This document shows, piece by piece, positions 1 to 64,000 of a DNA stretch of 64,000 bases. The stretch covers positions 14,808,974-14,872,973 of the forward strand of contig CM055907.1 of the NCBI GenBank assembly GCA_029582155.1, read 5' to 3'. The position numbers and the translations under genes were made by a program. Source of the DNA: Panopea generosa (taxonomy: Eukaryota; Mollusca; Bivalvia; Adapedonta; Hiatellidae). Numbering within the stretch: the stretch's first letter is position 1; each line of letters starts with the position of its first letter. The notes under the pieces were generated by a model, which saw only the letters and a program-made list of their open reading frames with translations, was not told where the DNA came from and ran no database searches.

Positions 1-149
1 CATCATAACAAATTTACAATATCTACAAAGACAATATTATACAATTATTCACAATGTTACAGCAAGAAAATATAGATATATTGACATAAATATAAATACA
101 TCATGCATTTTTTTTTTTTTTGCTGTTTGTTTGTTTTTTTGTTTTTTTT

Positions 150-1850
150 TATCCTTTCGTTTACGATATGATAAACCAAAAGTTATGTAGCGTTATTGTT
201 TAAAATATTAATTCTGTCTTTAAGAGCATTTCTAATGTATCTAGCTAGATTAATTAAAATAGTTTCATTTGTAGTTTTCATTAATTCAATGAACTTAAAC
301 ATAGAAGGTATATGGAAAAAGTACCGTTTTATATTGCATTTTCTAAGATCATTAAAACGCGGATATATACATATAAAGTCGTTTTAATCTTTTATGTCAT
401 TACAACATACAGTATCTTCAACTACCCTCTTGTATCATCAGAAGATGTGAAGCTTACTTCATTTTCGAAATAAAAACTCTCAAGCTACTTGATAATGAAT
501 CAAAATAGGGTTCATTTTTAGGATGTTTGTAATTTTCAAGCACGATGCTTCTTTCTATTGAGCTCTGCAAATTATTTTTGAAACAATCAATTACTCGTTG
601 ATAAAAAAATGTATGGAAATGTTTTTGGGTCTACATGATAATTATCCTCAAATACATATGTATATCCATAATCACTTAACACTTTTTTAACATTTGATTC
701 CCAGTTGGTTTAACCTTTATTGCAATCTTGTAAATCTTAATCAAACACTTTTTTATTAAGATATTATCAGATTTATTACTTTGCACCAATATTCTATGAT
801 TCTAAAATAACGTATGACATATAAAAGAAATACTCCAAGTTCATTAGAACCAGTATTTGATCTAACATTTAAAATTCGTTTACAGAATTTCAAATCTATA
901 CCTTCTATTTCTTGATATCGACTTAATCCCAATATTTCTACCGCAAATCCCTAATTAGATCCCGGAAATGCATCAAGTAATTGACATTTTGTTTTAGGTT
1001 TTAAATTAAATTCAGTGCACTTTGACAATTAATTGTTCAAGCTTTTAATGACTTCCTCATTAAATGCTCCTGATTAAATGCAAATTTACCCGTGTAGTTA
1101 ATAACTCCTTAATAGTTCAAATCATTCAACGATTCCAAGTTATGACCATTGGAATTCCACTCTTCGTTCTATAATAATCATCCCCTTTTCCTGAACACCA
1201 TAGTTTTTGTTTTGTCGGCATTTACCTCCAAACCCAGATTCGAACACTAATCAAATAAAATATCTAACTTCGCCTGTAAATCTTGGTGATTTACCTAAAA
1301 TAATCATATCATCAGCAAATAATAATAATAATATAAGTGCAATGTCATCTATTTCTATACCCGAATTATTATCATCTTGTAAATAAAGCTCTTCTATAAA
1401 AAGGGGAAATACTGTGGGCGAATTTACCTCCCTTTGCCTCAAGTACACTGCGTACGCAAAATAATCTGTATAACAATTGCAACTCTTTACACATGATTTG
1501 ACATTTTCATACATGTCGTGCATTATGCGTAAAAGCTTTCCTTGGATGCCGGATTTGTAAAGTTTAAACCATAACGTATTTCTATATATAATATCAAAAC
1601 ATTTCTTTAGATATACATACGTTACGTATAAGCGTTTATTTTCATTCAAATATTTTGTAACAATAGGATGTAAAACATACAATGCACCAACGGTTGAATG
1701 ACTTTTACGAAAGCCAGTCTGTGCATCAGAAATTCTATTATTAGCGTTGCAAATTCTTTTATTCAAAATAGTCGTGAAGTCGATAATTATTCACGTTTTT
1801 TGTATCACCTTTTTGTGTCGCGGTATTGTAATACCTTCCGTCCATTTGTC
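150..1850 (-). mobile_element. LINE fragment A: reverse transcriptase and C-terminal part
   Basis: This is a 5'-truncated non-LTR retrotransposon read on the minus strand. The best open stretch, 1251-1766, has the RT signatures AQTGFRKSHSTV, ENKRLYVTYV and FADDMIIL. The aligned core continues upstream in a shifted frame to about 1840 (HKKGD then NNYR). It continues downstream through several frames: LEVNADKTKTMVFRKRG near 1200-1240, then EIEGIDLKFCKRILNV near 870-920, and a typical LINE C-terminal tail down to about 200. Frameshifts and stops make it inactive. No endonuclease half is present. Long T runs at 109-150 lie near its 3' end. The clade looks CR1/L2-like by resemblance to the longer LINE at 32.8 kb, but I cannot assign it firmly. 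Confidence 0.85.
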
Positions 1851-2495
1851 ATATATTCTTGTTATATTTGTTGTAAGTTTTTTATATAATGTTCTTAGTT
1901 TAACAATAAGAATGTTAAACGAATAACACAAATATAAAATTTAACCCCTTATATGTACAATTAAACGACACAAATGTTAAGTTTCAACAAGAAAAAGAGC
2001 TATACAATTCATCAACGTCTGGCCTGCCATATATATTTCTTTATTAGCTCATTTCCTTTAAGCAACTGTTAATCCAATCGTGGCTTCAACGAGAAAAATG
2101 AATAAATGCAGATATGTTAAACATGTACACACGAATGGTAAAACATTGGAACAGGATTTTCAAAAAATAATCTTGATCCGCAAATTGAAAATTTGAAGAG
2201 TGCGATTTAATCTAACGCTGGATCTGCATCCGCCCAAATTATCTAATATCCTTTCCAATAAAATTGAATCCCACTTACTTTAAACAATGTTATTCACGAT
2301 ATACATGGTAGTCATGCATTCAATATACACATTAAATTACAAGTTCAAAGGAAGATATACTAGCGTTTATGTATCTATTATCTAGTAATAATAAGATGCT
2401 ATTATAATGCGTAGACGGTGAAATGTTTCTGAAGTATTTCGTTATTAATTACATTGCATAAACAAATTATTATTATTTAATTCTTCAGCGCATGC
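1851..2495. other. Noncoding stretch, nothing recognised
   Basis: AT-rich sequence between the LINE fragment and the microsatellite. I see no coding exon, RNA gene or clear repeat in it. Confidence 0.4.
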
Positions 2496-2509
2496 TCTCT
2501 CTCTCTCTA

Positions 2510-2572
<63 letters not shown>
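2496..2572. repeat. Compound (CT)n-(TA)n microsatellite
   Basis: Dinucleotide CT runs from about 2497 to 2546, with a short TATAT interruption, then TA alternation and a short CA run. Confidence 0.95.
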
Positions 2573-2580
<8 letters not shown>

Positions 2581-2584
2581 ACAA

Positions 2585-2908
2585 GGGAGATAATTGAAAT
2601 CACAACAACGGAATTTCCGATTTCAAATGCAAATTCACAATTTATGATATATATATATGGAGATAATTCTTTGTGAACATCCATAAATAAATGTCCAGAC
2701 CAGACTACGGCGTGCGCGCCTAGCTACAATGCAAACCATAGACACAATATGAAGGCAACTCCCTTTATTTACATATATAAAAAAAAGATAATTGAAACCG
2801 CAACAACGGAATTTCCGATTGTTGTTATCATTTCAGATGCACATTCACAATGTATAATATATATATATATATATATGGAAATAATAATTATTTGTGAACA
2901 ACCAGAAA
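2585..2908. repeat. Direct duplication of a ~110-bp segment
   Basis: Two related segments, about 2585-2690 and 2787-2908, share GATAATTGAAA, CAACAACGGAATTTCCGATT, CATTCACAAT and ATATATATGG in the same order. The second has an inserted TGTTGTTATCA and a longer TA run. This looks like a local duplication or two copies of a short interspersed repeat. Confidence 0.75.
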
Positions 2909-4412
2909 TGTTAAATGTATTAGGATGAGTATAGTTGGCCAATATCTATACGGCAAGGTAAATATGTTTCCATTGTTCGACCGTCCGTACGTACATATTT
3001 CTATACGTCAGACTTTAAGGACGACATCAACTATACTGTTATATGAGTATTGACATCTTATACTCCTTCAACATGGCAGTATATTTTCTAGATCTTAATA
3101 AACTATTCTCATTATTGTTATAAAGAAACATACAAAAGAAAGTTTATGTACATTTTCAATAAAAAAGTTGTCAAAATATAAAACTTTATATTCTGTCACC
3201 AAAATCACGAAGAATGGCTACCTCAAAGATCAAGGTTACGTACAGGACTGATTGGTGTTTTGTATTACATGTACAATACATTGCGTTGATAGTCGTGTCC
3301 AGGCTGTAACTTCCAAATGCATTGACCAATTTTCAAATTAATTCATACCTCAGCATGACTACGTGTAGTGTGTAACGCCTAAGTAGCTACCCAAAGGGTC
3401 AATGTCGCGGGTCAAGGTCGCGTATAGAAATTACGCATGCGGCAGCTGTGTATTTCTATTATAGTATGACAATGAATTATACCTATGGAGTGATGTCTAT
3501 GGAGTAATGTTTAGCCAAATTACCTGTCCGCAATTCCCCTGGCTCGTTTTGAACAGTTTCTTCTGCATGTAAACTATCATGACAGTCGGTCTACGTTAGA
3601 ACCTACTTTAATTAGTGTTGTCAAGCGGTAAAAAAATTTGTATCCATGGCAACAATTAATTCACTTGTGTATTGTTCAATTCCAAAGTTATAAAGGAGAA
3701 AAGAGAAATATTTTAGACGCTTGATAAATATCGGTGCATTATCAAATTATTAGATTTATATCTGTGAAGAACATATTGAAACAGACATTTCAAACACTTT
3801 TGTAACACTTATCTTTAATACTAATAGTTCTAGCTATAATTTGGCAAGGGATAATATTAAAACAACAACATTGTTGATAATATTGTATGACTAAGTATAT
3901 ATTTTCATTCGGACCACCTTGCCGATTATTCTAATCTTATACCGAAGGATGACGGAATTGGCCGAGTATGTACGATTGCATATTGATTTTGTATCCGATT
4001 TTCATGTTAACAACGTACCAACGTAGCACTTCTGAGACTAGAGAGACCATATACGTTCTATCGCTTTGGAAGTATAATTTCTGTGATACGAATATTTTCA
4101 TTGAGATAGAGTGATCGACACCATTTGTAAGTTCATAGGTCAGATGTAGAGAAAGCATACACAAGTAATAGATTTAATAGTGAGATTCAAGTATTAAAAA
4201 CGGTACATTTTCCAGGCCAGCTTTTTGTTTTATTTGCACTTTTGTTCATATGTGATTGTTTTTGTCATGTAAATAAAAACCTAAAACATAATCTTCATTT
4301 GCCTTTGATGAGTCCTTTACCCCTGTTTGTTTTGTAAAACAGTATATATTATGTTGTTTTGTTTTATTTGACATTTTGCCTGTATTTAAACTTTTAAAAA
4401 ATATATTTTAAG
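2909..4412. other. Noncoding stretch with repeat-like AGGTCA motifs
   Basis: No exon is supported. Around 3200-3430 there are GATCAAGGTTACG and GGTCAAGGTCG, resembling the AAGGTCA-rich repeat at 62 kb. An open stretch on the minus strand at 3937-4164 lacks a usable acceptor and is not called. Confidence 0.4.
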
Positions 4413-4610
4413 GCCAACCAGACTACTTTATTAACTCTACGAAAGCGACATGGGATACTGCCGTCTCTAGCTGTACTCTAGCATCTCCTGACATTTAATT
4501 ATCACCAGGTGGTAACAGTGTTGAAACTGAAGTGCCGGGACTAGATCTGACCGTACGAGACACATTTTGACTGGGGTATATCTTGACGTACAATATATTT
4601 CAGTATATAG
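4413..4610 (+). pseudogene. Degenerate C-type-lectin-like exon (gene 1 region)
   Basis: The acceptor is TTTTAAG at 4406-4412 and the donor is ATAG|GTATGT at 4611. Read with two bases completing a split codon, the first part gives KATWDTAVSSCTLASP. This is the W-x2-A-x3-C signature of C-type-lectin-like domains, also seen in the exon at 9755 (ANWEQAFERC). The frame then meets TAA at 4496-4498. A second lesion near 4567 breaks what would read as a WTG core: one base appears to be missing in TTTTGACTGG. The exon is phase 1 at both ends, like the other extracellular exons of gene 1. I infer a decayed tandem copy of the lectin-like exon, or assembly errors. I cannot exclude chance for the second half. 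Confidence 0.45.
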
Positions 4611-5107
4611 GTATGTGGAAACTGCCGGTCCCGTATTCACATTTGAATCTAAGCATGCCACCAAACAAACTAAAATTTCAAAACTGCTTCATTCAAACAA
4701 TTGTGTATTATAGTATTTATATATAAATTGTTTTAAAGACAATGCTTGTACATAACATAGCATATCATTATAGTTCAGTTTGTTTGGAGTTTTTTCGGCA
4801 GAAACGGTAATGTCAACTTAGAAACGAACGTTGACCTGAGTTCATAAATGAGATATTTTAGGTTGTCAATCCAAATGAGAAAAAAAATCGGTGTTAGATT
4901 TTTTTTATTTACCTCTACTTTATAAAATTATGTTTTTATAAATAAATCAAATGATTTTTATTTCAGGTAATTTTGACCAAAATAAACACCTGAATTATGT
5001 TATGTAGTTATGGATTTTGATTTGTTTGCACTCATTATGTATGTTTTACTGTCGTTTATACACTAATATTATTTATTTTTACTATTTGTATATCCCCGTG
5101 CGTTTAG

Positions 5108-5232
5108 GTTGTACAAAGTCAAATAATATCATCCGCATTGCCGAAGAACACTACATCCCCGATTTCAATCTGGATCTATGTTTCTTGACATGTGGACAAA
5201 CAACAAGGCATATTGGGCTAGGAAAGACCAAG
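5108..5232 (+). CDS. WSC-like cysteine-rich exon of receptor gene 1
   Basis: The exon is bounded by CGTTTAG| and ACCAAG|GTAACG. Its reading begins with a split Gly codon followed by CTKSNNIIRIAEEHYIPDF, then LCFLTCGQTTRHIGLG. The spacing of an early Cys, a C-x3-C pair and an aromatic/HIGL strand resembles the first half of a WSC (carbohydrate-binding) domain. The second cysteine half is not in this exon. The exon starts in phase 1 and ends in phase 0, whereas the next recognised exon at 9755 starts in phase 1. At least one exon is therefore missing or lost between them, where the 2.6-kb tetranucleotide array now lies. Alternatively this belongs to a separate decayed copy. Confidence 0.45.
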
Positions 5233-5401
5233 GTAACGCTGAGATGAATGTTTCTTATGACGTATCACTATGTTAGTAGCATAAAGTGTCGGATGATATG
5301 ATTGAAGGCGACACAAGATTTCAACTCGTAGACCCTCTGTTGAGTCCTTCCAGGAAAACTAGATTGTTTACTTCTAACATACTCGTGCAAAACAAACTAG
5401 C

Positions 5402-8037
5402 TACTGAACTACCTACCAAACAACCTACGTGCCTACCTACCTACCTACCTACCTATTGGACTACCTACTTACCTACCTAAATACCTACTTATCTACCTAC
5501 CTACCTATCTACCTACCTAACTAACTACCTACTAACCTACCTACCCATACCCACTTACATACCTACCCACCTACATACATACCTACCTACATAACTACCT
5601 ACCGAACTACCACTTACCATCCCACTTACCTACCTACCTAACTACCTGCCTGCCTGCCTGCCTGCCGTACCGAACTGCCCACTTACCTACCCAACTGCCC
5701 ACTTATCTACCCACCTACCCACCTACCTACACATCTAACAACCTACCCACCTAGCTACCCACATACACACCTACCTACAAACCTACCCACATACCCACCC
5801 ACGTACCCACCCAACCACCCAACAACCTACCCACCTAACAACCCACCGACGTACCTACCCATCCACCTACACACCCACAAACCTACCCACACAAAGCCTA
5901 CCCACTCAAAGACTACCCACCCACCTAACTACAAACCGAACTATCGATCAACCGAACTACCTATCTACCTAACCACGTACGTACCTACGAACTTACGTAC
6001 CTTTTTACCGAACAAGTTACCTTCCTACCTACCTACCCACCCTCCCTCACTACCTCTCATCTAACCACCTACCCACTTACCTACCTACCCACCTACATAC
6101 CTACCCACTTACCCGCCTACCAACATACGTACCTACGTACCTTCCTACCTATATACCTACCAACCTACCTACCGAATTACCGAACTACCGAAATACTTAC
6201 ATACCGAATTACCTACCTACCTACTTCCCTACCGAACTACCTATCGTATTACATACTGAATAACCACCTACCTACCGACCAACAAACCTTCCTCCCTCCC
6301 TTCCTCTTTACATACCTACCCTACCTACCAAACTATTTACCTACCTCCTACCTACCTACCTACCTACCTACCTACCTACCTACCTACCTACCTACATACA
6401 TACCTACCTACCTAACTGCCTGTCTGCCTGTCTGCCGTACCGAACTGCCAAGCTATCTACACAACTGCCAACCTACCTACCCGCATGCCCACCTATCTAC
6501 CAACTACCGACCTACATACTCATCTACCAACCTACCCACCTACCTACCTACCCACCTACCTACCCGCCTACCCACCTACCTACCCACCTACCTACCCACG
6601 TACCAATCGAACCACCCACCTACCTACCCACCTAACAACCCCACCGTCACACCCACCAACCTACCCACCCACTCACCCACCAACCTACCTACCTACCCAC
6701 ATACCTACCTACCTACATACCTTACTACTTACCTACCTACCTACCTATCTGCCTGCATGCCGTACCAAACTGCCCACCTATCTACACAACTGCCAACCTA
6801 CCTACCCGCTTGCCCACCTATCTACCCAACTACCAACCTACCTACCCATCAACCAACCTACCCACTTACCAACCTACCCACCTACCTACCCGCCTACCCG
6901 ACTACCTACCCACATACTCATCCACGTACCAATCGAACCACTCACCCACCTACCCACCTAACAACCCCCACCTACACACCCACCAACCTACCCACCCACT
7001 CACCCACCAACCTACCTACTTACCTACCTACCCACATACCTACCACCTACCTACCTACCTACCTACCTACTGAACTACCTAACTACTTACCTACCTACCT
7101 ACCTACCTACTTACCTACCTACCTACCTATCTGCCTGCATGCCGTATCGAACTGCCCACCTATCTACACAACTGCCAACCTACCTACCCGCTTGCCCACC
7201 TATCTACCCAACTACCCACCTACCTACCCATCAACCAACCTACCCACTTACCCACCTACCCACCTACCTACTCGCCTACCCACCTACCTACCTTCATACC
7301 CACCAACGTACCAATCGAACCACTCACCCACCTACCCACCTAACAACCCCACCTACTCGCCTACCCACCTACCTACCTTCATACCCACCAACGTACCAAT
7401 CGAACCACTCACCCACCTACCCACCTAACAACCCCCACCTACACACCCACCAATCTACCCACCCATTCATCCACCAACCTACCTACTTACCTACCTACCC
7501 ATAGACCTACCTACCTACCTACCTACCTACCTACCTACCTACTGAACTACCTAACTACCTACCTACCTACCTACCTACCTACCTACCTACCTATCTACCT
7601 TCCAACCTACCTACCTACCTAACTACCTAACTACAACTTACCACCCAACTTACCTACCTACCTACCTACCTACCTACCTACTTACCTACCTACCTACCGG
7701 ACTACCTTACGAACTATCGAACTAACCTGCCTACCAACCTACCTATCTTCCTACCTACCGAACTACCTACCTACTACATACCTACCTAATACCTACCGAA
7801 CTACCGAACTATTATCTACCGAACTACCTAAATACTATCTAATTCCTCCCGAACTATGTACCGAATTACTGAACTACCTACCGAACAATCTACCTACTTC
7901 CTCCCAAACTACGTACCGAACTACTGAAATACATACCGAACTACTAAACTACCTACCGAACTACTGAACTACCTACCGAACTACTGAACTACCTACTGAA
8001 CTACCTACCGAACTACTGATCTACCGACCGAACTACC
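5402..8037. repeat. 2.6-kb ACCT/CTAC tetranucleotide satellite with higher-order blocks
   Basis: The array is built from CTAC/CCTA tetramers with point variants. The reading frames it leaves open are only Thr-Tyr-Leu-Pro artefacts and I do not call them genes. It is not homogeneous. Marker blocks recur: GCCGTAC/TCGAACTGCC-type at 5664, 6434, 6759 and 7141, and TACCAATCGAACCA at 6601, 6927, 7319 and 7394. Several marker spacings fall near 325-390 bp. Toward 7800-8037 the unit changes to CTACCGAACTACTGAA. The array lies in an intron of gene 1. Confidence 0.95.
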
Positions 8038-9754
8038 AGCAATTGCATCACTTTAAAACACAAATTTAACAAATCAATTGCCGACAAGAATGACAGGAGA
8101 TCTTGGTTAGAAACATATTTTATATTCAATAACATTTTGAATGGCGTTGAAAATATATATTTGATTAATGTACAGGGGTACAAATCGATTCAATGATAAT
8201 GATTGTAACTTTTGTAACGAAATTGAGTATTTGATTTTTTCTTTTCCATTTCAAACTGTGATTTTATATTATCGGAATATGTTGTGTTCAAATTAAGTTG
8301 CGAATTAAATTATATAATTTGTTTAATGGTAAATTTGAAATCAAAATTATTTTAATTTTCAAAGGGAAAAGAAGTGTGTTACTGTATAAACAGTCTACTA
8401 AATATAACAGAAGCCCGGGAAACAGAATGTAAACAACCATGCTTTCGTAGACGTTTACTATGTGGAGGTGACAATTTTGTGTCATTATATGAGAGAGGTA
8501 ATCCCAAATGTGTCTTACTGTTTATTGCGTAATATATCTTTTATATCTTTTTATAACTTTGGTCGCGCGGATAATGTTATATCACCGCTTTTTTAAAGAC
8601 TTGCTAATTCAGTTATGTATATGTACACATGTACATAAGTACCTGTATAACTGCCAGTATAAATGCCACTCACGAGTGTTGAAAGAGATGAGGGGTCTCG
8701 CTTTTAAAATCAAGCTCGCGACTTTTGAACTTTTAATGCAACAATTTATAATACCGTATTCCGTGACCTAAGCGGGAAGTCGTAGGTTCAAACTTGGGTT
8801 TTTCTAACTGATGCGGCCCGTAGCTCATAAAGCACTTAATTAAAATGAGAGGTACCGTGTGTCTAACAGCCTGGAAAGACTTTTTTTCGTGAAGAAACTG
8901 TGAACAGTATCGTGGTTAAAACGTTTTATGTTTTATCTATAGTGTCCTTTTCCATTTCTTAACACACATTTTTTAGTAAATACAAATCAGTTTGGCATTC
9001 GTTGAAAAATCGATTTATTACTGAAAATCAGTAGCATTTTTTTTTAATTCTGTTGAATAATATTGGATATATCTGAAACATTATTTTGCTGTGCCAAGTC
9101 AAAATTATGGTTCATGAAAATTTTGCATTTTTTTGCACAGAAACTACATTTAAAACTACAATATATTGGGAATTACTGTTTTATCAATTCCTGAAATTAT
9201 ATCACAAGATGTTACGCTTCAATACATTGTTTATTGAAAAAGGGTAGTACTCGCTGTAATGTTGTTATGGATACTAGCCCTTGGTCGTGCTACACTAACA
9301 CTTATTTAACTAATCATATACTTAAAAACATAAAGAGTTAATACCTATAAAGGCATTTAAGTTTTAATATATCACTACATATTTCTGTATACTTTAAAAA
9401 GTATACTAAACAGAAAAACTTACACACCACTTGACATTTTATGTATTTCTTAATTGAACGAAACAACATTTTACGTATTTTCTCAAAAACTAAGAAACAA
9501 CATTGAGAAAAACAATGACCAAGTCTTTATTGTAAAATCTGACAGTAATTGTTATAATTTCATTTTTATTGAAAACGTTATGCTAGTCAATATTTTGGCG
9601 AATTAGCTATTCCGTTCAGTATAGTAAATAATGGGGAATACTTGATCTTCCCTAAGTTGCGTCTCATGCTTCTAATGGGTCCTTTATTCACATACATGTA
9701 TTATTGATGGAATTTTTATACATACAAAAACATTTCGTTATTTTCTAGTTCCAG
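8038..9754. other. Gene 1 intron sequence, possible LINE and SINE scraps
   Basis: No exon is supported. At 8190-8240 one frame reads NDNDCNFCNEIEYLIF, reminiscent of the C-terminal zinc knuckle of LINE ORF2, but too short to call. At 8775-8795 GTAGGTTCAAAC resembles a tRNA B box. The rest is AT-rich with nothing recognised. Confidence 0.35.
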
Positions 9755-10084
9755 ATTTCTCTGTTGATAACGTTAGTTCCGTTAAGGATTTATACAATGG
9801 CGCATGTATTGTCTATGATACATCAACTGATGTCTTCAGGTGGTTTGAATGCAACAACTCTGGTAAGGAGAGTTTTAGTTCGTTGTGCCAAACGGATAAC
9901 GGAACACTTATTGTTGATTCTCTTCTTGTTGCAAACTGGGAACAGGCGTTTGAGAGATGCTTCGAGACTAATAGCTTCCCTGCCAGACACCACTATATTT
10001 CGTCGATACCTAAAGAACACGCCAAGTATAGTAGCATGCTGTGGACTTCAATGTTTAGACATTTGGTTCTCAATAAATATACTG
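9755..10084 (+). CDS. C-type-lectin-like extracellular exon of receptor gene 1
   Basis: This is an open 330-bp exon between TTCCAG| (an alternative acceptor CTAG lies 6 bp upstream, same phase) and ACTG|GTAAGC. It is phase 1 at both ends. It encodes about 110 residues with no stop. Recognisable parts are ACIVYDTSTDVFRWFEC near the start, then LLVANWEQAFERC and MLWTSMFRHLVL. The W-x2-A-x3-C motif followed by a WT core matches the layout of degenerate C-type-lectin-like domains, so a ligand-binding ectodomain is the likely role. Calcium-binding motifs (EPN/QPD, WND) are absent. It is followed in phase by the stalk and transmembrane exons. Family assignment is moderate; exon status is strong. 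Confidence 0.7.
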
Positions 10085-10168
10085 GTAAGCCAGCTATGGG
10101 TGGATCAAATGTTGAAATCACATATCATCATAACGAGACACATACCTGTTTTGGGAGAAGAGAATTTA

Positions 10169-10610
10169 GGTCTCACTACACAGTTGAATTTTGTTCTTTG
10201 TTCTATATAAAATAAAGTCTAGGATTTCCATGGAAAAAACGAATTTCACATAGAATGTTGCCTAAAGTTTTCACAGCAGGAATGTATATCCACATACAAA
10301 TGCACAATAACTAGTAGGTTGACCAGCGTGTTTTTTTTTATAGAGAGTGCAGTGACACCCTGAGATTTTTTGAAAAAAGAAGTCCTCAAATGCTCAAATG
10401 CTTGAAATCCTATAAATGTCATTTTTTAACACCAGTGATGTCTTATTGTAGTATATGCTATGCCAACATTTTTCCACTCATCTGCAGTAAGAAATCACAA
10501 TTATTATGAAGCATTTTGAAAATAATTAAAAACTAAATTACATGGGCCATTTTTTAAGCGTAAGAAGCATGTTACCGTGGGAAAAAGGGGCGTAACTGTG
10601 TAGTGAGACG
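10169..10610. mobile_element. TA-flanked MITE, copy 1
   Basis: The 442-bp element has terminal inverted repeats GTCTCACTACACAGTT (10170-10185) and AACTGTGTAGTGAGAC (10594-10609), and a TA dinucleotide on each side. It has no coding capacity. A second copy with the same ends and internal order is at 21117-21549. The TA target suggests mobilisation by a Tc1/mariner-type transposase; this is inference. Confidence 0.88.
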
Positions 10611-10612
10611 TA

Positions 10613-12432
10613 AAATATATCGGTAGATGTCCAAAATGAGAAATAGTATTCACGAGTCATGAATATACATATGTAATGAACTAAAATAGAAACGCTCCTC
10701 TCTGTTTAAATACATCCAGAAATCCCAAAAGGTTACGGTTTTAAATCATAAACGATACATAAAGTTTATTGATTTGTGGAGGATCGATATTAATTGAGTA
10801 AATCTTGTTAGCACGAGCATTTTTATGGTAATATCAGACACTCGTTATGTAATATCGTTAAGACCATCAAATTTTATTCAACAACTTTCGTTAATAACCT
10901 ATGTGAACACCACGAGCAGTAGAACTATTGCGTGTATCCACTCATTACAATGTGTGTTTCTATAGTGTCAAGTATAACTGTATTTACACTTGACAGTCTA
11001 ATGGAATTTGAAAATAAAGAATATTTATTGTTTAACAGGACACTTGGTCCGACCAATATCAATGTTGATTATGTTATTAGCACAATTAAATGAAAGTACA
11101 CATAAGTTCATGTAGCAGTCACCTTAAAGTAAAGAAAGACATGTCCTTTTTTCAAAATCGATTAATTCTCTTGTGCATACCACAAAACTATGATGTTTGC
11201 CGTGATTTCAATGCAAACTTTTGTATTACGAATTTAAGATGTGTGAAATGCCTGTTTTATGAAACGTTAATCTTTTTATCTGTTTTTTATAAATATATGT
11301 TTTACAGAACATAAACATACAGCTTACAGAGATAGTAACGCAATATTTGCAAACGATTTAGCTCATGTTTAAACAAAATATATGGAAGGAATCTTCAAGT
11401 TTAGAAATGTTATATTTTTCTTAAATTTATACTTTATAAAACGAAAGAGTCCATTTTTTGTTGTGGTCTTCCTAATATTTTCAAACCAGATTCAATAGTT
11501 TACAATTTTGAACAAATGAGTCAAGATCATGTGAGGATTTTCGAGAATTAATATGACTACCTTATAATTTGTATTAAACATGAACTACAATGTATATTTG
11601 TTTCTTGACCAGCACTTTTGGTACTAGTGTTCTTTAAAGCAACATAACCAGTATTTGAAGTTATTTTTTTATGAACAAAGATACAAGTCGTTTATGAATA
11701 ACAAACATTTTCGTGAAACCTCATAACCTTCGATGTATATATAACAGCTGATACTTGTTTAAACGTGAATAAATTGTGTTTTAAATATAAATTTACTGAT
11801 CAGTAATTCTGGTATGCAAATTAATTCCTGCGCTGACGAACATAGGGTTTTTTATATTAGAAGCCGTTTATGGAGCACTATAGAGGAAAAACAATGCAGA
11901 TATGGAAATCAACACTTTGTTTTGTAATGAAATTCAAATATGAGCGATTAGAGCGAGTTTAAATATATGTGTTTTTTTGCGATAAACAATTGTATGTTGC
12001 ACTATGTATGATCCAGATAGTCAATATTACAAGTACAGCAGGTATTTTATTGATTTGACAGAAAGCAAAGTACTGGTTATTCTGCTTTAAATACGTTAAA
12101 CATTTATACAACTGTAATTGTGTGAGTAAAAAAGAAGGAAGAAGTGATTTCACATTACTAAATAATAATGATTATATACAACAGTCATTTATTTCATACT
12201 GATTGACGTCACAGGTCAAGAGAGAAAACAAATTCTTAGATTTGCTTACTGGTCAACACTTGATAACACAGCATTGTTTAGGTGGATTGGAAGTTCTACA
12301 GTGCGCTTTAAATCGATTTGCCAGAATGGTAAAAGAGCTTTAAATCATTAATAAAGTTTTCGCACTGTAAATTTGATATAAGAACAGCCATATTCAATGA
12401 GCAATTTTCTATTATGCAGTTTAATAGTATGG
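10613..12432. other. Gene 1 intron, nothing recognised
   Basis: AT-rich intronic sequence. Short open stretches on both strands lack splice sites or motifs, and I see no clear repeat. Confidence 0.4.
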
Positions 12433-12731
12433 TTGATTGATTGATTGAACATTTAGCGTCATTTTATGGCATCGAGGGCTAACCGACGATTAGTTAACCT
12501 AACCACTGTTTCCTGGGATCCTGAAAGGTTAACCAGTTCTCTAGTACACCCAATCTCCGCAAGTAGCTGACAATTTGTCTTCTTGAATTAGCGATGGGAG
12601 ACGAATGATAATGAGACACAATGTCGTATATCAGTCATCACAAACGGAGACTGTTCCCGGGCGGAGACTCGAACTCACGACCCCAGGATTGTTTGCCAGA
12701 CGCGTTACCGACTGAGCTTATCGGACCCGGC
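12433..12731 (-). mobile_element. tRNA-headed SINE, copy 1
   Basis: On the minus strand the element starts with GCCGGGTCCGATAAGC and carries an A-box-like TAAGCTCAGTCGG and a B-box GAGTTCGAGTC. It then has a ~200-bp body and ends in TCAATCAATC repeats. A second copy at 13711-13999 shares head, body and tail. It lies in an intron of gene 1. Confidence 0.85.
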
Positions 12732-13314
12732 TTAATGGTATGGATGATGTTGATAAATGTGTCACAAACGTTCCCAGAAAAGTAACTTAATACATTGTTA
12801 ATACTTATGTGAGAACAAAAAATACAATATATAACCAATGCCTTTCCAAACAGCCGTAAATAATATGTTGTTATGTAACTACCTTGTATCTATTATTAAT
12901 GTTGATGATGTTTCATAATTTCATGTAAATAATATACCTATTTATTTGTATAGGTCACTTATAGGTCAACTGGACCGCATGTGTTGTATAAAATTGGACG
13001 TCAGTATATCATGTCACATGTACGTCACTGTAATAAAATATTTAATCACTCACTCACTTACTCACTCACTTAGTTGTGTTTAGTATGCAACTACATGTAT
13101 AAAAAAATTATAACTACAAGTATTTTCACATTACAGTGGTTTAACTAAATACTTCATGTATCAATATATATATCGTATATATACTTTTCATTTTCATTTT
13201 AGTTTGTTTATTTGTTTGTTTGCTTGTTTGTTAAGTTGGTAGTCCGTCTATGTTGTTAATAATAACTTTGAATATAGATTATCCTATATTTTAATTATCG
13301 TACTTCACACACAG
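12732..13314. other. Gene 1 intron between SINE and stalk exon
   Basis: AT-rich. Contains a short CACT/CTCA repeat near 13027-13070 and TTTG-type runs near 13203-13230. Nothing coding is seen. Confidence 0.4.
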
Positions 13315-13380
13315 AAACAATACTACCAACATCCATAGATTCTGGACAAACATCAACGACTAGACCAGAATCTACTGAAG
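13315..13380 (+). CDS. Thr/Ser-rich stalk exon of receptor gene 1
   Basis: A 66-bp exon between ACACAG| and GAAG|GTAAAC, phase 1 at both ends. With the G donated by the exon at 9755 it reads ETILPTSIDSGQTSTTRPES and one more residue. The composition (Thr, Ser, Pro) fits an O-glycosylated juxtamembrane stalk. It joins in phase to the transmembrane exon at 15089. Being symmetric, it could be skipped without frame loss. Confidence 0.68.
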
Positions 13381-13710
13381 GTAAACAACAAAATGATGAT
13401 AATGCAAAACGTATGTTACGTAATAATTGTTGCTGTATGTACATTCCATATACATACATACGTCCAGTATGTTGAATGGTTATTTATTTGTCAATGTCAA
13501 ATATATAACTGAATACTGTGTATGAATTTAAGTGAAGTCTTATCATTTGATAACACTATTTGACGGGATGACCGTGTCTAACGTGTTATCTAACACATTG
13601 TCTAACCAACAAATGTCAATGATATAAAATGAGTTTGGGTTTATTAAGCGCCGGAAAGCAGTATGTTAGAAAATATCGCTGCTAGTTTCTAACTATAAAT
13701 TAAATGAATA

Positions 13711-13999
13711 GATTGATTGATTGATTGAATATTTAGCATCATTTTTATGCCATCGAGGGCTAACAGACGATCAGATACCTTACCACTGTTTCCTTGGATT
13801 AACCAGTACTCGAGCACATCCCATCTCCACAAGTAATTGATGACTTTCCCACTTGAATCAGTGGTGAGAGACGAATGATAATGAGACACAATGTCGTATA
13901 TCAATCATCATGGAGACTGTTGCCGTGCGGAAGATTCGAACTCACGACCCCTAGATTGATAGTCAGACGCGTAACAGACTGAGCTAATCGGGCCCGGCT
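13711..13999 (-). mobile_element. tRNA-headed SINE, copy 2
   Basis: Same family and orientation as the copy at 12433-12731: B box GAGTTCGAATC, shared body (ATCGAGGGCTAAC, ACGAATGATAATGAGACACA on plus), and a TCAATCAATC tail on the minus strand. It lies between the stalk and transmembrane exons of gene 1. Confidence 0.85.
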
Positions 14000-15088
14000 A
14001 GAATGAATAGAAACATATATCTTTATCATTCATAATGAAAATACGAATGATTTGGAGTTTGTAATCCGTAATTAAAAAGACGATATTTTAATTGTGGTAA
14101 AATTAAAACGAATTTCCTACAATAAATATCACTGACATACTGTTTGGCGACCCTTCACCCAGCCATAAGGACTCTTTTTAATATAACCAATTTAAACAAT
14201 GTATATCCAATAGGTCGGATGAAATTGCAATCAAAATCTATCTTAGTCTACGAGCCCAAGTTATGGCACCCGTTTTTAAAGTATCATTTGGTATTAAATA
14301 GATATCCCTATGGGAACAAGGGCTGGGTGAATATAAATTGTTATAATATAACAATAAAAAGTTTTTTAGGCAAATATACATTCTTGAAAAATCTAGATAT
14401 GCTTCCTTTAATAGTACACAACTCTTTGACGTTGTGACCGTGGCTTTCTTACTGAACCCAATGTTTGGCCAACAAATAGTATATTACATTACATAATGGT
14501 CTGGGTATGTTTATAAAACGGAAGCACTTTGCTCATTGGTCACTTATATGTACGTATAGTAGCTCTAGAAATAATTTGACAACTTCAAGAAATAAGTCAA
14601 AACCATTACTTTATACCCACAATCATACTCTATCTTAAATAAACCAAATTAAGCAATATGTCGTCAATATTATCAATCAAATCGCAATCAAAATTAAACA
14701 ACCGTATTCAATTGATATGTCACAACATATGTTGCAACTCTATTTTAATATAATCTGTGCACGTTTGTTAGGTTAGGAGATTCCTTTTCAATTAATTATT
14801 TTTGCCGGTTAGTTATATGCTCTTTTTAACATAAGTTTTATGTGTATAAATAGAATAGGTATGATATATATTGTTAAAGTATTTCTGGCCAATGTTAAAT
14901 TTTGAAAACTCCGTTTATGCTTTAACTGCAAAGAACTGCATCCTTGAAGTTGTGTCTGTGTATTAAATGTTCAACTCAATGTTAGACCAATAAATGATAT
15001 ATGACATTATGTTTCATAAAACATTAGCAAATGTTACAGTTGAAGATGGTTTCCTTTTTTTTTTTTTTTTTCTTTCTTTTTTTTTCAG
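14000..15088. other. Gene 1 intron, nothing recognised
   Basis: AT-rich. A 97-codon open stretch at 14144-14437 has no splice borders or known motif and spans a short inverted repeat (TCACCCAGCC at 14154, GGCTGGGTGA at 14321). A polypyrimidine tract of about 30 bases leads into the acceptor at 15087. Confidence 0.4.
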
Positions 15089-15170
15089 ATTATATTTACA
15101 TCGTTATTGCAGTTGGCGGGCTGTTGTTGATAGTTAGTATCATCACAGTGGTGGTTATAGTTAGAAATAG
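15089..15170 (+). CDS. Transmembrane exon of receptor gene 1
   Basis: An 82-bp exon between a strong polypyrimidine/CAG acceptor and ATAG|GTAAAA. It starts in phase 1 and ends in phase 2. It encodes one hydrophobic helix, IVIAVGGLLLIVSIITVVVI, followed by VRNR as a positive stop-transfer. The orientation is therefore type I, with the lectin-like and stalk exons outside and the tyrosine-rich exons inside. The phase change from 1 to 2 marks the switch from extracellular to cytoplasmic exon sets. Confidence 0.8.
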
Positions 15171-15605
15171 GTAAAACATTTTAATATTACAAATTTTGAT
15201 GAAATATAGACATTTGTAAACGAGTATTTTCAATAATTTCATTGTTTAAAAATACTAATTTAGCTAAATGCTGTTTTCACTGTTTTCATTCATTAAATAA
15301 TCTTTTTCAAAAAAGAGTTTATTTTAGTGAAAAAGCAATTGAATTTGGCGCATAAACATGGGCGTTTTCAAAGCATGTTTAGTCTTTCAACATATAACAT
15401 GTTCTATATGGCAAATACAGTTTTATTTTGGAGGAAGACCTCACATTGAATCTTGATAGAACCAGCATCCTCGCACAAGTAACTTGCAAAGCTTTGAGGT
15501 GAACATTCTTAAACTACTCGAACACGAAGAACAAAAAATGAAAAGCACAAACTTGATTTTATTGATTCTATAAAATATCAAAAGTTTTACTTTTAAATAT
15601 TATAG

Positions 15606-15737
15606 GAGAAGGTCAGGGAATACAACTGATAATGAAACTAACCAATATGAGATTCCGCTTGCTGGTCCTTCTGATGCTGTTAATACAGAACTCGAACAAG
15701 CCGAAGATGTAGATACCAATATACTACCAACTACAAG
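15606..15737 (+). CDS. Cytoplasmic tyrosine-motif exon, unit 1 (gene 1)
   Basis: A 132-bp exon between TATAG| and CAAG|GTAAAA, phase 2 at both ends, so it can be included or skipped without changing frame. It starts with basic RRSGN after the membrane helix and contains NQYEIPLAGPSDAVN. In this copy the second tyrosine of the family (VYTxL in units 2 and 4) is Asn (AVNTEL). QYEIP resembles an SH2-docking tyrosine (pY-hydrophobic context). The C-terminal part is acidic (ELEQAEDVD). Confidence 0.7.
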
Positions 15738-16171
15738 GTAAAACATTTTAATTTTGTGCTATTTTTATGAATTATAGCAATTTCTAAGTGAGTATTTTCA
15801 TTTCATTAATTTCATTGTTAAAAATACTGACACTGCCAGAAGGTATTTTCACATTTTTCTTTCATGAAATAAAATTTAAAAAAAAAGAGTTTATTTTAGT
15901 GAAAAAGCAATTACATTCGGCTCATGAACATTGGCATTTTCAAGGCATGTTTAGTTTTTCAACATATAACATGTATGGCACATCCAGTTTAATTTTGTAG
16001 GAAGACCTCATAATGAATCTGGGTAGAACCAACATCCTTCCGTAAGTCACTTGCAAAGCTTTGAGGTGAAAATACTTAAACCACTGGAACACGAAGACAA
16101 AAACTAAAAAGCACAAACTTGGTTCAATAGATTCTATAAAATATCTATAGTTTTACTTTTAAATATTACAG

Positions 16172-16303
16172 GAGAAGGCCAGGGAATACAACTGATAATG
16201 CAACTAACCAATATGAGATTCCGCTTGCTGGTCCTTCTGATACTGTTTATACAGACCTCGAACACGCCGAAGCTGTACATACCAATATATCACCTACTAC
16301 TAG
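16172..16303 (+). CDS. Cytoplasmic tyrosine-motif exon, unit 2 (gene 1)
   Basis: A 132-bp exon between TTACAG| and CTAG|GTAAAA, phase 2 at both ends and nearly identical to unit 1. It keeps both tyrosines: QYEIPLAGPSDTVYTDLEHA. YTDL is a YxxL motif of the kind used by ITIM/ITAM-type receptors, although spacing between the two tyrosines is not canonical. It is open throughout. Confidence 0.7.
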
Positions 16304-16506
16304 GTAAAACATTTTAATTTGATGCTTTTAAGTGAACTATAGCAATTTTTCTAAGCGAGTATTTTCATAAATTTCATTGTTAAAAATACTGAAATTTCCA
16401 AAACATATTTTCACTGTTTTCATTCAACAAATAAAAATTTAAAAAGAGTTTATTTCAGTGAAATAGCAATTGAAATTTTGACATTTTCAAGGCATGTTTA
16501 GTCTTT

Positions 16507-16665
16507 AAACATATAACATGTTATATATGGCAAATACAGTTTAATTTTGGAGGAAGACTTCACATTGAATCTTGATAGAACCAGCATCCTCACTCGCAAA
16601 GCTCTGAGATGAAAGTTAAGTGGTCATCAGAGAACAGTGACTTAACCCACTCGGCCACGGAGGAC
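16507..16665 (-). mobile_element. SINE B copy inside the duplicated intron
   Basis: On the minus strand CCTCCGTGGCCGAGTGGGTT resembles the A-box region of a Leu/Ser-type tRNA, followed by a body with GGTTCTATCAAGATTCA and GAAGTCTTCCTCCA. The same body occurs in the other duplicated introns (about 15391-15530, 15959-16100 and 17062-17200) and at 24345-24540 and 30020-30236. The element was thus in place before the exon duplication. Confidence 0.7.
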
Positions 16666-16741
16666 AAAATAAAAAGATAATAATAAACTTTGTTTTTATT
16701 GATTCTTTAAAAAAATGTTTTTTTACTTTTAAATATTTTAG

Positions 16742-16856
16742 GAGATTGTCAAGGAATACAAATTGTTATGAAAATAACCAATATGAGATTCCGCTTGCTG
16801 GTCCTACTGATGCTTTTTATACAGAACTCGAACACGCCAAAGCTGTTCCATTGTAA
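16742..16856 (+). CDS. Cytoplasmic tyrosine-motif exon, unit 3, altered donor and possible stop
   Basis: The acceptor is TTTTAG|. The exon reads YEIPLAGPTDAFYTELEHA and then reaches TTG TAA at 16851-16856. The end of the exon is shortened relative to units 1 and 2. The donor GT survives as CCATT|GTAACA, so splicing at 16852 would keep phase 2 and avoid the stop, but with T rather than G at the last exon base. This copy can therefore act either as an alternative terminal exon or as a weakly spliced internal exon. Codons before the YEIP motif are also more diverged (RLSRNTNCYEN). Confidence 0.6.
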
Positions 16857-17279
16857 CACATTTTAATTTGATACTTTTTCAATTATAGACATCTCTAAGC
16901 GAGTGTTTTCATTAATTTCATTGTTAAAAATACTGAAATTGCCAGAAGGTATTTTCACTGTTTTCATTCATAAAATAAAAATTTAAAGAAAGACTTTATT
17001 TTAGTGAAATAGCAATTAAATGATTCATGAACATTGGCATTTTCAAGGTAGGTTTAGTTTTTCAACATAAAACATGGTACACATGACACATCCAGTTTTG
17101 ATTTAGAGGAATACTTCATAATCAATCTGGGTAGAACCAACATCCTTCCGTAAGTCACTTACAAAGCTTTGAGGTGAAATACTTAAACCACTCGAACACG
17201 AAGAACAAAAAATAAAAAGCACAAACTTGGTTTTATTGATTCTATAAAATATCTATAGTTTTACTTTTTAATATTTCAG

Positions 17280-17792
17280 GAGAAGGTCAGGGAATACAAC
17301 TGATAATGCAACTAACCAATATGAGATTCCGCTTGCTGATCCTTCTGATGCTGTTTATACAAAACTCGAACACGCCGAAGCTGATTATACAAATGTACAA
17401 CCAACTACTAAGTAATGATATTGTCGTAGCAAACAATACGCCTAACAATTATACGGATGACGTATACGACACTACTTTAAAGAATAAATCGAGTACTCAA
17501 GCTAAAGTACATATGAGTGAAGATACTGGAAATGTGTATACTACGTTTAATTACTTTAGTGGCAAAATTTACAACTACACAACGTTAGAAATAGAACCGG
17601 TGGCACTCTTTTTATACGAAGCAATCATATACTGCCTATAATGCTATCAGCGGAGGTGAAAAAGATATCTGTGCAAACACGTATAGTCATTTGGATGGAC
17701 ATGTCATTCAGTCTAATAAAGAAACAACATTTAAAGGGGGAACTGCCGCAGCAGAGCTCACACAAGGTGAATTCGTGATATCAACACGATAA
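17280..17792 (+). CDS. Last exon of receptor gene 1, unit 4 plus unique tyrosine-rich tail, two frameshifts
   Basis: The acceptor is ATTTCAG|. The first 44 codons repeat the duplicated module (QYEIPLADPSDAVYTKLEHA) and then reach TAA at 17413. Skipping one A near 17410 opens a second frame with NNTPNNYTDDVYDTTL, EDTGNVYTTF and GKIYNYTTLEIEP, which closes at 17639. Skipping one T in the run near 17609-17613 opens a third frame with NTYSHLDGHVIQSNKETT, ending at TAA 17790-17792. The repeated DVYDTT, NVYTTF and TYSHL tyrosine sites look like a real signalling tail of mollusc scavenger or lectin receptors. Both lesions are one extra base beside short homopolymers. They could be sequencing errors or inactivation; alternatively the protein really ends at 17413. 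Confidence 0.6.
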
Positions 17793-18830
17793 CAACAAAA
17801 CCTAACTTTGACAACACTTACACTCATGTAGTGTAGCCGAATTGTCAAATCCTAAATTCAGATGATTAAGAAGCTGTGTGGATCATTTTTATAAACTAGC
17901 ATTCATGTTACCATTCAACAAATAGAAAATATTTATGGAGATAATTTATGGTGTATCCAAAGCATTCCGAAGTCTTGATATTTATTTGCAGGGCAAGAGC
18001 CAATTCAAATTATAGTCGAGGTTTTATATCTTGTATATTTTGTCATATGCATCTATATTGTTGAATGCCTTTCCTTTTTGGTTTTTAAGATTTTTTAATT
18101 TGTCTTAATACTGTTGACGATTTATTTGTTTATTTATAAAACTATTAGATCAATTATTGGATATTTATTTAAAAATATTTTGTCATATTAACCTTAATTG
18201 ATATTTCGGCAATACGAGTTTGTAAATTTTATGTTTTAGCCAAAGTATATGTACCCAATGGGCTCGTTCGAACACACGACCCAAGCGGTGAAAAGTAAGA
18301 TATATTGAGAGTCTTAAACCAATCGGTCAATGAGAACGGTTGGGTTAGCGATCTCGCTGTTTGTAAGTCACACTGGCATATCACCGTTGTCATCCTGTGT
18401 AACCTGGTCAAAAGTGGGACAATCTTACATTATTTTATTAGTCTGTAGACCGGACCCAGCTCTACCGATTGGATCCGTGAAGCAGCAACACATTTGAGCA
18501 CGTTGATTAGTCAGTTGCTTTAAAGAAAGGGTTAATGGTGTCATAGTTTTATTAGCGTTCAACTGATATAAATTGTGGGACAAGGATAAAAGTCTCTGTT
18601 TTTTTTTCATTGGGGGGTAATAAACTTGATTCTGGAGAGATATCAGGATTTATATATAGACTATTATTTTATAGGAAGGCGGTATTTCGTAACACATTTG
18701 TTCATTTGGATTAACCATTATTGGTTTAAACATATTTTATTTCCAGTTTTTACAGATAAATAAGTACATTTTTCAAAATATAAAGGATAAGAATGAAAAA
18801 ATACCATTCGTATAGAGTTCTTCTCCAAAA
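17793..18830. other. Region after gene 1, with degenerate tRNA-like SINE scrap
   Basis: AT-rich; it should include the gene 1 3' UTR. At 18250-18275 a minus-strand GTGTTCGAACGAG resembles a B box of a degraded SINE. I see no coding exon and no confident polyadenylation site. Confidence 0.35.
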
Positions 18831-19216
18831 TAGCTTAATATGTACAGTGTAACATAGTGGTTCATTTAAGGATACGATTACACAATAGCTTAATATGTAC
18901 AGTGTAACAGAGTGGTACATTAAGGGATACGATAACATAAAAGCTTAATATGTACAGTGTAACAGAGTGGTACATTAAGGGATACGATAACATAATAGCT
19001 TAATATGTACAGTGTAACATTGTGGTACATTTAGGGATATAATAATACAATAGCTTAATATGTACAGTGTAACGTAGTGGTATATTTAGGGATACGATAA
19101 CACAATAGCTCAATATGTACAGTGTAAAATAGTAGTACATTTAGGGATACGATAACACAATAGCTTAATATTTACAGTGTAACATAGAGGTACATTTAGG
19201 GATACGATAACACAAA
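18831..19216. repeat. 55-bp tandem satellite, seven copies
   Basis: The phrase AGCTTAATATGTACAGTG recurs with starts at 18832, 18887, 18942, 18997, 19052, 19107 and 19162, a strict 55-bp period, with a last partial AGCTT at 19216. Each unit also carries GTGGTACATTTAGGGATACG with a few substitutions. Confidence 0.95.
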
Positions 19217-19253
19217 GCTTTATTGTAACTGAACAAATTTGTAAATAAACAAA

Positions 19254-19255
<2 letters not shown>

Positions 19256-19342
<87 letters not shown>

Positions 19343-19386
19343 GGGGGGGGGGGGAGAGAGAGAGCGAGGGGGGGGGGGGGGGGGGG
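19256..19386. repeat. (GA)n / (TA)n / poly-G microsatellite
   Basis: GA dinucleotides with a TATATA interruption, then two G runs (about 19343-19354 and 19371-19386). Directly follows the 55-bp satellite. Confidence 0.95.
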
Positions 19387-20033
19387 ACATTCCATATGGA
19401 TTTTGATGTTTAACTATTTGAAGTCTTCAAAATATGACTTCGTTAAAGAACCTAAGGGGACTTCTGGCGAGGGAATCGGTGATATCTAGGTTCATGGTGT
19501 TTATGTATGTATCTGCTTATATTACGTTTACATTATACAATATATGACATATTGCGTAAAAATATCCAGCGTTACTCTATATAGAAATTGAAATTTTATA
19601 TTTTATTATAAGTTTTTTACTACCAATTGTTTTAATATGTATATTGTATTATTGAGGAGGTATAAGAAGCTATCATAGCTATTTGGATGCGTCCATGAGG
19701 ATATACGAGTAATCGTGAGTCAGTGTGGGTGCTACATATAAAAATGGATATTGATTCAAATATATGTAACGATAATTTCAGATCTTACAGTCTTACATGA
19801 ACTGATTTTGAGGGGTTTTTATGACTTTTTTGTTCAATCGTGTTCAAGAGTGTGTTAACGGACGACAGAATTTGAACTTTTTTTTTGGTAAAAAAATATC
19901 CTGAAATACTGATATGTTTACGTGTGTTCGTTATGCTGTTTTGTTTTATTAAAACAACATGGAAGTATGATCAGATATATATATATATCGTACATATATC
20001 TATAAATAAAACCAACATTCTGTTCTATTCTAG
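19387..20033. other. Noncoding stretch, nothing recognised
   Basis: AT-rich, no supported exon or repeat. Confidence 0.35.
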
Positions 20034-20197
20034 AATGTCACGTGACTGGTGTTTTTTAATCCTGTATATATGCGTGCTTCACCAGAACGTATTTTACACC
20101 AAATTGACCTGTCACAAGCTGTCAATCAAACAATTCGATTATCCAATCAGCGATGGATATTGGTTGCTATCTTCCATTTTCCTTAGACAAATTAACG
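20034..20197 (+). CDS. Possible first coding exon with signal peptide
   Basis: The acceptor TTCTAG| is followed by AATG; the reading is open to ATTAACG|GTATCT, ending in phase 1. The N-terminus MSRDWCFLILYICVLHQNVF resembles a signal peptide (short charged start, hydrophobic core). The phase-1 end would fit the extracellular exon set used in gene 1. No following exon was found on this strand before the opposite-strand gene 2. This may be an orphaned or decayed copy, or chance. Confidence 0.3.
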
Positions 20198-20228
20198 GTA
20201 TCTATGTAAATCATATATTATATTGTTC

Positions 20229-20296
20229 TCGTACGTATTGTGGTGAAAATCTCGTTCGGCGTCTCGTTCGTTATGGTTTCCACCATAATATGTACC
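20229..20296. repeat. Short inverted-repeat sequence related to the 38.2-kb MITE
   Basis: CGTACGTATTGTGGTGAAAA at 20230-20249 faces TATGGTTTCCACCATAATATG at about 20272-20292, an imperfect hairpin. The same phrases, with GACGAGACGCCGT, make up the tandem repeats at 38244-38520. Confidence 0.6.
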
Positions 20297-21116
20297 ATAC
20301 TATGTACACGTACAATATAATTCAAAATTGTATGAACGCTGTTAAATATCCTTTTATTATCAATACAACTCGAAGACAGAAAATAAAGTAACAATAGTAA
20401 ATGTACATTTCAATTCAACCATTTATTACATTAAGTTCGATAAATCTCTCTAGTTTACTAAGATAGAAATTGTACATCAACTAATCGTTTATACAATTAA
20501 AAGATAATACAAATTGCTATACATGTACAGAAGTGTCAAATCGTAAAAATAGTTATATACAGAAACATATACGTAGAAAAAAGAAAGTTACGTCACTTTC
20601 TGATATCGCGTAGAATAAAAGGCTTTTGTTCGACTTGTATCCCGATATGATTATGTTTACTCATATATTGTTTCATAAAGAAAAAATATATGAATGTTGT
20701 TATTAAATAAAGATATAAGTTATGTAAGACACGTGTTTTAAGTCGAACCAGTGTTAGGAATCGGAACAAGGAACAGAGCATAATTCGTTCTAAAGTAAAG
20801 GTCTTTCAATATTGACGCAATAAAACGAATCTGTAAATAGTTAAAAGTCTATAATATTGATATAATATATAATTTCCAAAAATAAATAATGTTTTGTCAA
20901 TTTAGTGGTGGCCAGACAAATTGTTCCAATATATTTAAACCATTCATACATAAGTGAATATCAACGTTACTTTAAAATCATTTTGAGAGGAAAAAAAGAA
21001 AACCACACGAATGTCAATGCGTATTTTATGCCGATCTACATCCCCTGAAGTCGACATCAACGTCGAACACTGCATATCAAATACCCGAAGATTCGGCGCC
21101 CGGTACGCATTATCTA
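20297..21116. other. Noncoding stretch, nothing recognised
   Basis: AT-rich sequence upstream of MITE copy 2; nothing supported. Confidence 0.35.
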
Positions 21117-21549
21117 AGGTCTCACTACACTGTAGAATTTTGTTGTTTGTTCTCCATAAAATAAGGTCTACGGTTTCTACGGTAATATAGATTCCATATA
21201 GATTATTTTAAAGTATTTTTTTCATAGCAGAAATCTATCCCCACCTCAAAAGTCACAAATAACTGGGTTGTTGGCTGACTAGCTTGTTTGTTTTTAAAAC
21301 TGTGCAGTGATACCCCAATATCGTTTTTAAGTCCACAAATGCTCATAAATACAAGTATATGTTAATATCCTATAAAAGTCAATATTTTAACACCAGCGAT
21401 ATCGTATTGCAGTATATGATATGCCAGCTTTTGCTCTGCTCATCTGCAGCAAGAAACCACAACCACTATGAACCATTTTGATAATACTTGTTAAAGCATA
21501 AGAATCATGTAACCGTGGCAAAAAGGGGGCACAACTGTGTAGTGAGACG
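21117..21549. mobile_element. TA-flanked MITE, copy 2
   Basis: The 433-bp element starts AGGTCTCACTACACTGTA and ends CAACTGTGTAGTGAGACG, with TA at 21115-21116 and 21550-21551. Its interior follows copy 1 at 10169-10610 (TTTGTTCT, ATAAAATAAGGTCTA, ACACCAGCGAT, CTCATCTGCAG). Same orientation as copy 1. Confidence 0.88.
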
Positions 21550-22113
21550 TATTAACAATAGATGTCATGCTATATTGGATGTAAACGGGGATCTACTCAA
21601 TATCACGGTCTATAATTAATGTTTGTTTACCAACAAATAGTTAACATACAATGTTTATTTATGTTAGGGTTCATTAATAGTTTGTATGTGCTGTCTACGG
21701 CTACAAAACTCAAATATATGAATATACTATTCGCCTACTGCCATAAAAACACCATCATAATTTAGATTGTTTACAAATATGCAATATAAATCAAATACAA
21801 TCATATAGATGGACAAATAACAAACGATTACCAAGAGTTTGAGCAAAGCTAATTATGAATCAATAAACTAGTTATTATAATTACAACTATTCAGAAGACT
21901 AAAGAAATAATAAAAACAAATATGTATTAATTACAAATGATTACACAATTATGTAAAATATATACAATGACTGTTATTTAATTCTTATGTATGCATACCG
22001 TGCCAACTTATAAATATTTTTTCCAAAGTGTCATCAGATAAACACACATTGTTCGTAGTCAAAATGTAAGTGCATGTATATGTTAATTCATAAAATGACA
22101 CATGCCTTAATCT
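21550..22113. other. Noncoding stretch, nothing recognised
   Basis: AT-rich, no supported feature. Confidence 0.35.
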
Positions 22114-22373
22114 GGGTTGCGTTCAGATCGCTTAAACAGTTATTTTGTTTGCAAACGTTTGTTAACAGAAGTCAGCTAAACGACATGTTCGCTTTAAACG
22201 TTTGCTAACAGATCAAACACGTTTTTTGACCTGTTAACGTTTGTGTTTAATCATGTGATTTAAAGAAAAATGGAGGGAAAACACCGATGTAGTCCGATTT
22301 ACATTTCGTTATTTTGGTTATCGTTTGCGTTTACGAACAGAGTTCACATAGTTAACCGTATTGAACGCAGCCC
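22114..22373. mobile_element. Short TIR MITE with GGGTTGCGTTCA ends
   Basis: GGGTTGCGTTCA at 22114-22125 pairs with TGAACGCAGCCC at 22362-22373 (11 of 12). The ends resemble PIF/Harbinger-type MITEs. The interior has repeated and inverted AAACGTTTGYTAACAG phrases. There is no coding capacity; a clean target-site duplication is not evident. Confidence 0.7.
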
Positions 22374-23304
22374 TGGTTAAGTTTTAAATTATGTATCAAT
22401 GTTATTTAAACATTGACCTGGTTCGATGTTCAAGCGTTTGTTGTGTGTTTATGTTTACTTTTCATACTAAAAAACAATCTTGAGATTTTATATGCAATGG
22501 TTTCTATTTACCGCATGCATAAATATTTAGTACGCTTTTGAACATATCCGTCCGTTTCTCGATGTTCAAAATATTCATGTGTAGGAGTAACCCAATATTG
22601 CGATACAGTATATAAACAGCAATGTGCTACATTGTATAAATATGTGATATAAAATTGGTTCAAAATATGTAATGTTATACTTTATATATAGTCTCTTATA
22701 ATTCTTTATAGAATGGTGTGGATATTTGTTCAATGTATTTCATATAGTGTATAAACTGTGTTTTAATCATGATGATACTTAAATAAAGAAATTTCTATCT
22801 ACAATTGGCATCGCTATTATCATTACCTCATATCTACGAAACTATATAGTCGGTCTCCATACCGTGCTACGCCTTCCATCCGTGTGATAGTGGCTTTTTT
22901 ATCAAACACAAAACATGTGTATAGTTATAATTAGCTATGACACAGCTTAGACCAAATGATTCAAGCGATAATTACCTATAATCCCATCTCCTAACATTTC
23001 CATTGACTTAACTGGATAATGTACTGAACAGACATCTCTATATTATATCCTATTTGTTCTAATTATTCTATAGCAGTTAAAGACCATTTCTTGATACATA
23101 TAATTAACTAACTGTTACATTTTATTGCGGGTGACAGTGGTATGTCTACATTCGGAGCAATATTATCAACCTCGAAATGAATTTAACAATCATTGGACAA
23201 CAATTCCCCAGAGTGACAAAATCACTATCACCCTTAGTAAAACGTATTATGTATCCATTATGTACAAACTACGCTTGAGATAATATGATTTCAAACAACC
23301 AAGT
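22374..23304. other. Noncoding stretch, nothing recognised
   Basis: AT-rich sequence; no supported exon, RNA gene or repeat. Confidence 0.35.
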
Positions 23305-23785
23305 GTATGTTTCTGTTGTTGTAGTTGTTGTTGTAATTGTTATTGTTGTTGTTGTTGTCGTAGTTGTTGTTATTGTTATTGTTGTTGTCACTGTTGTCGT
23401 TGTCGCAGTTTTTGTTGTTGTAATTGCTGCTACTGCTGTTGCTGTTATTGTTATTGTTGTTGCTGTTGTTATTGTTGCTGTTGCTGTTGTTGGTGGTGGT
23501 GTTGTTGTTGGTGGTGGTGGTGTTATTGTTGTTGCTGCTACTGCTGTTGTTGTTGTTATTGCTTTTGTTGTAAGTGGTGGTTGTAGTGGTGGTTTTATTA
23601 TTGTTGTAACTGCTGCTGATGTTGTTGTTGTTGCTGTTGCTGCTGCTGCTGTTGTTATTGTTGATATTGTTGCTGTTGTTGTTGTTGGCGGTGGTATTGT
23701 TGTTATTATTATTGTTGGTGATTTTGTTGTCTTGGCTGCTGCTGCTGTTGCTTTTGCTGTAGCTGCTGCTGTTGTTGTTGTTGCA
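23305..23785. repeat. ~480-bp (TTG)n/(CTG)n imperfect trinucleotide array
   Basis: GTT, GCT, GGT and ATT triplets keep register for about 480 bp, which leaves several frames open on both strands. The Val-, Thr- and Asn-rich readings are repeat artefacts. The array begins about 60 bp past the gene 2 stop codon in transcript direction, so its complement (CAA/CAG type) may lie in the gene 2 3' UTR. Confidence 0.95.
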
Positions 23786-23847
23786 TTCAAGCCGATACCC
23801 AATATTACCCAGCGTCACCGACAATGTTATGTGTCCTCGTTCTTCAT

Positions 23848-24043
23848 TTACATAGGAGAATATCTAACGATATTTCCGCTAGCACGCACATCTTCCGAAC
23901 TACAATTAAACGAAGGGTTTTCTATTCCAGAATCGAAGTTTGGCTCGTCTTTACCTGGGTCGGGAAACGTTATCCGATCAAATGTATCTACCCGTGAAGT
24001 GTCCTCAACAATCAAATTGTATCGTATTGAAGTACGTCTGAAC
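23848..24043 (-). CDS. Last exon of LRP-like gene 2: cytoplasmic tail and stop
   Basis: On the minus strand the acceptor TTTGTTTCAG| is at 24044-24053 and the exon starts with one base completing the AAAAG| codon of the transmembrane exon at 25630-25717 (phase 2). It encodes 64 further residues ending YSPM and TAA at 23848-23850. The start RFRRTSIRYNLIVED is basic and juxtamembrane-like. GIENPSFN contains an NPxF sequence comparable with the NPxY internalisation/adaptor motif of LDL-receptor-family tails. The rest is acidic and Ser-rich. Phase agreement, an open frame and a fitting motif support it. Confidence 0.7.
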
Positions 24044-24096
24044 CTGAAACAAAAATTTTATTATCTACTTTTCATCTATAATGTTTAAAGTTAAAT

Positions 24097-24295
24097 TTGT
24101 GATCTTGTGGTAGAGCACCGGTCCCACGATCGAACAGTTGTTGGTTCGATCCTCCGCCATGACTATATATGTGTGGTGTCTTGGGAAAGACACTCTTTCC
24201 GCATATGCTTAGTACTAGCTGTACCAAGGAAGACTTCGACCGTGATAGGTATGAGTTGTAATAAAGTGTTTCACAATAGAAGTAAAATAAATAAC
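24097..24295 (+). mobile_element. tRNA-headed SINE with L2/MIR-like 3' phrase
   Basis: TGATCTTGTGGTAGAGCACC (A-box side) and GTTGGTTCGATCCTCC (B box) are followed by GGTGTCTTGGGAAAGACACT, the kind of phrase seen at the 3' side of CORE/L2-related SINEs. It lies just upstream of the gene 2 last-exon acceptor (in the intron). Confidence 0.65.
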
Positions 24296-24344
24296 TAAAG
24301 TTCAATCGAGGTGTAACACCATGTTCAACACATTTCAGGTTATA

Positions 24345-24540
24345 TATGGCATATCCAGTTTTATTTGTGGAGGAAGACGTCAGAATGAATCTGAGTAGAA
24401 CCACCGCCCTTCCACAAGTAACTGGCAAACTTTCTCACATAAAGATTTTGGAGCGAGCGGAACTCTAACCTACGACCCCATAGGTAAGTGATCTTTAGAC
24501 GACGCCTTATACCACACCGCCACGTTGGACTCTCTTCAAA
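24345..24540 (-). mobile_element. SINE B copy, minus strand
   Basis: On the minus strand the head is GTCCAACGTGGCGGTGTGGT, tRNA-Leu-like, with a degraded B box (GTAGGTTAGAGTTCC). The body has CAGTTACTTGTGGAAGG and GGTTCTACTCAGATTCATTC, then GAAATGTGTTGAACATGG. It matches the plus-strand copy at 30020-30236 and the intronic copies of gene 1. Confidence 0.8.
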
Positions 24541-25324
24541 TTTTAAATACAGGCTATGCTTCAAGTTGTGTTCAGCATTTTAATTTATTTCCACAATATT
24601 TAACAAAAATTAAAATGAAAATGGCAAAGATAAATTAGATGTTATACTTCATAAAACTATAGACAATGAATGTATAAACAAAAATAGAGATTTTGTTATA
24701 AAGTATAAAATAATTCTGTTTAAAACGTAAACTAAAAAGAGAGGGAAAATGTTCGACTATATGGATGGACTCTTCCTTTGTCTCATGTTTCAATAATTGA
24801 CCTGACACGAGAGCGACTAAAGTTCCGCCCACTGACCACGTGGCGTTGTTTGTCCAAGTAAATACAATGTAATACGATGTAGTGTCCACTTAGATACGGT
24901 TCGATTGTCTAAGAAAAATGGTAGTATAGCAACCTATTTCGATTGCTAATTGGATTATTATCTTGTTTGACAGCCCGCGTAAGGTCAGTTATTCTTGAAT
25001 GACATATTTACATGTAACTGATTGGTATTTTTAACTACTTAAACGTCTTACTGCTCCTAGGACATAGTCCAACATTTTAGAAATATATCCTTTGTTAGAA
25101 TTCATGTTAAACCACTTTTTTAAAAGAGCTGTATACAGTGATTGCTTTGATTTAGTCTCCTTCATATGATAATTCTTAAGATCACATACCTCATAACGCC
25201 AATATGGAAACTAACTTTATAAGATTTTATATTCCGTTCTAATCCATATTTGTTCCTAAACTTATGTGTATATATGTACATTTGAATGAATAAATAATGT
25301 TTAAACCAAGATGACAATAGGATT
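24541..25324. other. Gene 2 intron, nothing recognised
   Basis: AT-rich, no supported feature on either strand. Confidence 0.4.
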
Positions 25325-25612
25325 AAACATATATTGATGATAATGATAATAAGTTATCGTCGCCTCCGATTTCCCATATGGGCAACGCCTCCAGAAGAGT
25401 ATTAGTAATTTTAGACTTTTGGAGTAAAGTGCAGAGAATACAGAAGACGTTTTTGTAGCGTCTCTGGTTCTTTAACATACCTAGTGTTAAGCACAGATGC
25501 ATGGGACATCAATTTTTGTTAAAGTCTCATCCGAAAGTATTTTTTAATTGGAGGAGCGTGGTATCAAACCTGCGACCCCTGGGTTCGCAGTCGAAGGCCT
25601 TAACCACATATA
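25325..25612 (-). mobile_element. SINE C beside the gene 2 splice donor
   Basis: On the minus strand: ATGTGGTTAAGGCCTTCGAC (A-box region), GGGTCGCAGGTTTGATACC (B box), a body with CTTAACACTAGGTATGTTAAAG and CTCTTCTGGAGGCG, and a TTATTATCATTATCATCA tail. It begins roughly 17 bases after the 5' splice site of the gene 2 transmembrane exon. Confidence 0.8.
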
Positions 25613-25629
25613 TTGGTAAAATAACGTAC

Positions 25630-25717
25630 CTTTTATACACATACACCGCACCGAATGCTATTACCAACACAGCTATGACGCCGAGAACAGATAAACCAAT
25701 AGCCATTGCTGGACTCT
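25630..25717 (-). CDS. Transmembrane exon of LRP-like gene 2
   Basis: On the minus strand the acceptor is TTTGTTTCCAG|AG and the donor AAAAG|GTACGT; the exon is 88 bp, phase 1 to phase 2. It encodes SPAMAIGLSVLGVIAVLVIA followed by FGAVYVYKR: one membrane helix and a basic stop-transfer. It joins in phase to the tail exon at 23848-24043. The acceptor reads CAGAGAG|T, so two further AG sites follow. Using the third would shift the start to phase 2, which is the phase left by the EGF-like exon at 30298-30409. With the first AG, an extra exon would be needed between them. Confidence 0.75.
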
Positions 25718-26134
25718 CTGGAAACAAAGGGTCACAATAAACTTACGTATTATAGTAATAAAGCATAAAAACTAATCTTAAAATATAAAATATCGACGAA
25801 ATGACACAATTTCTAACTCAACAAAACAGTTAAGATCTATATGTTGTGATACATATATCTAATGTACAAGTCAGTTGAACATTTGTGTTTAACCACCGAT
25901 ACCATTCTCAAAAGATAATATACGTATGCCAAAATTGATGCTGTTTTTTTTTTCAATTTCAAACATTAAATGGTGGTACATTTAGTCACCCATTTAATAA
26001 TCCCGTGATAGGTGTATGAAGGTCGGGGAGCGTCCTCCCGCTATACACCTTACAAAATTACATATAATATAAAATAAATATAGTTGTTAAAGTTGTAATA
26101 GAACAGTATTACTCCATACTGTAGAACAGAGATA
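25718..26134. other. Gene 2 intron, nothing recognised
   Basis: AT-rich; no supported feature. Confidence 0.4.
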
Positions 26135-26590
26135 ATGCAAAAGTCATGCATTCCCTTTTCTATTTCTCTTTGGAATCAGCTTGATGAAATAATTAGAGCA
26201 GCGCATTCACTTTCAATCTTTAAAAATACACTACGCCAAAATACTAAATTTAAAATACCACCATATTATTCTCATGGCAGACGATGTGACTCAGTTTATC
26301 ATGCAAGGCTTAGAAACAACTGTAGTAATTTAAATGCCGATCTTTGTAGAAATCATCTGCACCCATCACCTTTCTGTGAATGTCAAGAGGTTATAGAAGA
26401 TGCTGAACACTACTCCTTTAAATGTCCTAGATATTGCAATCAAAGACTCGTCTTGTTTCAAACAACACGAGCATTACATCCATTAAATATTAATCTACTA
26501 CTGAGTGGAAGTGAAACTATATCTATAGCAGATAACATAACTATTGTAGATGCTGTCCATAACTTTATTAAAGATACCCATAGATTTTGA
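26135..26590 (+). mobile_element. LINE C-terminal fragment (jockey-like ORF2 tail)
   Basis: An open 151-codon reading has the standard end of APE-type LINE ORF2 proteins: ISLWNQLDEIIRAAHSLSIF, then HARLRNNCSNLNADL and a zinc-knuckle-like CECQEVIEDAEHYSFKCPRY. No RT or endonuclease precedes it, so this is a dead 3' fragment. An (AAT)n microsatellite follows the stop, as is common at LINE 3' ends. It lies in an intron of gene 2, antisense to it. Confidence 0.85.
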
Positions 26591-26750
26591 TATAATACTA
26601 ATATTATTAATAATATTATTAATAATAATAATAATAATAACAATAATAATAATAATAATAATAATAATGATGATGATGATAATAATAATAACAATAATAA
26701 TAACACAAATCATAATAATAATCATATTAATAATGATTACAAATAATAAA
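26591..26750. repeat. (AAT)n microsatellite
   Basis: AAT/ATA triplets with GAT and AAC variants, immediately after the LINE fragment. The Ile- and Leu-rich frames on both strands are artefacts. Confidence 0.95.
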
Positions 26751-26915
26751 TGATTTTAAATATATTATATATCTAGTTAAAAATATAAACCCACTTGTGT
26801 GCTAGTATGTCCTGTCCAAATACAAAGGTATGATATCTGAGAATGCCTGTCATAAGGGAGACAAGAAAATATATTCATATACTTTTTACTATTTTTCTTT
26901 TATCTGCTTACAAAA

Positions 26916-26917
<2 letters not shown>

Positions 26918-26957
<40 letters not shown>
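26918..26957. repeat. (CT)n microsatellite
   Basis: About 20 uninterrupted CT dinucleotides. Confidence 0.98.
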
Positions 26958-26959
<2 letters not shown>

Positions 26960-27200
26960 CTATTTCTTCCTCTCACTCAATCACCTCCTGTATGTTTATA
27001 ATTGTTTATATTAGCATAAACATGTAATTTGTTTTGTTATACACTGTAAATTTGTTACTTGTAGGGGAAGGGCCGAATCTAAGTTGGAAGAACTTGTGGC
27101 CCAACCCCATTTCAAAATATCTGAAATAAAATATGTTTAAATTAAACTAATTATGTGTTGTTGTTTTTTTTGAAAATTATGTTGAAATATATTTAGTTTA

Positions 27201-27545
27201 GTGTTTAATCTCATTTGACAACCAATGAAATCGCTTCAATTTTTAAAATTGTGTCGCTCTTATTTCATGAAACAGCCTACAAAATAATTTAATAATTAAG
27301 TTCGTTCTAAATTATTAAGAAGTTTGTTATCACTGCGCACGCTTGAATGGCATTGTACATATTCCGCCCTTGATTCAATTCTGAGAGAGTCATCTGTAAA
27401 CTACAAAGCCGCGCGAGCTATGTTTAGAAACGGCCTGAGCAAACGTCAACTTTCAAACGTCAATCATCTCATCATCCATCGTAGCTCCAGCCCAAAGTCA
27501 GTCAAATGACGTGAAACTGTCAGTCAAATGATGTTTAACACTAAG
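27201..27545 (+). repeat. Promoter-like interspersed repeat, copy 1
   Basis: Starts GTGTTTAATCTCATTTGACA and follows the same order of landmarks as 61004-61355: GAAACAGCCTACAAAAT, ATTAAGAAGTTTGTTAT, CACTGCGCACGC, GATTCAATTCTGA, AGAAACGGCCT, TCAATCATCTCA and TAGCTCC. It contains ACCAATGAAAT, a CCAAT-type motif. No terminal inverted repeat or coding capacity was seen. Confidence 0.8.
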
Positions 27546-28089
27546 TTCCATGCGGTCGCTCCCTTTGGGTTTCTTAATTGCTATTTTATTTTGCATAATA
27601 AACACTATCACTAAAATTTGATATTTGATTCTATGTTATGACCACATTCTTCTGATTAAAAGTAAATTAAAATGAATTTTCAAAAACGTAATATGATTTC
27701 TTTATATCGTTACGAGCAATCAGAACTGGTTCTACACTTTTTTTTAAAAGCCTTCTATATAAATTTAGAGGTGTTCAAAGGTGTCCATATGAAATAAATG
27801 GTTACTAATTATATAGGTATCGACTATTTATATAATCCATTGTGACATTGCTTATTTATCAAATATAATAACAAAATGTATTGTTAAAATATATAAACAT
27901 AGCATGAATATACTTGTAAATATAAAAGTTAAATATCTTAACATACTTCAATAATATCAAGGACCTGTATTGTCTCTATATAATTCCTTCATAATATCAA
28001 CACGACTCTTCCGTGTTGTGTAATGTACAAATGGTTGCTAATTACATGTTTGTGTATGTATTCTGAGAAATAAGATACATTTTATTATT
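27546..28089. other. Gene 2 intron, nothing recognised
   Basis: AT-rich; no supported feature. Confidence 0.4.
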
Positions 28090-28778
28090 ATTAGTTAAAA
28101 ATAGTTTAAGATAGTTTAGTTAAGGATAGTTAAAGATAGTTAAAAATAGTTTTGTTCAAGATAGTTAGGATAGTTAAAGATATTTAAAATAGTTTAGTTA
28201 AAGATAGTTAAAGATAGTTTTGTTAAAGATAGTAAGGATAGTTAAAGATAATTAAAGATAGTTTTGTTAAAGATAGTTAAAGATAGTTTTGTTAAAGATA
28301 GTAAGGATAGTTTTGTTAAAGATAGTTAAAGATAGTTGTTAAAAATAGTTAAAGATATTTTAGTTAAAGATAGTTAAAGATAGTTTTGTTAAAGAGAGTA
28401 AGGATAGTTAAAGATAATTAAAGATAGTTTGGTTAAAGATAGGTAAAGATAGCTTTGGTAAAGATAGTAAGGATAGTTAAAGATAGTTAAAGAGAGTTTT
28501 GTTAAAGAGAGTTAAAGATAGTTTTGTTAAAGATAAGTTAATATAGTTAAAGATAGTTGTTAAAGATAATTAAAGATAGTTTAGTTAAAGATAGTTAAAG
28601 ATAGTTTTGTTAAAGATAGTAAGGATAGTTAAAGATAGTTTAGTTAAAGATAGTTAAAGATATTTATGTTAAAGATAGTTAAATATAGTTAAAGATAGTT
28701 TTGTTAAAGATAGTTAAAGATAGTTAAAGATAGTTTCGTTAAAAATAGTTAAAGATAGTTAGAGAAAGTTTTGTTAAA
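28090..28778. repeat. ~690-bp GTTAAAGATA-type minisatellite
   Basis: Repeats of about 10 bp, AGTTAAAGAT, are interspersed with AGTTTTGTTAAAGAT and AGTAAGGAT variants. In places a larger 30-45 bp pattern alternates the three. Confidence 0.95.
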
Positions 28779-28779
28779 G

Positions 28780-29034
28780 ACAAAACGTATGTAACTATTT
28801 ACCTCTTTCATTTTGCATATGGCTTTTAGCAGATGAAATACTATTATATACGACTTTCCGGTCCGCGAATGTTAAAAATAGTGAAAATAAGGTCAAACGG
28901 TCTAATGTAAGTCTTTGGAAAACGCCATGGTGGTAGCTGACCATTTGAATAATGCTTAAATAATTCAAATTCTAACAAAAACCTATGTAACTATTTACCT
29001 CTTTCATTTTGCATATGACTTTTAGCAGATGAAA
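28780..29034. repeat. Direct repeat of a ~55-bp phrase
   Basis: TATGTAACTATTTACCTCTT followed by TCATTTTGCATATGRCTTTT and AGCAGATGAAA occurs at about 28788-28840 and again at about 28984-29034, the only difference in the core being G/A. Confidence 0.9.
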
Positions 29035-30019
29035 CATGGACATCTATTTCTGCAACATAACCAAAGTATAAACACAAAACCTAAAAGCAAGTTATAAAGA
29101 AAATACATGGTTATTGCCTTTCCGTACAAAGTTTATTAGGTGAGGCTTAGAAAAAAAGCAACAATTGCGAGGCTCTGCCGAGCCATTCATGCGTTTTCGT
29201 GCTGAACTTTATAAACTTTGTAGAAAAAGACATTTCATTTATACTGTTAAATAAGCAAGTAACGTTTTGAAAGAACAGAGGATTAAGCTAGCAGAACTAA
29301 GCTTCTAATTTTTAACTAAAAATAAAAATTAAGTATGTTTATTTGTTATGTATTTTAATAAATTAGCAAAAAACAATAATATGTAATTGTTTTCTTACCA
29401 TATATATCGTAATTAACAAGTAAAATTTAAAAATAAATTAAAACAAACAAGTTGTTGCATACTATCAGTCGAAAGTGCCAGCTTCAGTCGCAACATCTCG
29501 GACAATGAAATTTACACGAAGAAATCCAAGTAATATAAAACATGTTTATTTGGTTACCCCATTATTATATCTAATAATGACTGGTGATAGGAATACAAAT
29601 CTTTCTCTCTCTTAATTCCATATTATCTTTATCGGAAAACAACAGCGTCATTACGGAATGTCAAACATGTAAACAATAGCTCAGAGCTCGGTCCGCTCTT
29701 TCAAGAAATACACATTTATATAGTTATTTATTTACTCGCTTTTTAAAAAAAAAAACATTCACTAAGGAGTCTGTAGGAATTTTAACAATACTATAAAGTT
29801 AACCCATTCATTTACGATTATTTTTGTTATTACAAAAAAATGTGCATTTCGGAAGTTTAACGAGTCTTTAAGACCATCATTCAACTATAGTCCATAATAT
29901 GTAATAAAAGAGTCATGTTCGAAGGACAGAATGCTATAAAGAAAATCATATATTTAGTGATTCATATCAATATACTAGTATCACATTAAACATACTTTCG
30001 TTCAAACTGTATAAATTTA
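29035..30019. other. Gene 2 intron, nothing recognised
   Basis: AT-rich; no supported exon or repeat family. Confidence 0.4.
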
Positions 30020-30236
30020 CAATACGTGGCCGAGTGGTCTAAGGCGCCGTCTCAAGATCATTTATCGCTCACCAATAAAGTCGTTGTTTTAAGTTCCTCT
30101 CGCTGCAAAAACTTCATGAGAGAAAGTTTACCAGTTACTTGCGGAAGAACGTCGGTTCTACTCAGATTCATTCTGAAGTCTACCTCCAAAACATATAACA
30201 TGAAATGTGTTGAAAATGGCGTAGAACCAAATTAAA
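30020..30236 (+). mobile_element. SINE B copy, plus strand
   Basis: The head ACGTGGCCGAGTGGTCTAAG with GCGCCGTCT is Leu-tRNA-like, the B box is degraded, and the body CCAGTTACTTGCGGAAG, GGTTCTACTCAGATTCATTC and GAAATGTGTTGAAAATGG matches the minus copy at 24345-24540. It ends 62 bp from the gene 2 EGF exon, within the following intron, antisense to the gene. Confidence 0.8.
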
Positions 30237-30297
30237 AAAATATATAAAAAAAAATAAAATGATATACATATATATCATGCGTCATACCATTCACTAC

Positions 30298-30409
30298 CCT
30301 GCAGGGAACATTGCCGTGTTTCCTTCGTCTGAGCATGCGCACTTGTAGTCTTTTTTAGAAATCGGCAAAAATAAGTGGCTGCAGGTACTTTGTAGGCATT
30401 TACTAAATG
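30298..30409 (-). CDS. EGF-like exon of LRP-like gene 2
   Basis: On the minus strand the acceptor is TTTTATCAG| and the donor GCAGG|GTAGTG; the 112-bp exon is phase 1 to phase 2. It reads KCLQSTCSHLFLPISKKDY followed by KCACSDEGNTAMFPAG. CSHLxLPIS...YxCAC is the characteristic EGF-like module that follows each YWTD propeller in LDL-receptor-related proteins. One expected Cys (CSHLC) is replaced by Phe. The phase-1 start accepts the base left by the YWTD exon at 37764-37900, although further YWTD exons would normally intervene. The exon lies on the same strand and in order with the transmembrane and tail exons. Confidence 0.75.
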
Positions 30410-31096
30410 CTGATAAAAGAGATGATATTGTCATGTCATTAACAGTATAACTTTGAACTCGACAAACATGATATTGTCCACATACATTGTTTGCTGTTCG
30501 GTGAAATATTCTTTTGAGTTCAGTACAAATATTTTATCTCGAATCTTGTTTAATTTATCTGACAGGTAATTAAGATCTCCTTATTTTATGCCCTTTAAAT
30601 CATTGTGCATAAAGCAATTGATATGTACTAACTTTCATTAAATGTAGACATGAATAAGCATGAAACAAACTTTTTGAAATTCACCACCTACTAAGTCAAA
30701 ATTCGCAATTACATTAGCGTCAGGTTGGTAGACTATTTGAAGCGTTTGAAAGTGTTATTCCATGCCTGGTTAACGTTCGAATAAAAATGCATCAAAATAT
30801 GTGGATGAGAAAGTTGTCTTGTTTTATAAACAAACATCATACATATTAAATTGGGTCAAGGTCAATGAGGTCGGGAAGTATCGCCTTGTTACCGATGCAA
30901 TTGTGAATTTTGACTTTGCGAGTGGTACATTTAAAAAATGTTTAACATGCTTATTCCTGTCTGAATTTAAATGAAATTTTCTAAAAATATGCCCAATGAA
31001 TTTGTTCAGTGTAAATTAAAATATCGAATTAGCAAACTCGTGTTGACGAAATGTCAATATATGGAAGTAACCGATTACAATTTTCATTAAAATTTC
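30410..31096. other. Gene 2 intron, nothing recognised
   Basis: AT-rich; no supported feature. Confidence 0.4.
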
Positions 31097-31560
31097 ATTA
31101 CACAGTTGAATTTTGTTCTGTGTTCTATATAAAATAAGATCTCACTACACAGATGATTTTTGATCTTGGTTCTATATAAAATAAGGTCTCACTACACAGT
31201 TGAATTTTGATCTTAGCTCTATATAAAATAAGGTTTCACTACACAGTTAAATTTTTTTCTTGGTTCTATATAAAAGAAGCTCTCACTACACAGTTGAATT
31301 TTGTTTTTGGTTCTATATAAAATAAGGTCTCACTACACAGATTATTTTTGATCTTGGTTCTATATATTCTATATAATATAAGGTCTCACTACACAGTTGA
31401 ATTTTGAGCTTGGTTTTATATAACAGAAGGTCTCACTACACAGTTGAATTTTGTTTTTGGTTCTATATAAAATAAGGTCTCACTACACAGTTGAATTTTG
31501 ATCTTGGTTCTATAGAAAATAAGGTCTCTCTACACAGTTGAATTTTGTTATTGGTCCTTA
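31097..31560. repeat. 47-bp satellite derived from the MITE terminus, about ten copies
   Basis: CACTACACAG-type starts fall at 31097, 31143, 31190, 31237, 31284, 31331, 31387, 31434, 31481 and 31528, a 47-bp period with one 9-bp insertion in one unit. Each unit reads CTCACTACACAGTTGAATTT then TGTTCTTGGTTCTATATAAA and ATAAGGT. This is the first 47 bp of MITE copy 1 (10172 onward). Confidence 0.95.
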
Positions 31561-31599
31561 TCTATATGTAAAACATACAAGATACATTTACCGTGATAG

Positions 31600-31790
31600 A
31601 TGTTACAACAGCATTCGCAGACCTTCTAAAACCAGTCAAACCTGTGAAAGCAGTCACCTCTATTAAGCAGTCACTTGTCTTAAGCAGCCATATTTTCTAT
31701 TTCCCATTTCTATGTTTTCAGAGTAAATTAACCTGTATTAAGCAACAACCTTTCTTAAAATGTCAATTTAGCCCCTTCTCTTGACTGACT
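31600..31790. repeat. Degenerate TTAAGCAGTCAC repeats
   Basis: AAGCAGTCAC, TTAAGCAGTCACTTGTC, TTAAGCAGCCAT and TTAAGCAACAACCT recur at short spacing of roughly 16-22 bp, an old degenerate minisatellite-like element. Confidence 0.5.
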
Positions 31791-32829
31791 TCCTAAGACA
31801 GGTTTCATTGTAAGTTCAACATTGACGTTCATGTAAACCTACACACTAATATCTGTCTATTTACTCATACTGCAACACCCTCTTGCGATGACCACGTGCA
31901 GGTAAAACGTGCACAGGATTACTGGCACTTGCATCACTGATTAACAAATAGTTCAGTGAGATAGTTCATGTACACTGGGTATGACTCTCGCTGTACACGG
32001 GCCGTCTGCTTTAAATGCCTTCGAAGGATTGCATACTTTCACAGTCCCTTGCCCAAGCAGGTACTGTGGAAATGCGTTTGAAAAATTCCGAACGAAACTA
32101 GGAACACGTATGCTTAACCAGATAGATAAAGTACGTGAACACCGGTTGGGTTTGTTTACCTTTGTGAGCGATAAAACTTTGTGTTATAAGTGATAAAAAG
32201 TGGACTATTTTTCAACCAAAAAATTATACGAACATATGGGTAAAGGTATGCATTTTATGTTGCCTAGATGATTTAAAAGATAATTAGTTACTTAGAAACT
32301 ATTGACTTTTTTCAATACCAACGCTATATATATAAACACTATTGATAAAACCGGTTTAATAACATTGTGTTCATTGTGATAGGCTGTAATTATCAACCGT
32401 GTCTATTGTTACGAGTACAGTTAACCAACTCTATAAATAAAGACGAAATCTGATTAAAAATAAAATCTACGGAAGCCTATTAGGGTCAGCCTGAAACACC
32501 AATTGTACAAAATGAACATTGACATTAATACTTACAGAAAAGCGCATAGGATCGTTTGGTCCAGGAAGGGGATTTAACTGTTAAACGAGCAGCACTCATT
32601 ATAAACCATGTAGTACCTGTGGATCAGACATACACTATCGTACATTTTTTATATGTTTGTTAGTGACATCTACACTTTTGACAAATCATGTCTTAGTTAA
32701 ATACCTGATGTCAACTGCTACCGTTGGCAATGAAATACGTTTTACAAGCTAGGAGTGCCATTTAACAATTATGGGTGATTGTCAAATCAATGTGTGCTGA
32801 TATGTACATGGTGAAACGCTTTGGACCCA
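31791..32829. other. Gene 2 intron before LINE B, nothing recognised
   Basis: A 70-codon open stretch at 31981-32193 on plus has no motif or splice border that I recognise. No other feature is supported. Confidence 0.35.
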
Positions 32830-32848
32830 ATCAACATACAATACCTAG

Positions 32849-33274
32849 TCGTCGAAGAGACTATTGCTGTCTATGGATATCGAAACAAATCCAGGTCCAT
32901 TAACCGATGAGGATTAAATATTAAATGCAATATATACGACAAGTAAAGATCTTAAGTCGGAAATCCAACATATAAAATCTGATATAGTCATTATTAAATC
33001 TGAAATGGAATCAATGCGGCTTACATGTACGGAATTAAAAACGGCTACCTTAAATAATGAAGAGAAACAAAATAGTGTTGAAAATAGTCTCGATAATGAT
33101 GAAATTGAAATAAAATGTGCTCGTGACAATCAAGAAATGATTCAATTAGAAATTGACGCCATTCAGCATATTGTGGATGAAAATACCGATTGTGTTAACA
33201 AAATAGAAGACCGGTTTGAAAAGATAAAAGCGAAAACAATAAAATCAAATATGCGTATATTTGGGTTAAATTAA
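32849..33274 (+). pseudogene. LINE B ORF1 N-terminus with 2A-like motif and coiled coil
   Basis: The frame opens after TAG (32846-32848) and reads RLLLSMDIETNPGP (32858-32899), matching the 2A ribosome-skipping consensus D-x-E-x-N-P-G-P after a Leu-rich lead. A TAA at 32915-32917 follows LTDED. The same frame then stays open from ILNAIYTTSKDLKSEIQ into a heptad-like coiled coil (KSEMES, ELKTATLNNEE, IEDRFEKIKAK) to 33274. With one stop as the only lesion, 2A and ORF1 were evidently one protein. 2A-like peptides at the start of ORF1 are known in APE-type LINEs of marine invertebrates. Confidence 0.75.
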
Positions 33275-33312
33275 TTTCTAGATGAACATAGTGAAGGTCT
33301 GTTAAAGAAAAA

Positions 33313-33753
33313 GTGATTGAAAATGTATTGAATGTAGCATGTCCTCTAAATAGTTGGTACGAAAATTGCATATTAGATGCTTTTAGAATTGGAAATTCGT
33401 ACCCAGGTCAACCAAAAGTAACAATTGTAAAATTTTCCGAATTCATAGGTAAGGTTAAAGTGTTCAAAGTAAGAGATGTTCTCAGAGAATCTGGCAAACG
33501 AATTAGTTATGATTTGACATTAAAACAGAGATCAAAATTAACTGAATTGAAAAATAAAGGGGAAGTAGGTTATTATCAAAAAGGCGAACTTAAACTTAGA
33601 AAAAAGAATGAATGTTTTGAAAACAGTAACTCACGAGTTTTTGTAAATGCCAAACGACGTCGACAAATTTCCGCTCAAGTTGAAATAGATACAGAGTCCC
33701 AGAACTCTCGTTACTCGGATATGCATGTAAACGGCGAATACTCTGACGTATAG
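33313..33753 (+). pseudogene. LINE B ORF1 C-terminal part
   Basis: An open frame continues ORF1 after a frameshift near 33275-33312. It has the layout of an L1-ORF1-like RNA-binding region: DAFRIGNSYPGQPKVTIVKF, then VRDVLRESGKRISYDLTLKQ and a basic KNKGEVGYYQKGELKLRKKN. It ends at 33751-33753, about 40 bp before the endonuclease traces. Confidence 0.7.
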
Positions 33754-34652
33754 GAAAGCGGCCGAAGTCCATGCCGTTTAAAAGCTGAATTAAATATTGC
33801 ATATTGGAACATAGAGAGCTTATTACAAAAAACTGAATTTAAAGACTTTGTATACATTTTTTTTATATATTCGCGTTAGCAGAAACCTGGGAAGAAAAAT
33901 TATAATGAAACAAATTATTCGAAATCAACGCATGAATGTTTCTTTTTATCTACGAAAAAACATGCTAGACAAGGGCGAGCAATGACGGGAATGTCTGTTT
34001 ATATCAATAAAAACATTTTAAAATTTGTGAGTAAAATCCAATATGAGTGTACCATCGGTTTAGCATTACAGTTTATTGTATACAAAATTTGAAACAAACA
34101 ATCGTTGTATTATTATTTTCATATCTACCCCCGAATAATTCGCCATTTTACAATAAGGAAGGAAAGGAAACAATTCAAGAAAACTTTGCAAATGTATTTA
34201 AAAACAATTTCATTAATGATATGTGCATTGGAATAGAAAATACTAACTCTGATATAAATCAAATTTTATCATCGTTTACTGATATGCTGAAATATGCTGG
34301 TAAACAGTTTGAAAGTCAACCAAAACGGTATGTTAAATCACAGCCAAAATGGTTTGACGAGAGTTGTTATGAAAGCAGACGTTTAAAATATCGTCTATTG
34401 TGACAATATAGACAAAATAACACTGAGCAAAATTAACAAAGATATATAAGTGCTAAAAACGAATTTAAAAATATGTGTAAAATTAAACAAAATATATACG
34501 CTGAAAAACAATAAGATACATTCTGGTCTAGACTCAAATCAATGACAAAACGCGGTTGCAAAGTTGAGAACAATATAACGACTGAGCAATTGGTCAATCA
34601 TTTTGATAAACTTTTGAACCCAGAAACCGGAAACCTGAATGCATAAGTAAAT

Positions 34653-35563
34653 ATGCTGATAGACATAGAGTTCAACGAACCAATAGATGACATTGAAGAT
34701 TTTATATTTAATACTAAGATAGCCGAAGATGAAATTCGATTGGCCATCAAAAGGTTTCGGAAGGGGAAAAACCAGGACCAGACTGTTTACTGCCAGAATT
34801 TTTTATATGTGGTATTGATGCCATTGTACACGTCTTAGTTAAACTTTTTAATATATTGTTTTTCACAAGTGAATACCCAAATAGTTGGTGTGAATCCCTT
34901 ATTGTGGTACTTCACAAAAATGGTGATATAAACAATACAGATAATTATAGAGGTATTTCATTGCAAAATGTTTTAAGCAAATAATACAGTGCAGTATTTG
35001 TAGCTAGACTAAATTTCTTTGCATACATGTACCAAAAGATTTCTGAAAGTCAAAGTGGGTTTAAAGTTGGATATTCTATTGTCGACAATGCTTTTGTTTT
35101 AAGATCCATTATTGAACGTTACTTAAATCTGAAAAGAGGTAAACTATATGTAGTATTTTCAGAAATGTATTGATACTATTGATAGATCTTTATTGTGGCA
35201 ACTTTAAGAAATGCTGGAATAAAATGTAGACTGTTTCATGCACTCCAAAGTATGTATAGATCTGTTAAAGCATGTGTAAGATTGAAAAGCATTAGCAGTG
35301 AATCTATGAACTGTACAATAGGTCTTAAGCAAGGGTGTCTGGCCAGTCCAATATTATTCTCATTTTTTATTGATGAGCTTAAAAGTATAATGAACAATAG
35401 CAATATTCAAGGTATTCAATTACACCCAGACATAGCTCAGGTATTGTTGTTAATGTTCGCAGATGATCTAGCTGTCCTTGCAGACACTGTTGTTGGATTA
35501 CAAAGACAGTTTAATGTGCTGTTTGAATTTTGTGATACAAATAAGCTGAAAGGAAATAAATAA
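34653..35563 (+). pseudogene. LINE B reverse transcriptase, frameshifted
   Basis: The pieces are EDEIRLAIKRFRKGKN (34720-34770), LIVVLHKNGDINNTDNYRGI (about 34897-34960), SESQSGFKVGYSIVDNAF (35043-35095), and a continuous stretch 35195-35563 with CTIGLKQGCLASPILFSFFI, then the catalytic FADDLAVLAD. Stops and frame changes separate them, including in the block before 35195. The YADD/FADD box is intact but the protein is not. Confidence 0.85.
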
Positions 35564-36903
35564 AAAACAAACGTTGTAGTGTGAAAAAAAATGGTGGTAT
35601 TTTGTAAAGGCATGTGACATGGACTTATAATAATGTAAAACTTGACGTAGAAAATAGTTTTTATTATGTTGGTCTTACCTTTACAAGACAATTATTATTT
35701 ACAAACATGGTAAAGGAACTTTGCATTAAAGTAAACGTATTCTTATATCAATCTTAAGCTCCTTATGTGGTTCTGGACAACTGCCCAAAACCGTATTTTT
35801 CAAAATATTGATACTAAAATCTGTCCACAGTTGTTATACGGAGCCGAAGTGTGGGGTTTATAAACATTTATCGATTTAGAAAGGGTCCAGTATTACGCTT
35901 GTAAGCGGTTCATGTGTGTAAAACAAAAAAAATGTTATGCTGTTGCTTTGGGAGACTGTTTTAGATTCCCACTTTTTATTGAAACATACAAACGCTGTAT
36001 AAAGTATTGGTTTAAAATACTAAAAATGCCAAAAGAAATATTTGTTAAAAAGTGTTATTTGATGATGTTAAATGATGATAGAAATGGTAATAAGAATTGG
36101 GTATCCATACTTAAACATGTTTTACAAAGTAACGGTTTTGGTAATGTATGGGAAAATCAAGATGTTGGTCATGAGATATATTTTATGAAAAACATTTACA
36201 AGTAGGTTAAAAGATCAATATTTACAAGACTGGAATGGAACTGTTACTTCTTACTCGAGTACTTACTATATAAAGTTTAAACAATGTTTTGCATATGAAA
36301 AGTATCTCGATGTGCTAAATATCAGAAAATTTCATCTTATCTATGCAAGCTTCAGATCGAGTTCTCATGACCTGGAAATTGAAAGGGGTCGTTACATAAA
36401 TATAGAAAGAGATCGAAGGTTATGTACATTGTGTGATGTAAATGTTGTAGAAGATAAGTTTCACTTTTTACTGTTGCAATATATATATACAGATTTAAGG
36501 GAGAAGCATATTTGCCAGATAAATATTTTAATAATCCAACTGACCATAAGTTAACAATTTTAATGGCATCACAAAATGACAGTTTGATAAAACTGGTAGC
36601 AACTTATCTCCATTATGCCTTTAAGAGACAAAAAGAAGTTCTATGTGTTACTAGTTAAAATATACCATTATGCCTTCAAAAATACGAAAAGAAGTTCTAT
36701 GTGTTACTTGTTAAGCTATATATTAATGTATATGTACTATGCTATAATATTTCTGTTTTATGCATGTATGACTGTATATAAATGATATAATACTTTGTGT
36801 AATCTTGAAAAATCATGTACTGTTTTGTTAACATTTATTTGTATAAAAACATGTTGCATGGGCTGGTGGCCTTAAAGCAAATAAACTATTTGTCATTGTC
36901 ATT

Positions 36904-37119
36904 TGCCAACCACTAGAACACCGCCACTCCTGTACAACATGCCATTTACAAGATAAAATTACGTTGTTTATGTTACTCTTTCATTTTAAAGTCTACAACA
37001 AAATTGTTATAAAGTGGAGAAGGGATGGGTGCTTGGTGAAACATTTCACATATTTAAACACTTGCTGAACGACCATTTCAGCAGCATGATAAACGTATAA
37101 AAGCCGGGTAGGAACTTAA
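36904..37119. other. Gene 2 intron, nothing recognised
   Basis: Short AT-rich stretch after the LINE 3' end; no feature seen. Confidence 0.4.
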
Positions 37120-37275
37120 GATTCCAAGATTCCATGACATTAGTTGTGCCAAAGAGTCCGGTACAGTGATGTGTGGTAATCAAAGGTTTATCTTATCTGC
37201 GAGTTTTGGAATGCTCTACCTGGCAACATCAGAGATGCCAGTACACTGACTGCATTTAAAAGGGTTTTCTTTCTC

Positions 37276-37280
<5 letters not shown>
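37120..37280 (+). mobile_element. Short LINE ORF2 C-terminal scrap
   Basis: At 37201 a frame reads EFWNALPGNIRDASTLTAFK, the conserved LWNxLPxxIRxAxSLxxFK segment of APE-type LINEs. It is followed by a (TA)n run at about 37279-37311, and there is no other preserved part. Confidence 0.65.

Positions 37281-37311
<31 letters not shown>
37279..37311. repeat. (TA)n microsatellite
   Basis: Uninterrupted TA dinucleotides. Confidence 0.97.
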
Positions 37312-37313
<2 letters not shown>

Positions 37314-37554
37314 TTACTGATGTTTGTTTTAATCAGATTTGTAAGCAATATTTTACTACAAATCTTACAATGTTTTATATGTAGTCATTTATATTACTTT
37401 GCATGTACATTTCTTTTTCTTTTAATAGTTTAATCAAATAAGCAGCATTTTATCCCAGGTCTATGAATATGTATATATCTTTAATTGTTTATATTAGATT
37501 GCATGTATATTCTATTTTGTAATCACTCTTGAACGTGTACGCATAAAAAATGGT

Positions 37555-37556
37555 AC

Positions 37557-37588
<32 letters not shown>

Positions 37589-37738
37589 TAATAATAACAA
37601 TAATAATAATAATGTAATAATGATAATGTAATAATAATAATAATAATGTAATAATGATAAAAATAATAATGATAATAATAATTTAATGATAACAATACTA
37701 ATACTAATAATAATAAATAATAATAATATTAATATGTC
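37555..37738. repeat. (AAT)n microsatellite with AATG and GAT variants
   Basis: AAT triplets with TAATG and AAATA interruptions. It lies within 30 bp of the donor of the gene 2 YWTD exon, downstream in transcript direction. Confidence 0.95.
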
Positions 37739-37763
37739 GATGAAAACAATGATGCTATGTTAC

Positions 37764-37900
37764 CATTATTTTTTGTATCTAGTGCTATAGTATTTGGCCA
37801 GGAGCCGTTTTGTAGACGTTTGATGACGCTTCGGTTCCCACCATCCGTGGTTGCAACTTCAATCTTTTGCTCCATACCGCAGTCGGTCCAGTTTTTCTTT
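37764..37900 (-). CDS. YWTD-repeat (LDL-receptor class B) exon of LRP-like gene 2
   Basis: On the minus strand the acceptor is TATTGTAG| and the donor AATG|GTAACA; the 137-bp exon is phase 2 to phase 1. It reads KKNWTDCGMEQKIEVATTDG then GNRSVIKRLQNGSWPNTIAL and DTKNN. This is one propeller blade: the (Y/N)WTD box, KIE...A..DG.NR.V.., and WPN..ALD. Tyr of YWTD is Asn or lies before the exon border, and the usual Trp after D is Cys. Phase 1 at its end fits the EGF-like exon. More 5' exons must lie at higher coordinates, but none was recognised before the Helentron. Confidence 0.8.
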
Positions 37901-38212
37901 CTACAATATATCATGAATATTATTGTATACCTGTAAGTGTATAGCCAATTACCTACTTCAGATGCTACCACGTGAAAATACAAGATGGTGGTTAAAATAA
38001 AGGAAATAATTTAGTAGAAATTTCAATGATAAAAACAACCGACAAAATGTTCCGCATGACAATGATGATGAGAAAATCCGAATATCTGTCACTGCAACTT
38101 CCGCTATTCGTCTGCCGTTTTGAACTCACGCTTTATTTATTTAAAAGGATCTTTATATTTCTTTACTCTTTTGATAAATTTCTTTCAGATTGAGGTATAG
38201 AATAAAAATATC

Positions 38213-38561
38213 ATTTTACAGTGTTTTCATAATATGGGAATAGTGTACGAGTACGTATTGTGGTGAAAACCATATTGGACGAGACGCCGTAGTACGTATT
38301 GTGGTTTTGTGGTGAAAACCATATTGGACGAGACGCCGTTGTAAGTATTGTGGTATAAACGATATTGGACGAGACGCCGTAGTACGTATTGACTATATTG
38401 GACGAGATGCCGTAGTACGTATTGTGGTAAAACACATATTGGACGAAACGCCGTAGTACGTATTGTGGTAAAATCCATATTGGACGAGATGCCTACTATG
38501 GTTTTCATCACAATACGGACTAGTACAATATAGTCCCATATAGTACAAAACACTGTAAAAT
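38213..38561. mobile_element. TIR MITE with internal tandem repeats
   Basis: ATTTTACAGTGTTTT (38213-38227) pairs perfectly with AAAACACTGTAAAAT (38547-38561), and the match loosely continues (CATAATATGGGA versus TCCCATATAGTAC). The interior, about 38244-38500, holds five or six imperfect repeats of GTACGTATTGTGGTGAAAAC with CATATTGGACGAGACGCCG, and near the right end an inverted ATGGTTTTCATCACAATACG. Confidence 0.8.
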
Positions 38562-38749
38562 AACTTATATGAGTATTGATCACAATGTCAGTAACGGTCA
38601 TTATTGAACTATCCCATGACGGTGAATGCTGTCATACGTTGTACTAATTGTAATGGTGATATCCTATACAAAACTTAAACAAGTAAATGTTGCGCTTTCC
38701 AAGACCTACTAAAATACTTATAGTTATATTGATGTCTGTGTGTATATAA

Positions 38750-38752
<3 letters not shown>

Positions 38753-38793
<41 letters not shown>
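38753..38793. repeat. (TG)n microsatellite
   Basis: About 20 TG dinucleotides. Confidence 0.98.
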
Positions 38794-38797
<4 letters not shown>

Positions 38798-39269
38798 GGT
38801 GACATTCATATGAATACACACCTTCCAACCGAAGACGTCCACGGTTGGACAAAAGTGCAAAAAACATAAATTATGCGATCTACGTCATTTTTCCGTTACC
38901 ATAATCCGGCTTTCGTCTATTTCGACAATGGTCCCCGGTTACCGGGTCTTATACCGTACCTAGGAAAAATCGTAAGAGTTGTCTCCCTTTATGTGTTAGA
39001 AATATTCAAAGAGACAATCTAATAGGGAAATGTTGGCTAGTCTGTTGAAAAGAGACCCTTAGAGTGACCTTTTCATAAAAAAAGAAGACAATGATATTGG
39101 TAAGATCTATATACAAAATAGGTGAATTACTTTCAACTATTGGAAGATTTTATTTTGTATATTTGTTTCTAAAAATTGATTAAGTTTTTGTGTTCTTATC
39201 GTAGTTTATACTAATAGATTTTAGCTCGAGATTGCAATGAAAGCTCAGCTTATATGAACTGCTCTCGAG
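38794..39269. other. Noncoding stretch, nothing recognised
   Basis: No exon or repeat supported. Confidence 0.35.
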
Positions 39270-39375
39270 TCCATTTCCTGGGTAGAACCAGTGTTGTTTT
39301 ATGAGAAGCATCGGATCGAGCAGGGTATTGAACTCGCACCCTCTGGCATCGGCAGTAATTCTCATTATCTCACCA
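39270..39375 (-). mobile_element. Degenerate tRNA-headed SINE
   Basis: On the minus strand GGTGAGATAATGAGAATTAC is followed by a B-box-like GCGAGTTCAATACCC and then CTTCTCATAAAACAACACTGG with GTTCTACCC. The layout is tRNA-like but the family is not identified. Confidence 0.5.
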
Positions 39376-39568
39376 TTACTGACACATATCAAAGCTTTTT
39401 AAAATCAAATCATAAAAATATATTTTATTTGAGAAACATAACATTTTTTTCCTATTTAAGGATAAAAAATTCCACTAATGACAACTCGGGGGTCTGGTCC
39501 AATTTTTTTAACTTAGCCCACATCTTTACTACTTGTGGTTTATAAGATAAAAAATCCTGTTGGTATGT

Positions 39569-39860
39569 TGGGTTTAGTAATCAATGGGAGTCGGTATGAT
39601 GGGTTTAGTATGGTAGTTAGTATGGCAGGTTCAGTATGGCAGTCATTGTGTTGGGTTTAGTTTGGTAGTCGGTGTAGTGAGGCAGTCCGTGTTGCTGGTA
39701 AAGTATGCCCGGTTAAATATGGCAGTAGGCAAGGCAGTGTGTATGTATAATGGGTAAACTTTAGGATGGTATTGTATATTGAGGGTTTAGTATGGCAGTC
39801 GGTATGATAAGTTTAGTATAGCAGTCTGTGTAGCTAGTACATTATGGCAGTCGGAATATG
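39569..39860. repeat. Degenerate GTTTAGTATGGCAGTC minisatellite
   Basis: Repeats of about 20-40 bp around GGGTTTAGTATGGCAGTCGG, with drift (TTGGTAGTCGGTGTAG, GGTAAAGTATG and similar). Confidence 0.8.
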
Positions 39861-41060
39861 GGGTTTTATCTCCACTGGCGAAAGGCTTATGCCATGGTGC
39901 GTTGTACGTCATCTGTCGTCCGTTAGCAGCAGTCTCTCTGAAACCATTAGGCTAATTAAACTCAAACTTCACATGGATATTTCTATTGGATAGGAGACTA
40001 TACAGAAGAACTGTTTTTCGATCTGAAATACAAGATGGCCATCGTTACTAAATATAGTCCAAAACTGATAAAATGTTTTTTTTTCATGAGCCGCCAAACA
40101 GATTTTGTAAATATTTATGTAGTAATGATAACCACCAATAGTTTTATTAGATTTGTTCAAATGGTGTCCATGGGGTTAAAATGGTCCGGCCTGAGGGTTC
40201 AATTAAAGGACACGTGTCATTATAATAATCTTTTTTTTTTTTAAATGAACTGATTTTGCCTATGTTTTAACAGAGGCATGGTTTGGTTAGAAAGGTTCAG
40301 ATTTGTGAAAATGACTGGGTTCCACTGTCTTAAAATTTGGAATTACAAAAATCGTTTTCTTCAGAACTGGTCAGTCAAATTTGTTCATATTTGGCATAAA
40401 TAGTCCCTGTATGTGTAGTGGTTTGAATGAATATAAGAATTTATGGGCTAATATCTATAGGGGCCCTGTAAGGGGACTTAGAATTTTTCATAAGGATACT
40501 ATGAGAAAACAGAAATTTCTCTCTTTTTTTTTATCCATTTGGGCAAAATTATTATTCAAATATAAGGTCTGAAACATCATCTGGTCATAGGAAATAAGAT
40601 TTGGTTCAATTAGGAGAATTGTTTATAATTGATATAGATTATCCATCATATGGGTTTAAAGTTTGTACAAATGAATGGGCTTGTATATATAGGGGCCCTG
40701 TAAGGGGACTTTGAGCTTTATATAGGAATACTATGGGAAAACGGAAAATTCTAATTTTTTCATCCGTTTATGATTTCATTTTTATTCAATTTTAATTCTG
40801 AAGCATCTTCAATTCATAACAAATAAGATTTTGTTCAATAAGAAGGATTGACTTTCCAAAAGGGGCCAGGTGCGGTCACAAAATGATTAAAATTGATCAT
40901 TTTGGTAAATCTTATTTTTAACAACCGGTCAGTCAAATTTGGTATCATTTTTATGCGGATGTGACGTAGTCATAGCTGCATATTAGAAACGATTTGCCGG
41001 AAACACTTTTATGTAAAGATCTGGTGTACCACCTTTCGGATTTTTCTTCAGGGATCACTC
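39861..41060. repeat. Unclassified interspersed repeat with internal duplications
   Basis: Contains two copies, at about 40450 and 40684, of TAGGGGCCCTGTAAGGGGACTT followed by TAxGAxTACTATGxGAAAACxGAAA. It also has GGTCAGTCAAATTTG at about 40368 and 40923. The start (CCACTGGCGAAAGGCTTATGCC) and style match middle-repetitive DNA, but I could not define ends or class. Confidence 0.5.
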
Positions 41061-41950
41061 ACAATTACGTATAGATCTAAACAGTCATTATATCTACATG
41101 AACTATGTATCAATTAACTTCTTATTGTGCAAGAAGTACCTAGGTGACGTTTCATAATACAATTCAATTTGCATATAACGTTTATGTTTTCTTTTTTTTA
41201 CCGAAATATTTTAGATGTAATCTGTCTACATATATACTTTGAGAAGACCCCTACTATAGAACTGTGTTATAAAACTTATTGCGTCACTATTCTGACTTCC
41301 CATTGGTTAATGTTTGCATGTGACATAAACAACTAATTTGATTGGTTGTAGTATCAAAGAGCGGCCATTTTTTGGAAAAAAAGAAGCTGACGAAAATTGG
41401 CAACATAAAAGAAATACGAAAGGTGAGAAAATGATAGCAAACTGTACTTTTATATACGTAGTATATGATATAATGTAATATATTTAGACGGTGTCCATTT
41501 CAAGTTGTAGATTGTTTGCTGTAATTTACACATAATTCAGTAGAATTGTTTCGCAAACAGCGTTGACCTAGTTTCTGTGTCTGGCATTGATAGTACCAAA
41601 TTCTTGCCTTGGGACGGGAAATGATTGTGCATCGCAAATATTTTATTAATAAAATGGATCCAACAGGTTGGTGAAAATGTGTGCATAACTTCAGTAAAGC
41701 AAGCCCTTTCTCGGCGAAACTAATTACTCTGCCAGAAGTTAAACAGGTACAGAATTTATGTTGATCATTTTTTAGTCACTTATTAATATTGAATGAAAAC
41801 AGAAATAAATAAACATATACTTGAAAGCCAAGGAAATTTATTGTGAGAAAATGTGATTGAATAACAAGTACGTTTATATTTACGATATGACAACATAAAT
41901 TATTATTATATGAGTACTATGTAAACATGAGAACAAACTGATTATACCAT
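41061..41950. other. Upstream region of the Helentron genes, possible 5' UTR exon
   Basis: At about 41362 GAGCGGCCATTTTTTGG leads to AAATACGAAAG|GTGAGA, a good donor at about 41422. This could be a promoter and noncoding first exon, but no matching acceptor before the start codon is proven. The true 5' end of the element is not visible to me. Confidence 0.3.
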
Positions 41951-42262
41951 GAGAATATACTTGAGAATTGTAGGAACATTTACATGAGACTACTATGCTT
42001 AATTGAGAACTTGAGATTAATCATTGTAACATGAGAATATACTTGAGAATTGTAGGAACATTTATATGAGACTACTATGCTTAATTGAGAACTTGAGATT
42101 AATCATTGTAACATGAGAATATACTTGAGAATTGTAGGACCATTTATATGAGACTACTATGCTTAATTGAGAACTTGAGATTAATCATTGTAACATGAGA
42201 ATATACTTGAGAATTGTAGGAACATTTATATGGAACTACTATGCTTAATTGAGAATGATTTT
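41951..42262. repeat. 82-bp minisatellite upstream of the Helentron coding region
   Basis: GAGAATATACTTGAGAATTG starts at 41951, 42033, 42115 and 42197, an exact 82-bp period, with the fourth copy partial. Copies differ by one or two bases, so expansion is recent. It ends about 200 bp before the protein start. Confidence 0.95.
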
Positions 42263-42458
42263 GTTGTTACTCGAAAGAAAACAAATGTCTGATCGATTTA
42301 CAACGACCGATCGCTAAAAAAGATAAAAGTTGAGCTTTGAATACAGTTGTTAATAGGCCATTTGCCAGTAAACAAAACAGAACTGTTGCTAAAAGTGATT
42401 CTTGTGCAAGTCAATAATTTCAAGTAATCAGTACAAGGTTTTATGCAAGTTCATAATC

Positions 42459-43511
42459 ATGGATGAAGATGTTGTTACTATTACTTTTCAATCTCTTCTT
42501 AAAGCTAGTCATTGTCAGGGACATATGCACTTTTCTGATGCTTCAAGAGGAAAGCAGTGCATGACAAATTGTATGATGTTTTTGTCATATTCTCTTAGGA
42601 AGCAAACTTGCTTGATTGACCGGCAGGATCTAGATCACATACTGGAAGCTGGAGATTATTTGTATAGAGAACTTTCACGTACAAAAAACATTGATGGTTT
42701 ATTGCTTTTTACAGATCTTCCAAATCTTGTGTATTTCGGAAATTTGTATTATAGGTATGGGTTATGTGCAAATTATTTTGGTTCAATGATACCTGGTTTT
42801 TCATCAGAACTTGGTATGTCGTTAGACAATAGTCTGGTTTTGACCTTTACCCTATGTTCTACATGCCTGGTTGTGTTTCATTCTGCTGCAGTTTCTATTA
42901 GAAAGGTTAAGGAAGAATTTTATGTTTTTGATCCTCATAGTAGAGGAGATGACGGTCTCTGTCATACAGATGGAAAGAGTGTTCTAATTCTTCTAACGAC
43001 AATTCCACAGTTGTGTGCATATTTAAGAGAATTGGCGAAATCCTTGTCAACTTCACCTCTATGTTTGGTACAATTTGAAGTGCATGCTGTACACATAAGT
43101 CCGTTAAAGTTTCCTCCTAGACATGAAAATATAGTTCCTGTTACTGTTGGTGACTCGCTTACCATAACACCATCTATACTCGGAAAACGAAAGAAACGGT
43201 CTGTATCATCTTCAATTTTTCCTAGCCATTCTGCTGCCAAATATGTTTTCAACAGTAGCAATACTTTTCCGAAAACACCACGAAAAACTAGTAATAAAGG
43301 ACAGCCTAAAATACCACTAAAAAATAGTAATAAAGGAAAGCCTAAAACCATGTCTTTCAGGGAAGGTATTATAGCGAAATTCAAAGAAGATGTTCGGATG
43401 GGACCAGTATATGTGTGTTCATGTTGTACACAAACCTGGTTCCGGAAAAGTGTTGTGGACGTGCAAAAAATCCCCAAAAAATCTTTGAATGTTCTGTCTA
43501 CAAGGCATTAA
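42459..43511 (+). CDS. Helentron N-terminal protein part: cysteine-protease-like domain and half a zinc finger
   Basis: The frame is open from 42402; I prefer the Met at 42459 (MDEDVVTITF), with 42402 as an alternative. Counting from 42402, residues 45-60 have SDASRGKQCMTNCMMF with a candidate catalytic Cys53, and residues 172-183 have EFYVFDPHSRG with candidate Asp177/His179. This Gln-Cys plus Asp-Pro-His arrangement resembles the tegument-protein-type (peptidase C76) deubiquitinase fold more than OTU proteases, though Helitron-class elements are known to carry OTU-like proteases. A Lys/Pro-rich spacer follows, then VYVCSCCTQTWFRKSV, the first half of a zinc finger. The frame closes at TAA right after residue 369 while the next frame has already opened at 43489. 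Confidence 0.75.
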   Translation: MDEDVVTITFQSLLKASHCQGHMHFSDASRGKQCMTNCMMFLSYSLRKQTCLIDRQDLDHILEAGDYLYRELSRTKNIDGLLLFTDLPNLVYFGNLYYRYGLCANYFGSMIPGFSSELGMSLDNSLVLTFTLCSTCLVVFHSAAVSIRKVKEEFYVFDPHSRGDDGLCHTDGKSVLILLTTIPQLCAYLRELAKSLSTSPLCLVQFEVHAVHISPLKFPPRHENIVPVTVGDSLTITPSILGKRKKRSVSSSIFPSHSAAKYVFNSSNTFPKTPRKTSNKGQPKIPLKNSNKGKPKTMSFREGIIAKFKEDVRMGPVYVCSCCTQTWFRKSVVDVQKIPKKSLNVLSTRH

Positions 43512-46500
43512 AAGTGAAGGTGAAGTTGAATGGATTTGTTTGACTTGCTCCTCAAATATAAAAGAAGGAAAAATGCCAAGATGTGCTGTTGCTAATGGAA
43601 TGGGTTTTCCTACAAAGCCACCAGAACTGGAGTTGACATCAATGGAAGAAAGACTCATCAGTCCAAGAATCCCTTTTATGCAATTAGTTGAAAAACCAAG
43701 AGGTGGCCAAAGAAGTTTAAGAGGAAATGTTGTAAATGTTCCCACAGATGTTAATTCAACTGTAAGAAGTTTGCCAAGATCATTAAATGACATTGAGACT
43801 GTTCAAGTGAAACTGAAAAGAAAGTTGAGTTATTTACACTCGGTCATGTATGAATCAATACGGCCAAATAAATGTGTGAAAGCTTTGAAATGGCTTTTAC
43901 TTCACAGTCCATTGTTCCAAAAAGAAGGAATTGTATTGAATGAAGATTGGCAACTGACAGATCAGGATGATTTCTATGACACAACTAATCAATCTGTAGA
44001 TCCTACAGAATCACTTGAGGAAGCAACTGCAAGTTGTGCATCAAATCAGAACCAAGAAGAATCAAATTGTGAACAGTCTGATGGTTGGACGGAGGTGGAC
44101 AATTTTAATGACCGTCTTACGGGAAATACAGATACTTTACTTCACCCTTCCGATGTTAGGGGCTTAACACCATTGTCATTTGCTCCAGGAGAAGGCCAAA
44201 TACCGTTAGGACTGTTTCAGGACACACATGCTGAAATTCTTTCATTTCCTACACTGTATTGTGGACAAGAGCGTCCATGTAATAATAGTCGTAAAGTACC
44301 TGTTTATTACAGTGACATTTGTAGATGGGAAATAAGATGTTTTGATAGACGAGCAGCTAGTTGTATCCCTAACCTTTTCTTCAAATTAAAAGTTCTCCAA
44401 ATAAAGCAAATTCAAGACAAGGTTTCGCAGGCTATGAGAAAATGTGTGGATGGAACAAAAAAGTTTACAGTAAGTGAAGTCCTCGCTCCGAGTTCTTTTG
44501 ATTCTATCGTTAGATTAAATGAAGGTTACCGGGTTTTACGAACACTTCGTGGATCTCCTGCTTATTGGGAAAGTGCTAAGAAAGACATATTTGCTATGAT
44601 AAGGCAGTTGGGAATTCCGACATGGTTTTGCTCTTTTTCTGCTGCAGAAACAAGATGGATATGTCTATTGAAAGTACTTGGCAAACTAGTAAATAACAAG
44701 ACTTACTCTGATGAAGAAATTAATTCCCTTACTTGGATTCAAAAGTGTGAACTTATTAAAGCTGATCCTGTCACTTGTGCCCGCTATTTTAATAACAGAG
44801 TTCAAATTTTCATTTCTACTGTTTTACAAAGTAAATTGGAACCGTTAGGGAAAATAAGAGATTTCTTTTATCGAGTAGAATTTCAGCAAAGAGGATCTCC
44901 TCATATCCATATGTTAGTTTGGGTAGAACGTGCACCAATATATGGACCAAGTTCTGAGACTGTTTCTGAACAATTTATAGAGAAACACATAACATGTGAA
45001 AAAAACCCTGACATTCCAATCTTGATCAATTATCAAACTCACAGACATGCACGGACCTGCAGAAAAAAAGACAAACCAATATGTCGCTTTGGGTTCCCAT
45101 TACCCCCAATGCCAGTAACTACAATCCTACAGCCACTAGATTCCAAAGACCCACTCCTTAAAAAAGCTTCTGTAGATTTTCAGAAAATCTTTCAAACTCT
45201 GACAGATATAAAGTCATGCGAAGTGCAAGATATGTCTTTCCAAGATTTCTTAGGTTTAGTCCAAATGACAGAAGAGAGTTACATAAAAGCCATTCGTTCT
45301 TCATTGACTTCTCCGAAGGTTTTCTTAAAGCGACTGCCATCAGAAGTTCGTATTAACTCTTACAATGAGAATTTGTTAAGAGCTTGGGAGGCAAACATTG
45401 ATGTTCAATACATCATTGATGCATATGCATGTGCTGCATATATTGTCTCATACATATCTAAAGGACAAAGGGGCATGTCAGCCTTATTGTATGAAGCATC
45501 TAAAGAAGCTAGCAGAGCACATTCAGACTTAAAACAGCAAGTTCGACATATAGGAAACAGATTTCTTACGCATGTTGAAATATGTGCCCAGGAAGCTGCC
45601 TACCTAATTCTACAGATCCCAATGCGCATGAGTAGTAGAGTATGTGTGTTTATTAACACAACTGAACCAGAGAGTAGGGTCTTCCTTTTGAAGCCAAAAG
45701 ACGTTCTTGAAGGCATGCCAATGGAATCCACCAACATTGAATCTGATAATAACATCAAACGGTACCAGCGACGACCAGTGGAATTGAATTCTTGCTGCTT
45801 AGCTGATTTCATGTCAATGTTTCAGATAATTTTGCCTAAAAAAGTAAAAAGGAGGAATAACAGTCGCAGTGCAGACACACTGCCAGAGGAAGATGATGTT
45901 GATGATAACAAAACTGAAGATTTGTTTATATTAGATAATGATGAAACACTTTCAGACAGATCAAAACCAGAAAAAATGGCAAAAACTGTTGATGGTGAAA
46001 AAATAGTTGAATCACTTCAAGACAATGTGTTGACAGAAGAAACGATAGATATTGTCAATGGTGAAGAAATATTAAACCACAATACTGATGAGTACATAAT
46101 GACTGATGGGACAGTTCTCAGAAAAAGAAAGATTGCAAAGGTTATAAGGTATGTACGTTACAGCAAAGCACTTGATCCTGAAAATCACTATCGAGAACAG
46201 TTGATGCTATTTTTCCCTTGGCGGGACGAACTGTTTGATTTAATAGGGGCTTGTTTGACATATGAAGAAAATTATGCTTTGCACATCCACACTATTCGGG
46301 CAAACAGACAAAGATATGAACCACTTGGAAATATAATTGATATTGTCGAAGACCAGGTCTTATTAGAAAATGATTCCAACCTTGTCTCTCAAGAGATACA
46401 ACATACTGAAGAGATAGACAGTCAGCAGCAATCAAATTACTGTGATATGTATGGATGCTTTGATCCAAAACAAACAGATCATACATATGACCTTGCTCTT

Positions 46501-48693
46501 GATTTAGGTATAACCAGAAAGCAATTGAATACGACGGAGATCACCACCATTGGCATGTCTAAAGAGGGTTACATGGATTTAGCAAGGTCATTAAATGAAA
46601 GTCAACAGTTTTTCTTTTACCATGTTCTTCATTTAATCAAAACAAAAGACACTCCACTGTATTGCTTTTTAAGTGGTGGTGCTGGTGTTGGAAAAAGTGT
46701 TCTCACAACTGCTCTGTATCAAGCTGTCACTCGTTTTTTTTCCAAACAGCTTGGTGAATGTCCTGACCACATAAAGGCAGTGCTTTGTGCTCCAACTGGA
46801 AAAGCAGCTCACAATATTGGTGGGAGTACAATTCACTCTTTGTTTTGCATTCCTGCAAATCAAAATTTCACTTACAAACCATTAGATATGCAGCAATTGG
46901 ATACAATGAGAGTGAAGTTTCGCAGTTTAAGAGTAGTATTTATAGATGAAATATCAATGGTTGGTAACAGATTGTTCAATTACATCAACCGTAGATTACA
47001 AGAAATATTTTCATGTACCCAGTCATTTGGAAGGGTTAGTATAATTGCTATTGGAGACTTGTTCCAATTAAAGCCTGTAATGGACAGTTGGATTTTTGAA
47101 GATATCAAGGAAGGATATGGGCCCCTTGCATCCAATTTATGGAAAGAACATTTCCAAATGTTTGAACTGAATGAAATCATGCGACAAAAAGACGATAGGC
47201 AATTTGCTGAGTTGTTAAATAGGTTACGTGAAGGGAATCAGACAGATAGCGATTTGAAAACTCTGCAAGGTTGTTTAATATCTGAAGAAATTGCTTCTGC
47301 TACAGATATTCCTCACTTATTTACCACAAATAAAGAAGTGAACTCCTACAATGAAAGTGCATATAACAGAGTGGACAATCATTGTAAATGTGTCATTCTA
47401 GCCATAGACACAGTAACGGGAAGTACATCTGAATGCCTTGTAGAAAAGATCAAAAGTCAAATTCCAGATGATCCTGCTAAGACTATGGGTTTATTTAAAA
47501 ACTTGCATTTAGCAGAAAATTTATCAGCTGAGGTGTGTGTTAATGTTGATGTAGAGGATGGTTTAACAAATGGGGCAACTTGTTTAATTAAAAGGCTGGA
47601 TTTCAGAGTTTTGAATTCCAAGAGATGCAGCATTGTGTGGGTTTTGTTCCTAGACAGTAAAATTGGAAGTACCATGAGAACAAAGTATTCACATTTGTAC
47701 AATAGTGGAATATGTCAAACTTGGACACCAATCTTAGAGATAACAAGAAAGTTTAGTGTTGGAAGATATAAAGCATGCTTTGTAACAAGGAGACAATTTC
47801 CTTTAAAATTAGCATCAGCAAAAACTATCCATAAATCACAGGGATCTACTATGAAGGAGGCCGTTTTGCATTTTGGTCAAAGGAAGCAAAATCACATGCA
47901 TTATGTCGGATTAAGTAGACTTCAAAAATTGGAAGGTGTTCACATCCTTCATTTAAATGAACACAAGATGTCGGTTTCCAACTCTGTTGTAGATGAAATG
48001 TCTCGTTTGCGAACTGATGCAAATCTTTGGCCCTGCATTCCATCATTAAAAAATGATTCCTCAAACATGAAAATCATATACCATAACAGCAGGTCCCTTC
48101 ATTTACACATGGACGATTTATTGGCTGACACCAATATGACTAATGCAAACATTATTGCTATTACAGAAAGTAGATTGAAAAGTACAGATTCTCAAGAAGC
48201 ATATGAAATGCCTGGTTTTAACATGTACCGATTTGATGATGAGACTGTAACAGAAAGTAGGTCTTATAAAGGAACAGTCATATACTCTAAGACTTGTATT
48301 TCTGATTTGAGAAATTGTCTTATTCATGATATTGACACAACCATAGCCACCTTCAATTACAGAAACAGTACAGTACAAGCAGTATTTATATATTGCAGCC
48401 CCAGGAAAGCCACTGTATCAAATTTCATGAATTTCTTAGAAGAGTTGATGTTACTATTGAACACAGATAAACCTATCCTTATTATGGGGGACACCAATAT
48501 AGATTATAATAACCAGAAGTCATTGAACCCTGTTTTAGAAAGACATCACTTGCAACAGGTTATGACCAAAGTAACAACAGACTATGGCACCTGCTTGGAT
48601 CATGTTTACATTAAAAACATATATGATAATTTCTCTTGCACTACCCTAGAATCTTATTACTCAGACCATAAACCAATTGTTGCTTTTCTTTAG
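43489..48693 (+). CDS. Helentron Rep-helicase-endonuclease polyprotein
   Basis: A 1734-codon frame with no stop. It begins by completing the zinc finger (EWICLTCSSNIKEGKMPRCA) that the upstream frame starts, so a single +1 shift between 43489 and 43511 joins them. Domains in order: Helitron-like N region (YYSDICRWEIRCFDRR, about residue 275); HUH nuclease RGSPHIHMLVW with His472/His474; catalytic tyrosine region YACAAYIVSYISK (Tyr651/Tyr655 as the paired candidates); an acidic linker around 790-870; PIF1/RecD-type helicase with Walker A GGAGVGKS (Lys1069), Walker B FIDEISM (Asp1153), GDLFQLKPV and TIHKSQGSTMKEAV; and from about 1527 an EEP endonuclease with YHNSRS, AITES, GDTNID, CLDHV and YSDHKP. 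Rolling-circle transposition is the known role of this family. Confidence 0.93.
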   Translation: MFCLQGIKSEGEVEWICLTCSSNIKEGKMPRCAVANGMGFPTKPPELELTSMEERLISPRIPFMQLVEKPRGGQRSLRGNVVNVPTDVNSTVRSLPRSLNDIETVQVKLKRKLSYLHSVMYESIRPNKCVKALKWLLLHSPLFQKEGIVLNEDWQLTDQDDFYDTTNQSVDPTESLEEATASCASNQNQEESNCEQSDGWTEVDNFNDRLTGNTDTLLHPSDVRGLTPLSFAPGEGQIPLGLFQDTHAEILSFPTLYCGQERPCNNSRKVPVYYSDICRWEIRCFDRRAASCIPNLFFKLKVLQIKQIQDKVSQAMRKCVDGTKKFTVSEVLAPSSFDSIVRLNEGYRVLRTLRGSPAYWESAKKDIFAMIRQLGIPTWFCSFSAAETRWICLLKVLGKLVNNKTYSDEEINSLTWIQKCELIKADPVTCARYFNNRVQIFISTVLQSKLEPLGKIRDFFYRVEFQQRGSPHIHMLVWVERAPIYGPSSETVSEQFIEKHITCEKNPDIPILINYQTHRHARTCRKKDKPICRFGFPLPPMPVTTILQPLDSKDPLLKKASVDFQKIFQTLTDIKSCEVQDMSFQDFLGLVQMTEESYIKAIRSSLTSPKVFLKRLPSEVRINSYNENLLRAWEANIDVQYIIDAYACAAYIVSYISKGQRGMSALLYEASKEASRAHSDLKQQVRHIGNRFLTHVEICAQEAAYLILQIPMRMSSRVCVFINTTEPESRVFLLKPKDVLEGMPMESTNIESDNNIKRYQRRPVELNSCCLADFMSMFQIILPKKVKRRNNSRSADTLPEEDDVDDNKTEDLFILDNDETLSDRSKPEKMAKTVDGEKIVESLQDNVLTEETIDIVNGEEILNHNTDEYIMTDGTVLRKRKIAKVIRYVRYSKALDPENHYREQLMLFFPWRDELFDLIGACLTYEENYALHIHTIRANRQRYEPLGNIIDIVEDQVLLENDSNLVSQEIQHTEEIDSQQQSNYCDMYGCFDPKQTDHTYDLALDLGITRKQLNTTEITTIGMSKEGYMDLARSLNESQQFFFYHVLHLIKTKDTPLYCFLSGGAGVGKSVLTTALYQAVTRFFSKQLGECPDHIKAVLCAPTGKAAHNIGGSTIHSLFCIPANQNFTYKPLDMQQLDTMRVKFRSLRVVFIDEISMVGNRLFNYINRRLQEIFSCTQSFGRVSIIAIGDLFQLKPVMDSWIFEDIKEGYGPLASNLWKEHFQMFELNEIMRQKDDRQFAELLNRLREGNQTDSDLKTLQGCLISEEIASATDIPHLFTTNKEVNSYNESAYNRVDNHCKCVILAIDTVTGSTSECLVEKIKSQIPDDPAKTMGLFKNLHLAENLSAEVCVNVDVEDGLTNGATCLIKRLDFRVLNSKRCSIVWVLFLDSKIGSTMRTKYSHLYNSGICQTWTPILEITRKFSVGRYKACFVTRRQFPLKLASAKTIHKSQGSTMKEAVLHFGQRKQNHMHYVGLSRLQKLEGVHILHLNEHKMSVSNSVVDEMSRLRTDANLWPCIPSLKNDSSNMKIIYHNSRSLHLHMDDLLADTNMTNANIIAITESRLKSTDSQEAYEMPGFNMYRFDDETVTESRSYKGTVIYSKTCISDLRNCLIHDIDTTIATFNYRNSTVQAVFIYCSPRKATVSNFMNFLEELMLLLNTDKPILIMGDTNIDYNNQKSLNPVLERHHLQQVMTKVTTDYGTCLDHVYIKNIYDNFSCTTLESYYSDHKPIVAFL

Positions 48694-49076
48694 TTTGTTG
48701 TTCTTACTTTCTGAATATTCAGTGATTATCAAAGCATGTAGCCTACAACTCGAGCTTCAGACAGGTTCATCTAAAGGTTCGGAGCAATATCTAGACTATT
48801 TGGACCAAAGACTTCAGTGTCTGGTCTAGTCTACAGGTCTTCCTTTTGTAAATGGCTGGTTTCAATATTTTGTATCTGGAACAGACTTTAAAGACATGCT
48901 CAATAAAATCAATTTATAAATCATGTTTAAAAAAACTACAGGGTATTCTCAGACTGACTAATATGCAACATACTCATGATCCAATTAGCACACTCCCTAA
49001 TAAATGACTACAAACTACTCTTTTGGCAATAATTGAAGAATTTACTCTCATCAAACACAAGATTTCCAAATAGTTA
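48694..49076. other. Downstream flank of the Rep-helicase gene
   Basis: AT-rich sequence between the stop codon and the TIR element. It contains AATAAAATC at about 48901, a possible polyadenylation signal. Otherwise nothing recognised. Confidence 0.4.
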
Positions 49077-49456
49077 TGGGCCCTTCTCAGCTATTTGGAA
49101 ATAGTAATGGCCGTCACTTTTTAAATTGTATTTTCTATTAGAAATAAGATAAATAAAAAACTATGTTTTAAATTTGTTGTTTGTTAATTCCTCAGATAGA
49201 AAAAACAATATCTTGACTCAATTCTCAGAAAATGGATCAAATTTGTATTTGAAACTTGAAATGTCAAGGAATATCCGTCATCCATTTTGGCTGGAAAATG
49301 AGGGGACTTCAATCATGGCCAAATTTTCCCCTTTTAATCTATATGACAACAGTAAGTCATTTGCTAATATTTAAATGAAATAATACTTGTAACTATTCAC
49401 TATAACTAGTAAATGAATATGTTACAATTGATAAAAAAAACTTGTTAGAAATTGAT

Positions 49457-49679
49457 GCATACGCCTATTACGGCATCCGTCAAAACAAGAAGAGTTGTCG
49501 GCATTAAAAAAAATATATTAATCATGTTGTGATGATCAAAGAACATCCACATGTTTGGAAAACATATTTCCATCGTAGGTTTTAAAATAACACACTTTGT
49601 ATATAACAATGACAAAGCTGTAAAATTCAAATTTTATTCGGGAATCGAAATGTCCGTCAATTCCGTAATTGGCGTATGC
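49457..49679. repeat. Inverted repeat inside the TIR element
   Basis: GCATACGCCTATTACGG (49457-49473) pairs with CCGTAATTGGCGTATGC (49663-49679), 16 of 17. Both arms belong to the same motif family as the AGTAATRGGCGTCAC copies nearby. Confidence 0.8.
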
Positions 49680-51066
49680 CGAGTCACGAATCCACTAAAA
49701 CGATCTAGGGGACTTTTTTATCGGGAGTTAAAATTTGTCTGAGACCGTTTTATGTGTACTACGTCATCGATACCAGTGCAGATTTTACATAAAACAAAAA
49801 TATGGAGGTAAGTTTGATGTCTGTCAACCACTCAGCCAAGTAATGGGCGTCACAGAAAAATTGAATCATTGTTTTATCATCCCAACACAATACTTGTGTA
49901 TAATTCGAAGTAACGATAGCAGTGTACATGGATTAGAGAGATGACACACGGACACACGAGAGTATTCTCCTTACTTTCAGGAGTATTTTAGAAAAGTCGA
50001 GATCGGCAATTACAGTTTGACAGAACTTGTTTGTACGGACATTTTTATTGACAGACATTTATCTGAGAAGTAATTGCCGTTCATGCTTTATTCATATTTA
50101 TTTCATTTTTGATGCTGACTCGATTGAATAAGACTTTTAATGATGATGACTTGGCTGTAGCTGTTGGCCTCTTACATTTAAAGTGTGTGCAGAATATATA
50201 AGAGAAAATATTTTGATTTTTTATTCGGAAATTATGCTTTGACGATGTATGCGTGATAGACTAAATCTGTTAGTATTTTGTCAAGAATAATGTCCGTCAT
50301 CAAATATATGTCAATCATAATTTCCATCACATGCATGAGGCGTTTTATTTGTATTTTTCAGTTAAAATTTTATGTAGCCTTTAAAAACATTAAGAAAATA
50401 TAAACTTTATTCATAATTTTTGGAGCAAGAGACTAACTTCCAACTGTCAACACTTAACTATCAAATAGTAGTTTGGCAGTTATTTTGACCAGACTGTCTT
50501 GTCAAAAGTAATTTTCCAAATACAGAAATGTAATTTGTGATTAGAATTTTAAAGCAAGCATCAGTGTCATCTTTCAAGTGATTGTTTTTTCTTGGAATAT
50601 TAATTGTTAATAGAGTTTTACAATTTAAAATTGGCTTAGCATAAATAATAACAATGTTTGTACTGTTTTCGTGATGGAAATTATGTTTGACATGGTTTAA
50701 AAATAGTTCATTATGTCCAACACATCCAATACTGTTACAGAATAATTTGAATATAAACAAAAGAGTTTTGTCAAAAATGTTAAACCCTATACTGCTTACA
50801 CATATCTCCCTACCCCAAACTTGTGGAGAATGCTGCCACCCCCACCCCCAGTGCAGAAGGCTTTTGAAATAGGTGAAGGACCAGTTTTAATCAAAGTAAT
50901 AAGAAATCATCACATGCCCTACACTGTTTTTTCTTCTATCACAATAAGTATGAAAAATATATGAAAATTGCATGTAATTTCTATGTTGGACTTTGAAGTA
51001 CCATTTTAAATGCCAGTTATTCGGTAAAAGGTACAACAAAAGCTAAATGGTACATTTATTTTGCAG
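49680..51066. other. Interior of the TIR element, left part
   Basis: AT-rich with further NATGTCCGTCA-type motifs near 49651, 50030 (inverted) and 50291. No exon supported. Confidence 0.4.
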
Positions 51067-51164
51067 AATATCCATGATCTCTGTGCACCTACAGCAAAGG
51101 AACCAAAACCTATTAGCAGTAATAGTAATAACTTGACATAAACTCCTGCTGAAAGACCAAAAAG
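51067..51164 (+). pseudogene. Candidate exon 1 inside the TIR element
   Basis: TTTTGCAG| to AAAAAG|GTAAAA. The frame reads DLCAPTAKEPKPISSNSNNL, then TAA at 51139-51141, then TPAERPK, ending in phase 2. The next candidate exon continues it in phase. One stop argues for decay. Confidence 0.35.
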
Positions 51165-51636
51165 GTAAAATAATTAAATCAATTAATTTAGTACACTACT
51201 ATATAATTATATGAGCAGTCTTGCGAGAAAAAAGGACGCGGTCAGACATTTATGACTTGCGTACAACCAGATTAACCTTAACTTTCGTACAGTGTAGTCA
51301 ATATTGTTTGCTATTTCATCAGTGAATGATTTTATTAATTAAAGTTTTAAATCAATATTTGTAAACAGCATAGAGGATCAGGCTATGCAGAAACCTAGTC
51401 TGATCTGGGTCAACATTGGTCACAAAAGTCTGAATTTTTCTCAAGATAAAGATCTATACTATTAAACATAGAGTTCTTTATAAAATGAAATTATAGCTTT
51501 TGCTTGGAGACTTTTTAGTTGTTTTATAAGAATCAAGCTTTCACATACACATATTAACAACTTACACATATAATTTCTGATATATATAACAATAGAGGTA
51601 TGTCTTATATTTAAAACATGCATTTGATGTCATCAG

Positions 51637-51929
51637 GTATCCAGAACAAAGGAAGAATGATCCTGTTTTCAAAGAAAAAGAAAGGCTGAGAAAGATGATT
51701 GCTTGGCACCAAAGAACGGAAAAGCATAATTTGTTAACTTCGCGTCCGTTCATCACACCAAACTCTCAACTAACCTGTCTAGTCTCACAGAGATTGACCC
51801 ACTCTCGACTGACCCGTCTAATAGACCAGCGAATGAAGATTCAATCTTGATGAACATGTCTCCAGCTGTGACTGATGACCCACCCACTACTGTACTATCA
51901 CAGTTAACTGATCATCAAGCTGACCTGAG
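51637..51929 (+). pseudogene. Candidate exon 2 inside the TIR element, frameshifted
   Basis: The acceptor is TCATCAG|. Joined to exon 1 it reads RYPEQRKNDPVFKEKERLRK followed by MIAWHQRTEKHNL, a basic stretch of the type found near the N-terminus of some transposon proteins. A frameshift is needed around 51760-51775 to enter the second half (NLSSLTEIDPLSTDPSNRP, then SPAVTDDPPTTVLSQLTDH), which ends at CTGAG|GTCAGT in phase 2. I do not recognise the family. Confidence 0.35.
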
Positions 51930-52221
51930 GTCAGTATCTATACACCAATGTATTTCATCAAAGCAAGCTTTCAATAGAACTTACTTACTGGTTCATTTAA
52001 GTAGTACTACTGCAGTCAACCATGTAAAAAATCCATGTTGCTAGGTTGTTTAGTGTCTGAATGTATTGAAATGATACTCACCATGATGGTAAATAAAACA
52101 AAATTTCTTTGCAAAAACATTAATAAGTTCTGTACTGATACTCTATTGTAAAAAGAGTTAAATTTATTGTAAATAATTTATAAATTTATAATTTCTAAAC
52201 AATTTGTTATATATTTTTCAG

Positions 52222-52249
52222 TTTGTCTCACCACCTAATGATGAACTAG
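52222..52249 (+). pseudogene. Candidate terminal exon inside the TIR element
   Basis: After TTTTTCAG| one base completes the phase-2 codon and the frame reads LSHHLMMN then TAG at 52247-52249. It is phase-consistent with the exon ending at 51929. Confidence 0.3.
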
Positions 52250-53893
52250 CTGACACCCATGGGATATGGGTCCAGTTTTACAGTCAAGGGCAGGCTGGAT
52301 GTTGGAACAAAAACTTCTTTTTGTCTCCAATTTTGATATTGTGCACCGTCTTGATCAACCAGCCTTGTTACAGATTGGCTCAAGATCTTATTATCATTTT
52401 CTTTTTGTAGTGTCCATAATTATTTAAAGACTCATTAAACTTCCTAAACGGTTGTTTTTAGTTTTAATGCAAGTCAGTTTTAATCTTCACAATAATAGAA
52501 TACATGTTTATTTGATTACTGAGACTTTGCAAATGGAAAAATATATATAAAGCATATTATTAGCTAGTACATAATTATGAACGGGTTTTGTTTACAAATT
52601 AATGTTCGTCTCTTTTCGATAAATACATTGAACAGAAAACGAGGAGTTACTAATTTTGGAACGCCTCGGTTGGTAATATATGATCACTTCATTTCAGAGA
52701 GAAACATAGTATGGTGAACTGTAGGGGATGCAGTTAAAAATTCAAATAACCGTCTGCAGTTTGAAAGTTTTTAAGAACATCCCCTTTGTTCCCCTTGGCG
52801 TATTAATGAACTGGAACCCACAAGCTAATTTATTGCATGTTAGCAACGAATCAACCATATAGAATTAAAAATAAATTTACGCTTTTAATAACTGAACTTA
52901 ACAAACACAATATTGACTATGATAAAGTGATTTGTGACGTAGTGTCGCGTGTGATAGTATCATGCGTATATACAAGGGTTTAAAATATTCAAATGTTTAT
53001 GACAAACAGATGTTAAAAACAAAAAATAATGCCATCTTAAGGTTCCATTTATATCTTGCAGCTATATCTTTAATTATTATCAACTTATAATAACTATTTG
53101 AATTGATTATAGCGTTTGTGTCCTTTATTGTGTTTTACCCAAGTGCAAATCATTCAGATTGGATGTATGTACATGTTTCAATAAAAATCAATAAAAAATG
53201 TTCACCTTAATTGTGTGTTTAATTAGATGAGTAAAATTTGAGAATAGTCCACTTAAATGCATATGGAGTCACAGGTAAAGTTAATTTCTTTACCACTTGA
53301 TACACCACTTCAGGGGTATTCAAATAATATTATTTATTACAAATGATATTGGAGTAATAGGCGTCACTTTTTTTTGGTTGTCAAAATGTCAACAGTAATG
53401 TCCGTACATAAAAGTGTCTATATAATTATTAAATGTCACTTTAACTCTAAAATATAATATGAAAGACATTTGAAGAAATCTGATTGACTTGTCCATAACA
53501 AGATTTTCTATGGGAAAGAGGATCTGCTTAAAGGAAAAAAAGAAATGCAGCCAGGAATAAAAGTAATAGGCGTCACTATTTTTAACTGTACTACAGAAAA
53601 AAAAAAGGAACTTTTTCTTAATGGTAGTTGTTTCCAGTGTATGAAAACCGGATAAATGAATTACTTAACAGTTACTTAATAGTGATTTTGGCAGGAAAAA
53701 ACTGTTTAAAATGAAAATTAGATTTGTCAAGATAATGGGCGTCACTTTGTGGTGTCTTTACTGAAAACAATAAAAAGTTGTTAAATAAGCCCTACGCTAT
53801 CTTTTTATTATCAGTTTAAGCATTTATGATATATCTATAAGTGTCATGAACTGAAATTAAGTGGTTTTATCCATATCTAAAATTTGAGAGATA
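52250..53893. other. Interior of the TIR element, right part
   Basis: AT-rich, with three GGCGTCAC motif copies at 53353-53750 spaced about 170-210 bp. No exon supported. Confidence 0.4.
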
Positions 53894-53921
53894 ATTTCCT
53901 AATAGCTGAGAAGGGCCCTTA

Positions 53922-54474
53922 ACCGACTTCAGGTTGGATGATAACAACAGTTTTAACCGCATATTTATATCGCATATGAAACATGTATATATAAGCAGTT
54001 TGATCACTTTTGCGCAAAGGGGACAATGTGTCATACATAGTTGTGTTCTCTGTACTGAAAGAAGGTGAATTAAAATATAATTCAAAGTTAACCTTTTATT
54101 TAGGTCTAAAACTTTTCCCATCCCTATTCTTGAAAATGGATATCCCTGAGGACATGTATTATATAACACATTTTTTTCTTATTCCAAATTTGATCATGTC
54201 TGAGTGTGAATGATAAAGACATACAACTGGAAATTGGTTTGACATATTAACTTCTCTCATTTTCTTAAGAAATGTTGCTCCTGCAGTACCAACTAGTACT
54301 ATGTCCAACAGATCGTTTTTCTGACTGAAATATATTAATATCACCTTGCTACATTTCCTCACTAAACATTCTGAAATAGTTCTGATCAAAGTTTTTTTTT
54401 CTAAATCAAATGAAAAGTCTTGCTTTGCATAGATAAAAATCAATTTTTCTAACGTCTTTTCTTTGTATTTTCAG
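53922..54474. other. Upstream region of the RPA-like gene
   Basis: AT-rich. The ATG at 54476 follows directly on a CTTTGTATTTTCAG acceptor, so a noncoding first exon should lie upstream, but I could not place it. Confidence 0.4.
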
Positions 54475-54475
54475 A

Positions 54476-54916
54476 ATGTCTCTTAAATCACTTCAAGACT
54501 TGAAGTCAACTTCAAGTATAAGGACTGTGCCTTACAACACGGGACATATCGCAATACAAGTCGTGAAAATTGGTCATACAGCAACCTTCTCGAATACCAG
54601 CTCAGAAGGTGCCATTCTCAATTTTAGTATTGCAGATGGGTCTGGTGCCATGATGGCAAGTTTCAATGATAGAAGTAGGCACAGCAGTGTAAAGGAGGGG
54701 AGGTCCTACCATGTACGGAATTTCTTGCTCAAAGGACAGAAGGTTGTTTTCACGGCCAACACGAAAATCTTGTCAACTCAAATGGTAAAGATAAGTGACC
54801 AGACAAGACTCCAAGCAGTCCATCTGGTGATTCCTCCGTCTCCTGTAAAGACAGTACAGGCTGTCAAGTCTTCGCCAACAAAGGAGATCTGTACTGTGCG
54901 AGGACAGATAGTAAAG
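54476..54916 (+). CDS. RPA-like OB-fold protein, coding exon 1
   Basis: Starts ATG TCT CTT AAA, one base after a TTTTCAG acceptor, and runs 147 codons to GTAAAG|GTATAT (phase 0). HIAIQVVKIGHTATF, ILNFSIADGSGAMMASFNDR and GRSYHVRNFLLKGQKVVFTA follow the beta-strand pattern of an RPA70-type OB fold: Gly-Asp-like turn, xFxIxDGSG, then a YxVxNF strand. The last part, EICTVRGQIVK, starts a second OB fold. The predicted role is single-stranded DNA binding during rolling-circle transposition, on the basis of known Helitron-encoded RPA proteins. The frame is intact. Confidence 0.75.
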
Positions 54917-55582
54917 GTATATAATTTTATTTTGTCAGTCATGCAATTCATACTATGGCATATTATTATTTTCTCAGTCATACTTGACCGTTAAACAATA
55001 TCTTGATGTTGCACAGACTACAGATAAGCAGTATATCTACTTACTAAATGCAATTAAAATACCAAGTTTGCAAACACAAAAAAAGGAATTCTGATTACTC
55101 AAAGATTACATTCCAACCACTGATTCATTCAAAAATACAATTGATTCATTTAAAATATCTTGATGCATGACATTTTACATGTGTTACTTTAGAAGTGGAT
55201 AGAAAGAAATAAAATGGATGTTAACACTAGTTCCTACATGTACCAAATGATACTTGCCAAAGCTGCTTATAACATGTTATATACGAACCGGATCTTACAA
55301 CACTTGCGGTATATGAAGAACTCTCCTCTATGAACCTTCCAGATTTCGACATGGAAGATGGAGAGAAGAGTAGAATGAATTTGAACAAGATAGGCTGACA
55401 AGAAGGGAGTGAATTTGGACAAGTTACGCTTGTTTGATCATACCAATTTAAAATGATGGTTATTCAAAACGTTTGCCTCTATTCTAGTCTCAAGTCTTAC
55501 TCAAAAATAGAAATAACAACAGTAACAGTTGCTTTAAATCATTATAGTGTTACTTATGTATTGTTTATTTTTACTTCTGTAG
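54917..55582. other. RPA-like gene intron 1
   Basis: AT-rich intron, no repeat recognised. Confidence 0.5.
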
Positions 55583-55798
55583 AATGAAGCCATAAGAACT
55601 GTCAATGTTGGTGGGACAGACACCAAAATAAGGACAATTACCCTGGAAGAGGATGGTGAAAAAGTTGACATTACATTGTGGCGCGATCTATCTGAGGCTT
55701 CCTATACTGTTGGCCAGTATCTTGAGGTAGGGCATTGCCTCACAGCTGAATGGCAGAAGGTAGCTGTTCTGAACTCTACCAGGAATACAGTTATTAAG
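55583..55798 (+). CDS. RPA-like OB-fold protein, coding exon 2
   Basis: CTTCTGTAG| to ATTAAG|GTAAAT, 72 codons, phase 0 at both ends. KIRTITLEEDGEKVDITLWR, then ASYTVGQYLEVGHCL and AEWQKVAVLNSTRNTVIK are the middle strands of the second OB fold; the xITLWR plus GxYLxV pattern is like the RPA70 DNA-binding domains. Confidence 0.75.
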
Positions 55799-56320
55799 GT
55801 AAATTATTTAGTAGTAGAGTCCACAGAACTGCTTGCCACTAGACTGATAAAAGATTATTTTTTATTTATTTTTATTTTTTTCATCAATGTTTCATGTTAT
55901 GAGATTGTCAGCCTAAAATTCAGTTTTATGATCTTTGGAAAACTGAAGTTTTATTGTAGACTAACCACAAAGCTTCAGTTTAGACATAAATAGATTTCAT
56001 AGCTTAAGAGCTTAAGAGCTAGGCTCTTGCTGAATATTCTGAGAATGTGCTTCAAAGAAGTATAACCTATATAGATATCATTGATATTTTGCCATTTTTT
56101 TACCATAAAAAATGTGAAGAGTACCACATAATTTGTTACTGTAAATTATTATAAAAGTAGTACATTGAAAGGTATGTTCAATAACTTGTTATATTTTGTC
56201 CCTGTAGTATTCAAAATTTATTGACCAAATCTTGAATTTTAAATGCCAGCTCTAAAATCAATCGTGGTTCAAATAACAATAATGGATACCTATTTATTCA
56301 GTACCAAGAAGAAACTAGTC

Positions 56321-57973
56321 TGGTGTTTTTTCTAGACCAGGAAATGGGGTAGGGAGCAAGAAAAAGGGGCAGGGAGCAAAGTTTGTGCACTATTGGCATA
56401 TCCATTGTCAAACTTTTTCTTTGGTGGTCTCTTTTAATATAGGGTTATCTCCCCCTTACATTATGCATGTGTAAATCACAAGTATTAGAGTTTGAATAAG
56501 AAAGGTGAGAGAAATTCAGAGAGAAGTGAATGTTCTCTATCAGTATGACCAACTTATTATGTTGTGCTTAGTCTTTGTTGAGTAACTATCATATCTGTCT
56601 ATCCAGACTCAGTGGCAGTGTGGGAGCAGGAGTTAGTTTAAAACATTATTTTAAACATTGTCCTTTTCTTTTTTAATGGTTGCTTACTGTCATAACATAC
56701 TATAATGACAATGTCAAGCCTCGAAAGCTATTCAATCCATCCAAAAGAACTTTGCAATATGCTAAATAAATGCAATCTATGATAGCCCTCAAATACCTAG
56801 AAAATTGTAACTAATCAACTATATTTCAAATATTTAAAAAAGCCCACATAATTTATGTTAATTGTTGTTTTCAATACTGTATGTAAATCATGATATGACT
56901 GTCAAAAGAAAATTATATGCTGAATATACACAACCAGTAAGCAATAAGTTTATTAAATTACTATAGTACCCCACCCACATTTTATTTACCTTTAACTCGA
57001 TTTGAATATCAACGTTCACTTTGTCACAGAAGAAAATTTACATACATGCAGTTCCAATTATTGTAAATATATAAAATATTCATAAAATTACCGGAACCTA
57101 AAGCTGACATTATGCAAATCACGGTCTATCGCGAATTCTCTTCAGAAACATAATTGCCACCATTTTGGCAAGAGAGATAATATTCTATTGCTGAAACCAA
57201 GTAAGTTATTTCCCTTTTAAATGTTTAGGGATACCTGCGAATTACGTCATCACCTATTTTTAGATCAAATCACAGCTGATTTTGACCGGAGAGAAAACAC
57301 AGCTTGATGCCGATTAATCCGATAATTGATGTGTTAGTTGATTGTTTATAGGGATAGGGATCAAACTGGCAAGCCAATACAGTGTGATCTTTAGCGACTT
57401 ATGTAAACGGTATACTGAAAATTAGGACAAGTCTACATAGCTTTTCCAGACTGCCAGAGCAAGTGTAAAAGTTTAATATAACGACATTTTCGCTAGCTTG
57501 GACCCTGAATTCCTTTGTAATTAACCTATAGAAGTCATATAATAAGCACAAACGCTTATTCTCAGTAAACAGATCTGTAACACCTTTATATATAATGCAT
57601 TTAGTTTCCGAAATATGCGCATCGGAAAAAAACATGATATTTTACCCATAAACTAACTTCAAAAGTCACTGGAGTGTGACGTCATTTGCTGTATCCACAG
57701 GCGACAAGGACCTGATTAGCTAAATGTTACATATTTCGCAAGAGAATGACTGGTGAATACCTGTGTATTCGGGTCAAACGTGTCATATCAGTTAACTATC
57801 GGCAAATGCTTAACACATATATGTGATTGACATTTGGTTTGTTTATATACGACTTGTAATTGGGGCAGCAGGGCGCATTTAAACAAAGAAGGGTGGCGTT
57901 TTTAGGGCAGAAGGGCGGAGCCTAAAAGGGGCTGGGCGCTGCGCCCTTTCATTCCGCTCTAGAAAAAACCCTA
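56321..57973. mobile_element. 1.65-kb TIR element in RPA-like gene intron 2
   Basis: TGGTGTTTTTTCTAGA (56321-56336) pairs with TCTAGAAAAAACCCTA (57958-57973), 14 of 16. TAGTC lies on both outer sides (56316-56320 and 57974-57978), a possible short target duplication. Just inside are G-rich blocks (GGGGTAGGGAGC; GGGCAGAAGGGCGG, GGGCGCTGCGCCC). No transposase was recognised; a small open stretch at 57399-57635 (minus) is unassigned. hAT-like by end style, uncertain. Confidence 0.65.
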
Positions 57974-57978
57974 TAGTC

Positions 57979-58649
57979 ATTGTTGTCTATTACTGAAGGC
58001 AGTCTTCCATAATTAAAGACAATTTTGAAATAGTGTATGGATAGACTTTATAAGTACTCTCTGATACCCCTTTTAATGAAACATTAAATAAAAAATACAC
58101 TTTACCCCGTTAGTTATGGAATAAATAACTCAAAGTATGTCCTTGTTAAATAACAAATAAAGAGCTTGTTAAGGGATGTAACCTACTATCAAAATCCCGA
58201 CATAGTTGCTTCCCTTAGTGCGCAGAATTGTTGCACATAAACAACTACAGAAATTGTCTTTGAAACATTTCACACCTTATACTGGATTCAAATCCAGTCT
58301 CTAACAATGCACTGTATGTAAGATAGTTTGCCAGTGATTAGTAAGTGGACTATATGGTACTACTCATATGACAGTATGCATGAGCAATCATTTATAAAGA
58401 AGAAAAAGTGCATATTTTATACAAAAAGATTACAATAAAACTAAACTTTTAACAATTAATGTCAACCTTGCTTTTATTTTCTATGCAATGAATGTATTCA
58501 TCTGACATAATCACCAATAATGGACCCATTCACGTTTCTTTCTTTTCATTCAATGATTTAACATATAAACTGAACACATAATTATACTTTTGTATTCAAT
58601 GCCGTTCAAATTTGTACAAAATCGTTAACTGTGCATTATGTATTCTTAG
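57979..58649. other. RPA-like gene intron 2, right part
   Basis: AT-rich, nothing recognised. Confidence 0.4.
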
Positions 58650-58904
58650 GACATTGAAGCCCCAGTAGTCACACTAACTGGCTCCATTGAGGGAGTCACA
58701 GTTGGAGACCTGACAGTCGAGATAGCAGTTGATATTGAAAATGATGGTGGGTTCAAGGACTTTACAATTGAAATGGACATCTTACAAAGTATCATTACGA
58801 TAGACAGCAACAGTGACTTGGAAGAGAGTATTCTGGGATTACTGCCAATTCCAGTATGCTTTGATGTGAGGGGAAGTGACATTCTGGCAGCACGTGCACC
58901 ATAA
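58650..58904 (+). CDS. RPA-like OB-fold protein, coding exon 3 and stop
   Basis: TATTCTTAG| followed by 84 codons and TAA at 58902-58904, phase 0. VVTLTGSIEGVTVGDLTVEI and FTIEMDILQSIITIDSN continue the beta-rich protein, and the C-terminus is PVCFDVRGSDILAARAP. No stop or frameshift in any of the three exons; the full product would be 303 residues, shorter than cellular RPA70 but in the range of Helitron-encoded RPA-like proteins. Confidence 0.72.
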   Translation, partial: DIEAPVVTLTGSIEGVTVGDLTVEIAVDIENDGGFKDFTIEMDILQSIITIDSNSDLEESILGLLPIPVCFDVRGSDILAARAP

Positions 58905-59031
58905 ATGCCTTTTTATGAAAGACAAAAGATATAAAATAGCACATTATGGCCCTTGCCTCTCTTTTATTAAAGTAACAGTTTCATTCCATTTATTTATATG
59001 AACAGATACGTTTGTACTTACATTTCGATGT

Positions 59032-59913
59032 CAGGGCTTCTAAAATTTCAAAATGCAAACCGGTCATTTTTTTTTACTACCGTAACAATCGCACATATAT
59101 CGGAAAAATCACTAAAACCAACGTACATGTAAACATACCCCACCCAACATGTCCACCATAATGTTAATGCATTTTCTCACTTTATTAATTAGAGAACTAT
59201 ATCAAGTATGTTTTTGTATTGTGTTATTATGTAGAACTTGCCTTATCACAATTGTTTACTTTTTAATGACTGACATGATGTTTTCGCTTTAATTAATGAA
59301 GAATTCGTTCTGACTGGAATAAAATTTGTGTGTATCGTATAACCGGAAGTCCAGTTACCCTAAATAGCGAAAATGTTTTTTTTTTACGAAAAGGAGCGAT
59401 TAAATCAACATTAGTTAGATTTTTCTATTTAATATTATTTCATTGAAAAGAAAATTAATAACCTGACATTTTTATACGAGTTTATATATAAATTTGAGTA
59501 ATAATAGTATTTTCCATCAATTAAAAAAACAAGTCTAAGGCCAAGTGATTGATGACATAACAGGTCACATGGTTTCTTTAATACTGGTCAATGATTACGC
59601 ATCAAAAGGATGCCTCGATAGATTCTTTCAAGATATTTCCCTAAAATCGGTCATCGACTCTTCCAAATCACAGCAGGCGACAGGCTTATTTACACACAAA
59701 GGAATTGGTGAGCATAACTGTGCCCGAGGTATTTTTCACACTATCAACAGGTCATTAAAGCCAAGATTATGGTTGTTGTCACAATTTTCAGACCTTTATA
59801 CTAGTTCCTTGAAAATTAATGACCCATTTTTTATCATAATATAAAATTAATTTTGGACATGAATTGTTAAATCCGGATAATGTCCGGTCAGACTGAAGAT
59901 TTTAGAAGCCCTG
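59032..59913. mobile_element. 882-bp hAT-like nonautonomous element
   Basis: CAGGGCTTCTAAAAT (59032-59046) pairs perfectly with ATTTTAGAAGCCCTG (59899-59913). Flanks TTCGATGT (59024-59031) and CTCAATGT (59914-59921) agree at 6 of 8 positions, as expected for an aged 8-bp hAT target-site duplication. CAGGG ends fit hAT. A 99-codon open stretch at 59545-59844 has no recognised domain. Confidence 0.8.
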
Positions 59914-60179
59914 CTCAATGTAAATATATATATCAAAAGCTTTTAGTACATTTCTTTTGTCACTTTGTATCTTTGGTTCATTCATGACATTAATATTCAA
60001 GAAAAAGAATGTCAGTAAAGAATTATATTTATATGTTCAAACTTTTTATCAGATTGCATATTTTGTATATAAAAAATTTACATGGCTGTGTGTGATGTAT
60101 TAAAAAGAAAATCCAAGAACAGCTAAATTAACTTCCTAACTCCTGCTCTGAAAGCTTGTAGCTACGCTTTAAAACTTGT

Positions 60180-60430
60180 CAATGTCATTATTTCTACCAT
60201 TTTGTCATGTTTGTATATATTTTGTTATTTTTGATATGCATATTCACTAGAAACTGTTCTTACTTATTCTAGTCTACATTTTGTTCTTAACATGTAATCA
60301 TTATCAATATCATTATTTCTACCATTTTGTCATGTTTGTATATATTTTGATATTTCATATGCATTTACACTACAAACCGTTATTACTTATTCTAGTCTAT
60401 GTTTTGTTCTTAATATGTAATCTTTTCAAC
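60180..60430. repeat. 125-bp tandem duplication
   Basis: CATTATTTCTACCATTTTGT begins at 60186 and again at 60311; both copies continue CATGTTTGTATATATTTTG and later TATTCTAGTCTA and TGTTTTGTTCTTAA. Confidence 0.9.
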
Positions 60431-61003
60431 ACAATCAACATTAATTGATTTAAATCTTGAAACTTACTTTAAATTACTTTATAGGACATTTGTCTCTCGT
60501 CATTTTTAGTCCTTTTGAGGTACTTTGATCTATAATGTGCAAGAAATGGCATAATACTAGTCAAAGTAAAAAAGGTTTCTTAAAAACATATATATTAGCT
60601 GGATATTTTGGACGTCTACTCGGTACATTTTTGACAGAGTCGACAAAAGTTATTGAAATTTAAAAAAAAAAAACACTAAAAAAAACCCAGCAACATTTAA
60701 AAAAGAATCGACCATATCTAATGCTCAGTAAATGATAGGAAGATCATTGAATCACGAAAATGAAGATTCCTAAAGAATTGAAAGGAATCCCCATAATGTA
60801 TAATCATGGTTCATTTATGAAGTTAATATTCAAGCACAACAGTCATTTCACATGTTCAAACTTATCAGATTATGTTTTTTTATAGTTATTTACATGGCTG
60901 TCTGTTATATTTAGGTTTCTTAAATACATTGTATTTATATTCAGGATATTTTGAACAGGGCAGAAAATAAGTCATGAAAATTCAAAACAGGAAAAAACAC
61001 TTT
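60431..61003. other. Noncoding stretch with a weak duplicate of 60.0-kb sequence
   Basis: ATGTTCAAACTTATCAGATT then TTTACATGGCTGTCTGT near 60858-60905 matches a similar block at 60033-60090. No other feature supported. Confidence 0.45.
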
Positions 61004-61355
61004 GTGTTTAACCTCATTTGACAACCTATGGAATCACTTCAATTTTCAAAATTTTGTTGCTCTTATTTGTTAAAACAGCCTACAAAATATTTTTATTAAG
61101 AAGTTTGTTATTATTAATTAGTGTTCAGTCATCACTGCGCATGCGTGAATGACATTGCACAGACTCCACCCTTTTTGACGGAGGAATGATTCAATTCTGA
61201 ATGAGTCGTGTACAAACTACAAAACGCAAGTTATGCTTAGAAACGGCCTTGGCAGCGGATGGGCTTTCAAACATCAATCATCTCAGCTTTAATTGTAGCT
61301 CCGCCCAGAGTTAATAAACTGTCAATTAAGATGTTTAGTGAAACTGGGACCTGGA
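61004..61355 (+). repeat. Promoter-like interspersed repeat, copy 2
   Basis: Same landmark order as 27201-27545. It contains CTGCGCATGCG (61135-61145), close to the NRF-1 site, and CTCCGCCCA (about 61299-61307), a GC-box. The copies differ by scattered substitutions and small indels. Confidence 0.8.
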
Positions 61356-61999
61356 TTTAGTCACACTGGTCAATAACAGCTAGAGTGATGGTCTGTAAAT
61401 TATCAAAAAAAAGCATAATTTTGCCTTTTAACCCTTTACTTCATATAGATGCCTTTGGACACCTCTAATATTGAAAGCTGCGGGAAAAGGTGTATCTATG
61501 GAGTAAAGGGATAACATATATAACACCTTGAGATATTTTTGTAATTTTTTTTTCGATAGCGGGAGTTGGGTTGGGGTGGGGGGTAAAATTGGGAAAATTT
61601 GAATATATATATTTTAGTTACTCTCATATATTGTTTCAACACTGGACCTGAGAACCGCTGAACGTCAGACGTTACAGACTTGGTCGGCTAAGCTACTTTA
61701 CCATTCCATTCATAAATCCTAATGTTCCTGTACATTATAACATAATATTTATATTGTTTTCATTTAAACCTGCATCATTTAATCTTTCTCATGACTCATT
61801 TTTGTATGTCTTGTTGTCACCCTCTGAAGAAGGTATTTGTGTGTGTGTGTGTGTATATATATATATGGAAATAATATAACGTTAACAATGCTACCTCAGA
61901 TTTCTTGAGCGCTTTCAGTTACATAAACCTTCTGCAGGGGACAACATCAACATCTTTTTATCCCCCCCCCCCCCCAATTTTTGGGGTGGCATACAGTAA
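61356..61999. repeat. Mixed repeats: tRNA-like scrap, (GT)n(TA)n, poly-C
   Basis: On the minus strand near 61635-61695 TAGCTTAGCCGACCAAG and AGCGGTTCTCAGGTCC are tRNA-like (degenerate SINE). A (GT)n(AT)n microsatellite is at 61838-61867 and a C run of about 13 at 61963-61975. Confidence 0.6.
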
Positions 62000-62530
62000 T
62001 TGCAGCGTCTGTCCATTTCATATGGTATTTTATTTCCGGCCTGTATCGTCATGCATAGATGGATTTTGTTGATACTTGGTACAAATGATCAGCATATCAT
62101 GATAAAGTCGCGAATAAGTGCCACACCCGTACCACAAGGTCAAGGTCACAATTTGTTTGGTATTGTGTGTCGGGTCTGTGACTTTGCCTTTAACTTGGCT
62201 CAATTGATCTAGATGACATGACGACGTGTCATAAGTAAGACATAGACCCTTACCTCAAGGGTCAAGGTCACACTTTTAGTATGTATGACAACACTTTGAA
62301 TCTGTTTGAGATTTCGGAAACACTTGGCTCAATTTATCAACAATTGATCTGTAATTTTGTCTTACATTTAGGGATTTTAAATAGCTTGACACAAGTAATC
62401 AGCATGTCGTGATGATGTTTCAGCAGCAATTAACTGTTGAAATACCCAGACCATTACATCTAATGTCAAGGTCAGGTTTTTGCAAAGGTCAAGGTCACGC
62501 TTTAATGTAAAAAAGCATGAAATTGCATGT
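62000..62530. repeat. Interspersed repeat rich in AAGGTCA motifs
   Basis: Phrases GATACTTGGTACAAATGATC, CATGACGACGTGTCA and GGCTCAATTGATC recur in related form (CTTGACACAAGTAATCAGCA, GGCTCAATTTATC). TCAAGGTCA occurs at about 62140, 62262, 62466 and 62489, some as direct AAGGTCAAGGTCA. This is middle-repetitive DNA of unknown class. Confidence 0.6.
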
Positions 62531-64000
62531 CTAGTTTGAAACATCAGTCTATTACTCTTCATATTCATGGATACATTGCAACCTATTATAATTATATTGT
62601 TAGTTTTCAACGACCATTTAGGGGGCATGGGACACTTACCAGTGACATTTCCTGTATATATATATACATGAAAATTGTATCTGAGGTCTTTCATGAATTT
62701 TTAAAAAAAATCAAAATGACAAAAAAGCTAGTAGAGCGATAAGGCATTATGAGCCTCTTGTTTATTTTGCTGTTTTTTTTATGCATGAATAGACGAGATG
62801 TTATACTCAAATTTATTGTGGTTAATTATATATATTCTAATACAGTCTTTTGTTCACAAAATTCCTGTTATTTATAATACAAACTGAGAATAATACCAAT
62901 TAAGTCTAATATCACATTATAAGTCAATTGAACAAAACACCAACATTTTGGATTATAATCGATTATACAATTTCTTTAATGAACGAAGAATCCAACAAGT
63001 AGTTGATAAATAATTATCGATCATTAATTGGCACATCACTAGTAGACCGTGTGGTTCCGGCTAAGAATAGAATCACTGTCGATCTCTGCAGAGGGGTAGG
63101 AATCCTCCGAAAGGGCGTCGTGTTCATTTTATCATTTTTTGTCATGTTCACTGTTGGGGTTAAATTATCAACCCCTGTGTGGTTTCAGTGAGCCATATGA
63201 GTGATGGCAAGAATAGGACCACTCGTAAGAAGCGACAATATGAGTTATATGATAGAATTTGCTGTAACTCTGCATTTCTGCAGGTATCAAGGTTCTAGGT
63301 TCATTCTGCATACTCATTTGTTGGTGTATTTTTTTTTAATCTGTATGTTAATTTATGTACATGTAGAGTGAACCTGGAATCTTCCTTCCTGTTGGCATCG
63401 AATAACCTATAATGTGTTAGTACGCCGTAAAACCCTATTCATTCAGATATTTTTGAAATGTTTCAGTTCCATTGTAAAAATATGGATGAATTTAAGATAC
63501 ATCATGACATGTTTCTATGTCTACTGACATGAATTGCCAGGACAGTTTATGTTGTGGCAGTTTGTCTGTCAGTCTGTCCCTCCTGGTGTCCATATTTCAG
63601 TTGCTACAACTGAAGTACCCTATTTTTTATCTGATCTGAACAATAGTTTATTTGTCCATAACTGCCCGCCCTATGGTTGTCCATAACTGGCAAAGTTATT
63701 GGCCATTGATTTGTCAAAAATAAAATATTTTGACCACTTTCGTACCATGCCATCATTTTTGAAATATTGTCATTGCCCACTGAGTTTCTGAATCAATTTC
63801 AGCACATTTTGGAATACATGTGTTTTGAATAGTCCTAGAATTATTAATTATTTTTGAAGTGTACTTGGAAATGGTCTACATAGTTTGATAAATACCTTAA
63901 TAGTTGTTTAGTTTAGGAGTCTGTGAGAAATGATCAATACATTTGTGTTCTGTATGCTATCCATAATAGTTTTTGACCTCTTTACTTTGTTTTACAACAG
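62531..64000. other. Right end, nothing recognised
   Basis: AT-rich. The window ends in TTTGTTTTACAACAG, which could be a splice acceptor for an exon just outside. CTGTCTGTCAGTCTGTCC near 63562 suggests more middle-repetitive DNA. Confidence 0.3.

Follow-up and report, generated by a model that had tools for sequence, protein, structure and literature searches.

In Panopea generosa, a 64,000-nt stretch of DNA (the window analysed here; AT-rich, 33% GC) very probably carries an aged copy of a Helentron. Its predicted gene order is VTD deubiquitinase, Cys-rich/DUF6570 region, HUH Rep, PIF1 helicase and AP-type endonuclease, with the VTD and Rep halves out of frame (Table 1). A spliced RPA-like gene follows downstream, and it is conceivable, on the doubtful side of even, that the whole represents an animal Helentron that carries, in addition to VTD, Rep, helicase and endonuclease, a host-captured, intron-bearing and in-frame RPA-like gene with a distinct codon usage. 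The assignment to the Helentron class is supported by the domain order, by diagnostic residues of Rep and by a colinear relative, L001, all of them read from sequence. Scans of the window for tRNAs and Rfam families returned no tRNA and no family at the gathering score.

Table 1. Coordinates of the features discussed in the text (positions in the window)
Feature	Position	Strand	Remarks
82-bp tandem array	41941..42255	+	3.8 copies, 96% matches; directly 5' of the VTD frame
VTD deubiquitinase frame	42459..43511 (first ATG 42459; open from 42399)	+	370 codons open; Herpes_teg_N
Sole stop-free overlap of the VTD and Rep frames, +1 frame break	43489..43508	+	20 nt, before the VTD stop codon
Rep (HUH, two-Tyr)-PIF1 helicase-AP-type endonuclease frame	43489..48693	+	1734 codons, largest open frame of the window
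AATAAA, candidate poly(A) signal of the Rep-Hel transcript	48902..48907	+	before the insert; putative, from reading of the sequence
Separate inserted element	49073..53923		4.8 kb; 30-nt terminal inverted repeats, 93% complementary
AG of the 3' splice-site-like TTTTCAG	54473..54474	+	directly before the RPA ATG; putative, from reading of the sequence
RPA-like coding exon 1	54476..54916	+	147 codons, OB region 1; yeast Rfa1 1ynx, E 0.0072
RPA-like coding exon 2	55583..55798	+	72 codons, most of OB region 2
Insertion candidate in RPA intron 2	56325..57969		short inverted pair GTTTTTTCTAGA, local score 26 without a control; weak
RPA-like coding exon 3	58650..58904	+	84 codons and stop; no similarity of its own found

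The sequence-only reading had placed Rep, a PIF1 helicase and an EEP-type nuclease in one frame of 1734 codons, and Pfam domains and motifs bear this out. DUF6570 is matched at residues 27-153 (2.1e-21), Helitron_like_N at 336-477 (3.1e-27), PIF1 at 1035-1254 (3e-24) and Exo_endo_phos at 1536-1727 (2.5e-07), and the frame contains the motifs GSPHIH, YIVSYISK, GGAGVGKS, IDEIS, AITESR, GDTNID and YSDHKP. Among PDB entries, PIF1 helicases match down to 2.2e-33, and the match to the Helitron protein Helraiser (6.2e-14) is confined to the helicase part. When the Rep part is queried alone, Helraiser appears at E 0.03 at best, and the endonuclease part alone finds an exodeoxyribonuclease at 0.0044. 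The frame has two features of Helentron proteins, an HUH Rep and a PIF1 helicase in one protein and an AP-type endonuclease fused at the C-terminus. Helentrons have been set apart from Helitrons by (F/Y)xR before motif 2 and by a serine between G and P in VExQxRG(S)PHxH (PMC4067079). Since FYRVEFQQRGSPHIH carries both (F/Y)xR, in the form FYR, and the inserted serine, these residues place the protein on the Helentron side.

Among bacterial and archaeal genomes, the Helentron Rep motif pattern matched two contigs, L001 and L002, both of which we take to be eukaryotic contamination in prokaryote assemblies. L001 (CAMQXY010000195.1, in a record labelled as a Photobacterium MAG) covers residues 215-781 at 34% and 885-1731 at 29% and, like the window, has a single Rep-helicase-endonuclease frame, of 1533 aa and colinear with ours. 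Its contig extends from inside this frame to 88 bases past the stop, and VTD and RPA are beyond its reach. The endonuclease residues E1560, D1668, N1670 and S1725-D1726-H1727 are invariant between the two proteins, as are the HUH, tyrosine and Walker residues. L002 (from a sponge-symbiont MAG) matches the Rep and helicase stretches, spread over several frames, and contains no endonuclease match at E 1. In viral contigs, the motif pattern was not matched, the Rep-Hel frame returned three stretches with no relative among them, and a query with a two-row alignment returned 161 stretches, one of which encodes a relative (L003, a helicase-region match at 27%). A tblastn search of phages with Rep-Hel gave 662 records, none covering 80% of the query, and the best 20 of the 662 all lie in the helicase region.

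Upstream of Rep, a frame described as protease-like on first reading can now be specified as a herpesvirus-tegument-like deubiquitinase (VTD) by its matches to Herpes_teg_N and 8add. The frame 42399-43511 matches the Pfam model at 4.6e-13; its best PDB match is 8add (4.3e-12), followed by two herpesvirus tegument proteins (0.00038 and 0.00078). The catalytic residues, Cys and Asp-x-His, line up with their counterparts in 8add, Cys54 lying in GKQCMT (from 42549) and the Asp-x-His in VFDPHSR (from 42924, residue 176). No OTU domain was matched by Pfam in the frames of the region. These similarities support the prediction that the frame encodes a VTD-type deubiquitinase, an accessory cysteine protease of the kind (OTU or VTD) that is occasional in Helentrons. 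Deubiquitinase activity has been demonstrated for the VTD domains of zebrafish Helentrons (PMC9741609). As described there, the zebrafish elements DrT1 and DrT2 (8ADD) likewise have VTD in a Rep-PIF1 protein with a C-terminal AP-type endonuclease. However, DrT1 has two VTDs and DrT2 has one VTD and an OTU, whereas the window copy has one VTD, no Pfam match to OTU, and its VTD in a different frame from Rep (compare PMC9741609).

All parts had been called intact in the sequence-only reading. This holds for the Rep-helicase-endonuclease part and fails across the VTD-Rep junction, where the frames are out of register and a Cys-rich motif is split. VTD is read up to a stop at 43511; Rep, in the next phase, opens no earlier than 43489. 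One half of the motif, VYVCSCC (from 43407), is situated within the final ~35 codons of the VTD frame and the other, WICLTC (from 43531), in the Rep frame. In other Helitron-like proteins, this N-terminal Cys-rich motif usually runs without interruption. The zebrafish VTD (8ADD) comprises residues 300-520 of a protein named ATP-dependent DNA helicase in the PDB (PMC9741609). Because the motif is divided over both frames, and given this VTD-helicase architecture in zebrafish, VTD and Rep together appear to form a single gene for one protein, split by a +1 shift within 43489-43508. With its VTD and Rep halves in different frames, the copy most likely has no activity in its present form. An assembly error is a possible cause of the break, but an unsupported one. 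An alternative to a lesion, in which the junction works as a programmed +1 frameshift or is a minute intron, is unlikely. Apart from the junction, the frames are open (1734 and 370 codons), and the 20-nt overlap has no run of three equal bases, which makes a sequencing slip there less likely, with A runs just upstream. Yet no known frameshift signal was recognised at the junction by eye, a 14-nt GT...AG stretch (from 43491) is far too short as an intron, and none of the relatives found spans the junction, L001 beginning downstream of it.

In an active Helentron of this type, Rep would use its active-site tyrosines to nick and join one of the DNA strands and the helicase would peel off the nicked strand, both by analogy with Helitrons. 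The endonuclease may assist the cutting of the target, and VTD might shield the transposition proteins from degradation, the role proposed for it in PMC9741609.

The non-coding parts of the element are less distinct. The 82-bp tandem array is possibly the 5' non-coding part of the Helentron; tandem repeats are common in DINE-1-like elements and HINEs (PMC4067079, PMC7492417). Helentron ends are characterized by subterminal inverted repeats of 12-15 bp, a 3' palindrome and a T-rich insertion point (PMC4067079). When 40700-42460 was compared with 48694-49072, 53924-54475 and 58905-61500, no inverted or direct match rose above 30 shuffles each, low-complexity matches having been removed from the real rows and the shuffled controls alike. 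A scan for the HINE end anatomy described in the literature (upstream region 39000-42450) gave one 11-bp pair, at 39043 and 60421, with three overlapping matches as against a mean of 0.4 and a largest number of 3 in 30 shuffles. With two mismatches over 14 bp, and with shuffles that reach 3, this pair was taken as chance. A hairpin at 48792-48833 was also considered as the Helentron 3' hairpin and is not special, 18 of 200 shuffles being as good or better. Near 41362 and after 58904, no signal of an element end exceeded the shuffled controls.

Between the Rep-Hel frame and the RPA-like gene, a nested 4.8-kb element had been proposed, and its terminal inverted repeats confirm it. The inverted termini GGGCCCTTCTCAGCTATTNGGAAAT are at 49078-49102 and 53894-53918, and the flanks of the insert are TTAT and TTAA. 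All five sites of AGTAATRGSCGTCAC-type repeats in the window (at most two mismatches) are situated inside it, where 0.17 would be expected. Its longest stop-to-stop frame, among the frames listed, has 141 codons, and a comparison of the insert with plasmids gave no matches.

The RPA-like gene was read at the outset as three coding exons in an open frame of 303 residues on the same strand, and the exons do join in phase 0 to 303 codons and a stop, with GT/AG borders. Because the acceptor-like TTTTCAG abuts the ATG, an additional exon upstream is likely. With codon preferences learned from the Rep frame as the model, the three exons are positive in their own frame (0.12, 0.25 and 0.32 bits per codon) and both introns are negative in the three plus-strand frames, the only ones computed; one reverse frame of the joined exons is also slightly positive (0.08). 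By sequence, the identity of the putative RPA is weak. The Pfam OB model matches at 0.00023, yet with 21.5 bits as against a cut-off of 27, and yeast RPA70 (Rfa1) is found at E 0.024 with the whole protein and at 0.0072 with OB region 1 alone (1ynx). OB region 2 finds Replication factor A 3dm3 (archaeal-type) at E 1.2, behind an unrelated NusA chain at 0.64, and Pfam returns nothing at E 1 for exon 2 by itself. Predicted structure models are too poor to use (mean pLDDT 30.9 for exon 1 and 54.8 for exon 2). In viral contigs, the RPA motif pattern was not matched, and the protein returned two stretches, neither of them a relative.

The codon usage of the RPA-like exons is strongly unlike that of the Helentron frames. 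GC3 over synonymous codon families (GC3s) is 0.409 in the RPA-like exons (296 codons), as against 0.271 in the Rep frame (1671) and 0.238 in VTD (340). When the Helentron frames were resampled 20000 times with matched amino acids, the RPA-like value was never reached (z 6.5), and the maximum among 355 sliding Helentron segments of RPA-like length is 0.332. Each exon is above the Helentron expectation (z 5.2, 2.5 and 3.1). The largest z among 36 control segments of the Helentron frames is 3.13, so that these frames are themselves uneven. The GC content of the RPA introns (0.31 and 0.33) is that of the background; the GC3 excess of the exons is therefore no regional effect. Elsewhere in the window, GC3s is 0.229 in LINE frames, 0.195 in an RT-like set, 0.355 in one putative host exon and 0.256 in repeated exons, comparison sets in which Pfam scores above the cut-off for just one LINE piece (RVT_1) and finds no match for the putative host exon or for the RT-like set at 26105-26557. 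The labels RT-like, host exon and repeated exon are presumptive ones of our own.

Whether the Helentron and the RPA-like gene form a single ~17-kb unit or the gene is an independent host gene stands at near equal odds. The chance of a single unit falls a little short of even. The RPA-like protein would then be a Helentron accessory that coats the displaced single strand, and later insertions would have stretched the element. The gene is on the same strand as Rep-Hel, its ATG is ~5.8 kb downstream of the endonuclease stop, and ~0.93 kb of this distance remains when the 4.8-kb insert is taken out. RPA is among the Helentron proteins described in PMC4067079, and Helentron-Mo of the mite Metaseiulus occidentalis resembles the window in the size of its Rep-helicase-endonuclease frame (1881 aa) and of its RPA frame (358 aa, compared with 303 aa here) (PMC4067079). 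RPA homologues have also been reported in zebrafish and sea anemone Helitrons, and the RPA of a plant Helitron has been re-annotated with eight exons (PMC4683698). On the other hand, Helentron-Mo encodes two proteins, its ends are mapped and its RPA frame is intronless (PMC4067079), whereas the window has VTD and an RPA-like gene with two introns, one of 2.85 kb, and a codon usage apart from that of the Helentron, and the searches of the window found no ends that enclose the gene. A multi-exon RPA homologue within a rolling-circle element has a parallel in the putative Mothra mother element, which, unlike the element here, is of plants and is described as having no RepHel gene (PMC4683698). 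According to the same source, the RPAs of plants and of Helentrons have different origins.

Alternatively, and again with a chance just under even, the RPA-like gene would belong to the host, as an independent gene or as a member of a host OB-protein family, and the Helentron would have landed beside it by chance. This reading is favoured by the introns, by the acceptor before the ATG, which suggests a further 5' exon, and by a GC3s above that of the VTD, Rep-helicase-endonuclease, LINE and RT-like sets (0.195-0.271). The host-exon yardstick, however, is poor, consisting of one putative host exon (0.355) and the repeated-exon set (0.256), and the position of an OB protein right next to a Helentron would be a coincidence. 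It is quite unlikely that the gene is part of a different, older mobile element in a pile-up of insertions: other inserts are found nearby and one LINE fragment elsewhere in the window, but we noticed no core of another element near the RPA exons, and tblastn at E 0.5 found no second copy of the VTD, Rep-Hel or RPA-like protein in the window.

The literature already has VTD-bearing Helentrons, Helentrons that carry RPA and a plant Helitron whose RPA has exons. Among the matches listed, no PMC title or opening of an abstract names an animal Helentron that combines VTD with a spliced RPA gene. As it stands, the window adds one more Helentron with a tegument-like deubiquitinase. If the RPA-like gene travels with the Helentron, the locus would be an animal rolling-circle case with an intron-bearing gene for a single-strand-binding protein. 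If so, a codon usage that still points to the source of the gene would be useful for understanding how such elements acquire accessory genes.

The left border of the 4.8-kb element inserted between the Helentron Rep-helicase-endonuclease frame and the RPA-like gene is spanned by an exact 12-nt inverted pair (ATTTCCAAATAG / CTATTTGGAAAT), and the flank to the left of the insert carries a second copy of some of the sequence at the insert's end. Perhaps this pair originated when the insert landed in a remnant of another copy. The fold of the pair ranks among the strongest hairpins within 38-63 kb, and its 12-mer has three matches in the window with at most one mismatch, a number also reached by 11 of 100 shuffles. 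A coding repeat (36-bp unit, 2.1 copies) occupies the linker joining the Helentron's deubiquitinase (VTD) to the Cys-rich motif.

Shortly downstream of the stop codon of the RPA-like gene lies a hAT-like MITE with the inverted ends CAGGGCTTCTAAAAT, flanked by the 8-bp sequences TTCGATGT and CTCAATGT, which are identical at six of eight positions. Because the inverted similarity extends into these flanks, the true ends of the MITE may be situated farther outward.

Elsewhere in the window, a piece of reverse transcriptase (Pfam RVT_1, 8e-10), accompanied by two further frames with weak Pfam matches under the cut-off, marks probable LINE remains. A (CTAC)n array, long and degenerate, shows an extreme GC skew, and its open frames of up to 499 codons are chance. 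A low-complexity array of TGT type has open frames on both strands; the + strand frame has no Pfam match at 0.01. Three near-identical 45-codon frames contain a tyrosine motif, and each is followed by a stop; they may be repeated copies of the terminal exon of a receptor gene of the host.

Coordinates of the repeats, arrays and frames described here
Feature	Position	Peptide
(CTAC)n array	5409-7830	
45-codon frames	15604-15738, 16170-16304, 17278-17412	RRRSGNTTDN.TNQYEIPLAGPSDAVYT...
TGT-type trinucleotide array	23279-24088	
LINE remains (probable)	32939-35554	
Coding repeat	43272-43348	
Insert-border inverted pair	49062-49102	
hAT-like MITE	59032-59913
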